A program made the translations under genes and the position numbers. Source: Rhodospirillales bacterium (GTDB taxonomy: Bacteria > Pseudomonadota > Alphaproteobacteria > Rhodospirillales > WMHbin7). Taken from it: a stretch of DNA of 64,000 nucleotides. Positions 1 to 64,000 of this stretch are shown here, piece after piece. Under the pieces are notes generated by a model. It worked only from the letters and a program-made list of their open reading frames with translations. It had not been told where the DNA came from and did not search any database. Each line of letters opens with the position of its first letter. The stretch's first letter is position 1. The stretch lies in assembly GCA_016214125.1 (NCBI GenBank), contig JACRPC010000036.1, positions 1 to 64,000 on the forward strand, written 5' to 3'.

Positions 1-77
1 ACATTCTCCCCCGCCGCCATCCGCTCAAGTGCCGCAAGCTTGAAGGCTCGGCTGTAAAATCCCCGTTGATCCGTCAT
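1..77 (-). CDS. Transposase N-terminus, cut by the window edge
   Basis: An ATG at 77 on the minus strand opens a reading frame of 25 codons that runs off the left edge. It begins MTDQRGFYSRAFKLAALERM. The FKLAALERM-x-AGEN pattern resembles the N-terminal helix-turn-helix of IS3-type OrfA and related transposases. A strong ribosome-binding site, GAGGAGAGAACTG, sits directly upstream. The nearby 22-bp repeats fit an insertion-sequence end. The family cannot be fixed from 25 residues. Confidence 0.55.
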   Translation of the reverse strand, partial: MTDQRGFYSRAFKLAALERMAAGEN

Positions 78-79
78 CA

Positions 80-98
80 GTTCTCTCCTCTTGAGAAC
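80..98. repeat. Inverted repeat overlapping the transposase leader
   Basis: GTTCTC (80-85) and GAGAAC (93-98) form a perfect 6-bp inverted repeat with a 7-nt spacer. It covers the ribosome-binding site of the transposase fragment. It could form a hairpin that limits transposase translation, or be a binding site for the protein. Confidence 0.4.
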
Positions 99-164
99 TG
101 TCCCCTTTTTTATTGTCTCATTCTAGGGGGGCACTCCAGACATGTCCCCTTTTTTATTGTCTCA
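99..164. repeat. Two 22-bp direct repeats, likely insertion-sequence end
   Basis: The 22-mer beginning TGTCCCCTTTTTTATTG and ending TCTCA occurs identically at 99-120 and 143-164, 44 bp apart. On the minus strand it reads TGAGACAATA...GGGGACA, a layout typical of insertion-sequence termini. The copies lie just upstream of the transposase fragment, so one of them probably marks the element's end. The second copy may be a remnant of an earlier insertion. Confidence 0.55.
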
Positions 165-189
165 CCCATGGGGTGCAGTCCACACTGGT

Positions 190-211
190 TGAGACAGCGT
201 AATTAGGGACA
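190..211. repeat. Degenerate inverted copy of the 22-bp repeat
   Basis: TGAGACAGCGTAATTAGGGACA matches the reverse complement of the 99-120 repeat at 15 of 22 positions. Both outer blocks, TGAGACA and GGGACA, are intact and only the centre differs. This could be the opposite terminal repeat of a collapsed element. Confidence 0.4.
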
Positions 212-846
212 GATTGCGTCAAACGCCGCATCCAAACTTCCCTTGGCGCCTTCTTGGCGTTCCTTTGCGTTCTTGGCGTTTGGCGCCTTTCTTGGTGCCC
301 GCCCCGGCTGGCAAAATCAGAACCATGTTGTTTTCATGTTCAGACTAAATATAGGAATTTTTCTTGACATCCGATTCAAAAACTAATATCTTTCATGAAC
401 ATCGCGCCGTCACACGGGTTGGCGGCGGCTGTAAGACAAGGTGAAAATGCTGGTTCCGCCAATCCCATCAAGGCGTTGGCGTGATCGTGGCGGCGTTTGT
501 TGCAAGCGATTCCCGAAATGACGGAAATACGCATGCATTTTCAAGGCGCTAATCGCAAAAATGCTAAAAGAATGCGCCGGATTCAGGGCTGAATCGAACG
601 AAATCAACGACTTACTTGAGTCAAAGCGGCGCAAACCTGGCCCGACCCAAGCCCAAACCGGCACAAAGCTGGCACAGATCGGCGCAAATCGGGCCCAAAC
701 GGAGCGACGGCGAAGCCGAAGCGACTGGCGCGTTGAGCGCCCGCGCCCCTATGGGCGCGAATGCCAAGCCGGCGGAGACCGGCGCCGGCGACTGAGGCTA
801 ATCAAAGAAAAGCCCCGCCCGCGCCTCTCCACCCTCTTCCCCCTCC
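212..846. other. Gene-poor stretch
   Basis: No convincing gene is seen. Around 236-300 there is a low-complexity run built on TTGGCG/TTTGCG words. From about 630 to 700 there are loose CAAA/CCCA repeats. The short open frames here lack conserved features and good ribosome-binding sites. A sigma-70-like promoter at 364-392 is the only clear signal. Confidence 0.5.
364..392 (+). promoter_or_regulatory. Orphan sigma-70-like promoter
   Basis: A consensus -35 box TTGACA (364-369) is followed 17 nt later by TATCTT (387-392). It points right, into the gene-poor stretch, and no credible gene follows before the minus-strand glucan synthase-like gene. It may drive a small RNA, be a relic, or be chance. 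Confidence 0.3.
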
Positions 847-3441
847 CTACCCCGCCGGCTGGGGCGAGGGCTTGCGCAGGCTCAAGGCCGGCGTGACGCT
901 GATGAGCGAGGTGATCAAGGCCGCCAGGAAGGGCATCGATTGCACCACCAGCACCAGGGCCCACAGCCGGGCGTCGCGGTCGTGGGTGCCGTAGCTGTAA
1001 AGCACCGCGCCCGCCGCCGACCATTGGCCCAAGGCCAGCGCCAGCTCTTCCCAGGCCATCAGCACGCCCTTCAGCATGGCGGCCTTGTTCTCCATCTTGG
1101 GCGTGCGCATGAAGGGGATGGTCTTGGTGAAGATGCCGTGCAGCACCGCCTTGCCGATGATGAAGGTAAGGCCCATGCCCGCCACCGCCGAGCCGATCTG
1201 CTGCGCCACCGTGCATTTCACCCGCATCTGGTAAAGGAACAGGTGGGTGGCGAGCTTGTAGAAGAAGACGAACAGGGTGGGCACGGCGAACTCGACCAGC
1301 GGGAAATCGAAATAGCGCGGCGCCGTCACCAGCCCCACCGACCACAGGATGCTGGCCAGGGTAAAGATCAGGAACAGCGAATCGGCCACCCAGGGCAGCC
1401 AGCCGGCGACGAACTGGAATTTCTGCCCAAAGGCCAGGCCGGTGCTCTTCGACCAGGGCAATAGCGAGCGCCAATGGCCCTTCATGATCTGCATGGCGCC
1501 ATAGGCCCAGCGGTAGCGCTGCTTCTTGTAGCCCATGAAGCTGTCGGGCGTCAGGCCCTTGCCGAAATTGTGGTTGACGTACACCGACTGGTAGCCGTTC
1601 TCCAGGAATTTGAGGCCCAGCTCGGCGTCCTCGCAAATATAGCCCTCGCCCCACTTGCCGGCCTTCTCCAGGGCCTCGCGGCGGATCAGGGTCATGGTGC
1701 CGTGCTGGATGATGGCGTCGTACTCGTTTCGGGCCACCATGCCGATATGGAAGAAGCCGGCATACTCCCAGTTGATCATTTCCTTGAAGGTGTCGTTCTC
1801 CCATTCGCGGTGGTCCTGGGGCGCTTGCACCCAGCCCACCTTGGGGTCGTCGAAATAGGGGGCCAGCGCCTTCAGCCAATCGGAATCGACGATGTAATCG
1901 CTGTCGACGACGCCGATGATCTGGGCCTCGGGATCGGTCTGCGAAAGGGCGAAGTTGAGCGCGCCCGCCTTGAAGCCCGGCCAGGAGGGCAGGTGGAAGA
2001 ACCGCACCTTGGGGCCCAGCGTGGCGCAATGCTCCTCGACCGGCGTCCACACCGCCGGGTCTTTGGTGTTGTTGTCGATGACCAGGATCTCGAAATCGGG
2101 GTAGTCGAGCTTGACCAGCGAATCGATGGTGAGGATCACCATCTGCGGCGGCTCGTTGTAGCAGGGCAGGTGCAGCGAGACCTTGGGATAGCGCGTCCCC
2201 TCGGGCTGGTTTTTCAGGGGCGCGAACTGACGCTTCAAACTTTGCGCCCAGGTCAGTTCGGTGAGTTCGAAAGTCGAGATCAGGATGACGAGCAGAAGGG
2301 CGATCTGGCCGGGCACCAGCACGCCCCACATGATTTCCGGACCGGGCGCGAAATCGCGGATCACCGGCACCGAGGCGGTCCAGATCACCACCGAGGCGGC
2401 AAGCTGGGTCATGACGGCGAAGAACAGGCGGCCGCCGATCTTCACCTCGCGCCGCCGCCAAAGGAACCAGACCAGGGGGACGAAGCCGACGATGGTCGCC
2501 GCCGCCGCCAGTTGCGGCCATTCCTTCATCTCGACCACCGGGCCGGTCATCGGGAATTTTTCGTTGCGGTTGGCGTCGTAGAGGCCCCAATGGGCGCCCA
2601 CCGACCATTCGATTTCCGATTTCCAGGGCTGGTCGAAGGCCTCGATGATGTTGTAGTCGATGTTCTTGGCCCGCGCGATGTTGAGGAAGCGCCTGAGGAA
2701 CAGGGCCTGGTTGATCAGCGACGGGTCGGCGCCCATGCGCGTCTTGCCCGAGGACGGCCAACCGACCTCGGTGATGACGATGTGCTTGTCGGGGAAGGCG
2801 CGCTGGATTTCGTCGTAGCGCGTCAGCAGGTAATCGACCGCCTCGTCGACCGGCACCCCTTCCCAGTAAGGCAGGATGTGGATGGCGATGTAATCGACCT
2901 CCTTGGCCAGCTCGGGGTGCTTGATCCAGACGTACCAGGGTTCGGCGGTCGAGACCGGCACCTTCACCTTCTCCTTGACCCGGCGCAGATAGCGCACGAG
3001 CTGCGGCAGCGTGACGTCGCCGCGATGCAGCGCCTCGTTGCCGACGATCACCCGCTCGACGTTGCGGTTGTTGCGGGCCAGCGTGGTCAGGCTGCGGATC
3101 TCGGCCTCGTTCTTGCCCAGCCGGGTGTCGATCCAGGCGCCGGCCAAAACCTTGAGGCCGTATTTCTTGGCCAGCTCCGGAATCACCTCGAGGCCGTCGA
3201 GCGAGGTGTAGGTGCGCACCATCGCCACCTTGCCGGCCACCAGCTTGAGGTCCTTGTCGATGGCTTCGGGCGTCGGGTTGCGACCCAGGATCGGGTTGTC
3301 GTCCTTCTGATAGGGGCTGAAGGAGACGCCGCGAATCTGCCCCGACCAGGAGACGTCGGTGCGCGGACGGTTGAGGATCGACCAGATGGCAAGATTGCCC
3401 AGAACGACCAGGACCAGAACGACGAGGCCGGACAAACGCAT
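847..3441 (-). CDS. GH17-GT2 fusion, NdvB-like beta-glucan synthase
   Basis: An 864-residue inner-membrane protein. A membrane segment spans residues 3-21. A family 17 glycoside hydrolase-like domain follows (about 36-300), with NEALHR (Glu136) and EVGWPSSG (Glu225) as the usual catalytic pair. Two to three membrane segments (about 312-392) lead to a family 2 glycosyltransferase (about 418-650) with VDSD (512-515), ED (604-605) and QRYRW (641-645). The C-terminus is again membrane-spanning. This architecture matches the cyclic beta-1,3/1,6-glucan enzymes NdvB/NdvC of Bradyrhizobium. The likely role is UDP-glucose polymerisation with transglycosylation at the periplasmic face. Linkage and cyclisation are not visible from sequence. 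It stands alone, with no glucan-export gene beside it. Confidence 0.85.
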   Translation of the reverse strand: MRLSGLVVLVLVVLGNLAIWSILNRPRTDVSWSGQIRGVSFSPYQKDDNPILGRNPTPEAIDKDLKLVAGKVAMVRTYTSLDGLEVIPELAKKYGLKVLAGAWIDTRLGKNEAEIRSLTTLARNNRNVERVIVGNEALHRGDVTLPQLVRYLRRVKEKVKVPVSTAEPWYVWIKHPELAKEVDYIAIHILPYWEGVPVDEAVDYLLTRYDEIQRAFPDKHIVITEVGWPSSGKTRMGADPSLINQALFLRRFLNIARAKNIDYNIIEAFDQPWKSEIEWSVGAHWGLYDANRNEKFPMTGPVVEMKEWPQLAAAATIVGFVPLVWFLWRRREVKIGGRLFFAVMTQLAASVVIWTASVPVIRDFAPGPEIMWGVLVPGQIALLLVILISTFELTELTWAQSLKRQFAPLKNQPEGTRYPKVSLHLPCYNEPPQMVILTIDSLVKLDYPDFEILVIDNNTKDPAVWTPVEEHCATLGPKVRFFHLPSWPGFKAGALNFALSQTDPEAQIIGVVDSDYIVDSDWLKALAPYFDDPKVGWVQAPQDHREWENDTFKEMINWEYAGFFHIGMVARNEYDAIIQHGTMTLIRREALEKAGKWGEGYICEDAELGLKFLENGYQSVYVNHNFGKGLTPDSFMGYKKQRYRWAYGAMQIMKGHWRSLLPWSKSTGLAFGQKFQFVAGWLPWVADSLFLIFTLASILWSVGLVTAPRYFDFPLVEFAVPTLFVFFYKLATHLFLYQMRVKCTVAQQIGSAVAGMGLTFIIGKAVLHGIFTKTIPFMRTPKMENKAAMLKGVLMAWEELALALGQWSAAGAVLYSYGTHDRDARLWALVLVVQSMPFLAALITSLISVTPALSLRKPSPQPAG

Positions 3442-3573
3442 GGAGCTTCCGCGGTTCGAGGGTTAAGTGTTGGGACGGGCTCGTGTAAAAGGACTTCGCG
3501 GCAAAATTATGATGACGGCGCCAAGCCAGGGCGAGGATAGTAGCAAGAGCCAAGTTTGGGGTGAAGGAAAACG

Positions 3574-4788
3574 ATGCCAAAGGGTTGGGTGTGGGCGGGG
3601 CTGATCGGGCTGCTGGCCGTCCTGGCGCCAGGGGCCAGGGCGGAATCGCTGCGCGTCGGTTTCGTCTCCTCGTTGTCGGAGAGCGGCGCCAGCCTGGGCC
3701 GCGATCTGCTCGATGGCCTCAAATTGGGCTTCAAGCATGTCGGCGGCCGGCTGGGCGGCATCGACGTCGAGATTTTCGAGGCCGATGACGGGCTCGATCC
3801 GGCCCGGGCGGTCTTGCAGGCGCTCGATCTGGTCGAGCGCGAGCGGGTGCAGATCCTCACCGGCTCGGCCACCGCGCCGGTGGCCCGTGCGGTGGCGACG
3901 GCGCTGGCGAAAAGCCCGGTCATCCTGATCGGGCTGGTGCCCGGTCCCGGCGGGCTGGCGGGACCCGAATGCCGGTCCAATTACTTCGCGCTTGCCCCCA
4001 CCGACGATCTTTTGGTCGAGGCCCTGGCCCGGCTGGCCCAGCCCGGCCGCGAGCGCAAGCTGGCGCTTATCCTGCCCGCCACCGAGAACGGCCGCGCCGA
4101 GGCGCACCGCCTTGCCCCGCGCCTGGCGCCAAGCGCGACGGTGGCCTTGGAAATTCGCGCCGGGCAAATCCTTTATGACGAGCCGGTGGCGCGCCTTGGC
4201 CAGACCCGGCCCGATGCGGTGCTGGTGCTGCTGGGCGGCGGCATGGGGGTCAATTTCGTTCGCGCCTATCACGCGGCCGGGCTCAAGGCCAAGGGGCCGC
4301 TGCTTGGGCCTTACGCGCTCTTCGAGGCGCCCTATCTGGCGGCGATGGGCGAGGCCGGGCTGGGCGCCCGAACGGCGGCGCCCTGGAGCGACGATCTCGA
4401 CAATCCGGTCAACCGGCGCATGCTGGCCGAGTTCGACGAAGAGCATCGCCGCCCCGCCACCTCGCATGTGGCGCTGGGCTACGATCTGGCCCTGCTCCTC
4501 GATCTCGCCACCCGGGCGGTGCAGGGTCGGGTTTCCGACCGCACCGCCTTCCAGAACGCCCTGGCGCGGGCCAGCCTGAACGGCACCCGCGGCCCCTTGC
4601 GGTTCGCCAACAACCGCCATCTCCAGGCGCCGGTCTTCCTGCGCGAGGTCGGGCGCGACACCAAGGGCCGCCTGATCAACCAGACCCGCGAGACGATCGC
4701 CGCCCCGGCCGAACGCCTGGTCCCCGCCTGCCCGCTGGCGCTGCTGGAAGACGCCCCTCAGGCGAGCCCGCCGAAACGGCCCCAATAA
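3574..4788 (+). CDS. Periplasmic type 1 substrate-binding protein, orphan
   Basis: A 404-residue protein with a signal peptide (cleavage probably after PGARA, about residue 23) and a Leu/Ile/Val-type periplasmic binding fold beginning LRVGFVSSLSESGASLG. The ribosome-binding site GAAGGAAAACG is well placed. No permease or ATPase is attached, although a full Liv-type system starts at 5922. It may serve that transporter with a different ligand or act as a sensor protein. Its 3' end overlaps the convergent paaX-like gene by 31 bp. The ligand is unknown. Confidence 0.75.
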   Translation: MPKGWVWAGLIGLLAVLAPGARAESLRVGFVSSLSESGASLGRDLLDGLKLGFKHVGGRLGGIDVEIFEADDGLDPARAVLQALDLVERERVQILTGSATAPVARAVATALAKSPVILIGLVPGPGGLAGPECRSNYFALAPTDDLLVEALARLAQPGRERKLALILPATENGRAEAHRLAPRLAPSATVALEIRAGQILYDEPVARLGQTRPDAVLVLLGGGMGVNFVRAYHAAGLKAKGPLLGPYALFEAPYLAAMGEAGLGARTAAPWSDDLDNPVNRRMLAEFDEEHRRPATSHVALGYDLALLLDLATRAVQGRVSDRTAFQNALARASLNGTRGPLRFANNRHLQAPVFLREVGRDTKGRLINQTRETIAAPAERLVPACPLALLEDAPQASPPKRPQ

Positions 4789-5705
4789 TCGGCGTTGGCG
4801 GCCGGCAGCGGCCCGCGGGCGGTTTCCAGGCGCGCCTCGATATGGCTCTCGGCGGCGCGGTGAACCCGCCGGTAAAGATCGATCAGCAGGCTGCGCGCCT
4901 CGGCCCCCGCCCATCCGGCCGGAAGCAGGGTTTCGGGCAGCATGGGGTCGCGCAGGAGCACACGACGGAAATCGTGCATCGCCAGGACGCGCAGGGCGAA
5001 GGCGTGGGCGGGTTCGGGCGCCGGCTTCTGCGCCAAGCGCCGGCCGATCGGCCGGAAGCGCTCGAGAAAGCCCTGATAGTCGGCCGACAGGCGTTCGAGA
5101 TCCCACCCGTCGCGGATCAGCGCCTTCAAGCCGGCCAGGGCCTGGGGCCGATCGTCGCGGCTGGTCATCACCACCACCCGATCGGCCACCCCCAGATCGG
5201 CCAGCGTGGCCTTGAGGACCAAGGGATCGGCGTTGGGATGCGCCATCAGATTGGGGCCAAGGGCACCGAAGCCCAGCCAGCCCAATTCGCGGCGCAGGCG
5301 CTCGCGGGTTTCGGGCGCCAGGGCGGCTCCGGTGGCAATCACCAAATGCCACATGCCGTCCCACGGCCGTTCGAGCGGGGCGTAGAAGCGGCGGTGCGCC
5401 GCTTCGGTCCTAAGCCGCCCGGCCGCCGACAGGCCGTAGGTGCTTTGCCGGCCGATCGGCGTGGCGACCAGCCAATCGTCCTTGACCAGCCGAAAGACCG
5501 CGGTGCGGACCATGCGTTCGCCCAACCCCAATTCACCCATCAAGCGAATCAGGCTTCCCAGCCAGACGGTGCCGCCATGGGCGGCGATGGCGTCGCCATA
5601 GACGGTGACGATCAGCGATTTGGCCCGAGGCGCCAATTTCGCCAACAGTTCAGCGATCAACGCCCCATCCCGGGACGCCGGTCGGCGGGGTTGGTCAGCC
5701 GCCAT
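4758..5705 (-). CDS. PaaX-family transcriptional regulator
   Basis: A 315-residue protein resembling PaaX, the phenylacetyl-CoA-responsive repressor. An N-terminal winged helix (KSLIVTVYGDAI... through VRTAVFRLVKDDWL) is followed by the PaaX central and C-terminal domains (PWDGMWHLVI, DFRRVLLRDPMLPETLLP). Start 5705 was chosen because upstream codons in the frame look unlike the family and the usual length is about 300 residues. It is divergent from the Liv-type transporter at 5922-10443, which makes that operon its first candidate target. Ligands of the family are aromatic acyl-CoAs, but which one applies here is unknown. Confidence 0.8.
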   Translation of the reverse strand: MAADQPRRPASRDGALIAELLAKLAPRAKSLIVTVYGDAIAAHGGTVWLGSLIRLMGELGLGERMVRTAVFRLVKDDWLVATPIGRQSTYGLSAAGRLRTEAAHRRFYAPLERPWDGMWHLVIATGAALAPETRERLRRELGWLGFGALGPNLMAHPNADPLVLKATLADLGVADRVVVMTSRDDRPQALAGLKALIRDGWDLERLSADYQGFLERFRPIGRRLAQKPAPEPAHAFALRVLAMHDFRRVLLRDPMLPETLLPAGWAGAEARSLLIDLYRRVHRAAESHIEARLETARGPLPAANADYWGRFGGLA

Positions 5706-5733
5706 CGGGGCGTATCGTTCTCTTGCGAAGCAT
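5695..5733 (-). CDS. Possible 12-residue leader peptide overlapping the paaX-like start
   Basis: An ATG at 5733 has a much better ribosome-binding site (GGAGAGAAGG) than the paaX-like ATG at 5705. It encodes MLRKRTIRPDGG and stops at 5695, so it overlaps the start of the regulator gene in another frame. This is the geometry of translational coupling. It could equally be chance. Confidence 0.3.
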   Translation of the reverse strand: MLRKRTIRPDGG

Positions 5734-5827
5734 CTTGGAACCTTCTCTCCTCGCCAATTATCCCCTTGCCGGGATTGATCGATCCCCCATAATGGCGCCA
5801 ACGTCGTGCCGACACGTTCGACGGCTC

Positions 5828-5876
5828 TATAATGTGATACAGTTTTTGCTCGCAGTTTGCAAAAAATTGTGGCAAA
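5828..5876 (+). promoter_or_regulatory. Candidate -10 box and dyad in the paaX/transporter intergenic region
   Basis: A perfect TATAAT lies at 5828-5833, about 90 bp before the binding-protein gene at 5922, with no clear -35 box. Downstream, TTTGC (5856-5860) and GCAAA (5872-5876) form an inverted repeat with an 11-nt spacer. This could be an operator, for example for the adjacent PaaX-type protein. Confidence 0.3.
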
Positions 5877-5921
5877 AACGCATCGCAATGCCGATTAACA
5901 TTGTTTACGGGAGGACTTTGG

Positions 5922-7079
5922 ATGCGCGGTAAAACCCTTCTCACAGCCCTGGCTGCCGGTGCGGCCCTGGGCGTTTTCGGCCTTGCCGGCCCGGCCCCGG
6001 CGGCCGAGACCATTAAGCTTGGCTCCTATCTTTCGGTGACCGGCCCGGCCTCGTTCCTGGGCGCCCCGGAAAAGAAGGTGCTGGAGCATTATGTCGAACA
6101 GTTCAACAAGGCGGGCGGCGTGGCCGGCCGCAAGATCGAGCTGATCATCTATGACGACGGCGGCGCCCCGGACAAGGCCACCAGCTTTGCCAAGCGCCTG
6201 ATCGAGAACGACAAGGTCGATCTCATCGTCGGCGGTTCGACCACCGCGACCACCATGGCGGCGGTGCCGCTGGTCGAGGCGGCGGGCGTGCCTTTCCTCA
6301 ACCTGGCCGGCGCGGTGATCGCCGTCGAGCCGGCGAAGAAGTGGGTGTTCAAGACCCCCCACACCGACCGCATGGCGGCCGAGAAGGTCTTCGCCGACAT
6401 GAAGAAGCGCGGCATCACCCGGATCGCCATGATCTCGGAGAACGCCGGCTTCGGAAAATCCGGCCACGACCAGTCGCTTCTGGTGATGGCCAATTACGGC
6501 ATCCAACTGGTGGCCGACGAAACCTACGCGCCGCGCGACCCCGACGTCACCGCCCAGCTCACCAAGATCAAGAACACCGCCGGCGTGCAGGCGGTGTTCA
6601 ACTGGAGCTTTGGCCAAAGCCCGGCCATCGTCGCCAAGAACTATCGCCAGTTGGGCATCACCCTGCCGCTTTACATGTCGCACGGCGTGTCGTCGAAGGA
6701 GTTCATCACCTTGGCCGGCGCCGCCGCCGAAGGCATCCGCCTGCCGGCCGCCGGCATCGTGGTGGCCGATCAGCTCCCCGCCACCGACATCCAGAAAAAC
6801 GTCGCCATGGACTTCAAGAAGACCTACGAGGGCAAGTACAAGGAAGAGGTCTCCTCGTTCGGCGGCCATGCCTATGACGCCCTGATGATCGCCCTGGCCG
6901 CCATTCAGCGCGCCAATTCGATCGACAAGGGGAAGGTCCGCGACGAGATCGAGAAGACCAAGGGCTATGTCGGCACCGGCGGGACCGTCAACATGAGCCC
7001 GACCGACCATATGGGCCTTGATCTCACCTCGTTCCACATGGTCGACGTCAAGAACGGCAACTTCGTTCTCAACAACTAA
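5922..7079 (+). CDS. Liv-type ABC transporter, substrate-binding protein
   Basis: A 385-residue periplasmic binding protein. The signal peptide ends near residue 26 (GPAPAAETIKLG), followed by the type 1 periplasmic binding fold (SYLSVTGPASFLGAP..., DDGGAPDKATSFAKRLIENDKVD). ATG 5922 is chosen for its GGGAGGA ribosome-binding site 7 nt upstream and an immediate signal peptide. It is first in a five-gene operon with two permeases and two ATPases. Families of this kind carry amino acids, amides or aromatic acids. The divergent PaaX-type regulator hints at an aromatic acid, but the substrate is not determined. Confidence 0.88.
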   Translation: MRGKTLLTALAAGAALGVFGLAGPAPAAETIKLGSYLSVTGPASFLGAPEKKVLEHYVEQFNKAGGVAGRKIELIIYDDGGAPDKATSFAKRLIENDKVDLIVGGSTTATTMAAVPLVEAAGVPFLNLAGAVIAVEPAKKWVFKTPHTDRMAAEKVFADMKKRGITRIAMISENAGFGKSGHDQSLLVMANYGIQLVADETYAPRDPDVTAQLTKIKNTAGVQAVFNWSFGQSPAIVAKNYRQLGITLPLYMSHGVSSKEFITLAGAAAEGIRLPAAGIVVADQLPATDIQKNVAMDFKKTYEGKYKEEVSSFGGHAYDALMIALAAIQRANSIDKGKVRDEIEKTKGYVGTGGTVNMSPTDHMGLDLTSFHMVDVKNGNFVLNN

Positions 7080-7092
7080 GCGTAACGGCGAC

Positions 7093-7121
7093 CGCCCGCC
7101 CCCGAAAAACGGGGGCGGGCG
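7093..7121 (+). terminator. Intercistronic hairpin after the binding-protein gene
   Basis: CGCCCGCCCCCG and CGGGGGCGGGCG form a perfect 12-bp stem with an AAAAA loop, 13 nt after the stop codon. No T-run follows, so it is more likely an RNA-stabilising or attenuating hairpin than a full terminator. Such a structure would keep the binding protein more abundant than the permeases. Confidence 0.75.
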
Positions 7122-7154
7122 AATCGTATCCGCCCTGGGGGATCGACACCGACC

Positions 7155-8030
7155 ATGCTGGCTTCCTTCCTGCAATTCGTCTTCTCCGGCATCACCGTGG
7201 GCTCGATCTACGCGCTCTGCGGCCTGGGATTCTCGATCATCTTCAACGCCAGCCACGTCATCAATTTCGCCCAGGGCGAATTCATCATGATCGGCGGCAT
7301 GGCCACCGTCTCCCTGGTCGCCTTGGGCGTGCCTCTGCCGGTGGCCATTCTTCTCGCCATCCTGGCCACCATGCTGGTGGGCTTCGCCTTGGAGAAATTC
7401 GCGGTCGAGCCGGCCCGCAAGGCTTCGGTGACGACGCTGATCATCATCACCATCGGCGCCTCGATCTTCCTGCGCGGCATCGCCCAGGAACTGTGGGACA
7501 AGAACTTCCACAAGCTGCCGCCCTTCTCGGGCGACCAACCCTTCCTGATCGCCGGCGCCTCGCTGATGCCGCAAAGCCTGTGGGTGATCGGGGTCACCGT
7601 GGTGGTGATCGTCGGGCTTGGTTGGTTCTTCAACCGCACTTTGGAAGGCAAGGCGATGCTCGCCACCTCCTTCAACACCCTGGCCGCCCAGTTGGTGGGG
7701 GTCAACACCAAGAAGGTGCTGCTGATGAGCTTCGGCCTCTCGGCCATGCTGGGCGCCATCGGCGGCATCGTGATCACGCCGATCACTTTCACCAATTACG
7801 AAACCGGCATCATGCTGGGGCTCAAGGGCTTCTCGGCCGCCGTGCTGGGCGGCCTGGGCAACGGCATGGGCGCCGTGGTCGGCGGGCTGATCGTCGGCAT
7901 CGCCGAGGCGATGGCGGCCGGCTACTTCTCGTCGGCCTACAAGGACGCCGTCGCCTTCATCATCATCCTTTTCGTGCTCTTCTTCATGCCGAGCGGTCTG
8001 TTCGGCAAGAGCGGCACCGAGCGCGTATAG
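7155..8030 (+). CDS. livH: Liv-type ABC transporter permease, LivH family
   Basis: A 291-residue inner-membrane permease with about eight hydrophobic segments. The LivH signatures are GLGFSIIFNASHVINFAQGE near the N-terminus and FSAAVLGGLGNGMGAVVGGL near the C-terminus. It forms the membrane channel with the LivM-type partner, whose gene starts 12 bp after this stop codon. The substrate is set by the binding protein encoded upstream. Confidence 0.9.
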   Translation: MLASFLQFVFSGITVGSIYALCGLGFSIIFNASHVINFAQGEFIMIGGMATVSLVALGVPLPVAILLAILATMLVGFALEKFAVEPARKASVTTLIIITIGASIFLRGIAQELWDKNFHKLPPFSGDQPFLIAGASLMPQSLWVIGVTVVVIVGLGWFFNRTLEGKAMLATSFNTLAAQLVGVNTKKVLLMSFGLSAMLGAIGGIVITPITFTNYETGIMLGLKGFSAAVLGGLGNGMGAVVGGLIVGIAEAMAAGYFSSAYKDAVAFIIILFVLFFMPSGLFGKSGTERV

Positions 8031-8042
8031 AGGCCGGACACC

Positions 8043-8981
8043 ATGTTTCGCAACGAACGGATGATCGGCCTAGCCGTGCTGGCGGTGATCATCGCCATTC
8101 TGCCCCAGTTCCTACCCAACAATTATTACTACGATGTCGCCATCCAGGCCGGCTTCAACGCCATCGTCTGCGTCGGCTTGAACCTGTTGATCGGCTATGC
8201 CGGCCAGATCAGCCTGGGCCATGCCGGCTTCTTCGGCTTGGGCGCCTACGCCTCGGCCATCCTGTGCACCCGCTATGGCTGGCCGCCGATTCTGGCCCTG
8301 TTGGCCGGCGCTCTCGTGGTGGGCGTGTTGGCCTTCGTGCTGGCCCGGCCGATCCTCAAGCTCAAAGGCCATTATCTGGCGATGGCGACCTTGGGCATCG
8401 GCATCATCATTTCGATCGTGCTCAACACCGAAGCGCAGATCACCGGCGGCCCCGACGGCATTTCGGCCGGCCCCTTCTCGATCGGCGGCTACACGATCAA
8501 GACCGAGCAGACCTGGTATTGGGTGGTGGGCGGCACCTTGCTGGTGGCCATTTGGCTGGCCAACAATCTGGTCGATTCGCCGGTCGGCCGGGCGCTGCGC
8601 GCCGTCAACGGCTCGGAGGTGGGCGCCGAGGTGGTGGGCGTCGACACGGCGCGCTACAAGGTGCTGGTCTTCGTCGTCTCGGCGGTGTTCGCCTCGGTCG
8701 CCGGCAGCCTGTTCGCCCATTATCTGCCGCAGATCACCCCGGCCAAGGCCGACTTCTTCAAATCGATCGAGTTCGTCACCATGGTGGTGTTCGGCGGCAT
8801 GGCCTCGACCTTCGGCTCGCTGGTCGGCGCGGTGTTCCTCTCCGCCCTGCCCCAGGTGCTGACGGTGTTCGAGGATTACGAGGCGATGATCCTGGGCGCC
8901 ATCATGATGGGAACCATGATCTTCATGCCGCGCGGTCTGGTGCCGACCTTGGGCTCGCTGTTGGTCCGGAGGCGCGGATGA
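8043..8981 (+). CDS. livM: Liv-type ABC transporter permease, LivM family
   Basis: A 312-residue permease with the LivM hallmark GYAGQISLGHAGFFGLGAYA and the C-terminal region TMVVFGGMASTFGSLVGAVF. It pairs with the LivH-type subunit. The stop codon overlaps the start of the next gene (ATGA), which indicates translational coupling with the ATPase. Confidence 0.9.
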   Translation: MFRNERMIGLAVLAVIIAILPQFLPNNYYYDVAIQAGFNAIVCVGLNLLIGYAGQISLGHAGFFGLGAYASAILCTRYGWPPILALLAGALVVGVLAFVLARPILKLKGHYLAMATLGIGIIISIVLNTEAQITGGPDGISAGPFSIGGYTIKTEQTWYWVVGGTLLVAIWLANNLVDSPVGRALRAVNGSEVGAEVVGVDTARYKVLVFVVSAVFASVAGSLFAHYLPQITPAKADFFKSIEFVTMVVFGGMASTFGSLVGAVFLSALPQVLTVFEDYEAMILGAIMMGTMIFMPRGLVPTLGSLLVRRRG

Positions 8982-9742
8982 CGCTTCTGGTCGTCGACAA
9001 TCTGTCGAAGGAATTCGGCGGCGTCCACGCCGTCGAAGGCCTGTCGTTCGCCATCAACCCCGGCACCATCCATTCGATCATCGGCCCCAACGGCGCCGGC
9101 AAGACGACGCTGTTCAACCTGATCACCGGCATCTACAAGCCGACGGTCGGGCGCATCCTCTTCCAGGACCAGGACGTCACCGCCAAGCCACCCTACGAGC
9201 TGGCGATGCGCGGCATGTCGCGCACCTTCCAGAACCTGCAGGTCTTCTTCAACATGAGCGCGCTCGAGAACGTGATGGTCGGCCGCCATCTCCATCTCAA
9301 CCGCGGCATCCTCACCTCGCTGTTGCGCCTGCCCGCCATCGCCAAGGGCGATGCCGCCTGCCGGGACAAGGCGGCCGAGCTGATGCGCTTCGTGGGCCTC
9401 GAACGTTTCCTCGACGCCCAGGCCGATTCCATGCCCTACGGCGCCCTGAAGCGCCTGGAGATCGCCCGCGCCCTGGCGGCCGAGCCGGCGCTTCTGCTGC
9501 TCGACGAGCCGGCGGCCGGCCTCAACGCCACCGAAAGCCACGAGGTCGACGAGGTGATCTCGAAGGTCGCCAAGCAAGGCGTCACCGTCGTTCTGGTCGA
9601 GCACAACATGAAAATGGTGATGGGAATCTCGGATCACATTCTGGTCCTCGATTACGGCAAGAAACTGGCCGAAGGCACACCCGAGCAGGTGCGCAACAAC
9701 CCCGACGTCATCGCCGCCTATCTGGGGGGAGGTGCGGCATGA
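8978..9742 (+). CDS. livG: Liv-type ABC transporter ATPase, LivG family
   Basis: A 254-residue cytoplasmic ATPase. Walker A is GPNGAGKTT and Walker B is LLLLDEPAAGLN. The signature region, MPYGALKRLEIARAL, replaces the canonical LSGGQ with YGALK, as is common in LivG. The C-terminal segment VEHNMKMVMGISDHILVLDYG is typical of the family. Start and stop overlap both neighbours, so it is coupled in the operon. Confidence 0.9.
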   Translation: MTLLVVDNLSKEFGGVHAVEGLSFAINPGTIHSIIGPNGAGKTTLFNLITGIYKPTVGRILFQDQDVTAKPPYELAMRGMSRTFQNLQVFFNMSALENVMVGRHLHLNRGILTSLLRLPAIAKGDAACRDKAAELMRFVGLERFLDAQADSMPYGALKRLEIARALAAEPALLLLDEPAAGLNATESHEVDEVISKVAKQGVTVVLVEHNMKMVMGISDHILVLDYGKKLAEGTPEQVRNNPDVIAAYLGGGAA

Positions 9743-10443
9743 TGCTGGAAGTCCGCAAGCTGACCAGCCATTACGGCCGCATCCAGGCTTTGAAGGGCAT
9801 CGACGTCATCATCGAGGAAGGCGAGCTGGTGGCCCTGGTGGGCGCCAACGGCGCCGGCAAGACCACGCTGTTGCGCACCGTCTCGGGCGTGCAGCCGGCC
9901 AGCGCGGGCGCCATCTGGTTCGACGGCCGCGACATCACCCGGATGGCGGCCGACAAGCGGGTGGCGGCCGGCATCGCCCAGGTGCCGGAGGGCCGCCAGG
10001 TCTTCGGGCCGCTTTCGGTCGAGGACAATCTCAGGCTCGGCGCCTATCGGCGCAAGGGCGAGAACCCGGCCGGCGATCTTGAGCGCATCTACACGCTGTT
10101 CCCCATCCTCAAGGAAAAGCGCAACCAGGCGGCCGGCACGCTCTCGGGCGGCCAGCAGCAGATGCTGGCGATCGGCCGCGCGCTGATGTCGCATCCGCGC
10201 CTGTTGCTGCTCGACGAGCCCTCGATGGGGCTGGCGCCCCTTCTGGTGGCGGAAATCTTCAAGACCATCCAGGAACTGAAGAAGCTGGGCACCACCATCT
10301 TCCTGATCGAGCAGAACGCCACCGCCGCCCTCTCGGTCGCCGATCGCGGCTATGTGCTGGAGACCGGTGCCGTGGTGCTGGCCGACAGCGGCAAAGCGCT
10401 GCTCACCAACGAGCAGGTCAAGCAAGCCTATCTGGGCATGTAG
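9739..10443 (+). CDS. livF: Liv-type ABC transporter ATPase, LivF family
   Basis: A 234-residue ATPase, the second nucleotide-binding subunit. Walker A is GANGAGKTT, the signature is LSGGQQQ and Walker B is LLLLDEPSMGLAP. GRQVFGPLSVEDNL is a LivF feature. It overlaps the LivG-type gene by 4 bp and closes the transporter operon. ATG 9742 is an equally possible start. Confidence 0.9.
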   Translation: MMLEVRKLTSHYGRIQALKGIDVIIEEGELVALVGANGAGKTTLLRTVSGVQPASAGAIWFDGRDITRMAADKRVAAGIAQVPEGRQVFGPLSVEDNLRLGAYRRKGENPAGDLERIYTLFPILKEKRNQAAGTLSGGQQQMLAIGRALMSHPRLLLLDEPSMGLAPLLVAEIFKTIQELKKLGTTIFLIEQNATAALSVADRGYVLETGAVVLADSGKALLTNEQVKQAYLGM

Positions 10444-10491
10444 CGTCCGGCCGTGCTAGGATCGCCGCCACGACGCGCGGACGGAACCGGC

Positions 10492-12102
10492 ATGCGGCAA
10501 CAGCCCAAACCCACGACCGACAAAGGATGGCGGAGCGGAGCGCTCGGCCTCGCGGCGCTGGCCTTTGTCGCGCTTGCCCTGGTCGGTGCCTGCGCGCCGA
10601 TCCGCGACGACGTCGCCCTGCCCGCCTCGCAGGCGATCGCTCGACCCACGGACAGCGCGCTGGCCCGCGGCTTCGCCGCCATCGAAAGCCGCCAGGACGG
10701 CAAGTCGGGCTTCCGCTTGATCAACAACGGCGTCAGCGCCCTGATGACTCGGGCCGCCTTGGCCGATCTGGCCGAGAAGACCATCGACTTCCAGACCTTC
10801 ATCTTCGACGCCGACGAGGTGGGCGCCTTCGTGCTCGACCGGTTGATCGCGGCGGCCGGGCGCGGCGTGCGGGTGCGCATCCTGCTCGACGATTACCAGC
10901 TTGGCCTCGACGATTGGATCCTGGCCCGGCTCAACGCCCTGCCCAACATCGAGGTCCGCCTCTACAATCCCTTTCCCGACCGCATGCGCTGGAGCCGGCC
11001 CTTCCAGATGGTCTTCAATCTCGACCGGCTGGGCCGGCGCATGCACAACAAGCTGTTTGCCGTCGACAACCAACTGGCGCTCATCGGCGGGCGCAACATC
11101 TCGAACCATTATTTCGAGGCGGTGGGCGACCTCAATTTCCGCGACATCGAGCTGGTGGCCACCGGACCGGTGGTCGATCAAGCGTCGCGCAGCTTCGACG
11201 CCTTCTGGAACAGCGCCATCGTGGTGCCGGTGGCGGCGCTCGACCGCGACGGCCGCCACCCCGAGGCCATCGAGCATCTTGCCGATCTCTTGACCAAGAA
11301 CGGCGAGGCCGAAGGGCCGATGGCCGAATACCGCCGCCAGGGCGAGGCCTTCCGAACCCGCGTTCAAGAACCCGCCAGCTACATGTGGGCAAACGGCCGC
11401 GTGGTGGCCGAGCCGCCGATCCGTCAGCCGCCGGGCGCCCTCAAGCCGTCTTCGGAGATCGCGCGGGCCCACGCCATCGCCCGCCAGGCGGCCGGCCGCG
11501 AGGTCGTTTACGAGGTCGCCTATTTCGTGCCCGGCGCGCGCGGCGTCGAAGTGCTGGCCGATCTGGTCAAGCGCGGCGTCGCCGTCACCGTGCTCACCAA
11601 CTCGCTGGCCTCGACCGACGTGGTCGCCGTCCATTCCAGCTACGCCTTCTACCGCCAGCCCCTGCTGGAGGCCGGGGTCAAGCTGTTCGAATATCGGATC
11701 GACGCCAAGCGTCCAGAACCCGCCGGCCATCGCCTGCGGCTGGGCTCGTCGGGCTCGGGCCTGCACGCCAAGATCGTCGTCTACGACCGCAAAACCGTGT
11801 GGGTGGGCAGCGCCAATTTCGATCCGCGCTCGCGCCGGCTCAACACCGAGATCGGCCTGATGATCGAAAGCCCGGAGTTGGCCGAGCGCATCTTGGCGGG
11901 CATCGCGCTCGATTTCTCGCCCAGCCACAGTTGGCGGCTTGATGTGCGAAACGAATCCGAGTCCGGGCTCAAGCGCCTGGTGTGGATCGGCCACGACAAC
12001 GGCCAGACCGTCGAGAGGGAGGTCGAGCCCGATGCCGGGCTGTGGCGGCGCCTGAACGTCTTGTTCTACGCCGTGCTGCCCGGCATCGAGGAACTGCTGT
12101 GA
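10492..12102 (+). CDS. Phospholipase D-like lipoprotein, cardiolipin synthase family
   Basis: A 536-residue protein with two HKD phosphatidyltransfer motifs: MHNKLFAVDNQLALIGGRN and, near the C-terminus, LHAKIVVYDRKTVWVGSANF. The N-terminus has a hydrophobic stretch ending LALVGAC, a lipobox, so it is probably a membrane-anchored lipoprotein. It resembles the YmdC/ClsC group of cardiolipin synthases, which join phospholipid head groups. ATG 10492 has GGAA 6 nt upstream; a GTG at 10453 is less likely. Enzymatic activity is inferred from the motifs only. Confidence 0.8.
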   Translation: MRQQPKPTTDKGWRSGALGLAALAFVALALVGACAPIRDDVALPASQAIARPTDSALARGFAAIESRQDGKSGFRLINNGVSALMTRAALADLAEKTIDFQTFIFDADEVGAFVLDRLIAAAGRGVRVRILLDDYQLGLDDWILARLNALPNIEVRLYNPFPDRMRWSRPFQMVFNLDRLGRRMHNKLFAVDNQLALIGGRNISNHYFEAVGDLNFRDIELVATGPVVDQASRSFDAFWNSAIVVPVAALDRDGRHPEAIEHLADLLTKNGEAEGPMAEYRRQGEAFRTRVQEPASYMWANGRVVAEPPIRQPPGALKPSSEIARAHAIARQAAGREVVYEVAYFVPGARGVEVLADLVKRGVAVTVLTNSLASTDVVAVHSSYAFYRQPLLEAGVKLFEYRIDAKRPEPAGHRLRLGSSGSGLHAKIVVYDRKTVWVGSANFDPRSRRLNTEIGLMIESPELAERILAGIALDFSPSHSWRLDVRNESESGLKRLVWIGHDNGQTVEREVEPDAGLWRRLNVLFYAVLPGIEELL

Positions 12103-12109
12103 CGTGCCG

Positions 12110-12595
12110 TCAGTTGACGACTTTCCAACTGCCGTCCGGCTGCTGGCAGGCGGTGCCGACCGCTTCCTCGTTCTTGCCCTGGACGGTGACGGTGTGGCGG
12201 TATTCGCGGCAATAGGCGCCGGAATTGGTGTCGCGGCCGTCGCGCAGCGCGGTGACCGTGCCGGAATTGCCGCTGTCGGGATTGTTCCAGCGGATGGTCT
12301 CGCCCACCTTGGCGCCGTGAGCCTGGGTTTCCGCCTTCTCCATGGCGGCGCGATCGGCGCGGTCGAGCGATTTGCCGATCTCGCTGCCCAGAAGCGCGCC
12401 CAGGATGGTGCCGCCGACGATGGCGACAATCTTGCCCTTGCCGCTGCCGATCTGGCTGCCGGCCAAGCCGCCCAACGCGCCGCCCAGAATGGTGCCGCCG
12501 GTCTGTTTGGGAGCGCTTTGCACCGATTCGCAAGCCGTGGTCGCCAGAAGCGACAGGGCCGCGACGACGGGAATGGTCTTGCGCAACAGGGTCAT
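12110..12595 (-). CDS. Glycine-zipper outer-membrane lipoprotein (17-kDa antigen type)
   Basis: A 161-residue protein with a lipoprotein signal ending LLATTAC. A glycine-zipper segment (GGTILGGALGGLAGSQIGSGKGK and GGTILGALLGSEIG) is followed by a small beta-rich domain ending CREYRHTVTVQGK. It matches the RT0821/17-kDa surface antigen family common in alphaproteobacteria. It is probably an envelope structural or stress protein of unknown mechanism. It converges with the phospholipase D-like gene. Confidence 0.8.
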   Translation of the reverse strand: MTLLRKTIPVVAALSLLATTACESVQSAPKQTGGTILGGALGGLAGSQIGSGKGKIVAIVGGTILGALLGSEIGKSLDRADRAAMEKAETQAHGAKVGETIRWNNPDSGNSGTVTALRDGRDTNSGAYCREYRHTVTVQGKNEEAVGTACQQPDGSWKVVN

Positions 12596-12737
12596 GATCG
12601 CGATCTTTCATGCAGCCGAGGGACGGGGTGGTCCGAGCCGGGGCCGGAAGCCGTCCCCGTGCTTCCGACCGAGGCGAATTACACCGGGCTTTGATGGCGA
12701 ATTTATGGCATAAAAAGCCGTTCATCACGAGCGCCCT

Positions 12738-13328
12738 ATGACCGACACCGCATCCTTTGGCCCCTTATCGATCTTCCGCCAGTGGTTCGCCGAGGCCGAG
12801 ACGAGCGAACCCGCCGATCCCAACGCCCTGGCCCTGGCCACCGCCACGCCGGACGGCAAGCCTTCCGTGCGCATGGTGCTCTTGAAGGGCTATGACGAGC
12901 AGGGTTTCGTCTTCTACACCAATTTGGAGAGCCGCAAGGGTCTGGAGCTGGCGGCCAACCCGCAGGCCGCCCTGCTCTTCCACTGGAAATCCTTGAAGCG
13001 GCAGATCCGCATCGAAGGTCCGCTCGCGCAAGTGCCCGACGCCGAGGCCGACGCCTATTTCGCCAGCCGGGCGCGCACCAGCCAGATCGGCGCCTGGGCG
13101 TCGGCGCAATCGCGGCCGCTGGCCGGCCGTTTCGAGCTTGAGCGCAAAGTGGCCGAGCACACGGCGCGCTTCGGGCTGGGCCCGATTCCGCGCCCGCCCT
13201 ATTGGTCGGGCTTTCGCCTGGCGCCCGAGCGTTTCGAATTCTGGCAGGACCGTCCCTTCCGCCTGCACGAGCGCGAGGTCTGGCGGCGCCAAGGCGACGG
13301 ATGGGCGCGCGAAAGGCTTTACCCGTGA
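12738..13328 (+). CDS. pdxH: Pyridoxamine 5'-phosphate oxidase
   Basis: A 196-residue FMN enzyme that oxidises pyridoxine or pyridoxamine 5'-phosphate to pyridoxal 5'-phosphate. Family features in order are [52 protein letters not shown] and the C-terminal [19 protein letters not shown] with RLHER...W. The length is a little short but complete. It overlaps the following cation transporter gene by 4 bp. Confidence 0.95.
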
Positions 13329-14224
13329 GCGGCGGCGCCAAGGATCGGCTGATGCGCCAGGCCACCTACGCCGCGGTGGCCACCGCCGCCATTCTGGTGG
13401 TCATCAAGCTGGCCGCCTGGGCGGCGACCGGCTCGGTGGCGCTGCTCTCCACCTTGATCGACAGCTTGCTCGACGGCGCCGCCTCGCTGGTCAATCTGTG
13501 GGCGGTGCGCCACGCGCTGCAGCCGGCCGATCGCGAGCACCGCTTCGGCCACGGCAAGGCCGAGCCCCTGGCCGGTCTGGCCCAGGCCGCCTTCGTCGCC
13601 GGCTCGGCGATCTTTCTGATCATCCAGTCGGTCGAACGGTTGATCAATCCCCTGCCGGTCAGCCGGCCCGAGATCGGTATCGCGGTGATGCTGATCGCCA
13701 TTCTGCTCACTTTGGGCCTGGTCGGTTTCCAGAATTACGTGGTGCGCAAGACCAAATCGGTGGCGGTGAGCGCCGATTCCCTGCATTACGCCGGCGACGT
13801 GCTCATCAATGGCAGCGTCATTCTCTCGCTCGGGCTGGGAGCCTGGCTGGGCTGGACTCTGCTCGACCCCCTCTTCGCCATCGCCATCGCGCTTTATCTG
13901 GTGGCGACCGCCAAGGGCATCGCCCAGGACTCGCTCACCCATCTGATGGACCGCGAATTTCCCGAAGAGGAAAGGCTGCGCATCAAGCAGATCGCCCGCA
14001 CCCATCCCGGTGTCGCCAATGTGCACGATCTGCGCACCCGCTCCTCGGGCATCTCCTCGTTCATTCAGATGCATCTGGAATTGGACGGCGCCCTGCCCTT
14101 GGCCGAGGCCCACGAGATCGCCGACGCCGTCGAGCAAAAGCTGCGCGCCGCCTTCCCCGAGGCCGAGGTGATCATCCATCAGGACCCGGCCGGCCTGAAG
14201 GAAAATCACCCGACTTTTCAGTAA
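13325..14224 (+). CDS. Cation diffusion facilitator (FieF-like)
   Basis: A 299-residue inner-membrane metal/proton antiporter. About six membrane segments precede a cytoplasmic domain ending in HQDP. Metal-site residues are visible as DSLLD in the second helix and HYAGD in the fifth, the pattern of zinc/iron exporters such as FieF. GTG 13325 is chosen because it overlaps the pdxH stop (GTGA) and has GAAAGG upstream. ATG 13352 would clip the N-terminus. Confidence 0.85.
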
Positions 14225-14228
14225 GGCC

Positions 14229-14432
14229 CTAGGCGAAGGCGCAGCCGGGCGTCAGGCCCATCTTCTTGAGGATGATGGCCAGCGGACAAAAGCCGGTGAA
14301 GGCGGCTTGGAACAGGTTGGCGCCCACGAAGGCGGTGAACCAAAGCCAGTAAGGGCTATGCAGATGCGCCAAGGCAAGGCTCACCAAGATGAAGGTGCCG
14401 GCAAAGGCCATTACGGCGCGGTCGATCGACAT
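14229..14432 (-). CDS. DUF2892 small membrane protein
   Basis: A 67-residue protein with two hydrophobic segments and the DUF2892 signature [20 protein letters not shown]. Members often occur fused to or next to rhodanese, sulfide or sulfur-stress genes and are controlled by ArsR-type repressors. The function is unknown. It is divergent from the RND efflux operon and shares a dyad-containing promoter region with it. Confidence 0.75.
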
Positions 14433-14463
14433 GGAAGGCTCCTTGGAAACGGGGGGGTTGAAG

Positions 14464-14481
14464 TATTAGTCCTTTCTAATA
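14464..14481. promoter_or_regulatory. Dyad operator between the DUF2892 gene and the RND operon
   Basis: TATTAG (14464-14469) and CTAATA (14476-14481) form a perfect inverted repeat with a 6-nt spacer in a short divergent intergenic region. AT-rich dyads of this form are typical of ArsR-family repressors. No such regulator gene lies in the window. Its position would allow control of both directions. Confidence 0.5.
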
Positions 14482-14531
14482 TATAGTGGCCGAGCGTGAA
14501 CGTCAACCGGACCCCCTGGGGAAATTTCGCC

Positions 14532-15497
14532 ATGCGCGCTTTCATCCTGTCTTTCGCGGCTTTCGCTCTTGTCCTCACCGCCGCCCGGGCCGCCGAGTGG
14601 CGGGTGGAGACGGTGCCAATCGAGGATCGCAAAGCGGTGTTCGCCACCGTCGAAAGCACCCATGTCGCCCCGGCCCGGGCCCGCATCGGCGGCACGGTGA
14701 GCGCGCTGACCGTCGACGAGGGCGCCCGGGTCGAGGCCGGGGCGCGCATCGCCTATGTCGGCGACGTCAAATTGGGCATCGAGACCCAGGCCCAGGAGGC
14801 GCGCATCGCCTCGGCCGCGGCGGCCCGCGATCAGGCCAAGATCGAATTCGACCGCGCCACCGAATTGCGCCGCACCGGCGCCGGCACCCAGGCCCGGGTC
14901 GACGAGACCCGCAACCGCCTCGAAGTGACCGAGCGCAATCTGGCGGCGCTTAGGGCCGAACGCCAGGTGGTGGTGCAGCGCAGCGCCGAGGGTGCGGTGC
15001 TGGCGCCCGCCTCGGGCCGCGTGCTTAAAGTTCACATCACCAACGGCTCGGTGGTGCTGCCGGGCGAGACCGTCGCCACCATTGCGGTCGAGAATTATCT
15101 GCTGCGCCTGCGCCTGCCCGAACGCCACGCCCGTCATCTGGCGGTGGGCGGCGCGGTGCTGGTGGGCGAGCGCGGCCCGCGCACCGAGACCGAGACCCTA
15201 CGCGAGGGCAAGGTGGTTCTGGTCTATCCCGAGATCGACCAGGGCCGGGTGGTGGCCGACGTCAAGGTGGAGGGGCTGGGCGATTATTTCGTGGGCGAGC
15301 GGGCGCGCGTCTATGTGCCCACCGGCACCCGCTTGGGCCATATCGTGCCGCCCGAGTTCCTGTTCTACCGCTTTGGCCTAGCCTATGTGCGGCTCAAGGA
15401 CGGGGCGGAGATCGTCGTCCAGCCGGGCCAGCCGGGTCGGAATGGCATCGAAATCCTTTCCGGCCTCAAGGCCGGCGATCTCTTGGTCAGCCCATGA
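14532..15497 (+). CDS. RND efflux periplasmic adaptor (membrane fusion protein)
   Basis: A 321-residue protein with a signal peptide ending TAARAAEW, a lipoyl/biotinyl-like domain (RIGGTVSALTVDEGARVEAG), an alpha-helical hairpin, and a second lipoyl half (VLAPASGRVLKVHITNGSVV). It would link the inner-membrane RND pump to an outer-membrane channel, which is not encoded here. ATG 14532 gives an immediate signal peptide; GTG 14496 is the alternative. It overlaps the pump gene by 4 bp. Confidence 0.85.
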   Translation: MRAFILSFAAFALVLTAARAAEWRVETVPIEDRKAVFATVESTHVAPARARIGGTVSALTVDEGARVEAGARIAYVGDVKLGIETQAQEARIASAAAARDQAKIEFDRATELRRTGAGTQARVDETRNRLEVTERNLAALRAERQVVVQRSAEGAVLAPASGRVLKVHITNGSVVLPGETVATIAVENYLLRLRLPERHARHLAVGGAVLVGERGPRTETETLREGKVVLVYPEIDQGRVVADVKVEGLGDYFVGERARVYVPTGTRLGHIVPPEFLFYRFGLAYVRLKDGAEIVVQPGQPGRNGIEILSGLKAGDLLVSP

Positions 15498-18400
15498 GCG
15501 CCAAGGACGATTCCCAGCTTGGTCTGTCGGGCCGCCTGGCCCGCACCTTCATCGATTCCAAGCTGACGCCTTTGATCCTCTTGGCGGCTTTGGCCGCCGG
15601 GCTGATGGCGCTGCTCGCCCTGGCGCGCGAGGAAGAGCCGCAAATCCGGGTGCCGATGGTCGACATCCTGCTTACCGTCAACGGCTACAAGGCGATCGAC
15701 GCCGCCGAGTTGGTGACCAAGCCCTTGGAGGACATCGTCAAGGGCACCGACGGCGTCGAGCATGTCTATTCGCGCACCGAAGACGACCGGGTCTCGGTGA
15801 CCGCCCGCTTCCAGGTGGGCACCGACGAAGACGTCGCCACGCTGCGCATCCACGAACAGATCCGCGCCCATATGGCGGACATTCCGATCGGCATTCCCGA
15901 ACCCTTGATTATCGGTCGCGGCATCAACGACGTCGCCGTGCTGGTGATCACCCTCTCGGCCAAGCCCGAGGCCGCCTTGCGCTGGCCCGACAACGCCCTG
16001 CGCACCCTGGCCGAGGAATTGCGCCACGAACTGGTCAAGGTCGAGAATGTCGGCCTCACCTATCTGGTCGGCGGGCGCCAGGATCAAATCCGGGTCGAGC
16101 CCGATCCCGAGGCGCTGTCGCGCCTGGGCATCACCCTCAATCAACTGGTCGAAAAGGTTGCGCACGCCAACCGCTCCTTCCAGGTGGGGGCGGTGACGCG
16201 AGCCGATCGCCATCAGCCGGTGGTGGCCGGCCAGACCCTGATGGGCATTCCCGACATCGGCCAATTGCTGATCGCCAGCCGCGACGGAAGGCCGGTCTAT
16301 GTCCAGGATGTCGCCAAAATCGTCGTCGGCGCCGAACCCTTCCAACACCGGTCCTGGCACTTGGCCAAGGGCGAGGCGGCCCGCCCGGCGGTGAGCCTGG
16401 CGCTGGCCAAGCGCAAGGGCGCCAACGCCGTCACCGTCTCGGCCGAACTGCGCCAGCGGCTGGAAAGCCTGCAAGGCCGGCTGCTGCCGGCCGAGATCGA
16501 GGCCCGCATCACCCGCGATTACGGCCAGACCGCGCTGGAAAAGGCAGACGAGCTGCTGTTCCACCTTGCCATCGCCACCGTGTCGATCGTGCTGCTGATC
16601 ACCTGGGCCTTGGGCTGGCGCGAGGGCCTGGTGGTGCTGGTGGTGATTCCCACCACCATCCTGCTTACCTTGTTCGCCGCCTGGCTGATGGGCTACACCA
16701 TCAACCGCGTCAGCCTGTTCGCCCTCATCTTTTCGATCGGCATTCTGGTCGACGACGCCATCGTGGTGGTCGAGAACATCGCCCGCCATTGGGGCCTCGA
16801 CCCCAAGGCGGACCGGATGAAGGCGGCGGTGCGCGCGGTGGCCGAGGTCGGCAATCCCACCATCGTCGCCACGCTCACCATCGTCGCTGCCCTTTTGCCG
16901 ATGATGTTCGTCTCCGGCCTGATGGGCCCCTATATGAGCCCGATCCCGGCCAACGCCTCGTCGGCGATGCTGTTCTCCTTCTTCGTCGCGGTGATGATTA
17001 CGCCCTGGCTGCTCGTGCGCATCGCCCGCCTGGGCAAGGGCCACGTCGCCCACGCCCCGGGCGACGAGGGCCGGCTGGGCCGTTTCTACCGGCGCATCGC
17101 CGTCAAGGTGATCGCCGATCGCAAAACGGCGCGCCGCCTGGTTATTTGGGTTGGCGGCGCCACCGCCGCTGTCTGTCTCTTGTTCGTCACCCAAACGGTG
17201 ACGGTGAAACTTCTGCCCTTCGACAACAAATCGGAGGTGCAGGTGGTGGTCGATCTGCCCGAGGGCGCCACCCTGGAGGCGACCGAGCGGGTGCTTATGG
17301 CAGCGGCGAAGCGCGTGGCCGATCTCAAGGAACTCGATTCGATCCAGATTCAGGCCGGCACGGCGGCGCCCTTCAACTTCAACGGCCTGGTGCGCCATTC
17401 CTTCCTGCGCGCCAACCCGGAACTGGGCGATCTTCAAATCAACCTGACGCCCAAGGACCGGCGCAGCCGCGCCAGCCACGCCATCGCGCTCGAGATACGC
17501 GAGCGCCTGAAGGGGTTGGAGGTGCCCGAGGGCAGCTCGGTCAAGGTCGTCGAGGTGCCGCCCGGCCCGCCGGTGCTGGCGACGTTGTTGGCGGAAATCT
17601 ACGGGCCCGACGCCGCCAGCCGGCGCGCCACCGCCCAGCGGGTGCGCAACGCCTTCCCGGCGGTCGATTTCGTCGTCGACATCGACGACAGCCTGGGCGC
17701 CGCGACCGAAAGGCTGCGCATCGCCATCGACGCCGAGAATCTCGAGCATCACGATGTCGAGGAGCAGGCGGTCTACGACACCGTTTCGGCGCTGTTGGGC
17801 GGTGTGCGGGTTGGCTATTCCCAGCGGGGCCGGGGTGCCAATCCGGTCGAGATCGCCATCGGCCTGCCGCGTCGGGATCTGGCGCTCGATGAGCGCCTGC
17901 TGGCAACGCCGGTGCCGACCCGTCCGGGCGGCGTCGTCGAATTGGGCGATGTGGTGTCGGTGCGCTCGGAGCCGGCCTCGCCCGCTTTGTTCCGCCGCGA
18001 CGGCCATTACGCCGAAATGGTGACCGCCGAACTGGCCGGCCGTTTCGAGGCGCCCATCTACGGCATGCTGGCGGTCGAGAACGTGCTGGCCAAGATGGAG
18101 TGGGGCGCCGCTGGCCCGCCCCGGATCGGCTATCACGGCCAGCCGAAGGACGAAAGCCGGCCTTCGATCCTGTGGGACGGCGAATGGGAAATCACCTACG
18201 TCACCTTCCGCGACATGGGCGCCGCCTTCGGGGTGGCCCTGTTGGGCATCTATCTGCTGGTGGTGGCGCAGTTCGCCTCGTTCCGCCTGCCCCTGGTGAT
18301 CCTGGTGCCGGTGCCGCTGACCCTGATCGGCATCGTCTTGGGCCACGCCCTGTTCAATGCCCCCTTCACCGCCACCTCGATGATCGGCTTCATCGCCTTG

Positions 18401-18691
18401 GCCGGCATCATCGTACGCAATTCGATTCTCTTGGTCGATTTCATCCGCCACCGACTGGCCGAAGGGGCGGCACTGCGCGCCGCGCTGCTTGACGCCGGCG
18501 CGGTGCGGATCAAGCCGATCCTGCTCACCGCCCTGGCCGCCATGATCGGCGCCGCCTTCATCCTGGCCGATCCGATCTTCCAGGGCCTGGCGATCTCGAT
18601 GGTCTTCGGCCTGGCCAGTTCGACGGCGCTCACCCTCTTGGTGATTCCGGCCCTCTACATCTGGCGGCGCGACGACGGGCGTATGATTTAG
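15494..18691 (+). CDS. RND efflux transporter permease
   Basis: A 1065-residue inner-membrane proton antiporter of the AcrB/HAE family. Segments follow the usual plan: TM1, a large periplasmic loop, TM2-6, TM7, a second loop, TM8-12. The proton-relay acids are in IGILVDDAIVVVENIARHW. The final helices include GFIALAGIIVRNSILLVDFI. The substrate is unknown and could be drugs, metals or organic acids. It follows the adaptor gene with a 4-bp overlap. Confidence 0.9.
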   Translation: MSAKDDSQLGLSGRLARTFIDSKLTPLILLAALAAGLMALLALAREEEPQIRVPMVDILLTVNGYKAIDAAELVTKPLEDIVKGTDGVEHVYSRTEDDRVSVTARFQVGTDEDVATLRIHEQIRAHMADIPIGIPEPLIIGRGINDVAVLVITLSAKPEAALRWPDNALRTLAEELRHELVKVENVGLTYLVGGRQDQIRVEPDPEALSRLGITLNQLVEKVAHANRSFQVGAVTRADRHQPVVAGQTLMGIPDIGQLLIASRDGRPVYVQDVAKIVVGAEPFQHRSWHLAKGEAARPAVSLALAKRKGANAVTVSAELRQRLESLQGRLLPAEIEARITRDYGQTALEKADELLFHLAIATVSIVLLITWALGWREGLVVLVVIPTTILLTLFAAWLMGYTINRVSLFALIFSIGILVDDAIVVVENIARHWGLDPKADRMKAAVRAVAEVGNPTIVATLTIVAALLPMMFVSGLMGPYMSPIPANASSAMLFSFFVAVMITPWLLVRIARLGKGHVAHAPGDEGRLGRFYRRIAVKVIADRKTARRLVIWVGGATAAVCLLFVTQTVTVKLLPFDNKSEVQVVVDLPEGATLEATERVLMAAAKRVADLKELDSIQIQAGTAAPFNFNGLVRHSFLRANPELGDLQINLTPKDRRSRASHAIALEIRERLKGLEVPEGSSVKVVEVPPGPPVLATLLAEIYGPDAASRRATAQRVRNAFPAVDFVVDIDDSLGAATERLRIAIDAENLEHHDVEEQAVYDTVSALLGGVRVGYSQRGRGANPVEIAIGLPRRDLALDERLLATPVPTRPGGVVELGDVVSVRSEPASPALFRRDGHYAEMVTAELAGRFEAPIYGMLAVENVLAKMEWGAAGPPRIGYHGQPKDESRPSILWDGEWEITYVTFRDMGAAFGVALLGIYLLVVAQFASFRLPLVILVPVPLTLIGIVLGHALFNAPFTATSMIGFIALAGIIVRNSILLVDFIRHRLAEGAALRAALLDAGAVRIKPILLTALAAMIGAAFILADPIFQGLAISMVFGLASSTALTLLVIPALYIWRRDDGRMI

Positions 18692-18703
18692 GCCTCAATC
18701 GCC

Positions 18704-18757
18704 GGCGGGCGCCTCCGCGCCCGCCCGATCCTTGATGCATCAAAGGCATCGAGGATC
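18704..18757. terminator. Two hairpins between convergent genes
   Basis: GGCGGGCGC (18704-18712) pairs with GCGCCCGCC (18717-18725) around a 4-nt loop. Next, GATCCTTGATGC (18727-18738) pairs with GCATCGAGGATC (18746-18757), 11 of 12 positions. They lie between the RND operon and the convergent acyl-CoA synthetase gene and probably end transcription from both sides, although no long T-run is present. Confidence 0.55.
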
Positions 18758-18783
18758 GGACGAAAAGCGGCAGCCGATCGAAC

Positions 18784-20685
18784 CTAGCCCTTCTTGGCGT
18801 AGCCGACCGTGGTGAGCGCCTGTTCGATCTCGGGCAGGATGGCCGGATCGTCGATGGTGGCCGGCATCTTGTAGTCCTGCACGTCGGCGATCTTCTGCAT
18901 GGTGCCGCGCAGGATCTTGCCCGAACGGGTCTTGGGCAGGCGCTTGACCACCACCGCCGTCTTGAACGCGGCGACCGGGCCGATGCGGTCGCGCACCATG
19001 CCCACCACCTCCTTGACGATCTCGGCCTCGGTCTTCTTCACCCCGGCCTTCAGCACCAGAAAGCCCAGCGGCAACTGGCCCTTCATGGTGTCGGCGACCC
19101 CGATCACCGCGCATTCGGCGACGTCGGGATGGTTGGCCAGCACCTCTTCCATCGCCCCGGTCGACAGGCGGTGGCCGGCGACGTTGATGATGTCGTCGGT
19201 GCGGCTCATGACGTAAACATAGCCGTCCTCGTCGATGTAGCCGGCGTCGCCGGTCTTGTAGTAGCCGGGGAACTCCTCGAGATAGGAGGAGGTGAAGCGG
19301 GCGTCGGCGTTCCAAAGGGTCGGCAGCGAGCCGGGCGGCAGCGGCAGCTTGATCACCAGATTGCCGACCTGGCCGGCCTTGACCGGCTTGCAGCTCTCGT
19401 CGACCGTTTGGACATCCCAGCCGGGCACCGCCTTGGTGGGCGAGCCGGCCTTGACCGGGAAGCGCTCGAGGCCCATCGGATTGGCGCAGATCGGCCAACC
19501 GGTTTCGGTCTGCCACCAGTGATCGATCACCGGCACCTTGAGTATCTGCTCGGCCCAATGGAGCGTGTCGGGATCGCAGCGCTCGCCGGCCAGAAAGAGA
19601 ATGCGGAAGTGCTTGAGATCGTACTTCTTCAGGAACTCGCCGTTGGGGTCGTCGCGCTTGATGGCGCGGAAGGCGGTGGGCGCCGTGAACAGCGACACCA
19701 CCTTGTATTCGGAAATCACCCGCCAGAAGGCGCCGGCATCGGGCGTGCCGACCGGCTTGCCTTCATAGAGAACCGTGGTGCAGCCCTGGAGAAGCGGCGC
19801 GTAGACGATGTAGGAATGGCCGACCACCCAGCCGACGTCGGAGGCGGCCCAGAAAACCTCGCCCGGCTTGATGTCGTAGACGGTGGTCATCGATTTCTTG
19901 AGCGCCACCATGTGGCCGCCATTGTCGCGCACCACGCCCTTGGGCTGGCCGGTTGTGCCCGAGGTGTAGAGGATGTAGAGCGGATCGGTGGCCGCCACCG
20001 GCACGCAGGCGTGCGGGCTGGCGGCCTGGACGGCGGCGGCCCAATCGAGATCGCGTCCGGCGACCAGATCGGCCTTGGCCTCGGGCCTGGCCAGGATGAT
20101 GCAGCGGCTGGGCTTGTGCTCAGCCATCGCGATCGCGGCATCCAAAAGCGGCTTGTAGGGAATGACCTTGTTGACCTCGATGCCGCAGCTTGCCGAAACG
20201 ATCAGTTTCGGCTTGGCGTCGTTGAGCCGCGTCGCCAACTCGTTGGCGGCGAAGCCGCCGAACACCACGGAATGGATGGCGCCCAGCCGGGCCGAGGCCA
20301 GCATGGCGATGGCGGCTTCCGGCACCATCGGCATGTAGATGATCACCCGGTCGCCCTTGCCCACCCCTTCCTTGGCCATGGCGCCGGCAAAGAGGGCCAC
20401 CGCGTCCCTAAGTTGGCGGTAGGTGTAGGTGGCTTTCTTGTTGGTGACCGGGCTGTCATAGATCAGCGCCAACTGGTCGGCGCGCCCGCCTTCGACATGG
20501 CGATCGAGCGCGTTGTAGCAGGTGTTGGTCTGTGCCCCCACGAACCAGCGATAAAAGGGCGCCTTCGAGGCGTCGAGCACCTTGTCCCAAGGCTTAGTCC
20601 AGTGCAGGTCGCGGGCCGCTTCGCCCCAATAGCCCTCGGGATCGGCAAGCGATCGGGCGTGTTCCTGATCATAGCGCTTGGTCAT
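18784..20685 (-). CDS. prpE: Propionyl-CoA (or acetyl-CoA) synthetase
   Basis: A 633-residue AMP-forming ligase. The P-loop is YTSGTTGQPKG. The strings FWAASDVGWVVGHSYIVYAP, GKPVGTPDAGAFWRV and DHWWQTETGW follow the PrpE/ACSS3 pattern more closely than Acs. TGDAGYIDEDGYVYVMSRTD and the catalytic lysine region LPKTRSGKILRGTM complete the C-terminal domain. ATG 20685 has GGAAGGAG upstream. It activates short-chain acids to CoA esters in the cytoplasm. Propionate is the likelier substrate, though the acetate/propionate choice needs an assay. Confidence 0.8.
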   Translation of the reverse strand: MTKRYDQEHARSLADPEGYWGEAARDLHWTKPWDKVLDASKAPFYRWFVGAQTNTCYNALDRHVEGGRADQLALIYDSPVTNKKATYTYRQLRDAVALFAGAMAKEGVGKGDRVIIYMPMVPEAAIAMLASARLGAIHSVVFGGFAANELATRLNDAKPKLIVSASCGIEVNKVIPYKPLLDAAIAMAEHKPSRCIILARPEAKADLVAGRDLDWAAAVQAASPHACVPVAATDPLYILYTSGTTGQPKGVVRDNGGHMVALKKSMTTVYDIKPGEVFWAASDVGWVVGHSYIVYAPLLQGCTTVLYEGKPVGTPDAGAFWRVISEYKVVSLFTAPTAFRAIKRDDPNGEFLKKYDLKHFRILFLAGERCDPDTLHWAEQILKVPVIDHWWQTETGWPICANPMGLERFPVKAGSPTKAVPGWDVQTVDESCKPVKAGQVGNLVIKLPLPPGSLPTLWNADARFTSSYLEEFPGYYKTGDAGYIDEDGYVYVMSRTDDIINVAGHRLSTGAMEEVLANHPDVAECAVIGVADTMKGQLPLGFLVLKAGVKKTEAEIVKEVVGMVRDRIGPVAAFKTAVVVKRLPKTRSGKILRGTMQKIADVQDYKMPATIDDPAILPEIEQALTTVGYAKKG

Positions 20686-20779
20686 GGCGGACGGCTCCTT
20701 CCCCCGGTTTGATGGGCGTTTCTGACTTGGTTGTGGCAAGCGGAGGGGCCGCCGTCAAGCCGGCTTGGCCAGCCCGTTG

Positions 20780-20814
20780 AAAAAACAAAGGGCCGGCGCG
20801 GGGCCGGCCCTTTG
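20780..20814 (-). terminator. Rho-independent terminator of the DUF465 gene
   Basis: CAAAGGGCCGGC and GCCGGCCCTTTG form a perfect 12-bp stem with a 5-nt loop (20786-20814). On the minus strand TTTTTT follows directly (20785-20780). It ends transcription of the small gene at 20838-21002. Confidence 0.9.
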
Positions 20815-20837
20815 CGATCGCATCCCGAGAGGCCGCT

Positions 20838-21002
20838 TCAGGCGCTCAATCGGTGGATCTCGTCCTTGACGCGCAGCTTTTGGCGCTTCAATTCGGTAAT
20901 CGCGACATCGTCCGGATGCGGACGGTTGTTCTCATCTTCGATTTGATTTTCAAGATCGGCATGCTTGTGCCGAAGAGCCGACAAACGGTCCTCAATGCTC
21001 AT
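20838..21002 (-). CDS. DUF465 / YdcH-family small protein
   Basis: A 54-residue protein beginning MSIEDRLSALRHKHADLE and ending in ELKRQKLRVKDEIHRLSA. It is an all-helical YdcH/DUF465 member whose role is not established. GGAGG lies 6 nt before the ATG and a strong terminator follows the stop. A second family member is at 23295-23501. Confidence 0.85.
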   Translation of the reverse strand: MSIEDRLSALRHKHADLENQIEDENNRPHPDDVAITELKRQKLRVKDEIHRLSA

Positions 21003-21138
21003 TACGAACCTCCTCTGGTAATGACGAGGGACGATGGGCTCATTCTATGCCAAGCCGCCGGGCCAAAAAAGTCCCATTATTTTGCTAGTTTTTTCAACAG
21101 GTTATAAAATGGTCATTCTGCTGCAGTGCAGCGGGGCG

Positions 21139-21702
21139 CTATTCGGCCTTTCGTGATTTTTTCCATTGCCCCCAATCGATCGGCAAAGGGTCGGTCGTGT
21201 CCAGGTGAAGGGCGTCCGCCTCCTTGAGGCGATCGGTGAAGACCACCAGGATCGAGCCCTTGAACCGGGCGCTGGGTGCAATCAACCCGTCGAAGCCGAG
21301 GAAGTAGGCCGCGTCGGCGATGTCCTGGGTTCGCTCGTAACGATGCTCGCGGTAACGCGCGACATCGACGCCAAGCCGGGCCAACTGTTCGAAATCCTGA
21401 AGGCGAAGCACCTTCGCCAAACGCACCGAGAGGCGATGGGTGAAAAAGCGGATCTTGGAGGGAAAGACCGGCTGGCTCGACAAGAGGGCGAAAACTTCCG
21501 CGACTGCGCCCTCCCGCTCGAACGCCGTGTACATCACATCGAAGCGATTGTTGCACCAGCGGCTCTGCGAGGGCGCTCCCAGGATCGGATCGCGGCCCTC
21601 GCGCACCACCCGCCAGACGCTTTCCTCGATCGCTTCGCCCTTGAAGGCGTCGATCGCATCGAGAAGGGTGAGATCGCGGGGCGTCGAGGCGTTGCGGGCC
21701 AC
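21139..21702 (-). CDS. RES-domain toxin of an Xre-RES module
   Basis: A 187-residue RES-domain protein. Visible family features are an N-terminal WRVV, SRWCNNRFDVMYTAFE around the conserved Arg and Tyr, and a C-terminal acidic/serine region (GFDGLIAPSARFKGSILVVF). Characterised RES toxins degrade NAD+ by hydrolysis or phosphorolysis. The gene starts with GTG 1 nt after the antitoxin stop, so the two are translated together. Confidence 0.85.
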   Translation of the reverse strand: MARNASTPRDLTLLDAIDAFKGEAIEESVWRVVREGRDPILGAPSQSRWCNNRFDVMYTAFEREGAVAEVFALLSSQPVFPSKIRFFTHRLSVRLAKVLRLQDFEQLARLGVDVARYREHRYERTQDIADAAYFLGFDGLIAPSARFKGSILVVFTDRLKEADALHLDTTDPLPIDWGQWKKSRKAE

Positions 21703-21703
21703 G

Positions 21704-22060
21704 CTAGGTATAGGCCCCCTCGTCCAAGCTTTCGATCACCGCCAAGACATCCTCGGTGCGGCCGGTGTTGATGAGATCGATCGCCCTTTCGCCCTGGAGC
21801 ATCGGATGGGGCGTATGCAGCCAAAGCCTGGTCTCGTCGGGGGAATAGAAATCCGACAGCCGATCGACCACATAACGCAGTTCGGCGATCTTGGTCTGGG
21901 TTTTCAGGTCCGGGGTCGATTTGCCGCTCGACCAGCGCGAAACCGTGGCCGGCGAGGTGGCGACGATGTTGGCAATGTCCTTGCCCTGCAACCCGCCGGT
22001 GGTGCGGAGATCATCAAGAATTCGTGCCAATGCGGTGGCCATGGCCGTCGCGCCCTTCAT
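21704..22060 (-). CDS. Xre/MbcA/ParS-type antitoxin
   Basis: A 118-residue partner of the RES toxin. A helix-turn-helix (KDIANIVATSPATVSRWSSGKSTP) is followed by the DUF2384-type toxin-binding region (HPMLQGERAIDLINTGRTEDVLAVIE). It would block the toxin active site and repress the operon. ATG 22060 lacks a clear ribosome-binding site; ATG 22042, with GAAGGG upstream, is a reasonable alternative start. Confidence 0.85.
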   Translation of the reverse strand: MKGATAMATALARILDDLRTTGGLQGKDIANIVATSPATVSRWSSGKSTPDLKTQTKIAELRYVVDRLSDFYSPDETRLWLHTPHPMLQGERAIDLINTGRTEDVLAVIESLDEGAYT

Positions 22061-22083
22061 AAAGTGTCAGGCGCCAATATTAC

Positions 22084-22106
22084 ATTATAATTTCATAAAA
22101 TGAAAT
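22084..22106 (-). promoter_or_regulatory. Autoregulated promoter of the Xre-RES operon
   Basis: A perfect -10 box TATAAT lies on the minus strand (22089-22084). Directly upstream ATTTCAT (22090-22096) and ATGAAAT (22100-22106) form a perfect 7-bp dyad with a 3-nt spacer, placed where the -35/-10 spacer would be. Binding of the Xre antitoxin here would block RNA polymerase. Confidence 0.6.
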
Positions 22107-22129
22107 AATGAAACCAATATGCAACCACG

Positions 22130-23227
22130 CTACCCCGCCACCTCGCCGACATAAATGCCAAGCCCCCTTGCGGTGCGGACCATCGGGCCGAAGGGGTCGC
22201 AATAGCGCGTCACCCCGGCCACCGCTTCCAAGGGCACTTCGATGACGCCGCGATCCTGCCAGCCGACCATGCGGTCGAAGCGGCGCTGATGCACCAGATC
22301 GACGGCATGGACGCCGAAGGCCGAGGCGAGCACGCGGTCGCGCATCGAGGGAATGCCGCCGCGCTGAACGTGGCCCAGCACGGTGTAGCGGGTCTCGGCC
22401 TTGACCAGATCGGCCAGCTTGTCGGAGAGGTAATGGGCGATGCCGCCATAGCGCGACTGGCCGCCGCCATGGGCGACGGTGACCGGCTCGCCATCCTCGG
22501 TCTTCACCCCTTCCGCCACCACCACCAGCCCATGCTTGCGGCCCTCGGCCAACAGGCTGGAGAGCTTCTTGGTCATGCCTTCGAGCGAATAGGGGATTTC
22601 CGGAATCAGGATGACGTCGGCGCCGCCGGCGACGCCGGCATGAAGCGCGATGTGGCCGGCGTCGCGGCCCATCACTTCCAGGATCATCACCCGGTGATGG
22701 CTGGCCGCCGTCGGCATCAGCCGGTCCAACGCCTCGACCGCCACCTCGACGCCGGTGGAGAAGCCGACCGCGTATTCCGTAAGATGGACGTCGTTGTCGA
22801 TGGTCTTGGGCACCGCCACCAGGTTCCAATTGCCCTTCTGCGCCAGCTTGCGCAGGATGCGCAGCGAGCCGTCGCCGCCGATGGCGATCAAGGCATCGAG
22901 GCCCAATTCGCGGTAACCGGCGATCACCTCGTCGGAACGGTCCTTCTTGCTGCCGTCGGGCATCGGATAGGCGAAGGGGTCGCCCTTGTTAATGGTGCCC
23001 AGGATGGTGCCGCCCAACCGCAACAGATCGGTGTCGGTGTCGAGCGCCAGATCGAGTTCCTGATAGGCCAGCGGCCGGTTCATCAGCCCCAGCGTACCGT
23101 CCTTGATCCCCATCACCTGCCATCCGTAGGAGGAGATGGCCCGGCGCACCACGGCGCGGATGACGGCGTTCAAGCCGGCGCAATCGCCGCCCGAGGTGAG
23201 GATGCCGATCTTACGGATGGGTTGCAT
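22130..23227 (-). CDS. pfkA: 6-phosphofructokinase
   Basis: A 365-residue phosphofructokinase of the group III type. The motifs are GILTSGGDCAGLNAVIRAVV, IGGDGSLRIL, VPKTIDNDV and MGRDAGHIALHAG. The second Gly of GGDGS at the E. coli 104 position favours ATP over pyrophosphate, while PKTIDND carries Lys at the 124 position as in group III enzymes. ATG 23227 is preceded by GGGAG. The enzyme phosphorylates fructose 6-phosphate in glycolysis. The phosphoryl donor should be tested. Confidence 0.9.
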   Translation of the reverse strand: MQPIRKIGILTSGGDCAGLNAVIRAVVRRAISSYGWQVMGIKDGTLGLMNRPLAYQELDLALDTDTDLLRLGGTILGTINKGDPFAYPMPDGSKKDRSDEVIAGYRELGLDALIAIGGDGSLRILRKLAQKGNWNLVAVPKTIDNDVHLTEYAVGFSTGVEVAVEALDRLMPTAASHHRVMILEVMGRDAGHIALHAGVAGGADVILIPEIPYSLEGMTKKLSSLLAEGRKHGLVVVAEGVKTEDGEPVTVAHGGGQSRYGGIAHYLSDKLADLVKAETRYTVLGHVQRGGIPSMRDRVLASAFGVHAVDLVHQRRFDRMVGWQDRGVIEVPLEAVAGVTRYCDPFGPMVRTARGLGIYVGEVAG

Positions 23228-23294
23228 GTGTTGAACTCCCTTTTGTTCCCGGGGGTCTACCCCGCCGCCGGGCTTTTGGCCTATACTGGCCCCC

Positions 23295-23501
23295 ATGATC
23301 GACGACACGCAAGAAGAACTCAAGCGCAAGCTGGCCCAGCTCAAGATCGAGCACCGCGACCTGGACGACGTCATCGCCCGCTTGTCCGAAACGGCGCCGC
23401 TCGATCAATTGCAGATGCAGCGCCTGAAAAAGCGCAAATTGCTGCTCAAGGACCAGATCATTCGCATCGAAAACCTGCTGCTGCCCGACATCATCGCCTG
23501 A
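23295..23501 (+). CDS. DUF465-family small protein
   Basis: A 68-residue helical protein (MIDDTQEELKRKLAQLKIEH...) with the DUF465 core MQRLKKRKLLLKDQIIRIEN. It is divergent from phosphofructokinase. Together with 20838-21002 it makes two paralogs about 2.5 kb apart. The function is unknown. Confidence 0.8.
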   Translation: MIDDTQEELKRKLAQLKIEHRDLDDVIARLSETAPLDQLQMQRLKKRKLLLKDQIIRIENLLLPDIIA

Positions 23502-23560
23502 TCCGGCGGCGGGTCGGGTGGCGGGTGTCCGGATCGTGGACTTTCCGGACCCGTCGCTTT

Positions 23561-23605
23561 GTTGACAGACGAGTCAACGGCTCGCATCATTCGATTGTCG
23601 GACAA
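23561..23605. promoter_or_regulatory. Two dyads upstream of the NitT/TauT-type transporter
   Basis: GTTGAC (23561-23566) and GTCAAC (23573-23578) form a perfect inverted repeat with a 6-nt spacer. TTGTC-G-GACAA (23595-23605) is a second perfect palindrome, close to the TTGTnnnACAA type bound by FadR-subfamily GntR regulators. Both lie about 90-135 bp before the ATPase gene. No regulator gene is adjacent. Confidence 0.4.
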
Positions 23606-23696
23606 AGAAGCCGGCGGGGCAAAACTTCACCGGGAGGATCGGGCGCGTGCCAAGCGGCTGTCGCGGAAAGACGTTGTTAGCGGTTCGAGGCTCGGC

Positions 23697-24500
23697 ATGA
23701 GCGCGGGCGCGTTGGCGGTCGAGCATGTCGGCAAGCGGTTCGTGACCCCCCAGGGCACCGTCACCGCCGTCGAGGACGTGTCGTTTTCGGTCAAAAAGGG
23801 CGAATTCGTATCGATCATCGGCCCTTCGGGCTGCGGCAAATCGACCCTGTTCGCCATCATCGGCGGCCTGCTCGACCAGTATGAGGGCCGCGTGCTGGTC
23901 GACGGCCATACCGTCGATGGCGCCCATCACGACATCGGCATGGTCTTCCAGGAGGAATCGACCTTTCCCTGGCGCACCACCATCGAGAACATCGCCTTTC
24001 CCTTGGAAGTGGCCGGCATGCCCAAGAAGGAGCGGCTGGAGAAGGCGGTGCATTTCCTGGAATTGGTCGGGCTCACCGATTTCGCGCACCGCTACCCTTC
24101 CGAACTGTCGGGCGGCATGCGCCAGCGCACCGCCATGGCGCGCACGCTGGCCTTCGAGCCCAAGATTCTTTTGATGGACGAACCCTTCGCCGCCTTGGAC
24201 GAGCAGACCCGCCTGCTTCTGGGCGATCAGGTGCTGCGCATCTGGCGCGAACTCAACCAGACCACGCTTTTGATCACCCACAACATCACCGAGGCGGTGC
24301 AATTGAGCGACCGGGTGTTGGTGATGACCTATCGGCCCGGCCGCCTGAAGCGCGAAGTACCGATCGACCTGCCCCGGCCGCGCAGTTCCGAGGTGGTGGG
24401 CAGCGTCGCGTTCGGCCAATTGGTCGGGCAAATCTGGAAGGACCTGCGCGAGGAGGCCTCGCGCGGCATGAAGGCAACCGAGGGAGGACGCAATGATTAG
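23697..24500 (+). CDS. NitT/TauT-type ABC transporter ATPase
   Basis: A 267-residue ATPase. Walker A is GPSGCGKST, the Q-loop is GMVFQEESTFPWRT, the signature is LSGGMRQR and Walker B is ILLMDEPFAALD. The Q-loop sequence and the HNITEAVQLSDRVLVM segment match SsuB/TauB/NrtD-type importers. ATG 23697 with GAGG upstream fits the usual length; an in-frame extension to 23559 lacks family similarity. It is first in a four-gene operon. Confidence 0.88.
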   Translation: MSAGALAVEHVGKRFVTPQGTVTAVEDVSFSVKKGEFVSIIGPSGCGKSTLFAIIGGLLDQYEGRVLVDGHTVDGAHHDIGMVFQEESTFPWRTTIENIAFPLEVAGMPKKERLEKAVHFLELVGLTDFAHRYPSELSGGMRQRTAMARTLAFEPKILLMDEPFAALDEQTRLLLGDQVLRIWRELNQTTLLITHNITEAVQLSDRVLVMTYRPGRLKREVPIDLPRPRSSEVVGSVAFGQLVGQIWKDLREEASRGMKATEGGRND

Positions 24501-25452
24501 GCAAAGAACGCGTTTGGGACTGTTGGCGGCGGGATTGGCGCTTTTCGTGGCCGCTCCGGCCGAAGCCGAAACCTTGAAGGTGGCCTCGTCGCATCGCGGC
24601 GTCTGGGACACCTCGATCGTCTATATGGGCAACGAGCAGGGATTCTTCAAAGCCGAAGGGCTGGAGCTGGAAATCCTCTGGACCAGCGGCAGCGGCGAAA
24701 CTCAGCAGGCGGTGGTGTCGGGCAGCGTCGATGTCGGCGTCGGCGGTGGCACCATGGGCGTCATGGGCGCTTTTGTGAAGGGTGCGCCGGTGCGCATCAT
24801 CTCGGCCTGCATGACCGGAGCCTCGGACACCTTTTGGTACGTCAAGGCGGACAGCCCGATCAAGAGCTTTGCCGACGTCGCCGACAAGACGGTGGCGGTG
24901 TCGACCAACGGCTCCTCGGCGCATCTGACCGCCCTGGCCCTGATCGACCAGGCCAAGGTGAAGGCGAAAACGGTGCCCACCGGTTCGCCGCCCGCCACCC
25001 TGATCCAGGCGATGAGCGGCCAGGTCGATGTCGGCTGGTCGCTGCCGCCGATCGGCTTCGAGCAGATCGAGCAGGGCAAGATCCGCATCATCGGGCGCGG
25101 CCAGGACGTGCCGGCGCTGCGCAACCAGACGGTGCGCAACCTGATCGCCAACGCCAACGCCACCAAGAACAAGCGCGACGCGCTGGTGCGCTTCCTCAGG
25201 GCCTATCAGAAGACCATCGACTGGGCCTACACCAACGACAAATCGATCGAATATCTGGCCGAGGGCGCCAAGACCACGGTGGCGATGGCCAAGCGCACGC
25301 GCGACGAATTCTATCCCAAGGACGTGATGCGCCTGGGGCCGCCCAAAGGCCTGGAGGACAGCATGCGCCAGGCGGTGGAATACAAATACATTCCGGCGCC
25401 CCTGACCGAGGCCCAGCAAAAGGAGCTGTTTGAAATCCTGATCAACAACTAA
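24493..25452 (+). CDS. NitT/TauT-type substrate-binding protein
   Basis: A 319-residue periplasmic protein with a signal peptide ending AAPAEAE, followed by an NMT1/SsuA-like fold (SHRGVWDTSIVYMGNEQGFFKAEGLELE, VGGGTMGVMGAFVKGAPVRI, TNGSSAHLTALALIDQAKVK). The family includes binding proteins for sulfonates, nitrate, pyrimidine precursors and aromatic acids. The ligand here is unknown. The start overlaps the ATPase gene by 8 bp. Confidence 0.85.
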   Translation: MIRQRTRLGLLAAGLALFVAAPAEAETLKVASSHRGVWDTSIVYMGNEQGFFKAEGLELEILWTSGSGETQQAVVSGSVDVGVGGGTMGVMGAFVKGAPVRIISACMTGASDTFWYVKADSPIKSFADVADKTVAVSTNGSSAHLTALALIDQAKVKAKTVPTGSPPATLIQAMSGQVDVGWSLPPIGFEQIEQGKIRIIGRGQDVPALRNQTVRNLIANANATKNKRDALVRFLRAYQKTIDWAYTNDKSIEYLAEGAKTTVAMAKRTRDEFYPKDVMRLGPPKGLEDSMRQAVEYKYIPAPLTEAQQKELFEILINN

Positions 25453-25474
25453 ACGCGATCGGGATTGGCTTGCG

Positions 25475-26227
25475 ATGAAGGCCTGGCTGCATCGTCCCGC
25501 CCTTTGGGTTCTGCCTTTCCTGGTCTTGGGATTGGCCGCCCAGGAGGCGGGGGTGCGGCTGGGTTTCATTCCCCAGGTGATGATCGCCGCGCCCACCGCC
25601 ATCCTGGGCAAGATGCCGATGCTGGTGGCGGAAGAAGAACTGCTCGAACGCATCGGCCTCACCTTCGGCCTCACCTTCGCCGCCGCCGCGCTGGCCATTC
25701 TGGCGGGCGTACCGGTGGGGTGGGCGCTGCACCGCTTCCGTCTGCTCAACCGCGCCTATGAAAGCTGGTTCGTGGGGCTGGGCGCCGCGCCGCTTATTCT
25801 GCTCTATCCCCTCTTCCTGGTGATGTTCGGGCGCAATCTCTTCACCATCACTCTGATGGGGTTCATGGTGGCGGTGATTCCGGTGGTGCTCAAGACCCGC
25901 GAGGGCATGGATGGGGTGCGGCCGGTGCTGATCGCGGTCGGCAAGAGCTTCAAGCTTTCCGGCCTGCGCCTGTTCTGGAAAGTGCAGTTCCCCGCCGCGG
26001 TGCCGGTGATCTTCACCGGCATCCGGTTGGGGCTGATCGTCTCGCTCATCAACATCGTCGCCTTGGAATTCCTGGTCAACATCGGCGGCCTGGGTCGCCT
26101 GATCAACGATTTGGCCGAGCGTTTCGAGACCGCCGCCATGTACGGCGCCATCGGCTTCGTGGTGGCGATCAGCGTCACCTTCTTCGTGCTCACCGAGCGG
26201 ATCGAGCTATGGCTGCGCCCCAAGTGA
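25475..26227 (+). CDS. NitT/TauT-type ABC permease
   Basis: A 250-residue inner-membrane permease with about six hydrophobic segments. It has the ATPase-contact (EAA) loop around VGKSFKLSGLRLFWKVQFPA and the C-terminal EFLVNIGGLGRLINDLAERF. It forms the channel with the next permease, whose gene overlaps it by 19 bp. Confidence 0.85.
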   Translation: MKAWLHRPALWVLPFLVLGLAAQEAGVRLGFIPQVMIAAPTAILGKMPMLVAEEELLERIGLTFGLTFAAAALAILAGVPVGWALHRFRLLNRAYESWFVGLGAAPLILLYPLFLVMFGRNLFTITLMGFMVAVIPVVLKTREGMDGVRPVLIAVGKSFKLSGLRLFWKVQFPAAVPVIFTGIRLGLIVSLINIVALEFLVNIGGLGRLINDLAERFETAAMYGAIGFVVAISVTFFVLTERIELWLRPK

Positions 26228-26979
26228 TCACCCCCGCCCAACGCTGGCACCCGCAGCTCTTGCGTCTGGCGACCCTGGTGGTGCTGGGCCTGGCCTGGGA
26301 GACCGCCTCGCGGTTCAATTCCACCTTAAACCTGGCGATGCCCTCCTTGCTGATGATCGCCAAGGCGCTGTTCGCCATCTTGTTCGACGGCAAGTTCTAT
26401 CAGCATTTGGGGATCACGCTCTGGCAGGTGGTGGCCTCGATGGTGGTGGGCGGCCTGGCCGGCGTCGGGCTGGGATTGTGGGGCGGCCTCAAGCGCCGCT
26501 TCGGCCAGGCGATCGAGCCCTATGTCTATTATCTGGCGCCGACGCCGAAGATCATCATCCTGCCGGTCTTGATCCTGATGTTCGGGGTGGGATCGGGCTC
26601 GAAGATCGCCATGGGCGCGCTGTCGTGCTTCTTTCCCATCCTGCTCTCGACCCTGGCCGGCGTCTGGCAGATCAATCCGGTGCTGATCCGGGTGGGCCGA
26701 AGCTTTCATCTCAGCAATCGGCAGATGCTGACGCTGGTCTACTTGCCGGCCGTGATGCGCCCGGTCATCACCGGCGTGCGGCTGGGATTGGGCATGGCGA
26801 TCACCGGCGTGCTGCTATCGCAAATCCGCCTCTCCAACGCCGGGCTGGGCTTTCTGGCGATTTCGGCCTTCCAAACCTTCCAGGTGGCCGACATGTACGC
26901 CATCCTGATTCTGGTCTTCGCGCTGGCCGCCCTGGCCAATGCCGGCGTCGCTTCCGTCGAGCGCCGGCTAGGCGGTTGA
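26209..26979 (+). CDS. NitT/TauT-type ABC permease
   Basis: A 256-residue inner-membrane permease with the EAA-type loop VGRSFHLSNRQMLTLVYLPA. Two different permease genes in one operon imply a heterodimeric channel. That is less usual for this family, where a single permease often homodimerises. Its 3' end overlaps the convergent HD-GYP gene by 12 bp. Confidence 0.85.
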   Translation: MAAPQVITPAQRWHPQLLRLATLVVLGLAWETASRFNSTLNLAMPSLLMIAKALFAILFDGKFYQHLGITLWQVVASMVVGGLAGVGLGLWGGLKRRFGQAIEPYVYYLAPTPKIIILPVLILMFGVGSGSKIAMGALSCFFPILLSTLAGVWQINPVLIRVGRSFHLSNRQMLTLVYLPAVMRPVITGVRLGLGMAITGVLLSQIRLSNAGLGFLAISAFQTFQVADMYAILILVFALAALANAGVASVERRLGG

Positions 26980-28077
26980 GGGGTCGCGCGCCGCATCGAG
27001 CAGCGCACCCCGGAACATGCCAAGCAGATTCTGATCGATCTCGCGTTTCATGGCGGCCATCATGGCGAGCGCGTCCTCGGGCGGAATCGGGTCCTTGTAG
27101 GGGCGCCGATCGGTGAGCGCCCCGAAAATATCGACGATCGAGGCCATGCGGGCCAATTCGTTCAATTGCCCGTTCTTGAGGCCCTGGGGATAGCCCGAGC
27201 CGTCGAGCTTTTCATGATGCTGGCGGGCGACGATGATCGCGCTTTTCGATATGCCCTCGGTCTGGCTCAGCATGTCGACCGCCTTCTGGACATGGGTTTT
27301 CACCAAGGCAAATTCCTCGGGCGTGAGAATGCCCGGCTTGTTCAAGACCTCGAAGGGGATCGCCATCTTGCCGATGTCGTGAAGAAGGCCTCCCGAGGCG
27401 AGCGTCAGCAATTCCTCGCCCCGCATGCCCAGCGTGGCGCCGAAATGGGCCAGGAACACCGCCACCCTGAGCGAATGGACATAAGAGTAATTGTCGTGCC
27501 CCTTGACGCCCCGCAAAATGTCCTTGAATTGGGCGTTTTCCACCGCCTGGGCCAAGGGCTGGCAACAGGCCCGGACCTGCGGATAGGGAACCGGTGCCCC
27601 GGTTTCCACCAGATCGGCGATGTCGTTGAAGAGGCTCACCGTCTGCTTCAAGGCCGCCTGCTGCACCGGCTCGATGGCCTCCCAGGCGGCTTCGATCTTG
27701 CGGTTGATGAGGCCCGAGATGGTCTTGATCAGCACGCTGCGCCGGACCGGCTTGGCCAGCGCCCCCATGCCCCGCGCCTCGGCCTGAACCAGGAATTCGG
27801 AATTGATGCGGTCGCTCACGCAAAGAATCGGCACTTTCGCCATCGACAGCAGATGCCGGAAAGACGCCAAGGTCTTGGCACCGCCATGGGGTGGCGCGTT
27901 TTCGTCGAGGATCACCAGCGCGGGCGCCGCTTCCCGGAGCCAGACTGTCGCCGCCTCGCTCTCGGCAAAGGTTTGAATGCGATAGAAGGAAGTAAGCGCC
28001 CGCACGATCTCGAGCCGGAATTTCTCGTCCGGTTCGATCAAGCAGACCAGGGCCTTGCGCGACTGGGCGGGTGGCAT
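26968..28077 (-). CDS. Response regulator with HD-GYP domain
   Basis: A 369-residue protein. An N-terminal receiver-like domain (CLIEPDEKF, phosphoacceptor candidate in LVILDENAP, LAKPVRR) is followed by an HD-GYP domain with HDIGK, HHEKLDGSGYPQGL and DIFGALTDRRPYK. HD-GYP enzymes hydrolyse cyclic di-GMP. All key residues appear present. No partner histidine kinase is adjacent. A degenerate GGDEF protein is encoded directly upstream on the same strand. Confidence 0.85.
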   Translation of the reverse strand: MPPAQSRKALVCLIEPDEKFRLEIVRALTSFYRIQTFAESEAATVWLREAAPALVILDENAPPHGGAKTLASFRHLLSMAKVPILCVSDRINSEFLVQAEARGMGALAKPVRRSVLIKTISGLINRKIEAAWEAIEPVQQAALKQTVSLFNDIADLVETGAPVPYPQVRACCQPLAQAVENAQFKDILRGVKGHDNYSYVHSLRVAVFLAHFGATLGMRGEELLTLASGGLLHDIGKMAIPFEVLNKPGILTPEEFALVKTHVQKAVDMLSQTEGISKSAIIVARQHHEKLDGSGYPQGLKNGQLNELARMASIVDIFGALTDRRPYKDPIPPEDALAMMAAMKREIDQNLLGMFRGALLDAARDPSTA

Positions 28078-28236
28078 GGCACGACCTTTGGCGATCGGAA
28101 TCCGATCGTTCGTCGCGCCACCCTCCCCCTCGCGCGAACCTTTCAAGCGTGCGTCGAAAGAGCGTACGCAGTCAATGGTTATGTCATAGCCGGATAATCA
28201 ACTCAAAGTTTGGCGGGCTATTTGGCGCCGACAATG

Positions 28237-28932
28237 TCAGCCCATGGCCGGATCGGTACGCCGAAGGGCCTGCTCGGCGGTTTCGCCGGCGACGAAGGCG
28301 CGCACCCGCCAGACGATTTCGATCGGCACCCGTTCATCGTGCCAGAAATAGGGATTGGCGTTGAGCTGGGCGACGACGCTTTCCACCTTGCGCGCCGCGG
28401 CATCCTCGGTGGCCTGCGGCATCACCACCGCCAGATCGGTGCCGCCCAGACTGCCGACCACGTCGGTCTGCCGCATCGCCTTGGCGAGCGCCTCGACCAC
28501 CGCCACCATCATGCCGTCGGCGGCTTCCAGCCCGTGGCGGCGCTTCAAGGCGTCGGCCGACACGACATCGAGCCGGGCCAGCGCGCCGGCAATGTTGGCC
28601 CGCTCGGTGAAATTCACTAGCCGGCCCAACTCGCGCAGAACGGCCCGGCGATTGAGGCAGGGCAGCACGCTGTCCTGGGCGGCCGAGTCTTCCAAAAGCG
28701 CGATGCGGGCATCGCGCTGCTCGATCTCGGCCCGGAGCTGATCCATCTCGGCAATGAGGGCGTTCAGGGCCTGGGTGACCTCGGGCGTGAGGCGGCGCTC
28801 GGGGATACCCAGCACCGACGCCATGTCGGAAAACAGATGCTGCATCAGGGTGCGACGCCGGGGCATGCCACCGCCGCCGGTGCCCCCGCCGGCCGACCCT
28901 CGAACCGCGGACGGTCGCGTCACCTCAACCAT
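28237..28932 (-). CDS. Degenerate GGDEF-domain protein
   Basis: A 231-residue protein. The glycine-rich N-terminus (GGGTGGGG) leads to a helical region (about 40-90) and a GGDEF-like domain. The signature position reads GSLGGTDLAVVMP, so GGTDL replaces GG[DE]EF and the protein is probably not an active diguanylate cyclase. It may bind nucleotide or act as a structural partner. ATG 28932 has AAAGGA upstream. It lies upstream of the HD-GYP gene on the same strand. Confidence 0.7.
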   Translation of the reverse strand: MVEVTRPSAVRGSAGGGTGGGGMPRRRTLMQHLFSDMASVLGIPERRLTPEVTQALNALIAEMDQLRAEIEQRDARIALLEDSAAQDSVLPCLNRRAVLRELGRLVNFTERANIAGALARLDVVSADALKRRHGLEAADGMMVAVVEALAKAMRQTDVVGSLGGTDLAVVMPQATEDAAARKVESVVAQLNANPYFWHDERVPIEIVWRVRAFVAGETAEQALRRTDPAMG

Positions 28933-29141
28933 GCCCGATCCTTTCTGTGGGCGAAGGGCGATTTCTTGGCCCGTCTCCGCGCAACACCCCTCACTATAGC
29001 ATTGCCGCCCCAGACGAGAAAGCACCCCCCGCCCCGGCAAGGAATGGGTGAACCGCCGAACCGATTGGGTGTAGGATCGCAAGGTGCCGCCTGGCGCGCC
29101 AGGCGTTCGGGCGGCGTCACAACGACCCGGGAGAGATCGTC

Positions 29142-29378
29142 ATGGACAACAGCGTCTATAAGATCATCGAAGTCGTCGGCACCAGCGGCAAATCGTGGGA
29201 AGACGCCGCCAAGACCGCCGTCAAGACCGCCGGCCTTAGCCTGCGCGATCTGCGCATCGCCGAGATCGTCAAACTCGACATGGCGATCGCCGGCGACGAT
29301 GTGATTCAGTACCGCGCCCGCGTCAGCCTGTCTTTCAAATACGTTACCGAAAGCAAGGCCAAAGCGAAGAAGAAATAG
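29142..29378 (+). CDS. Dodecin-family flavin-binding protein
   Basis: A 78-residue protein with the dodecin pattern: VYKIIEVVGTSGKSWEDAAK, SLRDLRIAEIVKLDMAI and QYRARVSLSFKYV. Dodecins assemble into 12-mers that store or buffer flavins. The Trp that sandwiches the flavin in archaeal dodecins (in LRW) is Ile here, so binding may differ. The tail is Lys-rich (KAKAKKK). Confidence 0.85.
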   Translation: MDNSVYKIIEVVGTSGKSWEDAAKTAVKTAGLSLRDLRIAEIVKLDMAIAGDDVIQYRARVSLSFKYVTESKAKAKKK

Positions 29379-29388
29379 GGGGATCGAT

Positions 29389-29418
29389 CGGGGGTGCTAC
29401 GGTGCCGTGGCGCCCCCG
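29389..29418. terminator. Hairpin between the dodecin gene and ppsC
   Basis: CGGGGGTGC (29389-29397) pairs with GCGCCCCCG (29410-29418) with one G-U pair. It sits between two convergent genes and includes the ppsC stop codon. It may serve as a bidirectional terminator; no T-run follows. Confidence 0.4.
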
Positions 29419-30083
29419 CCCTCGCGGCAGGATTGGGCGTCCTGGCAGATTTCCAGCATCGGATAGCCGTTCTTGACGAAAATGCCCGCCACCCGTTCCG
29501 CATCGGCATCGCGGAAGCGGAGGATGACTTTTTTCGCGCCCGTGTCGCCCGGCATCGGCACGGTGAACAGCGATTGCAACACCGCGCCCGCCTCTTCGGC
29601 CAGTTGGGCGATCGTGCCCAGCGTGCCCGGCGCGATGGCGATCGGGCCGAGGGTAATGCCCGACCAGTGATCCCATACCCCCAGCACCTGCGCCGCCAGA
29701 CGGAAGATTTCCGAGGCCGAGACCAGCCCCACCACCCGGCCCTCGTCCAGCACCGGGAATTGGCTGACCTTTTCCTCTTGCCCGCGCAACAGGCAGGTCT
29801 CCATGGTGTCGGAAACATCGACGGTGGCGGGATTGCGCACCATCAGATCCTTCACCTTCAGGCGATGCGCAAAGTAATCGAACTCGTGCGGGTCCTCGGT
29901 GCGGGTCACCCATTCCGAGGCCCTGAGGCAGTTGATGCGGGTGAGCAGGCCGCGCAGCCGCCCGTCATCGACCACCGGCAGGGCGCGCAAATTCTTTTCG
30001 ACCAGGATGCGCTTGGCCTTGGAAACCAGGGTGTCGCTGGTGACCGTGACCGGCTGCGGCTTCATCCAATTGCGGACGATCAT
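29397..30083 (-). CDS. ppsC: Phenylphosphate synthase subunit 3 (CBS-domain protein)
   Basis: A 228-residue protein (about 25 kDa) with two CBS domains (MIVRNWMKPQPVTVTSDTLV and VKDLMVRNPATVDVSDTMET...SQFPVLDEGRVVGLVSASE), then an ACT-like C-terminal part. In Thauera aromatica the 24-kDa phenylphosphate synthase protein 3 has two CBS domains and stimulates phenol phosphorylation. Size, domains and operon context match. It lies 16 bp after the Tm-1-like gene. Generic CBS proteins are common, so the assignment rests largely on context. Confidence 0.75.
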   Translation of the reverse strand: MIVRNWMKPQPVTVTSDTLVSKAKRILVEKNLRALPVVDDGRLRGLLTRINCLRASEWVTRTEDPHEFDYFAHRLKVKDLMVRNPATVDVSDTMETCLLRGQEEKVSQFPVLDEGRVVGLVSASEIFRLAAQVLGVWDHWSGITLGPIAIAPGTLGTIAQLAEEAGAVLQSLFTVPMPGDTGAKKVILRFRDADAERVAGIFVKNGYPMLEICQDAQSCREGGGATAP

Positions 30084-30099
30084 CGGCGAAACTCCCCTG

Positions 30100-31359
30100 T
30101 CAGCCGGTTTTGCGCAGGCCGGGCTTCGCCTGATCGAACAGGCGGACGAACTCGTCGACCGCCACCTTGGCGAATTCCGGCGTGTAGAGGTGGAGATCGA
30201 CCTCGCGGATCGCCGATTTGTCGTTGAGTTTCTCCTTCAATCGCGCGACGAAAGCGGCGTCGGCCACCGGGTCGTAGAGCGGACGCCCTTCGCGATCCAT
30301 CGACGACCAGCCCTTCAAGGGCACCAGGAAGCGAAACGGCCCGCGCGCCGCGTTCAAGCGCTCGGCGATGACGTCGGCCGCTTGGCGCAGCTCGTCGGCG
30401 GTGGTGCGGACCTGGACGCGCAGCGCGTCTTGCACATATTGGGGGCGGTCCTTGGTGGCCTCGAGCTTGTCGGGCCGCCCGCCATAGCTCAGCAGGTCGA
30501 GCCCGCAGGGCGCCAGCACGGTCGGCACGCCGCGGGCCGCCGCCGCCTTCAGCCGATCGGGACCCGGATCGCGGTTGCCGCCGAACAGATGCTCCATGAC
30601 GCCGCCGATGCACAGATCGAGCACGCCATGGAAGGCGCCGTCGGCGATCATCTCCTCCATCGCCTTGTCGCCCTTGCCCTGGGCGTGGCAGACGATGGGC
30701 GTGAAGCCCGCCTCTTCCAAAAGGCCCAACGCGGTTTGCACCGCCATCTCGCCGAAGCCGAAGGAGGAGACGGCGACCACCGGCGTGTCGAATCGGATGT
30801 CGGTGCCCATGCTCATTTCGACCATGCCGCAGATGGCGCCGACCGCGTTGGTGATCTGGGCCTTCAAGAGCGGATTCATCTTCACGATGTCGAGCACCGT
30901 GTGGTGCATGGTGATGTCGCGGGTGCCGACATATTTGTCGATATAGGCCGGATGGGCGGCCATCGGCGAGGCCATCAGCTTGGGCATGCCGAAGGGCAGG
31001 CGTTTCATGATGCTGGTGGCGACGAGCGTCGCGGTGCCGCCGCCGATGCCGATGACGCCATGCACCCGCCCCGCCTTGTGCAATTCGTCGACGATGGCGG
31101 CAGCGCCGGCGATCTGGTTGTTGGTCGCCCGGTCGCGGTCCGAGCGGTAGAATTCGCGCACCTGCTCAATCGCCAAGCCGCCGCGCCTGGCCACCTCTTC
31201 GGTCGGGATATCGCCGGGGAAGGGCGGCGGCTCTTCCATGCTGAAATCGAGCAGGATCGGCTCCAGCCCGCGGCTCGTGATCAGATCCTTGACGAAGACG
31301 ATGTCTTCGCCGCGCGTGTCGAGATTGCAGATGATGACGACGCCCTTCTTGCCGGCCAT
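30100..31359 (-). CDS. Tm-1-like / UPF0261 protein
   Basis: A 419-residue protein of the UPF0261 family. It has an N-terminal Tm-1-like nucleotide-binding half (GVVIICNLDTRGEDIVFVKD, GVIGIGGGTATLVATSIMK) and a C-terminal TIM-barrel-like half (PVVAVSSFGFGEMAVQTAL, GVLDLCIGGVMEHLFGGNRD). Tomato Tm-1 is a viral inhibitor and the bacterial role is unknown. ATG 31359 has GGGGAG upstream. It lies between the UbiD-type gene and ppsC, so it may act in phenol metabolism. This gene is not part of the described Thauera phenol cluster as I recall it. Confidence 0.75.
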   Translation of the reverse strand: MAGKKGVVIICNLDTRGEDIVFVKDLITSRGLEPILLDFSMEEPPPFPGDIPTEEVARRGGLAIEQVREFYRSDRDRATNNQIAGAAAIVDELHKAGRVHGVIGIGGGTATLVATSIMKRLPFGMPKLMASPMAAHPAYIDKYVGTRDITMHHTVLDIVKMNPLLKAQITNAVGAICGMVEMSMGTDIRFDTPVVAVSSFGFGEMAVQTALGLLEEAGFTPIVCHAQGKGDKAMEEMIADGAFHGVLDLCIGGVMEHLFGGNRDPGPDRLKAAAARGVPTVLAPCGLDLLSYGGRPDKLEATKDRPQYVQDALRVQVRTTADELRQAADVIAERLNAARGPFRFLVPLKGWSSMDREGRPLYDPVADAAFVARLKEKLNDKSAIREVDLHLYTPEFAKVAVDEFVRLFDQAKPGLRKTG

Positions 31360-31387
31360 GGCTCGCGCTCCCCAACGTCCGAAAAAT

Positions 31388-31420
31388 CCCTCCGCGTCCC
31401 GTTGGCCGGAACGCGGAGGG
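31388..31420 (-). terminator. Terminator or attenuator inside the phenol operon
   Basis: CCCTCCGCGT and ACGCGGAGGG form a perfect 10-bp stem with a 13-nt loop. On the minus strand ATTTTTC follows. It lies between the UbiD-type gene and the Tm-1-like gene, so transcription of the last two genes is probably reduced or needs read-through. Confidence 0.75.
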
Positions 31421-31430
31421 GTACCCGCCG

Positions 31431-32918
31431 CTACTTCTTCGCCTTGGCGGCGGATTTCGGCCGCGTCAGGCGGTTGACCATGGTGGCCACCGGGCTTGAG
31501 CCGGCGAAGCCGTACTCGTTCCAGCGATCGGAAACCTTCTGGAGCACGTCGCGGTCCATGAAGATTTCGTTGGGCTTGTTCTTCCACTCATAGGGCGTGC
31601 AGGCATCGAGAATGATGCGGCTCACGATGTCGCGCGCCTCGATCGGCAGGCCGGGATCGAGCGGCGTCGAACGGCCGCGATCGATGATCTGCGCCGACCG
31701 CTTGGGATCGAAGCGGGTGGAGAGCGCCCACATCACCCGATCCCAGTCGTCGGCAGCGATGTCGTGATCGACGGTGATCACCCCTTTGACGCCGTAATGG
31801 CCGGTGGTGGAGGCGATCACCGCGTTGCCGACATGGTTGGAATGGCCCGGATATTTCTGGCGCACCGAGACGATGGCCCAAAAGCGGCCGCAGGCCTCGG
31901 GCGGGATGTAGACGCTTTCGATGCCCGGCACCTTCATGGTTTCGAGATCGTGCCACAGCGTGGCGGTGCGGTTGAGCGACTGGATCATGTGGATGTCGTT
32001 GATCGGCTTGCCGACCGTGGTCGCCCAGAAGATCGGCTTGTTGCGATGCAAGATGCGCTTCACCCGCAGGACCGGCTTCGGATAGTCCTTGCCCTTGTTG
32101 CCCGAATAATAGCCGGTGTATTCGCCGAACGGGCCTTCATCCATCAATTCGTTGGGATCGATGAAGCCCTCGACGATGATCTCGGCGGTGGCCGGCAGGC
32201 GCAGCCCGGTGAGGTCGGAGATGAAGGTCGGCACCGGCCGGCCGCGCAGGGCGCCGGCGATGTCGTACTCGTCGACCTGGGCGCTCACCAGGGTCGAGCC
32301 GGCGAGGAACAGGATGGGATCGCAGCCGACCACGGCGGCGGCCGGCATCAATTGGCCGCGCTCCTGGTACTGCTTCATGTGGAAGTCGCCGTGCTTGCCG
32401 GCGATGATCTGCGAGCCCAGGATGTCCTTGGCCAGCACCTGCGAGCGGTAGGTGCCGAGATTGGTCCAGCCGGTGTCGGGGTCCTGGGTCACCAGATAGC
32501 CCGAGGTGACGAAGAAGCGGCCGCCATCATCGGGATAGAACCAGGGCACCGGGAATTTGTAGAGATCGATGGCGTCGCCGGTGATCACGTTTTCCATGAC
32601 CGGCGGCTTGCTCATGATCTCGGGCTTGATCAGGCTTTTGGTGGTCAGCTCCATCCATTTCTTGCTGAGCGCGCTCATCGACAGGCCGGGGTCCTGCTCG
32701 AGCGCCAGGGCCATGCGGGCCGGAGTGGAGAAGGCGCTGGTGAAGACCGGAATCGAGTGGCCCTTGACGTTCTCGAACATCAAGGCCGGACCCTTCTGCT
32801 CTTCGTTCACCTTGGCGACGTGGCAAAGTTCGAGGTTCCAATCGACCTCGGTCTTTACCCGGTGCAGAACGCCGTGCTTGTCGCAAGCGGCAATGAAATC
32901 CCTAAGATCCTGTATCAT
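31431..32918 (-). CDS. UbiD-family carboxylase, probable phenylphosphate carboxylase subunit
   Basis: A 495-residue UbiD-type enzyme. Prenyl-FMN chemistry residues are visible: Arg158 in TNLGTYRSQ, and Glu261 and Glu266 in DEGPFGEYTGY, with the five-residue spacing known from Fdc1. It lies downstream of ppsA and ppsB, matching phenylphosphate carboxylase alpha/beta subunits that form 4-hydroxybenzoate from phenylphosphate and CO2. It needs prenylated FMN, but no ubiX is in the window. The small gamma and delta subunits of the Thauera enzyme are not found beside it. Confidence 0.85.
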   Translation of the reverse strand: MIQDLRDFIAACDKHGVLHRVKTEVDWNLELCHVAKVNEEQKGPALMFENVKGHSIPVFTSAFSTPARMALALEQDPGLSMSALSKKWMELTTKSLIKPEIMSKPPVMENVITGDAIDLYKFPVPWFYPDDGGRFFVTSGYLVTQDPDTGWTNLGTYRSQVLAKDILGSQIIAGKHGDFHMKQYQERGQLMPAAAVVGCDPILFLAGSTLVSAQVDEYDIAGALRGRPVPTFISDLTGLRLPATAEIIVEGFIDPNELMDEGPFGEYTGYYSGNKGKDYPKPVLRVKRILHRNKPIFWATTVGKPINDIHMIQSLNRTATLWHDLETMKVPGIESVYIPPEACGRFWAIVSVRQKYPGHSNHVGNAVIASTTGHYGVKGVITVDHDIAADDWDRVMWALSTRFDPKRSAQIIDRGRSTPLDPGLPIEARDIVSRIILDACTPYEWKNKPNEIFMDRDVLQKVSDRWNEYGFAGSSPVATMVNRLTRPKSAAKAKK

Positions 32919-32948
32919 CGTTCGCTCCTCTAGCTCCCTATGGATGGT

Positions 32949-34043
32949 TTAACCGAGCTTCTTCCCCGCCATGATGCTGGCGAGAATCATTTCCGCCGCC
33001 GTTTTCGGCGCCGCCGGTGCGGGCGCGCTTTCGGCCTTCTTGGCGCTCCAGACCGTTTCCGGACGGGCCTGGAGAATGAAGACGTTGCCGCCGGTGGGCA
33101 TGTCGTTGTCGACCGCCCATTCGATGTCCATCGGCTGGCCGTAATGCTTTTCGATCGCCTTGCCCATGCGGGCCAGTTCGAGCAAATCCTCGTCGAGGAT
33201 TGACTGCACGGCGCGCCGCTCCATCGGCAGATCGTGGCGCACGCAGGTTTGGCTTACGCGGTCGACGGCGTAATACATTTCCTTGGCCGGCACCGAGCGG
33301 CGGATCACTTCCATCGAGATCTTGTTGATCAGGAATTCGTCGGGCGTCACCTCGCCCGAGACCACCGATTCGCCGAAGCCGAAATTCGAATTGACGACGA
33401 TCGACGAGCGGTCGCCGTTGGTGGGGTTGATGGTGAACATCACCCCGGCGGCCGCCGAATTGGCCATCTTCTGGATGCCGACGCTGATCGCCACCTTGTC
33501 GTGCGGAAAGCCCATGCGGGCGCGGTACGCGATGGCGCGGCCGGTAAACAGGCTGGAGAAGCAGCGCCGCACATAGTGCAGAACGTCGTCGACGCCGCGC
33601 ACCCACAGGAAGGTGTCCTGCTGGCCGGCGAAGCTGGCGCCCGGCAAATCCTCGGCGGTGGCGCTGGAGCGCACCGCCACCGGCACGGCGGGCACGCAGC
33701 AATGGGTGGAGAGGCGGCGGTAATATTCGGCGACGCTGTCTTCGAAGTCGAGGGTGAAGGGCACCGCCTCGATCTCGGCGCGAATCGCGGTGCTGGCGCT
33801 TTCCAACGCCTCCATGTCGGTGGGATCGAGGCCCTTCAGGCGATCCAACACCCGTCCTTCCAAGCCGCTTTGGTGAAAGAAGCGGCGGTAGCCTTCGGTG
33901 GTGATGGCGAAGCCGGGCGGCACCCGGACGCCGGCATGGATCAGCTCGCCCAGCGAGGAATTCTTGCCGCCCACCCGTTCGACAGCATCCTTGCGGCACT
34001 CCTGAAACCAGCACACCACAGGCTCGGCGGTACTCATTGACAT
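32949..34043 (-). CDS. ppsB: Phenylphosphate synthase subunit 2 (ATP-binding)
   Basis: A 364-residue protein (about 40 kDa) equal to the N-terminal ATP-binding part of PEP synthase: VGGKNSSLGELIHAGVRVPPG, AVRSSATAEDLPGASFAGQQ and FVWAVDNDMPTG-like C-terminal residues. It lacks the phosphohistidine and PEP/pyruvate domains. This matches the 40-kDa protein 2 of Thauera phenylphosphate synthase, which with protein 1 transfers the beta-phosphate of ATP to phenol. GGGGAG precedes ATG 34043. A stable hairpin separates it from ppsA. Confidence 0.88.
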   Translation of the reverse strand: MSMSTAEPVVCWFQECRKDAVERVGGKNSSLGELIHAGVRVPPGFAITTEGYRRFFHQSGLEGRVLDRLKGLDPTDMEALESASTAIRAEIEAVPFTLDFEDSVAEYYRRLSTHCCVPAVPVAVRSSATAEDLPGASFAGQQDTFLWVRGVDDVLHYVRRCFSSLFTGRAIAYRARMGFPHDKVAISVGIQKMANSAAAGVMFTINPTNGDRSSIVVNSNFGFGESVVSGEVTPDEFLINKISMEVIRRSVPAKEMYYAVDRVSQTCVRHDLPMERRAVQSILDEDLLELARMGKAIEKHYGQPMDIEWAVDNDMPTGGNVFILQARPETVWSAKKAESAPAPAAPKTAAEMILASIMAGKKLG

Positions 34044-34070
34044 CGGCTCCCCAGGGACCGCTCCGCCCTT

Positions 34071-34094
34071 CCGGCCACCCCGAAGGGTGGCCGG
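34071..34094 (-). other. UUCG-capped hairpin between ppsA and ppsB
   Basis: On the minus strand CCGGCCACCC-TTCG-GGGTGGCCGG is a perfect 10-bp stem closed by a C(UUCG)G tetraloop, one of the most stable RNA loops. No T-run follows. It most likely protects the 3' end of the ppsA message or lowers ppsB expression. Confidence 0.7.
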
Positions 34095-34116
34095 TGGGCC
34101 GATGCGGTGCGGCTTG

Positions 34117-35955
34117 TTATTGGGCGATGGTGATTTCGCCGGTGGTGCCGTTGACGCGGATGTTCATGCCGGTCTTGATGATCGAGGTGGCGTGACCCGT
34201 GCCCACCACCGCCGGCATGCCGTATTCGCGGCAAACGATGGCGGCGTGGCTCATCACCCCGCCGACATCGGTGACGCAGGCCTTGATCTTGACGAAGGCC
34301 GGCGCCCACGAGGGCGAGGTGGTCGGCGCCACCAGGATTTCGCCTTCCTCGAGCTGGCGGATGTCGGCGACGGTTCGGCAGACGCGTGCCTTGCCCTCGA
34401 CGGTACCCGGACTGCCCGCGAAGCCGGTGAACTCCTTGATCGAGGCGATGTCCTTGGCCTCGCGCACCTTGGCCCAGGCCGCCAACGACTGGTTGGTGAT
34501 GCCCCACAGAACGACGGTGAAGGGCTCCTGAATCACCTCCGGCGCCTTGCCCAGGGCCGGCGGCGGCTTCCATTCGCGGAACTTCTTCATGCAGGTCTTG
34601 CGGAACTCGATCTCCTTGGGCCAGATCTGCGGCCCGCGCGGCCCGACATTGGTGGCCCAGGCGGTGACCAGATCCCAAAGCGCGTCCTTGATCTCGGAAC
34701 GCTTCAGGTACCAGATGTCCTCGACGTCGGCGATGAAGCCGTGCGCCTTCATGATCGCGCCCACTTCGCGCACCTTGTTCCAGAACACCGAATGGAACCA
34801 GTGTTCGACGTAGAACAGGTGATTTTCGACATAGGGGAAGACGGTCTTGGCGGTGCCCAGCATCTGATCGAAGGTGGCGCGGGCCGCGTCGTCGGTGATC
34901 AGCGCCCGGTATTCGCCGGTGACGCGGTCGCGTTCCTTGCGCACCGCCTCCAGGGGTCGCTCGATCGACTGACCCTTGCGGATCTTGTCGATGTAGATGC
35001 CGATCGAGGACAGGGGCACGTCGAGATCGTCGTTCCACGATTTGTCGTGATGGTACCAGCCGGTGCCGGTGGAGACCCAGAACCAGGGATAGCGGGCCTT
35101 CTCGAAGGCGGCCAGCCATTGCTGCCCGGCGGGGGTCTTCTTCAATTCCGCCGAAGCGGCCGTGAAGGTCGGCTTGGACACCACGGCGCCGTCGACGCCC
35201 AGTTCCACCGCCTTGCGCGCCAGATTCTTCAGCTCTTCGTCGGGCTGATACATGATGACGTCGATGCCCGAGATCATCTGGGTGATGCGCTGGGTGGGAA
35301 TGTCGGGGAACTGCTTCTGGCAGAAATCCATGAAGGTGACGTAGGCGGCGTAGCCGAGATTGAGGAATTCGAAATGGTATTGCCAGCAGCGGATGCCGAG
35401 ATCGATCAGCTCGTCATAGGCCTTCAAGAGGTGATAGCCCTTCGATTCGCCCAGCGCGTCGTCGACGACGTTCTTGGCTTCCATGTCGGGCAAGGGCTCG
35501 ATCTTGATCGCTTCCAGGCTGGCGATGGTGGCCTTGATCTTGGTTTCCCACTTGGCGACCAGCTTGTCCCAGTTCTGGTAGTAGTAGCCGGCGCGCTCGA
35601 GGAACGGACCGACGCGGGCCTCGATCTCCTTGGGGTTGGTGACCGGCACCGGCGTGATGTAGATGTAGCCGTTGATGATGCGGTGATCGACCCCGAAGAC
35701 CGGCGGCACCGAGAAGATGCGGGTGTTGTACTGCGACAGCGCCAGGAACCAGGCTTCGTCCCAGATCATGTCGAACGGATAGATCGGTTCCGGATAGTGC
35801 AGGCCGTCATAGAACCAGAACATGTCCTTTTCGTACTGGTTGCGCTTGGCGTCGTCGGTGGTGAACGGGTACTGGTACGGATACATCCGCTGCCAGCCCT
35901 CGGTTCCCGGGATATCCTTGAACTCGTGCGGGTTCGGAAAGTTTTGATTGGCCAT
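34117..35955 (-). CDS. ppsA: Phenylphosphate synthase subunit 1 (phosphohistidine)
   Basis: A 612-residue protein (about 70 kDa). The C-terminal swivelling domain carries GGVMSHAAIVCREYGMPAVV with the phosphorylatable His570, as in PEP synthase. The long N-terminal part is specific to phenylphosphate synthases. In Thauera the 70-kDa protein 1 carries the phosphohistidine and hands the phosphate to phenol. It is the first gene after the sigma-54 promoter at 36161-36177. The 5' untranslated region would be about 190 nt. Confidence 0.88.
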   Translation of the reverse strand: MANQNFPNPHEFKDIPGTEGWQRMYPYQYPFTTDDAKRNQYEKDMFWFYDGLHYPEPIYPFDMIWDEAWFLALSQYNTRIFSVPPVFGVDHRIINGYIYITPVPVTNPKEIEARVGPFLERAGYYYQNWDKLVAKWETKIKATIASLEAIKIEPLPDMEAKNVVDDALGESKGYHLLKAYDELIDLGIRCWQYHFEFLNLGYAAYVTFMDFCQKQFPDIPTQRITQMISGIDVIMYQPDEELKNLARKAVELGVDGAVVSKPTFTAASAELKKTPAGQQWLAAFEKARYPWFWVSTGTGWYHHDKSWNDDLDVPLSSIGIYIDKIRKGQSIERPLEAVRKERDRVTGEYRALITDDAARATFDQMLGTAKTVFPYVENHLFYVEHWFHSVFWNKVREVGAIMKAHGFIADVEDIWYLKRSEIKDALWDLVTAWATNVGPRGPQIWPKEIEFRKTCMKKFREWKPPPALGKAPEVIQEPFTVVLWGITNQSLAAWAKVREAKDIASIKEFTGFAGSPGTVEGKARVCRTVADIRQLEEGEILVAPTTSPSWAPAFVKIKACVTDVGGVMSHAAIVCREYGMPAVVGTGHATSIIKTGMNIRVNGTTGEITIAQ

Positions 35956-36160
35956 GGTGCTTCCACCCTTTCAAACGGTTATGGTTAACCATTCATCCTT
36001 GGTTCGAGCGACGCGGTCGTGGGATTGCGCCTGCCGGCGCAGCCACAACCCCATCGCTGCGTCCGCAGGGCTTTCTGCCCGGCGGCCGTTGTCTGGCTCA
36101 GTTTTTCTCGGGGAGCGTCCTTATCGTTCTTGGCTGCTCCCTCCCTGTGCCCCTTCTTAG

Positions 36161-36177
36161 CGCAAGGGTCGTGCCAA
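36161..36177 (-). promoter_or_regulatory. Sigma-54 (-24/-12) promoter of ppsA
   Basis: On the minus strand TTGGCACGACCCTTGCG matches the RpoN consensus TGGCACG-N4-TTGC. The invariant GG and GC are separated by the correct 10 nt. Transcription would start near 36150 and run into ppsA. The adjacent activator with a GAFTGA motif and rpoN itself (48010) support the assignment. Confidence 0.85.
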
Positions 36178-36302
36178 GAATCGCCGCGCCAATTCTTGTG
36201 CGCCGCAAGAGGCCCGCTTTAAACGCGGAATCAGATGACTTGGAAACGATTTGGAGTGCTTCTTTGCAGACGAGAGGCGCCGCGCCTCTTCTTTGCCTGA
36301 TG

Positions 36303-36367
36303 AAATGATGAATTCATTTGCGCACTCCTTCGAAGCCGTGTGATGATTTGGTGAATTAATCAATTAA
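36303..36367. promoter_or_regulatory. Candidate upstream activator sites
   Basis: AAATGA (36303-36308) and TCATTT (36314-36319) form a perfect dyad with an embedded palindrome ATGAATTCAT (36308-36317). TTAAT-CA-ATTAA (36356-36367) is a second dyad. They lie about 130-200 bp upstream of the -24/-12 element, the usual distance for XylR/DmpR-type enhancer sites, and have a similar AT-rich TTAATCAATTAA flavour. Confidence 0.45.
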
Positions 36368-36423
36368 AACACGAACAATAAGCCGATGGCCGTGGGAAAT
36401 GGCCGAAGGCGCTGGGAGGACGA

Positions 36424-38211
36424 ATGACGGAAGCCCCCTTGGCGGCGCCGCGCCCGATCGACAAGGGCCGGCTGGCGACCGGCCGGCTGGCGCAAACCGA
36501 CGACAGTCTGGAACGCGCCTATCCCGACATCGGCGATCTGGCGGCCCGGTTGCGTTTTGCCTTTCGTGACGGGCGCATCTGGTTCGACAACCAGCGCGTG
36601 GCGCTGGTCCATCTCTCGACGTTGGAATCGCTTAGGCGCGAATTGATCGACACGCTGGGCGCCGGCGAGGCGCGCGGCTTTCTCACCCGCATGGGCTACA
36701 GCTCGGGGGCGCGTGACGCCACGCTGGCACGCAAGCTGCGCCCCAACCATGCGCTGCGCGACGCCTTTTTGGTCGGGCCGCAATTGCGCCTCTTGCAAGG
36801 CGTGGTGTCGATGGAGCCGGTGCGTCTGGAAATCGATGTCGCCGCCGGCCATTTCCTGGGCGAGTTCGTCTGGCCGGAATCCTTCGAGGTCGATTCCCAT
36901 CTGTCGACCTATGGGCCGTCGAGCGCGCCGGTCTGCTGGATGCAGATCGGCTATGCCTGCGGCTACGCCAGCACCTTTCTCGGCCGCCCGGTGCTGTTCA
37001 AGGAAATGGAATGCCGGGCCAGCGGCGCGCCGCATTGCCGGGCGCTGGGCAAGCCGATCGAGCAATGGGACGATATCGACGCCGATCTGGCCGCCTTGCA
37101 GCCCGCACCCTTCGCCAACCGCTTCACCGCAAGGCGGCGCACCACCGGGCCGGCAGCGGCGCGGGAAACGGTGGTGCTCGACGATCTGGTCGGCGTCTCG
37201 GCCGGCTTCGTCGGCGCCTGCCATTTGCTCACCAAGGTCGCCGACACCGACGCCACGGTGCTGTTCCTGGGCGAAACCGGGGTCGGCAAGGAGCGCTTCG
37301 CCCACACGCTGCACCGGATCGGACGGCGCGCCGACAAGCCCTTTGTCGCCGTCAATTGCGCCGCCATTCCCGACAATCTGATCGAATCGGAACTGTTCGG
37401 GGTCGAGAAGGGCGCCTTCACCGGCGCCTTGGCCTCACGGGCCGGGCGTTTCGAGCGCGCCCATGGCGGCACGCTGTTCCTGGACGAGGTGGGCGCGCTG
37501 TCCTTGCCCGCCCAGGTCAAGCTGTTGCGCGCCTTGCAATCGCGCGAGATCGAGCGCGTCGGCGATCGCCAGACCCGCCATGTCGACATCCGCCTGGTGG
37601 CGGCCACCAATCTCGATCTCGATCGGGCGGTGGCGCGCGGCGAATTCCGCGACGATCTGCTGTTCCGCCTCAACATCTTCCCCATCCGCATCCCGCCCTT
37701 GCGCGAGCGGCGCGACGACATCCCCCTTCTGCTCGATCACTTCTTGCACACATTCGCCACCCTGCATCGGCGCGAGGTGACCGGCTTCACCGAAACGGCC
37801 ATTCAGGCGCTGTACGACTACGATTATCCCGGCAACATCCGCGAGCTTGAGAACCTGATCGAACGGGCGGTAATCCTGTCGGACGGCCGTGGGGCGCCGA
37901 TCGATCTGTGCCACCTGCAGACCATGGGGCGGCCGATCGCCCAAGCCGCTCCCCGCGAACCGCTGGCGGCCGAACGCGCCGACGCCCCAGCGGCCGCCGG
38001 CAAGCCGATGGTCGAACGCCTTTTGGAAACCGGCCTGTCGATCGAGGCCTTCGAGGACGAGTTGATGGACGCCGCGGTCAACCGAGCCGGCGGCAATCTG
38101 GCGCGCGCCGCCCGCATGCTGGGTCTGACCCGCCCGCAGCTCGCCTATCGCCTGAAGCGCAAGGGCAACCCGGTTGCCGAGGCGGAGAGCGGCGGGTCGA
38201 CGCCGAATTAA
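36424..38211 (+). CDS. XylR/DmpR/PoxR-type sigma-54 activator
   Basis: A 595-residue regulator. An XylR-type N-terminal sensor (about 37-150) and a V4R domain with Cys171, 179, 197 and 205 make up the aromatic-effector module. A sigma-54 AAA+ domain follows, with Walker A GETGVGKE (283-290) and GAFTGA (330-335). The C-terminus is a Fis-type helix-turn-helix (NLARAARMLGLTRPQLAYRL). Relatives bind phenols directly and then activate RpoN promoters. GGGAGGA precedes ATG 36424. It is divergent from ppsA, the expected target. Phenol as the effector is inferred. Confidence 0.9.
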   Translation: MTEAPLAAPRPIDKGRLATGRLAQTDDSLERAYPDIGDLAARLRFAFRDGRIWFDNQRVALVHLSTLESLRRELIDTLGAGEARGFLTRMGYSSGARDATLARKLRPNHALRDAFLVGPQLRLLQGVVSMEPVRLEIDVAAGHFLGEFVWPESFEVDSHLSTYGPSSAPVCWMQIGYACGYASTFLGRPVLFKEMECRASGAPHCRALGKPIEQWDDIDADLAALQPAPFANRFTARRRTTGPAAARETVVLDDLVGVSAGFVGACHLLTKVADTDATVLFLGETGVGKERFAHTLHRIGRRADKPFVAVNCAAIPDNLIESELFGVEKGAFTGALASRAGRFERAHGGTLFLDEVGALSLPAQVKLLRALQSREIERVGDRQTRHVDIRLVAATNLDLDRAVARGEFRDDLLFRLNIFPIRIPPLRERRDDIPLLLDHFLHTFATLHRREVTGFTETAIQALYDYDYPGNIRELENLIERAVILSDGRGAPIDLCHLQTMGRPIAQAAPREPLAAERADAPAAAGKPMVERLLETGLSIEAFEDELMDAAVNRAGGNLARAARMLGLTRPQLAYRLKRKGNPVAEAESGGSTPN

Positions 38212-38456
38212 AGGTTGATGCGGAAGCCGGTGAATTGGGAAGCCCAACTGGCGAATTGGTCGACCTTGTCCCAGTTGTAACCGATCAGGAGGAAAAGAAG
38301 AATGATGACGATGGCGTTGAAGGCCGCCATCAGCGGAACGGTGGTCTTCTGCTTTTCGGCCTTGCGCCGTTGTTCTTCCAGCAAACGCTCCTGCACGCGC
38401 CGCCTGGCGCGTTCTTCATAGTCTTGGATTTCCTTAAGCGAGCGTTCTTCGGCCAT
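38208..38456 (-). CDS. Small membrane protein with coiled coil, unknown
   Basis: An 82-residue protein not recognised. A charged helical region rich in Glu, Arg and Lys (about 1-40, likely coiled coil) precedes one membrane segment (VPLMAAFNAIVIILLFLLIGYNW) and a short aromatic tail. It is probably an inner-membrane protein with the helix in the cytoplasm. Its 3' end overlaps the activator gene by 4 bp. Confidence 0.6.
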   Translation of the reverse strand: MAEERSLKEIQDYEERARRRVQERLLEEQRRKAEKQKTTVPLMAAFNAIVIILLFLLIGYNWDKVDQFASWASQFTGFRINL

Positions 38457-38599
38457 CGGAGCGTCCGTCTGCGGGCGGTCTTACAGATTCTGGATGGCCC
38501 CTAGCTTACCTCCGGATATCGGCCATTTCAATATTTGCTGAAGAAATTCATTGCGATCACAATAAAAAGCGATCGATTATCTTCTTGGCCCGCTAACAA

Positions 38600-39103
38600 C
38601 TATTTGACGCCGCAGGCCTTGCCGATCTCGCCATAAGCGGCGCCGAAGCCCGATAGGGAATAGCTGTCCTGCGTGGGTTTGCCTTTCGCCGGAGTGGCGC
38701 GAATCACCAGCGTTTGACCTTTTTGCATGGCGCTGACCAAGAGCTTGTCATCGCCGGAACGCGCCCAGGCGGTATCGCCCTTGGCAAAAAGCTTGATCTT
38801 GGTCGGGCCCACTTCCGCTTCGACCTCCGACCCGTCCTTGAGGGCGAAGCCGGGCGTCAGGCTGACGATGTTGGCGCTTTTGCCCGGACCGTGCGTCACC
38901 AGCAAAAAGGCTTCGCCGCGTCCGGACGGCTCGGCCCCTTTCTTTTTGGCCATGCTGGCCGCGTAACAGACTTTGCCCGCCTTTTCGTTATAGGCGAAGG
39001 ATTCCCAATCGCCGTTCCGCCCCAGAGACTTGCTCGGCTGGGCGAAGGCGGGCCCGGCAATCGCCAAGGCCAGGGCGGTCAACAAAGGAAGGGAACGCAG
39101 CAT
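38600..39103 (-). CDS. IalB-like (invasion-associated locus B) periplasmic protein
   Basis: A 167-residue protein with a signal peptide (MLRSLPLLTALALAIAGPAFAQ) and an IalB-type domain: WESFAYNEKAGKVCYAASM, then VSLTPGFALKDGSEVEAEVG and SGFGAAYGEIGKACGVK. The two Cys probably form a disulfide. The family is widespread in alphaproteobacteria and its biochemical role is unclear. The start is set by the signal peptide at 39103; the frame upstream is not coding. Confidence 0.8.
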   Translation of the reverse strand: MLRSLPLLTALALAIAGPAFAQPSKSLGRNGDWESFAYNEKAGKVCYAASMAKKKGAEPSGRGEAFLLVTHGPGKSANIVSLTPGFALKDGSEVEAEVGPTKIKLFAKGDTAWARSGDDKLLVSAMQKGQTLVIRATPAKGKPTQDSYSLSGFGAAYGEIGKACGVK

Positions 39104-39179
39104 TTCGGTTATCCGGAACGGTTGGCACCATCCCGAGATTGGCCGAAAACGGTAAAGAACCGGTTTACCGGGATCGGAA

Positions 39180-39569
39180 TTAGCTTTCCATCGCCAAGGC
39201 GCGGGCCAGTTGGCTGATGGCGTCTTGATAACGCTCATTGCCGATTTGGCTGAAATTGCGCGCCAGTTCCAAGCACATACGCTGTCGGGCGGTGAGATCG
39301 CCGGTCTTCTCGGCCTCGATCCCTTCATAGAAATAGCCGATCGGCACCGACAGCACCTGGGAGATTTCAAACAGCCGGCCGGCCGAGATGCGGTTGATGC
39401 CGCGCTCGTACTTGTGCGCCTGCTGATAGGTGACGCCAATCATGTCGGCCATCTGCTGCTGGCTTAACCCCAGCATGATACGCCGCTCCCGAATGCGTGC
39501 CCCGACATGGCGATCGATCGCGCTGGCACGGTTGATCGGCTGAGCGGCTTCGTCCTCGACTTTGGTCAT
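39180..39569 (-). CDS. Xre-family regulator (PraR/SinR-like)
   Basis: A 129-residue regulator with a helix-turn-helix (RIRERRIMLGLSQQQMADMIGVTYQQAHKYERG) and a helical C-terminus with a tail ending in ISQLARALAMES. It resembles the alphaproteobacterial PraR/PhrR group that controls surface and biofilm genes. It is transcribed toward the IalB-like gene with a gap of about 75 bp. An AT-rich 150-bp region precedes it. Confidence 0.8.
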   Translation of the reverse strand: MTKVEDEAAQPINRASAIDRHVGARIRERRIMLGLSQQQMADMIGVTYQQAHKYERGINRISAGRLFEISQVLSVPIGYFYEGIEAEKTGDLTARQRMCLELARNFSQIGNERYQDAISQLARALAMES

Positions 39570-39719
39570 GGGATGGCAACCGAAAATTTGGGTTCTGACC
39601 CGCCAATGGCCGGTCTTGCTTTTTTGATCCTAAATAAATATTCATTCGCAAGTAAAGGGTTAATGATCCAAGTTTTTCAAAAAGAGACAAACAATACAGA
39701 AAAGGTCAGAATCAATCAT

Positions 39720-40340
39720 TCAGGCGGATAGATTTACCCTTTCGGGATAAGTAGGTTCACTTAATCCAATGAGTATTTCCGAGCCAGTGAATTGGATTTT
39801 CGGTTCTCTTTCGGCGCGGGGGGCTCGCCGATAGGCTTCCAGGCCGCGTTCGAAACGGCCGGGATCGGGCGCCGAGGGAGCCGGATCGGCTTCGCTTGCC
39901 AATTGCTGGGCCGAAAAGCCGATGGCCGCAAAGAAGGGGCCGCGGTCATTGCGCGAGAGCCGGGCCGCCTGGCTCAGATAATCGCCTGAAATATCGGTTT
40001 TTTCTGGAAGCGGCGGCTCCTTCGGCTGGAAGGGGACCGCAGCCGCCGTTTGTCGGCCACCATCCCGATCGCCGGCCGCCTGAGCGCGTTTTCCGTCCTC
40101 GGCGGTCTTCGGCCGCGCCAAAATCGTCGCCAAACGATCGGGTTCGCCGAAGGACGATCCGGCACCCGATTGGCGACGCTCATCGGCCCGGCCGCGTTGG
40201 ATCGGCTCGACGAGGGTGCGGACGTTCAAAATGAGCGGATCGAGGGCCAAGGGCCGACTCCAATCCCGTGGAACGGAACTGTCTAATTTATCCCAGGCCC
40301 GAAGCGGGCACCAGAAAAGGCCCCCCACCGCGCCGGACAA
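39720..40340 (-). CDS. Hypothetical protein
   Basis: A 206-residue open frame not matched to any family I recognise. It is rich in Ala, Arg, Pro and Gly and low in hydrophobic segments, with a more ordered patch (DYLSQAARLSRNDRGPFFAAIGFSAQQL). Base composition resembles coding DNA of the region. The start is uncertain; a later start is possible. It may be a real lineage-specific gene. Confidence 0.4.
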   Translation of the reverse strand: MSGAVGGLFWCPLRAWDKLDSSVPRDWSRPLALDPLILNVRTLVEPIQRGRADERRQSGAGSSFGEPDRLATILARPKTAEDGKRAQAAGDRDGGRQTAAAVPFQPKEPPLPEKTDISGDYLSQAARLSRNDRGPFFAAIGFSAQQLASEADPAPSAPDPGRFERGLEAYRRAPRAEREPKIQFTGSEILIGLSEPTYPERVNLSA

Positions 40341-40388
40341 ATATTTTTTTCGCCGTTAAATCTTGGGTAACGATTTCGACCGGACCGC

Positions 40389-41975
40389 TCAGACTTCCGG
40401 CAACACTTTCGACAATTGCTCGAAGGTGAGCTGCTCGCGCTTGGCCTCGTCGAGATAGGACATGCCGATGCCGTATTCCGCCCAACGCTTCTTGATCTGG
40501 CGCTCCAGCGCCACCGGAATGGTGTTGACCGGCGGAAAGCGCCGATCGCCCCAATCGGGGTTGCGCTCGAATTCCCAGTTGCGCGTGGCGTCGATCAGCA
40601 CCCGGGTCCATTGGCCGGTGCCGTACTTGGCCGGGTTGGCCTGGTCGCGCGGCGTCGAGGGATCGAGCACCGAACCGAAGGTGGGCCCGAAGGTAAGAAG
40701 CTGGCCCTGGCCGGCATTGACCCGAAAAGCCATCGCCCAATCGAGCGCCGCCGGATCGCGCAGGTCGATGTCCTCTTCCACCACCATCACGTTCTTGAAG
40801 AACCACTGGCCGGCGCTGGTGCCCCACAGCGCGGTCGCCACCTGCTGGGCGTGGCCGCGATAGGCCTTGCGGATCTGCACGACGATGTTGGTGCCGGTGC
40901 TGACCGGCGCCATCCAGACGTCGGTGACGTTGGCCACCCCGGCCGCCTCCAGCATGTTCCAGGCGATCGCCGACCAGGAATAGGCGCAGAGCACCGAATC
41001 CTCGCTGGGAAAGCCCGGCCGCGCCCCTTCCAGGGCGCCGCGCAAGATCGGCTGGTCGCGGTGGGTGATGGCGGTGACCTTCAGGACCGGCTTCGGCGTC
41101 GGTTTGCCGCCGCAATAGCCCGGATATTCGCCGAAGGGGCCTTCGACCATGAAGGTGGCCGGATCGGGATCGATATATCCCTCGACCACGATTTCGGCCG
41201 AAGCCGGCACCTCGAGATCGACCGTCTCGCAACGCACCAGATCGACCGGGCGGCCCAGGATGGCGCCCATCATGTCCCACTCGCAGATGTGCTTGGGAAA
41301 GGGGCTGCCGGCGCAGAACGGCATCACATCGTGCCAGCCATGGGCGATCGCCACCTCGAGCCGCTGGCGCTTTTCCTTCACTTGCAGGAAATGGCCGCCC
41401 CAGCCCTGGGTGGGTATCAGCAGCTTGCCGATCTTGTCACGATCAAGCACCTGGCCGCGATAGAGTCCGACATTGGGCCGTCCGGTGCGCGCATCCTTGG
41501 TGACGACGCCGCAGAAGGTGTCAAGGAAGCGCCCCCCATCCAAATGGTGCCATTTCGGCACCGGGAAATCGTAAAGATCGATCGCCCTTCCCTTGAGGAT
41601 GTTCTCTTTGACCGGACCCGATTTGACACGCCGGGGCGGAATCGGCTTCTGGTAGGTCTCCTTGAGATGGCGGACGATCGCCCGATCAGGGGTGTCGGCG
41701 GGCAGGCCCAGCATCAAGAGCACCTGGCGCCGATTGCTCATGCCGCAGGTGAAAAAACGTGTGCAGCGGCCCTTTTCGTAATCCTTGATGTTCTCGAACA
41801 AAAGGCCCGGACCGCCCATCGACAGGTTGATGCGCGCCAAGGCGCCGATTTCCTGATCCCAATCGACCTTGGCGCCGATGCGGCGCAATTCGCCCGCCTT
41901 CTCAAGATCGGCAAGCCAGGTCCGCAGGCTGGGTCCGGATTCCTTTTTTGGGGCCCGCTTCGTCGTCTTCGCCAT
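40389..41975 (-). CDS. Second UbiD-family (de)carboxylase
   Basis: A 528-residue UbiD-type enzyme with Arg173 (PNVGLYRGQ), Glu278 and Glu283 (VEGPFGEYPGY), the prenyl-FMN catalytic set. It differs clearly from the enzyme at 31431-32918. It is 3 bp downstream of a 4HBT thioesterase gene, so the two form an operon. It could be the second phenylphosphate carboxylase subunit or act on another hydroxy- or phthalate-type aromatic acid. The N-terminus is Lys-rich. Confidence 0.85.
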   Translation of the reverse strand: MAKTTKRAPKKESGPSLRTWLADLEKAGELRRIGAKVDWDQEIGALARINLSMGGPGLLFENIKDYEKGRCTRFFTCGMSNRRQVLLMLGLPADTPDRAIVRHLKETYQKPIPPRRVKSGPVKENILKGRAIDLYDFPVPKWHHLDGGRFLDTFCGVVTKDARTGRPNVGLYRGQVLDRDKIGKLLIPTQGWGGHFLQVKEKRQRLEVAIAHGWHDVMPFCAGSPFPKHICEWDMMGAILGRPVDLVRCETVDLEVPASAEIVVEGYIDPDPATFMVEGPFGEYPGYCGGKPTPKPVLKVTAITHRDQPILRGALEGARPGFPSEDSVLCAYSWSAIAWNMLEAAGVANVTDVWMAPVSTGTNIVVQIRKAYRGHAQQVATALWGTSAGQWFFKNVMVVEEDIDLRDPAALDWAMAFRVNAGQGQLLTFGPTFGSVLDPSTPRDQANPAKYGTGQWTRVLIDATRNWEFERNPDWGDRRFPPVNTIPVALERQIKKRWAEYGIGMSYLDEAKREQLTFEQLSKVLPEV

Positions 41976-41978
41976 GCC

Positions 41979-42497
41979 TTACCCCCCTTGCCTTTTCGTG
42001 CTCCTCTTGGCGGCGCGGGCCGCCTTGCGGCAGGATTCCCGATAGCTCTCCAACCCGGCGCGCATCCAGGCGGGAACCGGGATGCCGCGAAAGCGCTTGG
42101 GATCGACGGTACAGCAAACCTGGATCACCCGGAAGGCGATCTTGCCGTCGATGCGGACCGCGTCCATCGTGAAGGTGATCGATTTGTTGCCGATTTTCTT
42201 GACCCCAACGACGAGATCAATGCGGTCGTCGGGATGAAGCGGATTGAAATAGGTGCATTCGGTGTAGACATTGGGCGTCCCCACCGCGCTCCGGAGTTTG
42301 AAATTGTTGAAGTACCAGGACGAGCCCAGCCAATCGCGGTACCAAGCATCAAGAGCTTCGTTGGCGTAGACGATGGCGCGCGGCGTGTAGATGACCGCCG
42401 CCGGATCGCAATCGCCCCAGCCCACGACTTTCTTGTACCGGAAAGGCGCCGGAGGGAAGGGGGAGGCTTGGGATGGGGTGGTCGTGCGCCCGGCCAT
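41979..42497 (-). CDS. 4-hydroxybenzoyl-CoA thioesterase-family protein
   Basis: A 172-residue hot-dog-fold enzyme with the 4HBT motif GWGDCDPAAVIYTPRAIVYAN, in which the second Asp (GDCDP) is the catalytic candidate. It probably cleaves an aromatic or related acyl-CoA. It is paired with a UbiD-type gene. ATG 42497 is chosen over 42530 because the upstream codons overlap an operator-like dyad. Confidence 0.8.
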   Translation of the reverse strand: MAGRTTTPSQASPFPPAPFRYKKVVGWGDCDPAAVIYTPRAIVYANEALDAWYRDWLGSSWYFNNFKLRSAVGTPNVYTECTYFNPLHPDDRIDLVVGVKKIGNKSITFTMDAVRIDGKIAFRVIQVCCTVDPKRFRGIPVPAWMRAGLESYRESCRKAARAAKRSTKRQGG

Positions 42498-42514
42498 GTT
42501 GCGTCCGCCTGCGA

Positions 42515-42558
42515 TTAGTTGCGGATGCAATCAACGCACAGGCGCCGGGGCCTGTCAA
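42515..42558 (-). promoter_or_regulatory. Promoter and operator-like dyad of the thioesterase/UbiD operon
   Basis: On the minus strand TTGACA (42558-42553) is followed 17 nt later by GTTGAT, a weak -10. It overlaps the dyad TTGATTGC-ATCC-GCAACTAA (42534-42515), with 6 of 8 symmetric pairs. GTTGC/GCAAC-type dyads are typical of MarR regulators that sense aromatic acyl-CoAs. The regulator is not in the window. Confidence 0.5.
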
Positions 42559-42576
42559 TCGTGTGCAAACAAGGCC

Positions 42577-43593
42577 TTATTGGGCTTCCAGGGTCATCGT
42601 GCGCTTGGTCGCCGGCCGGTAGCGGGCAAGGTAGCCGGGCACGATCGCCTCGATGGCGGTGGCGTCGATGCCAAGCGCCGACAGGCCCGGAAGAGCGCCG
42701 CTGGCCACGTTGTCGCGGCGCAGAAGCTTCATCTGATCGGGGGTGAGCAGCGGGGTGGGCAGGAATTGCAGGAAGAAGGCCTGAATCCGGCCTACCCAAT
42801 AGGGCAGCGGCACGAGCCAATTGTCGCGCCGTGTTTCCTTGGCCACCAGCTCCATGATCGCCTTCATCGAATAGGCGCGGGGGCCGGCAAGCTCGTAGGT
42901 CTGGCCCGGCGTTTCCGCCCGCTCCAAGGCCGCCATCAAAGCGTCGGCGACATCGCCGACATAGACCGGCTGGAATTTCGGCCCGCCCGAGCCGAACAGG
43001 TTGATCTCGTATTCCAGCTCCATCGGTTCGATGCGGACCTTGAAACCGTCGGCGACATAGACCGGCAGGACCGGCAGGAGGGCCGCCATCTGGCCGAAGC
43101 GGTTGAAGAAGCCGTCCTCGGGGCCGAAGACGACGCTGGGCCGCAAGATGGTCGCCTGGGGAAAGGCGGCCTTGACCGCCGCCTCGCCTAGGGCCTTGCT
43201 CTGCGCATAGGCCGAATCCGACTGCGCATCGGCGCCCAAGGCCGAGACATGCACCAGACGCTTGGCCCCCGCCGCCTTGGCGGCCTCGGCCACCCGCTTG
43301 GCGCCCTCGACATGGATGGCCTGGAAGTTGCGGCGGCCGCGTTCGTAAAGAATGCCGACCAGATTGACCACCGCCTCGGCGCCTTCGACCGCCAAACGGA
43401 CGCTGCCGGCATGGTTGAGGTCGGCGGCGATCGGCACCACCTGGCCCACCTCGCCCATCGGCTTCAGATACGAGGCCGCTTCGGGATCGGGCACCGCGGC
43501 GCGCACGATGGCACCGCTTTTGGCCAGCCGGCGCACCAGATGGCGGCCCAAAAAGCCGCCCGCCCCGAACACCGTGACAACCCGCCGGTCCAT
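42577..43593 (-). CDS. NDUFA9-like atypical short-chain dehydrogenase
   Basis: A 338-residue NAD(P)-binding protein with the Rossmann motif VFGAGGFLGRHLVRRL, VNLVGILYERG, HVSALGADAQSDSAYAQSKA and ILRPSVVFGPEDGFFNRF. It matches the complex I NDUFA9 subunit family common next to alphaproteobacterial housekeeping genes. In bacteria its role is not settled (complex I assembly, lipid or quinone metabolism). GGAGGCGGGC precedes ATG 43593. Confidence 0.85.
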   Translation of the reverse strand: MDRRVVTVFGAGGFLGRHLVRRLAKSGAIVRAAVPDPEAASYLKPMGEVGQVVPIAADLNHAGSVRLAVEGAEAVVNLVGILYERGRRNFQAIHVEGAKRVAEAAKAAGAKRLVHVSALGADAQSDSAYAQSKALGEAAVKAAFPQATILRPSVVFGPEDGFFNRFGQMAALLPVLPVYVADGFKVRIEPMELEYEINLFGSGGPKFQPVYVGDVADALMAALERAETPGQTYELAGPRAYSMKAIMELVAKETRRDNWLVPLPYWVGRIQAFFLQFLPTPLLTPDQMKLLRRDNVASGALPGLSALGIDATAIEAIVPGYLARYRPATKRTMTLEAQ

Positions 43594-43697
43594 GCCCGCC
43601 TCCGCCTTCGATGGAATCGGGGGAAACCTTGCACAGCGCGCGCCCAAACGCAACCCAGCCGATCGAATTTTCGCCCATCCCTTCCCATCGCAAACGA

Positions 43698-43726
43698 TTG
43701 ACAAGCCAGCGGCTTCGCAGTATCGC
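43698..43726 (+). promoter_or_regulatory. Probable tRNA-Leu promoter
   Basis: TTGACA (43698-43703) is followed after 17 nt by TATCGC (43721-43726). The tRNA begins 24 nt later at 43751. The -10 box is only partly conserved. Confidence 0.5.
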
Positions 43727-43750
43727 TCGCCAGTCGCGGTGCGGTCGGCT

Positions 43751-43837
43751 GCCCAGGTGGCGGAATTGGTAGACGCGCTAGATTCAGGTTCTAGTGGCCG
43801 AAAGGTCGTGGAAGTTCGAGTCTTCTCCTGGGCACCA
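43751..43837 (+). tRNA. tRNA-Leu (anticodon CAG)
   Basis: An 87-nt tRNA. The acceptor stem GCCCAGG/CCTGGGC is perfect, and the anticodon arm is CTAGA-TTCAGGT-TCTAG with CAG at the anticodon. A long variable arm follows, as expected for leucine. The T-arm is GGAAG-TTCGAGT-CTTCT. The CCA end is encoded. It reads CUG codons. Confidence 0.95.
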
Positions 43838-43886
43838 CCGCCGCACCGGACCAACGATACGAGGCCAAATAAGACGAGGGAAGCGC

Positions 43887-44495
43887 GTGCCCGTTGCCTT
43901 GCACCGGAACGACCTGCCGCCGGGCCTCGCTCTTGGACCCCAGGTGGCGCTGGATACCGAAACGATGGGGCTTAACCCCCATCGCGATCGGTTGTGCCTG
44001 GTCCAGCTCTCGGCCGGCGACGGCAACGCCCATATCGTCCAGTTTCTTGACGGCTACGACGCCCCCAACCTGAAGGCGATGCTGGCCGATCCGGCGGTGG
44101 TCAAGATCTGTCATTATGCGCGCTTCGACATCGCCAGCATCGAGCGCTGGCTGGGCATCGCCTGCCGTCCGGTCTGGTGCACCAAGATCGCCTCGCGGCT
44201 GGTCAGGACCAACACCGACAAACATGGCCTCAAGGATCTCACCCGCGATCTGTTGGGCATCGAACTGTCCAAACAGCAGCAGACCTCGGATTGGGGCACC
44301 GCCAGCCTGTCGGCCGAGCAATTGACCTACGCCGCCTCGGACGTGCTGCATCTCCACACGCTCAAAGCCAAACTGGAACAGCTCTTGGAACGCGAGAAGC
44401 GGACCCATCTTGCCCAGGCCTGCTTCGATTTCCTGCCTTTCCGGGCGGCGCTTGATATCGCCGGTTGGGGCGAAGAGGATATATTCGCTCACTAA
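43887..44495 (+). CDS. RNase D-like 3'-5' exonuclease
   Basis: A 202-residue DEDD-type exonuclease without the C-terminal HRDC domains of full RNase D. ExoI is VALDTETMGLN, ExoII is around CHYARFDIASI, and ExoIII is YAASDVLHLH. It probably trims RNA 3' ends. GTG 43887 has GAGGGA upstream; an in-frame extension would run into the tRNA. It follows the tRNA-Leu gene and may share its transcript. Confidence 0.85.
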   Translation: MPVALHRNDLPPGLALGPQVALDTETMGLNPHRDRLCLVQLSAGDGNAHIVQFLDGYDAPNLKAMLADPAVVKICHYARFDIASIERWLGIACRPVWCTKIASRLVRTNTDKHGLKDLTRDLLGIELSKQQQTSDWGTASLSAEQLTYAASDVLHLHTLKAKLEQLLEREKRTHLAQACFDFLPFRAALDIAGWGEEDIFAH

Positions 44496-44642
44496 TTTTC
44501 GATTCTGGCCTTGGCCGCGTTGACCTTTGGAGTCACGGGGCGCATAATCCATCTGAAATTGGCCGGATAATTGCAGGAAGGGGCGTTTCCCCTTTCGGCC
44601 GAGACGACGAAACACGATTCCGGGGATAGAGCGAGGCAAAGC

Positions 44643-45644
44643 GTGGCGCAAAGCCGAACCACCACCCGCGTAAGAGACAAAACCAAGGCCCGGACCGCCG
44701 ACATCCAGTCGGGGCGCCGCGTTTTGGCCCTGGAGGCCCAGGGGATCGAGGCCCTGTCGCGCGCCCTTGACGAACGCTTCGTCGCCGCGCTCGATCGGCT
44801 GGTGGCGGTCAAGGGCCGGGTCGTGGTGACCGGGATGGGCAAGAGCGGCCACATCGCCCGCAAGATCGCCGCCACGCTGTCTTCGACCGGCACTCCGGCC
44901 TTCTTCGTTCACCCGGCCGAGGCCAGCCACGGCGATCTGGGCATGGTCACCGCCGAGGACGCCGTTTTGGCGCTGTCCAATTCCGGCGAGACCGCCGAAC
45001 TGACCGATCTGGTCGCCTACACGCGGCGCTTCGCCATTCCCCTTCTTGCCATCACCGCCGGCGCCACCAGCAGCTTGGCCGAGGCGGCCGATGTCGCCCT
45101 GGTGCTGCCCCGGCTCTCCGAGGCCTGCCCGATGGGGCTGGCCCCCACCACCTCGACCACCCTGATGCTGGCCCTGGGCGATGCCTTGGCGGTGGCGCTC
45201 CTGGAACGCAAAGGCTTCACGGCGGCCGATTTCCAGCTTCTCCATCCGGGCGGCAGCCTGGGCCAACGCCTGCTCACCGTCAACGACATCATGCATGCGG
45301 GTGAGGAAATTCCGCTCATCGGCCCCGAGGCGCCGATGAGCGAGGTGCTCTTGGTGATGACCAACAAGCGCTTCGGCGCGGTAGGCGTGGTCGACGCCCA
45401 GGGCAAATTGGCCGGCATCATCACCGACGGCGATCTGCGCCGCCACATGGCCGACGATCTGCTGGGCCGCCCGGCGCGCGCCATCATGACCCGCAACCCG
45501 AAAACCGTGCGGCCGCGCACGCTGGCCGCCGAGGCGCTCAGGCTGATGAACGCAGCGCGCATCACCGGCCTGTTCGTGGTCGAGGACGGCCGCCCGGTCG
45601 GCATCCTGCACGTCCACGACTGTCTGCGAACCGGGGTTGCGTGA
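44643..45644 (+). CDS. kdsD: Arabinose 5-phosphate isomerase
   Basis: A 333-residue protein with an SIS domain (GRVVVTGMGKSGHIARKIAATL, HPAEASHGDLGMV, LSNSGETAEL) and two C-terminal CBS domains. It converts ribulose 5-phosphate to arabinose 5-phosphate for Kdo synthesis. GTG 44643 has GAGGC upstream. It leads the lipopolysaccharide block kdsD-lptC-lptA-lptB and overlaps lptC by 4 bp. Confidence 0.92.
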   Translation: MAQSRTTTRVRDKTKARTADIQSGRRVLALEAQGIEALSRALDERFVAALDRLVAVKGRVVVTGMGKSGHIARKIAATLSSTGTPAFFVHPAEASHGDLGMVTAEDAVLALSNSGETAELTDLVAYTRRFAIPLLAITAGATSSLAEAADVALVLPRLSEACPMGLAPTTSTTLMLALGDALAVALLERKGFTAADFQLLHPGGSLGQRLLTVNDIMHAGEEIPLIGPEAPMSEVLLVMTNKRFGAVGVVDAQGKLAGIITDGDLRRHMADDLLGRPARAIMTRNPKTVRPRTLAAEALRLMNAARITGLFVVEDGRPVGILHVHDCLRTGVA

Positions 45645-46351
45645 GGGTCCCGGCCATGGTGCACATCGATCCCAAGCTCGCCCCCTCCCTCCCCGGCTCG
45701 TCGCGCGAGGCGATTCTGGTCGCCGAGGGCGGCGGCGCGCGCCGCAAGCGCGATCCGCGCTACACCCGCTTCGTGACCACGATGAAGGTAACCCTGCCCG
45801 CCGTGGCGGCGCTGCTTCTGGGCGCCGTGCTCGTCTGGCCGCAGATCGTCGGCCGCGACGAGCGTTTCCGGGTCGGGTTCTCGGGGCTCAGCGCCAAGGA
45901 AGTCGACGCCCTCACCATGGTCAACGCCCGCTATTTCGGCACCGACAACAACAACCAGCCCTTCGCCGTCACCGCCGACAGCGCCTCGGAGGTCGCCAAG
46001 GGCGTGATGGCGGTCGAACTGGAATCGCCCAAAGCCGATCTCACCGCCGGCGACGGCACCTGGCTGGCGCTTTCGGCCGACACCGGCGTCTACAGCCAGC
46101 CCTCGCAGATGCTGGACCTGATGGGCAACGTCAACCTCTATCACGACAAGGGCTATGAATTGCACACCGCCAGCGCAAGGGCCGATCTCAAGGAGGGCCG
46201 GGCCAGCGGCGACGACCCGGTGAAGGGCCAGGGACCGTTCGGCGTCCTCGAATCCCAAGGCTTCCGTCTTTACGACCGGGGGGCGCGCATCGTCTTCACC
46301 GGCAAGACCAAGCTGGTGCTTCACCCCGGAGCGGACCCAAGCAAACGATGA
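45641..46351 (+). CDS. lptC: Lipopolysaccharide transport protein LptC
   Basis: A 236-residue bitopic protein. A cytoplasmic N-terminus and one membrane segment (LPAVAALLLGAVLVWPQIVG) precede a periplasmic beta-jellyroll (MVNARYFGTDNNNQPFAVTAD). It bridges the LptB2FG transporter and LptA. The start is GTG 45641, overlapping kdsD (GTGA). The sequence is typical of divergent alphaproteobacterial LptC, so identity rests partly on gene order. Confidence 0.88.
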   Translation: MRVPAMVHIDPKLAPSLPGSSREAILVAEGGGARRKRDPRYTRFVTTMKVTLPAVAALLLGAVLVWPQIVGRDERFRVGFSGLSAKEVDALTMVNARYFGTDNNNQPFAVTADSASEVAKGVMAVELESPKADLTAGDGTWLALSADTGVYSQPSQMLDLMGNVNLYHDKGYELHTASARADLKEGRASGDDPVKGQGPFGVLESQGFRLYDRGARIVFTGKTKLVLHPGADPSKR

Positions 46352-47190
46352 CGCGTCTTCTTTTCCTCATCGGACTCGCGGCGGCCATCACGCTGGCGGG
46401 GCCGCAGCGGACCGGTTTGACGCCCGCCCAGGCTGCCGGCCTCGACTTCGCCAGCCAAGGCGACAACGCGCCGATCGAGGTCTATTCCGACCAGGGCATC
46501 GAATGGATTCAGGACGCCAAGAAATTCATCGCCCGCGGCAACGCCCGGGCGGCGCGCGGCAACGTGGTGGTGCGCGCCGACACCCTGGTTGCCCATTACC
46601 GCGACAAGGGCAGTTCGGGCACCGAAATCTGGAAACTCGAGGCGCTCAACAACGTCCGCATCACCTCGACCGACACCACGGCTTTCGGCGATTCGGCGGT
46701 CTACGACATCGACAAGATGGTGCTGGTGCTGCGCGGCCGCCCGGCCAAGCTCACCACGCCCAGCGACACCGTCACCGCCACCGACAGCATCGAATATTGG
46801 GAAACCAAGAAACTGGCGGTGGCGCGCGGCGACGCGCTGGTCGATCACGACGGCAAGCGCCTGAAGGCCGACACCATCACCGCCGAATTGAACGAAAACC
46901 GGGCCGGCAAGCAGGAAATCAAGAAGGCCGACGCCTTCGGCAACGTTCTCATCCGCACCGCCAACGAAATCGTCACCGGCGAGCGCGGCGCCTATTACGC
47001 CGACCGCGATCTGGCGACCATCACCGGCGCGGTCAAAATGACGCGCGACCGCAACCAGTTGAACGGCGGCTATGCCGAGGTCAATTTGGCCACCGGGGTG
47101 AGCAAGTTGTTCCCCAACGCGCCCGGCCAGACCGGCAGCGGCCGCGTTCAGGGTCTCTTGGTTCCCGATCGCGGCGCGAAGGGGCGCTGA
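46348..47190 (+). CDS. lptA: Lipopolysaccharide transport protein LptA
   Basis: A 280-residue OstA-like periplasmic protein with an N-terminal signal ([16 protein letters not shown]) and repeated beta-strands: [29 protein letters not shown] and [21 protein letters not shown]. It forms the periplasmic bridge for LPS. Its start overlaps lptC by 4 bp and lptB follows after 1 nt. Confidence 0.9.
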
Positions 47191-47191
47191 C

Positions 47192-47998
47192 ATGGCCCCG
47201 CCCGAGGCTCCCTGGACGCCGGTCGACGCCGCCTTGCGCCCCGCCCCGGCCAGCACGGTTCGCCCCACCGTCAACACCCGCGGCCTTTACGCCCGCCAGC
47301 TCGGCAAGCGGTTCAAGCGCCGCCCGGTGCTGCGCGACGTCACGCTTCATGTTCAACGCGGCGAGGCGGTGGGCCTGCTCGGTCCCAACGGCGCCGGCAA
47401 GACCACCTGCTTCTATTGCATCACCGGCCTCATCAACCCCGACAGCGGCGACATTCTTCTCGACGGTCACGACATCACCGACCTGCCGATGTACCGCCGC
47501 GCCCGCCTGGGCATCGGCTATCTGCCGCAGGAGGCTTCGATCTTTCGCGGCCTTTCGGTCGAGAAGAACATTCGCGCCGTCTTGGAGGTGGTCGAGGACA
47601 ACCCGGAAAAGCGCGATCATATCCTGGAGGCGCTGCTGTCCGAATTCGCCATCGGCCATCTGCGCCACGCCCCGGCGGTGGCGCTGTCGGGCGGCGAGCG
47701 CCGCCGGGTCGAAATCGCCCGCGCCCTCGCCTCGCGGCCCCATTTCATCTTGCTCGACGAACCCCTAGCCGGCATCGACCCGATCGCGGTCTCCGACATC
47801 CGCGATCTGGTGGCGCACCTTAAGGATCGCGGCATCGGCGTGCTGATCACCGATCACAATGTGCGCGAGACGCTCGACATCATCGATCGCGCCTACATCC
47901 TGCACGAGGGCCGGGTGCTGATGGAAGGCCGACCGGCCGAGATCGTCGCCCATGAAGACGTGCGCCGGGTCTATCTCGGCGAACGCTTCAGCCTCTAG
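47192..47998 (+). CDS. lptB: Lipopolysaccharide export ATPase LptB
   Basis: A 268-residue ABC ATPase. Walker A is GPNGAGKTT, the signature is LSGGERRR and Walker B is [12 protein letters not shown]; the LptB hallmarks [18 protein letters not shown] and [18 protein letters not shown] are present. A 30-residue N-terminal extension rich in Pro and Ala precedes the domain. It powers LPS extraction from the inner membrane. rpoN follows 11 bp later. Confidence 0.95.
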
Positions 47999-48009
47999 GG
48001 GACGCGACC

Positions 48010-49527
48010 ATGGCGCTCACGCCCCGGCTCGATCTCCGCCAAACCCAGGCCCTGGTGATGACGCCGCAATTGCAGCAGGCGATCAAGCTGTTGCAGTTGT
48101 CGAACATCGAGCTGTCGACCTTCGTCGAGCAGGAGTTGGAGCAGAACCCGCTGTTGGAACGCGAGGATGGCGAGCGGGAGTCGAACCCGGTGGACGGCGA
48201 GGAGCGCCAAGCCCTGGAGCCCGAACGGCACGACGGGGCGGAAGACAGCGCCCAGATGATGGATTTGGCGCCGGGCCTGGCCGAATCCGATCTTGACATC
48301 GACGTCGACAACCAATGGAACAACGACAGCGTCAGCGACGTCGATTCCGGCGAGAGCGCCAGCCTGTCGTCGTGGAGCGGGCGCGGCGGCCGGGCCGATT
48401 TCGCCGACGACGACGCCAACCTGGAACTCACCATTGCCCGCGAGATCAGCCTGCGCGACCACCTGCTGGGCCAGCTCAACGTCGATTTCACCGATCCCGG
48501 CGACCGGCTGATCGGCCTGCATCTGATCACCATGCTCGACGAGGCCGGCTGGCTGTCGGGCGATCTTGGCGACGTCGCCCAGCGTCTGGCCTGTCCGCCC
48601 GAGCGGGTGGCGGCGGTCCTCGAGCGCATGCAGCGCTTCGATCCGCCGGGCATTTTCGCCCGCTCGCTCAAGGAATGCCTGGCGATCCAGCTACGCGACC
48701 TCAACCGGCTCGATCCGGCGATGCAGACCCTGCTCGACAACCTGGAACTCCTGGCGCGACGCGAACTGTCGGCCCTGATGCGCCTATGCCGGGTGGACGG
48801 CGAGGATCTGGCGCAGATGATCGCCGAAATCCGGGCGCTCAACCCCAAGCCGGCCTTGGCCTTCGACCACACGGTCAGCCAGCCGGTGACCCCCGACGTT
48901 CTCATGCGACCGGTGGCGAGCGGCGGTTGGCTGATCGAACTCAACAACGACACCCTGCCCCGCGTCCTCGTCAACACCCGCTACTACGCCAAGGTCAACC
49001 AGGCGGCGCGCAGCAAAGAGGACCGGCGCTTTCTGACCGAGCGCTACCAATCGGCCAACTGGCTGGTGAAGAGCCTGCATCAGCGCGCCACCACCATTCT
49101 CAAGGTGGCGACCGAGATCGTCCGCCAGCAGGAAGCCTTCTTTCAGCATGGCGTCGCCCATTTGCGCCCCCTGGTGCTGCGCGACATCGCCCTGGCGATC
49201 GGCATGCACGAAAGCACGGTAAGCCGGGTGACCTCGGGCAAGTACATCGCCACGCCGCGCGGCATCTACGAGCTAAAATATTTTTTCACCCAGGCGATCG
49301 CCGCCTCGCTGGGCGGCGATTCCCATTCCGCCGAATCGGTCCGCCACCGCATCAAGGCCCTGATCGACGCCGAGCGGCCCGACGACATCCTCTCCGACGA
49401 CCGTTTGGTCGAGATGCTGCGCCAGGAGGGCGTCGACATCGCGCGGCGCACGGTTGCCAAATATCGCGAATCGCTGAAAATCGCCTCGTCGGTGCAGCGC
49501 CGGCGCGAAAAAGCCATTGGGATGTGA
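48010..49527 (+). CDS. rpoN: RNA polymerase sigma-54 factor
   Basis: A 505-residue sigma-54. Region I is Gln/Leu-rich (LRQTQALVMTPQLQQAIKLL), region II is acidic (about 60-140), followed by the core-binding domain, a helix-turn-helix and the RpoN box (ARRTVAKYRESLKI) near the C-terminus. It is needed for the ppsA promoter at 36161-36177. In most proteobacteria hpf and ptsN follow; here a TetR gene follows instead. Confidence 0.97.
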   Translation: MALTPRLDLRQTQALVMTPQLQQAIKLLQLSNIELSTFVEQELEQNPLLEREDGERESNPVDGEERQALEPERHDGAEDSAQMMDLAPGLAESDLDIDVDNQWNNDSVSDVDSGESASLSSWSGRGGRADFADDDANLELTIAREISLRDHLLGQLNVDFTDPGDRLIGLHLITMLDEAGWLSGDLGDVAQRLACPPERVAAVLERMQRFDPPGIFARSLKECLAIQLRDLNRLDPAMQTLLDNLELLARRELSALMRLCRVDGEDLAQMIAEIRALNPKPALAFDHTVSQPVTPDVLMRPVASGGWLIELNNDTLPRVLVNTRYYAKVNQAARSKEDRRFLTERYQSANWLVKSLHQRATTILKVATEIVRQQEAFFQHGVAHLRPLVLRDIALAIGMHESTVSRVTSGKYIATPRGIYELKYFFTQAIAASLGGDSHSAESVRHRIKALIDAERPDDILSDDRLVEMLRQEGVDIARRTVAKYRESLKIASSVQRRREKAIGM

Positions 49528-49528
49528 C

Positions 49529-50236
49529 ATGACCGAGGAAGCGAACGGCGCCCCGCCCGAAAAGGAACCGCCCCGCATGAGCGAGAAGCGGCGCGCCCAG
49601 ATCGTCGCCGCAGCGGTGCGCCTGTTCTCGCGCAAGGGCTATTTCCAGACCACCATCGAGGACATCGCCCGCGAGGCCAATGTCAGCAAGGGCCTGATCT
49701 ATCTCTATTTCAAGGACAAGAACGACGTTCTGTTCTACACGCTGCGCTTCGTTCTCGAGCGCATCGAACGCCAGGCGCCGCAATTGCTCGAACGCTCGGC
49801 CCACCCCTTGTTGGCGCTGCGCAACGCCTTTCGCTTCTACTGCGCCATGGCCGACAACCACAAGCTCGAGATGCTGCTGGCCTACCGCTCGACCATGGAC
49901 CTGCTGCCCGAGCAGCGCCTGGGCATCAAGGTCGAGGAATCGCGCAATTCCCGGGTCTTCCGCAACGCCCTGGAGGCCTGCATCCACAGCGGGCTGATGC
50001 GACCGGTCAACACCGACATCATGACCTATCAATACATGATGTACGCCCACACCTGGGCGATCAAAAACTGGGCGTTCCGCGATCAGTATCGTTTCGAGGA
50101 TTTCCTGGCCGAGGGCGAGAAAATCCTGATCGAACCTTTCCTGACCGAAAGCGGCAAGGCGAAGTTGGCCGACGAAGTGGGCCTGCTCGATCTGGAGACC
50201 CTCCGCACCACCATCCGGGATGCCGCCGAAGACTAA
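49529..50236 (+). CDS. TetR-family regulator, candidate controller of the benzoyl-CoA module
   Basis: A 235-residue regulator. The helix-turn-helix is TTIEDIAREANVSKGLIYLYFKDKNDV, followed by a helical ligand-binding domain. The ATG comes 1 nt after the rpoN stop, so the two genes are probably cotranscribed. It converges on the benzoyl-CoA reductase operon. In Azoarcus CIB the methylbenzoate (mbd) cluster is controlled by the TetR protein MbdR, which senses 3-methylbenzoyl-CoA. A similar role here is an inference from context and from the repeated operator-like sites at 54523, 62784 and 62932. Confidence 0.85.
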   Translation: MTEEANGAPPEKEPPRMSEKRRAQIVAAAVRLFSRKGYFQTTIEDIAREANVSKGLIYLYFKDKNDVLFYTLRFVLERIERQAPQLLERSAHPLLALRNAFRFYCAMADNHKLEMLLAYRSTMDLLPEQRLGIKVEESRNSRVFRNALEACIHSGLMRPVNTDIMTYQYMMYAHTWAIKNWAFRDQYRFEDFLAEGEKILIEPFLTESGKAKLADEVGLLDLETLRTTIRDAAED

Positions 50237-50242
50237 GGCTGT

Positions 50243-51073
50243 CTACGCGGCCTTCTCCACCGCCACCGGACCCTTGCCGCTGGCGATCATCCGCAGCCGA
50301 ATATGGCCGAGGATCGCGCAGCCCAAAGCCGCCGTGTATTGCGGCAGATCGCCCTCGGGCACGTTGACGTCGATCTTCAGATCCTGGCGGATCGCCTGGG
50401 CCATGCGGCCCCAGCGCAGAATGCCGCCCACCAGCGTCACCTTGGGCTCGACCTTGACCCGCTTCAAAAGCTGGACCGAACGGGTGGTGAGCGACAGGCC
50501 GGCGCCGTACATGATGTTTTCCGGCGGCACGCTGTTGCTCAAATGGTTGATGACTTCCGATTCGGCGAACACCGTGCAGACGCCCGAGATCGACACCGGT
50601 TCGGTCGCCTTGGTGAGCAGGCCGTCGATGTCGACGGTGTCGTAGCCCATGTAACGCACCGTCTTTTCCAGGAACATGCCGGTGCCCGAGGCGCATTTGT
50701 CGTTCAAACGGAAGGTGCGGACCTTGCGCGTCTCGTCGACCCGGCTGGCCTTCATCGTTTGGCCGCCGATGTCGAGCACGGTGCGGGTGTCGGGGAAGAG
50801 GAAGCTCGCCCCCCGGGCGGTGGCGGTAAGGTCGGTCACCTGCAAATCGCGCTCGGCGTATTGGTGGCGGCCATAGCCGGTGGTGATGCAATAGGCGAGG
50901 TCGGCAGGCGTGATCTTGCCCAAGGCCGCCGCCTCGGCCACCACGGCGGTCGCCGCATCCTGCAGGCGGGCGCCGGTGGGCTTCATCGCGCGGGCCACGA
51001 TGCGGTGTTGGTCGTCGAGAATAAGGCCCTTGGTGTAGGTGGAGCCGATGTCGAGTCCGATCGTGTAGGTCAT
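50243..51073 (-). CDS. Benzoyl-CoA reductase ATPase subunit (BcrD/BzdQ-type)
   Basis: A 276-residue ASKHA ATPase ([26 protein letters not shown]). Cys127 (NDKCASGTG) and Cys166 (GVCTVFAE) are the ligands for the [4Fe-4S] cluster shared with the partner ATPase. ATP hydrolysis drives low-potential electrons to the catalytic subunits. It is last in the four-gene operon and overlaps the partner gene by 4 bp. Confidence 0.88.
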
Positions 51074-51897
51074 GCCCGTGCCTCCGCGTAAACCCGTTCC
51101 TCGGTTCGCCCTTCGCCCGCCTGGAGATGATCCATGGCGTAGAGGGCGGCGCCCAAGGCGCCCATGAAGTGGCTATCCTCGCTGACGTTGAGCTTCCGCT
51201 CCAGCATCTCTTCCAGCGCTTTGATCATACCGATGTTGCGCGCCACGCCGCCGGTGAAGGTGATGCCGTCGACCAGCCCGACCCGGCGCAAAAGGCCGAT
51301 CGAGCGGTTGGCGATCGATTTGTGCACGCCCCACAGAATATCCTCGACCGAACGGCCCTTGCCCAGCCAGGAGATGATCTCGGCCTCGGCGAAGACGGTG
51401 CAGGTGGTGCTGATGCGCACCGGCCGATCGGAATTGAGCGCCGTCGGGCCAAGATCGTCGAGCGTCATGCCCAAGGCCTTGGCCGCCGCACCCAGGAATC
51501 GCCCGGTGCCGGCGGCGCATTTGTCGTTCATGCAGAAATCGATGATCTCGCCATCGGGCTTGACCCGAATCGCTTTGCTGTCCTGGCCACCCATGTCGAG
51601 CACGGTGCCCGTGCCCGGGAACATGTGGGCGGCGCCACGGCCGTGGCAACTGATCTCGGTCACCTGGCGATCGCCGAAGGTCACCTTGTAGCGGCCATAG
51701 CCGGTGCCGATCACGTAACCCACCGCATCGCGGGGGATGGTGGTCGTGGCGAGCGCCGCGTCGAAGGCGTTCTGCGCCGCCCGGCTCACGTCGGCGCCGG
51801 TATCGATGAGCGAGCGGGCGACGATCGTGCGGCTCTCGTCGATCACCACGGCCTTGGTCTGGGTCGAACCGACATCCACTCCGGCGGTGTAGCGCAT
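51070..51897 (-). CDS. Benzoyl-CoA reductase ATPase subunit (short BcrA/BzdP-type)
   Basis: A 275-residue ASKHA ATPase ([27 protein letters not shown]) with Cys127 (NDKCAAGTG) and Cys166 (TTCTVFAE). These are the same positions as in the partner. Thauera-type BcrA is about 440 residues, so two short ATPases point to the Azoarcus Bzd/Mbd subclass. ATG 51897 has GGAG upstream, 19 bp after the preceding gene. Confidence 0.88.
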
Positions 51898-51916
51898 GGC
51901 TGATTCTCCGCTTGTC

Positions 51917-53101
51917 CTAATTGAACATGATGTTTTCGAGGAAGGTTTCCATCTGAATGGCAATGTCGTCGAACGAGTTCTGGTTCTCTTCGAACTCGCT
52001 GATGAAGTAGGGAATCTTGTGCGCCTCAAGCTCCTTGGCGTAGGCCACCTGTTCGTCGAGACCCGGTTCGCACATCTTGGCCGCCGCCAGAATCGCCGCC
52101 ACCGCCTGCGATTCCTTGATCCGCTTGAGGAGCATCTTCTCCTTCGGCTTGTCGTGGTCGTGCTGGACCGGGCTGTAGGAGGAATCGGAGAGGTAGGCGC
52201 GGGCCAAATTCTCAACCGGATCGCCGGTAACGGGCACGTCGCTCAGCAGCCAGCGCAGGCCGATGTAGAGATCGTCATCGACCACGTAACAGGAGCGCGC
52301 CACCGCCTGCAACAGATCGAAGGGCGGAACCTCGCAGAAGCCGCCTTCGAAGACGACGCGCATCTTGTCTTGCTTGCGGGCCGGGCGGGCGGCAATCAGG
52401 GGCAGCACCGCGTGCATCAGAGCGATGAAGTCCTCGACCGGCAGGATGCCGGCCAGCCCGACCAGGGCCAGCGATTCGTCGGGCGCGATTTTCCAGGGCT
52501 CCTCGCGGCGAATGCGGTAGAGATCGCGCATCAGCGCCCGGGCTTGATTGTAAAGGCCGATCGAGCGCGCCAGATCGGCGTCGGTCACTTTGCGGCCCGC
52601 CGTGGCCTCGATGTCCTTCAGGATGCGGGCGTATTCGGAACGCAGATAGGGCAGGGCCGCCGTCGTGTTCGGATTCTGCGGCAGATGCAGAAGCTGGCAT
52701 TTGTAGGAGAAGTTGCGCCCCCAGATGCCGGCCAGATTGCGCGCCCCATCGCAGATCGGCAAGGAGACGAAGAGGTCGAGTTCGATGTCCTTGGTCAGCG
52801 CCACGTCGAGCGAACTCTTGAGGATCGAGCACAGATAGGAGCCGAAATGGGGGTTCGATTCCAACCCCTCGGTCTGGGCGCCGCGAATCTTCACCGGCAG
52901 AAGCCCGCCGGCATGCGCCAGCTCTTCCGGAAAATAGACCTGGAAATGGCCGATGACCTTGCCGCCCTTGGCCCGCCAGGCCTTGACGGTGGGGTAAGTG
53001 GGGTCCTCGACCAATTCGCGCGCACGCAGGAAGATTTCCTGCAGTGGCCGCGAGGCCCATTCGGCGGGCGACGGCATCGGCACGGCGGTTCCGTTTTTCA
53101 T
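51917..53101 (-). CDS. bzdN: Benzoyl-CoA reductase catalytic subunit, BcrC/BzdN-like
   Basis: A 394-residue HgdB/FldC-type subunit. Visible features are [38 protein letters not shown] with the cluster-ligand Cys, and [20 protein letters not shown]. With the larger subunit it binds benzoyl-CoA and [4Fe-4S] clusters for ring reduction. It overlaps the upstream gene by 4 bp. A 2-hydroxyacyl-CoA dehydratase is the main alternative, but the two ATPases argue against it. Confidence 0.87.
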
Positions 53102-54489
53102 TGCGCGGCCCCCACGATGGCCGGCGCGGTCTGCTTCTTCTGCTTGCGGGCGATCATGCCCTCGAAGAAGGCGTCGGCGCGGTTCTTCATCTGCGCCTTG
53201 GCGACCGAGCGCGGATCGACGACGTCGGATTCCAGGAACAGGGTCGAGATGCCCAGCCGCTCGGCGGCGTGGTGGCGCCGATCCGCTAGGCCGGACGAGA
53301 TGGTGCGGCAGCTTTTCACCGAGTGATAGACGATGCCGTCAAGATTGTATTGGGCAAGCCGGGTTTCGATTTCCGGCGTTTCGAAAATCAGATTGGCGAT
53401 GGTGTCGCGCACCGTTTCCAGCGTGCCCTCGGCCAGGCTCTCGATCGGGTTGTTCAGATCGTACTCGAAGCCCATGCCGGTGCCGCCGGAGGCGAAGGTG
53501 AGATAGGCCGAGGTGACGAAGGTGCCGCCCCAATCGGTGAAGAACTCGTTGAAGCCGCGGAAGATCGGGTAGCAGGGCACGCCGATGAAGCCCAGGCGGA
53601 AGCGCTGATCGGCCTCGACGTCCTTGCCGTCGACCTTCATCAAGGGACCGATGCCGTTCTGGGACCGGAAGGTCATTTCCTCGAGCAGGTCCTTGAAGAA
53701 CTTGGCGCCGGTTTCGGTGGCACGGAAGCCGTTCGACATGCCGAGATAGACCAGGCCGTCGGTGAGCACGTTGAAGGCGGCGGGCGTGCGTTCGTTGAGC
53801 TTCAGGATGTCGCGCCAGGCCAGGCTCATCTCGTTGGCGTATTTCAGATGCATACGGAACTTGTCGATGTCGAATTTCTTGCCGGTCAGGCGCTCGCAGG
53901 TGGCGATCAGGTCCTTCACCTGGCCGACGATGTAGGCCAATTCGTTCTTGTACTCCTCGCTGCCCCTGGGGCTGCGGGTGTGATTGGCGCGCTCGGCCGG
54001 AACGTCGATCACCGAGACTATCGTGCCGTGCATGCGCTCCCAGATCTCCACCCACTTGAAGTAGGTGTTGCAGGCGTTGGTGGTCACCGCCAACATCGGC
54101 TTGGGGATGCGGGCCATCGGGTGCTTGCCGCCCAGAAGCTGGGTGGCGAAATCGACCTTCACATAGCCGCAGATGTCGGGCGAATAGCCGTAATCCTCGG
54201 CCTCGCGCAGATACTCCTCGGAGACGCGGCGCACCGCCGTCTGCAACGAGTTGATCTCGGGAAACACCACCGGCATGTCGAAGGTGCGCAGCACCTCGTT
54301 CATGTTGCCCATGACGAAGCAATAGGCGGCGCCCTCGCCGCGCTCGGCCAGTTGGGAAAGCTCGGCAAACCAATCGCGGAACAGCTTGGCGCCTTCGCGG
54401 GCGCCGCGGCCGACGATGCCGCTTTCGGTGTCGAAGACCCGGCGTCCCGCCAGGGTGCCGGCCGCTTGGCTTGCAGGGGCCGCGTTCAT
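53098..54489 (-). CDS. bzdO: Benzoyl-CoA reductase catalytic subunit, BcrB/BzdO-like
   Basis: A 463-residue HgdB-type subunit with [55 protein letters not shown] and [19 protein letters not shown]; conserved Cys in these segments ligate [4Fe-4S]. ATG 54489 has AAGGAG 9 nt upstream. It is the first gene of the operon. The order large subunit, small subunit, ATPase, ATPase matches mbdONQP of Azoarcus CIB as I recall it, rather than the bcrCBAD or bzdNOPQ order. Confidence 0.87.
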
Positions 54490-54522
54490 GTCCGTCATCT
54501 CCTTAATCAAAGACCAAACGGC

Positions 54523-54540
54523 GACTGACTATTCGGTCAT
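54523..54540 (-). promoter_or_regulatory. Operator-like site A at the benzoyl-CoA reductase promoter
   Basis: On the minus strand ATGACCGAATAGTCAGTC, core TGAC-N6-GTCA. It covers the transcription start and touches the -10 box, where a repressor would block initiation. It matches site C (62932-62949) at 15 of 18 positions. The adjacent TetR protein is the natural candidate ligand. Confidence 0.65.
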
Positions 54541-54567
54541 TCTAGTCCCTGATTTCGCTATTGTCAA
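54539..54567 (-). promoter_or_regulatory. Sigma-70 promoter of the benzoyl-CoA reductase operon
   Basis: TTGACA (54567-54562), a 17-nt spacer and TAGAAT (54544-54539) make a near-perfect promoter. An AT-rich stretch upstream (about 54585-54650) could act as an UP element. The leader to ATG 54489 is about 45 nt. Confidence 0.8.
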
Positions 54568-54689
54568 CTCGACCGATATCCGGAATTGTAGATTTAATTC
54601 TTTTAATATCAATAGCGTTGGATATTCGACGGATAATTTTGATTTCCGCAAAGGTCAATGGATGTTCGTCCAATTCCCGAGGGAAGGGG

Positions 54690-55472
54690 TCAGTTGGCCT
54701 TGCCCTGACGGCCGAGATAAATCTCGATGACCTTGGGATCGGAGAGCACGTCCTCGGGCGCGCCGTCGGTGATGTAGCCGCCGTAATCGAGCACATAGAT
54801 GCGGTCGGCCAAATCGGCCACCATCTGCATGTCGTGCTCGACCCAGATCATCGGCAGATTCTTCTCGTGCTTGATGCGCAAGATGAAGCGGGCGAGGTTT
54901 TCCTTTTCCTCGCGGTTCAATCCGGCCGAAGGTTCGTCGAGCAGCATCAGCTTGGGCGCCATGGCGAGCGCGCGGGCGAAGCCCACCACCTTCTGCAGGC
55001 CAAAGGGCAGACCGGCGATGCGCTGGTTGCGGTAACGCTCAAGCTCGACGAATTCGATCACCTCTTCGACCAAAGCCCGCTCGGCAATTTCCATGCGCTT
55101 GGCCGGCCCCAGGAACAGCCCGTCGAGAAACGCGTTCGAGCGGATGTGGCAATGGCGCCCGACCAGCAGGTTTTCGCGCACGGTGAGCTGCGGAAACAGC
55201 CCGCCATGCTGGAAGGTGCGCGCGATGCCGATCTCGGCGGCGCGGTGCGGCGCCAGGCCGGTGATCTCGGCCCCCTCATAGAGAATGCGGCCCTGCGACG
55301 GCCGGTAAAGGCCGCTGATGCAGTTGAGCACACTGGTCTTGCCGGCGCCGTTGGGGCCGATCAGCGCCAGAAGCTCGCCCGGCCGCACGGACAGCGAAAT
55401 CTGATCGAGCACGGTCAGGCCGCCGAAATGCAGCGACAACTGCTCGATCGCCAGGATTTCCGGGCTAGCCAT
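54690..55472 (-). CDS. livG: Liv-type ABC transporter ATPase, LivG family
   Basis: A 260-residue ATPase. Walker A is GPNGAGKTS, the family segment is EIGIARTFQHGGLFPQLTVREN, and Walker B is LMLLDEPSAGLN. It is last in the transporter operon, 200 bp upstream of the reductase gene, and overlaps the LivF-type gene by 8 bp. The likely cargo is the aromatic acid that feeds the reductase. Confidence 0.9.
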   Translation of the reverse strand: MASPEILAIEQLSLHFGGLTVLDQISLSVRPGELLALIGPNGAGKTSVLNCISGLYRPSQGRILYEGAEITGLAPHRAAEIGIARTFQHGGLFPQLTVRENLLVGRHCHIRSNAFLDGLFLGPAKRMEIAERALVEEVIEFVELERYRNQRIAGLPFGLQKVVGFARALAMAPKLMLLDEPSAGLNREEKENLARFILRIKHEKNLPMIWVEHDMQMVADLADRIYVLDYGGYITDGAPEDVLSDPKVIEIYLGRQGKAN

Positions 55473-56277
55473 ACCACCTCCGACTGCGGCGGTATTGCTT
55501 GACCTCGCGGTAGCTCTTGCGGGCGTCGCCGCCGCCCTGGCCCAGATAGAATTCCTGCACGTCCTTGTGGCCGCCCAGCCGCTCGCGGGTGCCGTCCAAG
55601 ACGATGCGGCCGTTCTCGATCACATAGCCGTAATCGGCGATGCCCAGCGCCAGATGGGCGCTTTGCTCGACCAGAAGAATGGTGAGGCCCAGAGTCTTCT
55701 TCAGGGTCACGATGTGGTCGAGCAGCTCCTCGACCAGCCGGGGCGCCAGCCCCATGCTCATCTCGTCGACCAACAGCAGCCGGGGTTCGCACAAGAGCGC
55801 CGAGCCGATCGCCAGCATCTGGCGCTCGCCGCCCGAGAGATAGCCGGCCAGCCTGGTCTTGGCGGTGGCGAGCCTGGGGAAATGGTCGAAGACGGTGTCG
55901 ATCATCCGCTTACGGGTGGCGCGCGACGCCCCGGCGCCGACCGAGGCCTCGAGATTGTCCATCACCGTCAGGGTCTCGAAGATCTTCTCGCGCTCGGGCA
56001 CCAGCGCGATGCCGCGGTTGGCCACTTTTTGCGGCGGCCAATTGGCGATGTCCTGGCCCTCGAAGAGAATGCGGCCCTCGGTCACCCAGGCGTCGTCGGT
56101 GCCGATGAAGCCCGAGATCGCCCGCAAGGTCGTGGTCTTGCCGGCGCCGTTGGTGCCCAGGAAAACCACGATCTGGCCCTGCTGGACGTCGAGCGACACG
56201 CCTTGGATGGCGGTGATCACCTTCTTGTAGACCACCTCGACCTTTTCCAGGCGCAGCATCGGCGGGCTTTCGGTCAT
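55465..56277 (-). CDS. livF: Liv-type ABC transporter ATPase, LivF family
   Basis: A 270-residue ATPase with Walker A GTNGAGKTT, signature LSGGERQM and Walker B LLLVDEMSMGLAP. The usual DEP is DEM, which keeps the catalytic Glu. The C-terminal tail is longer than usual. It is 2 bp downstream of the LivM-type gene. Confidence 0.9.
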   Translation of the reverse strand: MTESPPMLRLEKVEVVYKKVITAIQGVSLDVQQGQIVVFLGTNGAGKTTTLRAISGFIGTDDAWVTEGRILFEGQDIANWPPQKVANRGIALVPEREKIFETLTVMDNLEASVGAGASRATRKRMIDTVFDHFPRLATAKTRLAGYLSGGERQMLAIGSALLCEPRLLLVDEMSMGLAPRLVEELLDHIVTLKKTLGLTILLVEQSAHLALGIADYGYVIENGRIVLDGTRERLGGHKDVQEFYLGQGGGDARKSYREVKQYRRSRRWYG

Positions 56278-56279
56278 CC

Positions 56280-57347
56280 CTAGCCTCCCTTGCCGACCGC
56301 GGTCTGGCGGAACGGCCAGAGCAGGAAGTAGTCGCGCAACCGGCGCCAGATGCCGACCAGCCCCAAGGGCTCGAAAATCAGGAACAGAACCATGATCAGG
56401 CCGAAGGCGGCGAAATTGATGGCGAAGGCGTCGTTGACCAGATGGCGCGAGGCCGGCACCAGGCGGATCGCCGCTTCGATGACATGCGGGAACAGAACCA
56501 CGAATACGGCGCCCAGGATGGCGCCCAGCATCGAGCCCGAGCCGCCGATGATCACCATCGCCACATACTCGATGGTGAGATAGATGGTGAAGGCCTGGAT
56601 GGTGACGAAGCCCTGGTAATAGGCGAGCAGGCTGCCGGTCAACGTGGTGAGCACCGAGGAGATGACGAAGGCCAACAGCTTGGTGCGCTTGACCGGAATG
56701 CCCAGGGCCTCGGCCACCGTGTCGTGATCGCGAATGGCGATGAAGGAGCGCCCGGTGCGCGAGCGCACCAGATTAAGGCAGAACAGCACCACCAGAACGT
56801 CGAAGGCCAGAAGCACGAAATACCAGTGCCGGCCCTGGGTGAGTTCGAAGCCGAACAGCGAGGGCGGGCTGACCGAGACGCCGGTCGAATAACCGCGCTT
56901 GGTTTCGTACTCGCCGCCGGCGTAGGCGACGATGAAATGGAGCGCCAGCGTGGTGACGGCAAGATAAAGCCCCTTGAGCCGCAGGGACGGCAGCCCAAAC
57001 ACCAACCCCAACAGGGCGCCCACCACCGCCGAAGCCGGCAGGGTGACCCAGAAGGGCGCCCCCACCTCTTTATAAAGGATGCCGGTGGTGAAGGCGCCGG
57101 CGGCCAGCAGGCCGGCATGGCCCAAGGAAATCTGGCCGGCAAAGCCGGTGAGCAGCATGAGCGCCGAGGCGGCGATCACCGCCAGGAAGACTTGATTGGC
57201 CAGATCGAGGAAGAAGGGCTTGGCGAAGAAGGGATAGACGAGCAGCACGACCACGAACGCCGCCAGCGCCACCTTCTGGGTGGTGGTCTCGATCAGCCGC
57301 AATTCCTGGCCGTAGCTGGTCTTGAAATAGCCGCTCGCCTGCGCCAT
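56280..57347 (-). CDS. livM: Liv-type ABC transporter permease, LivM family
   Basis: A 355-residue permease with an N-terminal extension (about 30 residues) and the LivM core LLTGFAGQISLGHAGLLAAGAFTTGIL and IIGGSGSMLGAILGAVFVVL. The last 40 residues (LIFEPLGLVGIWRRLRDYF...) are typical of transporters for amides and aromatic acids. Start ATG 57347 is 2 bp from the LivH-type stop. Confidence 0.88.
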   Translation of the reverse strand: MAQASGYFKTSYGQELRLIETTTQKVALAAFVVVLLVYPFFAKPFFLDLANQVFLAVIAASALMLLTGFAGQISLGHAGLLAAGAFTTGILYKEVGAPFWVTLPASAVVGALLGLVFGLPSLRLKGLYLAVTTLALHFIVAYAGGEYETKRGYSTGVSVSPPSLFGFELTQGRHWYFVLLAFDVLVVLFCLNLVRSRTGRSFIAIRDHDTVAEALGIPVKRTKLLAFVISSVLTTLTGSLLAYYQGFVTIQAFTIYLTIEYVAMVIIGGSGSMLGAILGAVFVVLFPHVIEAAIRLVPASRHLVNDAFAINFAAFGLIMVLFLIFEPLGLVGIWRRLRDYFLLWPFRQTAVGKGG

Positions 57348-57349
57348 CG

Positions 57350-58222
57350 CTACACCCGCTCGATTTCTTCTTTGGTGCCGAACAAGCCCCAGGGGCGCAC
57401 CAGCAGCATGGCGATCAGCACCACGAAGGGCACCACGTCGCTGATCAGGGGGTCGATGAAATGGATGGCCAGGATCTCGGCGGCCGCCACGATGAAGGAG
57501 CCGACCACCGCGCCCAACAGGCTGTCGAGCCCACCCACCAGGGCGGCCGGAAAGGCCTTGAGGCCGACGATCACCATCGTGCTGCCCAGGCCGGAATCGA
57601 GCGCCAGCAGCATCCCGGCCAGCCCGCCCGAGAAGGTGGAGAGCGCCCAAGCCAGGGCGTAAACGGCGTGCAGCTTGATGCCGCGCTGGGCGGCCAGGAG
57701 CGGCCGTTCGCCCACCGCACGCATTTGCAGGCCCCAGCGCGTGTAGCGGAAGAACAGCATGAGCGCGAGGTAGAGCACCACCGCGACCAGGATGGTCGCC
57801 AGCGCCACCGACGAGATCGAGGTGCCGCCGCCCAAGGGAACCGGCGGGTTCTTCCAGCCCAGGACCGAAATCGGGTGCAGATCGCGCGCCGTCCAGATCA
57901 GCACCATCAGACCGCGCAACAAGATGCCGAGCGCGATGGTGACCAGGACGGCGGCGATCACCAGCTCGCCGGTCATCTTGCGCATCAGAACGACGTAAAG
58001 GACAAAGCCGACCAGAAGGCTTAGGCCCACCGCGCCGGCAAAAGCCAGTTCCGGTCCGCCCTTGAACAGGCTGGCCAGGGTGAAGAGCAGATAGGCGCCC
58101 AGCATCATCAACTCGCCATGCGCCAGATTGAGCACGCGGCTCACCCGATAGATCAGCACATAGCCGCAGCTAATCAGGGCGTAGATGGCGGTCAGGACGA
58201 CAAGATTGGCCAGAACCTGCAT
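57350..58222 (-). CDS. livH: Liv-type ABC transporter permease, LivH family
   Basis: A 290-residue permease with about eight hydrophobic segments, GYVLIYRVSRVLNLAHGELMML near the N-terminus and LKAFPAALVGGLDSLLGAVVGS near the C-terminus. It lies 86 bp after the binding-protein gene and is the first membrane component of this operon. Confidence 0.9.
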   Translation of the reverse strand: MQVLANLVVLTAIYALISCGYVLIYRVSRVLNLAHGELMMLGAYLLFTLASLFKGGPELAFAGAVGLSLLVGFVLYVVLMRKMTGELVIAAVLVTIALGILLRGLMVLIWTARDLHPISVLGWKNPPVPLGGGTSISSVALATILVAVVLYLALMLFFRYTRWGLQMRAVGERPLLAAQRGIKLHAVYALAWALSTFSGGLAGMLLALDSGLGSTMVIVGLKAFPAALVGGLDSLLGAVVGSFIVAAAEILAIHFIDPLISDVVPFVVLIAMLLVRPWGLFGTKEEIERV

Positions 58223-58307
58223 TGAAGAAACAACACCCGGAAAGTTGAGAGAGAGCGGGGAAGGAAAGCCCCTTGGGCCTTCCCTCCCCGTTTCGGCACG
58301 CGCAACG

Positions 58308-59480
58308 TTACTTGATTTCGACCTTCACCCAGTCCTTGATCGCCTTCGGCTTGTTGTCGTCCTTCGACCAAGCGTAGACGCGATAGGCCGATTCGGTGCG
58401 GAAGTGATTGGTCTTGGTCCAGACGATCGGCTGACCGCGCAGGCCCTTGGTGTCGATGGTGACGTCGTTCATCGCCTCTTGCATCTTGGCCCGCGTGGGT
58501 GGCCAGGCCACCTTCTTCAAGGCCGCCTCGATCGCCTGACCGGCCACCCAGCCTTCGCTCATGTAGGTGGTGGGGAACTTGGTCTTGCCCTCGGCCGCCG
58601 CCATCACTTCTTTATGGATCGGCTGGCCGTCGGAGAACATCGAGCTGGTGCGGAAGAGAAGCAGACCCGGGTCCTTCAGGCGCAGCATCTCGTCTTCCGA
58701 GATCAAATGGCCGTAGGCCATCAGCTTGCCGTCCCAGCCCAACTGGCGCAGTGCCTCGAAGATGCGGATCTGGACGATCCAGGGACCCCAGGTGAGGCCC
58801 CAATCCATCTTGGTCTCCTTGAGCTTGGTGGCGAAGGGGGCGTAGTTGGGGGTGGGGGGCGGAATGGTCTCGTGCGCCACCACCTTGATGCCCTTCTTCT
58901 CCGCCACCGAAATCCCGTGCTCGATGCCGGCGCGCGACAGTGGAATGGCGGTCGAGATGGTGCCCAGAATCGCCTTGCCGCCCGACGCCTCGTGGATGTA
59001 GTTGGCGGCGAACTCGGTGTCCTTCTCGGCGGCGTAGGAGCTGGTGCAGAACATCAAGGGATCGGCGGGCGGGAAGACCTCCTTCGGGCAGACGCCGCCG
59101 GCGAACAGCACCGGCACCCCGGCGCGGCGGCCCTCGGTCATCACCGGCTCGTAGGTGCTGGAGAGCGCCGAATTGATGATCAGGATGACGTTTTCGTCGC
59201 TGGCGAAGCTCTTGGCGTCGGCGCCGGCGCGGGCCGGCTGCGACTGGTTGTCGCGCACTTCGATCTTCACCGGCTTGCCGTTGATGCCGCCCTGGGCGTT
59301 GACGCGATCGAAATAGATGCGCAGCGCGTCGGCGGTGGGGCCGCTGTCCGGCGCGCTGGGGCCGGTGATGTCGACCGAAAGGCCGATCATGTAGGCGTCG
59401 GGCGCCGCTTGGCCTGCCCCGGGCGCCAGAAGGGCGAGCGCCGCCGCTCCGGCCATCAGGTGCTTGTGTGTCGCTTTCAT
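58308..59480 (-). CDS. Liv-type substrate-binding protein, copy 2
   Basis: A 390-residue periplasmic binding protein with a signal peptide ending PGAGQAAPD and a type 1 binding fold. It is very similar along its whole length to the protein encoded directly upstream (shared strings such as GPTADALRIYFDRVNAQGGI and VLFAGGVCPKEVFPPADPLM). Two Cys (CPKE and MFCTS) may form a disulfide. GGAGGA precedes ATG 59480. The substitution pattern suggests a shifted ligand range. Confidence 0.88.
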   Translation of the reverse strand: MKATHKHLMAGAAALALLAPGAGQAAPDAYMIGLSVDITGPSAPDSGPTADALRIYFDRVNAQGGINGKPVKIEVRDNQSQPARAGADAKSFASDENVILIINSALSSTYEPVMTEGRRAGVPVLFAGGVCPKEVFPPADPLMFCTSSYAAEKDTEFAANYIHEASGGKAILGTISTAIPLSRAGIEHGISVAEKKGIKVVAHETIPPPTPNYAPFATKLKETKMDWGLTWGPWIVQIRIFEALRQLGWDGKLMAYGHLISEDEMLRLKDPGLLLFRTSSMFSDGQPIHKEVMAAAEGKTKFPTTYMSEGWVAGQAIEAALKKVAWPPTRAKMQEAMNDVTIDTKGLRGQPIVWTKTNHFRTESAYRVYAWSKDDNKPKAIKDWVKVEIK

Positions 59481-59519
59481 CGCTTCCTCCAATGTTGTTC
59501 GATCGTGTGTTCGGTTGGC

Positions 59520-60689
59520 TTACTTGATCTCGACCTTGGCCCAGTCCTTGACCACCTTGGGCTTGTTCTCGGCCGCATTCCAGGCGTAAACGCGATAGGA
59601 CGATTCGGTGCGGAAGTGGTTGGTCTTGGTCCAGACGATCGGCTGGCCGCGCAGACCCTTGGTGTCGATGATAATGTCGTTCATCGCCTCGGTCACCTTG
59701 GCCCGCGAGGGCGGCCAAGCAACCTTCTTCAAGGCCGCTTCGATCGCTTGGGCTGCGACCCAGCCCTCGCTCATGTAGGTGGTGGGGTATTTTGTCTTGC
59801 CCTCGGCCGCCGCCATCACGTCCTTATGGACCGGCAAGCCGTCGGCGAACATCGAACTGGTGCGGAACAACAGCAGCCCCGGGTCCTTCAAGCGCGCCAC
59901 CTCGTCTTCCGAGACCGAGTGGCCGTAAAGCAGGAAGCGGCCGTTCCACCCCAACTGGCGCATGGCCTCGAAGATGCGGACCTGCACCGACCACGGCCCC
60001 CAGGTCACCCCCCAATCCATCATCGAATCCTTGAGCTTGGTGGCGAAGGGGGCGTAGTTGGGGGTGGGCGGCGGAATGGTTTCGTGCGCCACCACCTTCA
60101 AGCCCTTCTTCTCGGCCACCTGGATGCCGTGTTCGAGCCCGGCGCGCGAGATCGGGATGGCGGTCGAGACCATGCCCAGCACCGCCTTGCCGCCCGAAGC
60201 CTCGTGGGCGTAGGTGACGGCGAATTCGGTGTCTTTCTCGGCGGCAAAGGCGCTGGTGCAGAACATCAAGGGATCGGCGGGCGGGAAGACCTCCTTCGGG
60301 CAGACGCCGCCGGCGAACAGCACCGGCATGCCGGCGCGCCGGCTTTCGGTCATGATCGGCTCGTAGGTGGGCGAGAGCGAGGCGTTGACGATGAGGACGA
60401 TGTCGTCGTCGCTGGTGTAGCTCTTGGCGTCGGCGCCGGCCCGCGCGCCCTGCGACTGGTTGTCGCGCACGTCGAGCTTCACCGGCTTGCCGTTGATGCC
60501 GCCCTGGGCGTTGACGCGGTCGAAATAGATGCGCAGCGCGTCGGCGGTGGGACCGCCATCGATGCCGTTGGGGCCGGTGATGTCGGCGGTGATGCCGATC
60601 ATAAATGCATCGGCCGCCGCAACCGGGGCGGGCGCCCCGAGCGCCAGCAGCGCGGCGCCGGCGAGAAGGCGATGGATCGGTGCGTTCAT
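59520..60689 (-). CDS. Liv-type substrate-binding protein, copy 1
   Basis: A 389-residue periplasmic binding protein with a signal peptide ending PAPVAAAD. By eye it is roughly four-fifths identical to copy 2, so the pair arose by tandem duplication. The last residues (KDWAKVEIK) are nearly the same too. ATG 60689 has GGGAGG upstream. The gene follows the acyl-CoA ligase gene in the same direction, with about 50 bp between them. Confidence 0.88.
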   Translation of the reverse strand: MNAPIHRLLAGAALLALGAPAPVAAADAFMIGITADITGPNGIDGGPTADALRIYFDRVNAQGGINGKPVKLDVRDNQSQGARAGADAKSYTSDDDIVLIVNASLSPTYEPIMTESRRAGMPVLFAGGVCPKEVFPPADPLMFCTSAFAAEKDTEFAVTYAHEASGGKAVLGMVSTAIPISRAGLEHGIQVAEKKGLKVVAHETIPPPTPNYAPFATKLKDSMMDWGVTWGPWSVQVRIFEAMRQLGWNGRFLLYGHSVSEDEVARLKDPGLLLFRTSSMFADGLPVHKDVMAAAEGKTKYPTTYMSEGWVAAQAIEAALKKVAWPPSRAKVTEAMNDIIIDTKGLRGQPIVWTKTNHFRTESSYRVYAWNAAENKPKVVKDWAKVEIK

Positions 60690-60738
60690 GATGACCTCCC
60701 TATCCCTGTTATGTGTTGGTCTTGGGCCGGCATGGCGT

Positions 60739-62670
60739 TCATGCGGCACCCGGCTGCGGCTGAAAGACGTCCGCCAAGGCGTCGTGCAGCCGGTTCTCCT
60801 CGTCGTGCGAATACATCGATTGGACCAGCTCGCGGTAGCGGGCGTGCATCTGCTTGCGCTTGACCTTGCGGGTGGGCGTTACCGGCTCGCCCTCCTCTTC
60901 CGGATCGAGCGTCTTGGGCAGGATGCGGAAGGCCTTGATCTGCTCGACCCGGGCCAGATTGGTGTTGGCGGCGGCAATTTCCTGATCGATCAGCGCCACC
61001 ACCTCGGGATGGCCGGCCAGGCTGGCAAAGCCGGTGAAGACCAGCCCCTTGCGGTTCGCCCAATTGGCGACGGCGTCGTAATCGATCTCGATCAGCGCCG
61101 TCAGATACTTCTCGTTGTCGCCAAAGACGATCGCCTCGCTGATGTAGGGGCTGGCTCGCATTTCGGTCTCGATCGCGGTCGGGCTGATGTTCTTGCCGCC
61201 GCTGGTGATGATGATGTCCTTGGCGCGATCGATGATCTTCAACTGGCCGTCTTCCCAAAGGCCGATGTCGCCGGTGTGCAGCCAGCCATCGCTGTCGACC
61301 GCCTCGCGGGTCGCCTTGTCGTCGTGCCAATAGCCGTTGAAGTTGTCGGGCGAGCGGACCAGGATCTCGTTCTCAACGCCCAGGCTGACTTCCCAGCCGG
61401 GCGTCGGTACGCCGACCGGGCCGGGCCGGGGAAACGGCCCCTTTTGGCCGGCGATGAAGGAGCCGGCGGTTTCCGTCTGGCCGTAGACCTCGACCAGATT
61501 CATGCCCCAAATCTGCCAAAGCGCCATCAGCTCGCGCCCGGTGGCGGCGCCGCCGGTGATTGCCAACTCGACCCGATCGAAGCCCAGCTTGTTCAAGATC
61601 GGCCGAAAGGCCAATTGCCGCCAGAACCAGCCCAGGGCCGGATCGAGCGGACCCTGCCGGCCATCCCAGCGGCGCCGCAGATTCCGGCGCCCCCAGGCGA
61701 AGGCACGCTCGTAGAGCCGGCGTTTCAGCGGGCTTGAGTTCTCGAGTTGAATAAGAACGTTCGACGCGAATTTCTGCAAATAGCGGGGCACGGTGAAGAT
61801 GAAGGTCGGCGCCACCTCGAACAAGGTGGTGGCGATGTCGTCAACGTTCTCGCCGTAATGGGGGATCATCGAACCCATCAGCGGAATGGTGATGGTCGAG
61901 TTGCGCCCAATGATGTGGCCGAGCGGCAGGAAGGCCACCACCCGATGCGGATCGGTTTCCAAGGTCGGGTAGTGGACGAGAAAGGTGGAATAGACCGCCG
62001 CCAGATGGCGGCCATGGCTGATCGCCGCCCCCTTGGGATTGCCGGTGGTGCCCGAGGTGTAGATGATGAAGGCCATCTGCTCGGGGCGGATTTGGGCCAC
62101 CAGCGCCTCGAAGGCGCCGGGCTGGTCGGCCTCCTCCGCCCCCAAGGCCATCACCTTGTCGAAGGCGATGATCTTTGGGTGGTCGTAGGCAAACAGCGCC
62201 GTGGTGTCGATGACGATGACGTGCCGCAGATGCGGCAGTTGGTCGAGCAGCGGCAGGATCTTGTCGACATGCTCCTGGTCTTCGGCCACGAACAGTTCGG
62301 CGCCGCCATGCTCAAGGTGATACTTGACCTCGGCCACCGAGGCGGTGGGATAGATGCCGTAGCTGATGCCGCCCGCCGCCTGCGCGCCCAGATCGGCCAG
62401 CGTCCAGCCTTCGCAGCAATCGCCCATGATGGCGACCCGGTCGCCCTTGCGCAGACCGAGCGCCATGAAGCCGAAGGCGCAACGCGCCACCCGGTCGGCG
62501 AAATCGGCCCAACTGCGTTCCTGGTAGATACCGCGAATCTTGGCGCGATAGGCAATCCGATCGGGTTCGGCCTTGGCCCGCGCCGCCAGAAGACCGGGAA
62601 TCGTCGAATGGCGAAGCCGCACGATCTCGGCTTGGCTGGCGTCCGCGTTAAAAGGCTCGCCCTGTTTCAC
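60739..62670 (-). CDS. AMP-forming acyl/aryl-CoA ligase (long-chain FACS-like)
   Basis: A 643-residue ligase. The P-loop is YTSGTTGNPKGA, followed by MNLVEVYGQTETAG, HTGDIGLWEDGQLKIIDRAKD and a C-terminal domain ending in a VTPTRKVKRKQM catalytic-lysine region. By sequence it resembles the long-chain fatty acyl-CoA synthetase (FadD15) group. By context it should activate the imported aromatic acid for the benzoyl-CoA reductase. GTG 62670 has AGGGGAG 5 nt upstream; an in-frame GTG at 62739 and an ATG at 62709 are less favourable. Confidence 0.82.
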   Translation of the reverse strand: MKQGEPFNADASQAEIVRLRHSTIPGLLAARAKAEPDRIAYRAKIRGIYQERSWADFADRVARCAFGFMALGLRKGDRVAIMGDCCEGWTLADLGAQAAGGISYGIYPTASVAEVKYHLEHGGAELFVAEDQEHVDKILPLLDQLPHLRHVIVIDTTALFAYDHPKIIAFDKVMALGAEEADQPGAFEALVAQIRPEQMAFIIYTSGTTGNPKGAAISHGRHLAAVYSTFLVHYPTLETDPHRVVAFLPLGHIIGRNSTITIPLMGSMIPHYGENVDDIATTLFEVAPTFIFTVPRYLQKFASNVLIQLENSSPLKRRLYERAFAWGRRNLRRRWDGRQGPLDPALGWFWRQLAFRPILNKLGFDRVELAITGGAATGRELMALWQIWGMNLVEVYGQTETAGSFIAGQKGPFPRPGPVGVPTPGWEVSLGVENEILVRSPDNFNGYWHDDKATREAVDSDGWLHTGDIGLWEDGQLKIIDRAKDIIITSGGKNISPTAIETEMRASPYISEAIVFGDNEKYLTALIEIDYDAVANWANRKGLVFTGFASLAGHPEVVALIDQEIAAANTNLARVEQIKAFRILPKTLDPEEEGEPVTPTRKVKRKQMHARYRELVQSMYSHDEENRLHDALADVFQPQPGAA

Positions 62671-62783
62671 CACGTCTCCCCTGTGGGCTCGTTCATCCGG
62701 CCCGGCCATCCCTTTTCGAAATCCTACCAGCGTTCCCACGCCTTGTCGTTATTCGCCTTGGTTCGGTTCGGCCCCAACTCAGC

Positions 62784-62801
62784 GACTGACCGATTGTCCA
62801 T
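62784..62801 (-). promoter_or_regulatory. Operator-like site B at the ligase promoter
   Basis: On the minus strand ATGGACAATCGGTCAGTC. It matches site A at 11 of 18 positions, including the whole GTCAGTC half. It overlaps the -10 box by 2 nt, exactly as site A does. A further dyad TGACA-TTC-TGTCA lies at 62815-62827 over the -35 box. Confidence 0.55.
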
Positions 62802-62828
62802 TCTTATGACCGAATGACATTCTGTCAA
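62800..62828 (-). promoter_or_regulatory. Sigma-70 promoter of the ligase-transporter operon
   Basis: TTGACA (62828-62823), 17 nt, then AAGAAT (62805-62800). It would drive the ligase gene, both binding-protein genes and the four transporter genes down to 54690. The leader is about 120 nt. Confidence 0.65.
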
Positions 62829-62888
62829 ATGGATATTCGATCGCCAGATCGAGTTTTATGGTATGGAATATCACCAGTTTTACGGCAA

Positions 62889-62917
62889 TTGACACTTTTC
62901 CGCGAAGGCCCTAATTT
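62889..62917 (+). promoter_or_regulatory. Sigma-70-like promoter of the hydratase operon
   Basis: TTGACA (62889-62894), 17 nt, then TAATTT (62912-62917). The -35 is perfect and the -10 weak. The enoyl-CoA hydratase gene starts at 62969. Confidence 0.55.
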
Positions 62918-62931
62918 TCTCCCACGGGGAA

Positions 62932-62949
62932 ATGACCAATAAGTCAGTC
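62932..62949 (+). promoter_or_regulatory. Operator-like site C before the enoyl-CoA hydratase
   Basis: ATGACCAATAAGTCAGTC, core TGAC-N6-GTCA, just downstream of the expected transcription start. It is 15/18 identical to site A and, like it, is read in the direction of transcription. A repressor here would block elongation or initiation. Confidence 0.65.
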
Positions 62950-62968
62950 TAGGGAAAGGAAGCGGCCT

Positions 62969-63733
62969 ATGTTCGATGTCGCCCTTGAAGGCGCGGTGCT
63001 CGCCGTCACCCTCAACCGCCCGCCGGTCAACGCCATCAACGACGCCTGGCTGGACGGTCTAGAAGATCTCTTGAACCGCCACGAAAAGGACGACGCGGTC
63101 AAAGTAATCCATTTCCGCTCGGCCCGGCCGATCTTTTGCGCCGGCGCCGACATCGACCTGTTGGCCGAGCGCCTGCCCACCCCCCAAGGGGTGAAAGCGA
63201 TGGCCGCCACCGCCCGGCGCATGCAGGTGATCTATGAGCGGATCGAGCGTTCGCCCCTGGTGTCCTTGGCCGAGATCAACGGCGCCGCGCTCGGCGGCGG
63301 CTTCGAATTGGCCCTGGCCTGCGACCTGCGGATCGCCGCCGACAACGCCAAGCTGGGCCTGCCTGAAGCGCGGCTGGGCCTGCTGCCCGGCGCCGGCGGC
63401 AGCCAGCGCATGACCAAATTGTGCGGCGCCGCCACCGCCAAGCGTCTAATCCTGGGCGCCGAAACGGTGAGCGGCGATGAAGCGGTGCGCCTGGGTCTGG
63501 TGCAATGGGTGGCGCCCGCCGATCAGTTGGCGGCCCGCGCCCAAGCCATCGCGGCCAATCTGGCCTCGCTGCCCCGCAAGACCCTGGAGACCAACAAGCG
63601 CTGCATCGAAGCCGCCCAGGAGCCCGCCACCGACGGCTACGCGGTCGAGATCGACATGACGACCATTCTCTATCAGACCCCCGAGGCCTTGGAGCGGCTC
63701 AAGGCCTTTCTCGCCAAGCGCAAGGAGCGCTGA
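62969..63733 (+). CDS. Enoyl-CoA hydratase/isomerase-family protein
   Basis: A 254-residue crotonase-fold enzyme. The oxyanion-hole segments are FCAGADIDLL and GAALGGGFELALACD, and the two catalytic Glu are Glu113 and Glu133, 20 residues apart as in classical hydratases. The likely role is hydration of an enoyl- or dienoyl-CoA in the lower pathway or beta-oxidation. It shares an operator-like site with the reductase promoter. A ring-hydrolase role (Oah type) is not supported by size, as those are longer. Confidence 0.85.
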   Translation: MFDVALEGAVLAVTLNRPPVNAINDAWLDGLEDLLNRHEKDDAVKVIHFRSARPIFCAGADIDLLAERLPTPQGVKAMAATARRMQVIYERIERSPLVSLAEINGAALGGGFELALACDLRIAADNAKLGLPEARLGLLPGAGGSQRMTKLCGAATAKRLILGAETVSGDEAVRLGLVQWVAPADQLAARAQAIAANLASLPRKTLETNKRCIEAAQEPATDGYAVEIDMTTILYQTPEALERLKAFLAKRKER

Positions 63734-63737
63734 TCGC

Positions 63738-64000
63738 ATGGACTTCACCTTCAACGAAACCCAGGAACAAATCCGCGAAAGCGTGGCCCGCATCTGCGCC
63801 GATTTCGGCGACGATTATTGGCTGGAGCGCGACCGCGAAGGCGGCTTCCCCGACGATTTCGCCAAAGCCATTGCCCAGGCCGGCTGGCTCGGCGTCGCGC
63901 TGCCCGAGGCCTATGGCGGTGCCGGGCTGGGGGTCACCGAAGCGGCGATCCTGGTGCAGACCATCGCCCAATCGGGCGCCGGTTTCTCGGGCGCCTCGGC
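63738..64000 (+). CDS. Acyl-CoA dehydrogenase, N-terminal part (runs off the edge)
   Basis: The first 87 codons of an acyl-CoA dehydrogenase: MDFTFNETQEQIRESVARIC, then FAKAIAQAGWLGVALPEAYGGAG, a typical N-terminal helical domain. It starts 4 bp after the hydratase stop, so both are in one operon. It probably oxidises the acyl-CoA product of ring cleavage or an alicyclic CoA ester. Confidence 0.85.
   Translation, partial: MDFTFNETQEQIRESVARICADFGDDYWLERDREGGFPDDFAKAIAQAGWLGVALPEAYGGAGLGVTEAAILVQTIAQSGAGFSGAS

Follow-up and report, generated by a model that had tools for sequence, protein, structure and literature searches.

A UPF0261 (Tm-1-like) gene occupies the place of ppcA, ppcC and ppcD in a recurrent type of phenol operon

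To our knowledge, the Thauera-type enzyme PpcABCD is the only one for which the anaerobic carboxylation of phenol has been worked out in detail. The original study of Geobacter metallireducens reportedly found no CO2/4-hydroxybenzoate exchange. Exchange of CO2 with 4-hydroxybenzoate is a property of the alpha-beta-gamma core of the Thauera enzyme; to use phenylphosphate, the enzyme also needs its delta subunit, a slow phenylphosphate phosphatase (PMC6114531). Only a ppcB homologue of the carboxylase was reported for the phenol cluster of G. metallireducens, a ppcB homologue is present in the phenol cluster of Desulfatiglans anilini, and the fact that both organisms lack PpcC has been interpreted as pointing to another catalytic mechanism (PMC6114531). 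Two further pathways are pertinent. In the Hpe/Acv/Hac hydroxyphenylethanone pathway (HpeHI, HpeCBA, HpeD), a two-component dikinase is employed and phosphorylation precedes carboxylation (PMC9618137, PMC12167813). The Novosphingobium aromaticivorans pathway begins with the single-component phenol kinase MarK (PMC13101465; for MarK, Hall et al. 2025, J Biol Chem 301:110606, as cited therein).

We analysed a stretch of 64,000 nucleotides (the window) from a Rhodospirillales bacterium. It contains one strand-coherent operon with the order ppsA-ppsB-ppcB-UPF0261-ppsC, in which the genes for PpsA, PpsB and PpsC occur together (Table 1). The original prediction, according to which a UPF0261/Tm-1-like gene lies between a UbiD-type carboxylase gene and ppsC, 16 bp from the latter, was borne out as to reading frame, domains and gaps. 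The gene follows the ppcB-type ubiD gene after 71 bp, and its product matches the N-terminal UPF0261 domain PF06792 with 171.4 bits (E 2e-50) and the C-terminal domain PF23189 with 223.8 bits (E 2e-66), the gathering cut-off being 27. No second UPF0261 gene was detected in the genome (G000), and UbiX was not found within the window.

Table 1. Features of the phenol-type operon in the window, and MarK-like UPF0261 genes in other loci
Feature	Position	Strand	Evidence and remarks
UPF0261 (Tm-1-like) protein, 419 aa	30100..31359	-	ATG at 31359, stop at 30100; PF06792 and PF23189
ppsA, phenylphosphate synthase alpha (swivel and phenol-binding component)	34117..35955	-	NF006152 1104 bits, cut-off 723; PEP-utilizers mobile domain
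ppsB, phenylphosphate synthase beta (ATP-grasp component)	32949..34043	-	PF01326 E 2.9e-114
ppcB-type UbiD (prFMN carboxylase), type II	31431..32918	-	TIGR02724 575.8 bits, NCBIfam equivalog cut-off 468.95
ppsC, phenylphosphate synthase gamma (two CBS domains)	29397..30083	-	PF00571, two copies
Stem-loop, 14 bp perfect, then TTTTT; between ppcB and UPF0261 gene	31388..31420	-	RNA fold z -2.36
Sigma-54-type -24/-12 site TGGCACGACCCTTGCG, 1 mismatch, upstream of ppsA	36161..36176	-	position fits a sigma-54 activated operon; the pattern also matches by chance
Divergent XylR_N-V4R sigma-54 activator (CapR/MopR/MobR-like)	36424..38211	+	PF06505, PF02830, PF00158; CapR 6iy8 E 5e-139
MarK-like UPF0261 genes	L053 5363-6574; L040 4853-6127; L066 4850-6133; L189 7706-8947; L190 7668-8906		beside biotin carboxylase, HAD phosphatase and SDR genes

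Operons of this kind (type II) resemble those of Thauera and Aromatoleum encoding PpcABCD (type I) in having PpsA, PpsB, PpsC, a PpcB-type UbiD, UbiX and a regulator of the XylR/DmpR type. In contrast to the latter, they are devoid of PpcA, PpcC and PpcD and contain UPF0261 instead, and PpcB is only 52-55% identical between the two types. Gene order is ppsA-ppsB-ppsC-ppcB-ppcD-ppcA-ppcC-ubiD-ubiX in type I and ppsA-ppsB-ppcB'-UPF0261-ppsC-ubiX in type II. The slot directly after ppcB holds ppcD in the former and UPF0261 in the latter; UPF0261 occupies the place where the other version of the phenol operon carries PpcA, PpcC and PpcD, a substitution that the original prediction had not noted.

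No paper linking UPF0261 to phenol operons was found in the literature searched. A survey of UPF0261 gene neighbourhoods, suggested together with the original prediction, revealed that the linkage recurs in several phyla. Genomes were scanned with the window's UPF0261, which yielded 80 related loci at 55-87% identity, selected by likeness to the query. In 64 of them UPF0261 is located directly behind ppcB on the same strand, with a median gap of about 47 bp; the linkage ranks among the most constant traits of this operon type. These loci span alpha-, beta- and gammaproteobacteria, a number of lines of deltaproteobacteria, Geobacter argillaceus among them, and Marinimicrobia. They contain ppsA in 51 cases, ppsB in 55 and ppsC in 57, many of the remainder being cut by contig ends; most of the related loci have, at the corresponding position, a ppsC relative with about 50-57% identity. 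Two Spirochaetes and one Desulfallas have the same genes together in a different order, and in L025, L045 and L058 UPF0261 lies apart from ppcB. The stem-loop between ppcB and UPF0261 may, judged by its sequence, be a terminator-like or mRNA-processing-like element, and the ratio of both proteins may perhaps be set by it. A strong hairpin (stem of at least 10 pairs) occurs in this gap in about 20 of the 64 loci; the T run that follows it is peculiar to the window and missing from the hairpins of other loci. The idea that UbiX fills the 600-bp gap between UPF0261 and ppsC in some relatives was discarded, at least for L034, where the gap gene encodes a Nudix protein and UbiX follows ppsC. L025 additionally carries a ppsA-ppsB-ppsC set at 2929-9635; this set lacks ppcB, adjoins a complete type II set and is followed by a gene for a 397-aa protein without Pfam match.

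In Rhodocyclaceae the two operon types exclude each other. As a reverse sample, independent of UPF0261, 299 genomes of Rhodocyclaceae (the family containing L007) were searched for PpsA, which was detected in 43. PpcA is present in 33 of these 43, one gene split between contigs counted. Phenol-type UPF0261 (77% identity or more) was found in 8 of the 43 and in none of the 33 with PpcA. Two genomes without PpcA remain: in L153 a UPF0261 gene just behind ppcB is cut off after 39 codons by the contig end, and L154 has a different PpsAB pair ahead of a biotin carboxylase. Among genomes with strict PpsA, UPF0261 is thus present in 9 of 9 without PpcA (L153 included) against 0 of 33 with it, a complete split whose significance a simple exact test would overstate, since the genomes are related. 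Strict PpsA is rare in a broad class-level sample (1/385).

The same exclusion is seen across phyla. PpcA exceeded its curated cut-off in none of 49 UPF0261-type genomes, and neither PpcC (TIGR02725) nor PpcD (TIGR02726) did so in any of 50 such genomes including the window's, which gave no match to either; each was recovered in all five type I controls. In the window's genome PpcA (TIGR02723) was not found, the best of 11 UbiD paralogs reaching 204.6 bits (cut-off 564.6). As a separate observation, L094 and L093/L095 (G390, G404, G394) contain PpcA-like UbiD genes with about 350 bits, below the cut-off; in G390 a PpcC-like gene with a weak score (26.8 bits) comes next, and these two could form a divergent PpcAC pair.

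To estimate which partner UPF0261 evolves with, distances were compared in 49 loci having all four genes (UPF0261, PpcB, PpsA, PpsB). UPF0261 and PpcB distances correlate at 0.96. The partial correlation of UPF0261 with PpcB, given PpsA and PpsB, is 0.79, versus 0.13 with PpsA and 0.17 with PpsB (permutation p 0.001); the difference between PpcB and PpsA has a bootstrap interval of 0.19 to 0.85, and relatedness is not fully corrected in these Mantel-type tests. In L075, PpcB and UPF0261 both belong to the Desulfobacterales/Marinimicrobia form and PpsA is near that of proteobacteria; the first two thus differ in origin from PpsA and seem to have travelled together as a pair. Co-evolution with PpcB could also be expected if UPF0261 were a partner of PpsAB for which the carboxylase matters only through flux.

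The AF2 model of the window's UPF0261 protein (pLDDT 93.7) has 9mpy and tomato Tm-1 (3wrw, TM-score 0.77) as its best PDB matches in Foldseek, both with probability 1.00. The closest solved relative is 9mpy, the UPF0261 protein Saro_1862 with bound acetovanillone, which matches at full length (E 4e-55 by sequence, 3e-32 by fold). From the PDB title and PMC13101465 we infer that Saro_1862 is MarK. Both are UPF0261 two-domain proteins with a conserved core and both belong to aryl-phosphate carboxylation pathways. However, the window's protein is linked to PpsAB and UbiD, whereas MarK replaces PpsAB ahead of a biotin carboxylase. The fold is also common to the UPF0261-TBST (PF09370) module; TBST, the usual partner of UPF0261, was rejected as partner in type II operons, as neither the window's genome nor any of the other 49 genomes of the type contains it.

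In Geobacterales and type I Rhodocyclaceae, close relatives of 9mpy (E about 1e-139) have a biotin carboxylase, a HAD phosphatase and SDR genes as neighbours. Two genomes with MarK-like UPF0261 in biotin-carboxylase clusters, G415 and G423, gave no match to PpsA. UPF0261 proteins of the MarK clade are likely to be kinases of anaerobic 4-hydroxyacetophenone-type (p-ethylphenol) pathways. Phenol-type UPF0261 itself includes a monophyletic subclade (L040, L052, L053, L066) accompanied by biotin carboxylases instead of UbiD, hence contact with UbiD cannot be its sole function. L040, L053 and L066 combine such a protein with a MarK-like paralog, an indication that their functions differ. The dikinase of the Hpe/Acv/Hac pathway is homologous to PpsAB, and the subclade is found in clusters of this pathway (L052, L053, L066). 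Unlike type II operons, the pathway relies on a biotin carboxylase and not on UbiD, and several Hpe-type PpsAB clusters (L154, L157-L159) are without UPF0261.

Type II operons lack genes for the alpha, gamma and delta subunits but contain UPF0261; the simplest reading is that UPF0261 handles phenylphosphate for PpcB'. We give about an even chance to the view that it belongs to the carboxylase side, as the phosphoryl-handling partner in a simplified phenylphosphate carboxylase ("type II") in which it replaces PpcA, PpcC and PpcD. UPF0261, a relative of the phenol kinase MarK, would bind phenylphosphate in its two-domain cleft, remove or transfer the phosphoryl group and pass phenolate on to its neighbour, the prFMN enzyme PpcB', for carboxylation to 4-hydroxybenzoate. 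It would do the work that is split among PpcD (a HAD phosphatase), PpcA and PpcC in the Thauera-type enzyme. The data show the make-up of the operon, its recurrence, the exclusion of PpcA, PpcC and PpcD, co-evolution with PpcB and not PpsAB, the fold and the kinship with a phenol-binding UPF0261 protein; that UPF0261 binds phenylphosphate and touches PpcB' physically, and in which direction and to which acceptor the phosphoryl group moves, is what we infer here. More tentatively, with chances a little short of even, phenylphosphate carboxylase may exist in two designs, in the second of which a UPF0261 phosphoryl-transfer protein and a single UbiD replace PpcA/PpcC/PpcD and phosphoryl removal (possibly onto ADP) is coupled to carboxylation. 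The main reading has against it that the best characterised UPF0261 relative is apparently a kinase, making and not using an aryl phosphate.

The main rival, which we consider unlikely though worth serious attention, is a kinase role: UPF0261 might serve as a second phenol kinase that, like MarK, has a single component and converts phenol and ATP to phenylphosphate in parallel to PpsAB, forming ADP, not AMP. Family and fold are shared with Saro_1862 (bound acetovanillone), probably MarK itself, and the window's clade and the MarK clade have 55 invariant or near-invariant alignment positions in common, D14, D38, GG106-107, D148, H225 and R269 among them. MarK-like paralogs, moreover, evidently serve as kinases in the biotin-carboxylase clusters of G415 and G423. 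However, the window's UPF0261 falls outside the MarK-like clade (separation 100/100, about 30% identity), with 24 type-specific positions separating the two, and in all genomes that could be checked a dedicated aryl kinase is also present, be it PpsAB or, in L053 and L066, the MarK-like UPF0261. UPF0261 distances track PpcB and not PpsA or PpsB, and a parallel kinase would leave the exclusion of PpcA, PpcC and PpcD unaccounted for. A simple replacement of PpsAB by UPF0261 was rejected, as PpsAB is present in the UbiD-type cases checked and the PpsA-less G415 and G423 have a separate MarK-like paralog.

The MarK reaction might alternatively run in reverse, phenylphosphate and ADP yielding phenolate and ATP in a step coupled to carboxylation, whereby one energy-rich bond would be regained. 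We regard this as quite improbable. The core of the kinase family is kept, PpsAB forms AMP and phosphate, and what phenol carboxylation costs sulfate reducers in energy has been called unexplained (PMC6114531). Geobacter-like and sulfate-reducing lineages are among the carriers of type II operons, and such a gain would suit low-energy anaerobes; the operons are, however, common in Burkholderiales and Rhodocyclales too. Slightly less probable again is an accessory factor that does not act on aryl phosphate, i.e. a structural subunit, an assembly factor, a regulator of the carboxylase or a supplier of CO2 or cofactor. Tight linkage and co-evolution with PpcB would fit a structural subunit as well, but the conserved polar residues are common to the phenol-binding relative. 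Supply of CO2 or cofactor had been put forward in the original prediction beside phenylphosphate handling, and only the last of these three guesses is favoured now, because 9mpy binds a phenolic ketone and the N. aromaticivorans pathway starts with MarK. CO2 delivery is less likely since biotin carboxylases, with which the same subfamily works, activate bicarbonate on their own and need no outside supplier; cofactor supply is less likely since UbiX, the prFMN synthase, is encoded separately in or beside most type II operons. That UPF0261 is a chance neighbour or passenger gene has a negligible probability in view of its recurrence across phyla and exclusivity with PpcA, and nothing was found in favour of it.

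As a partner of PpcB', UPF0261 is a concrete candidate for what G. argillaceus and other Geobacterales lack, and offers a testable answer to the question why some phenol degraders, such as Geobacter, encode PpcB alone. A possible role thereby emerges for a family that is widespread but uncharacterised and to which Tm-1, the virus-resistance protein of tomato, belongs. Interest in UbiD carboxylases stems from their ability to fix CO2 onto phenols, and two genes would be simpler to use for this than four subunits.

Regulators of phenol operons were compared at the sensory pocket. In phenol sensors, a histidine anchors the hydroxy group (PMC10715001). According to our reading of the alignment, this residue (GPQLH) is replaced by arginine (GPQLR or GLxLR) in the regulator of the window, and likewise in those of L009, L025, L039, L045 and L058; nearly all remaining type I and type II phenol regulators keep it. 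From the sequence, regulators with arginine possibly respond to a different, perhaps anionic, effector. Since the window's regulator has arginine in place of the phenol-anchoring histidine, the substrate of its operon need not be phenol.

The 4-Mb genome G000 has eleven UbiD-family matches, and a second UbiD in the window (40389-41975) is followed by a 4HBT thioesterase. An activase and two HGD-D subunits are encoded at 50243-54510, with scores about half the equivalog cut-offs of known benzoyl-CoA reductase subunits; they possibly represent a divergent benzoyl-CoA or 2-hydroxyacyl-CoA system.
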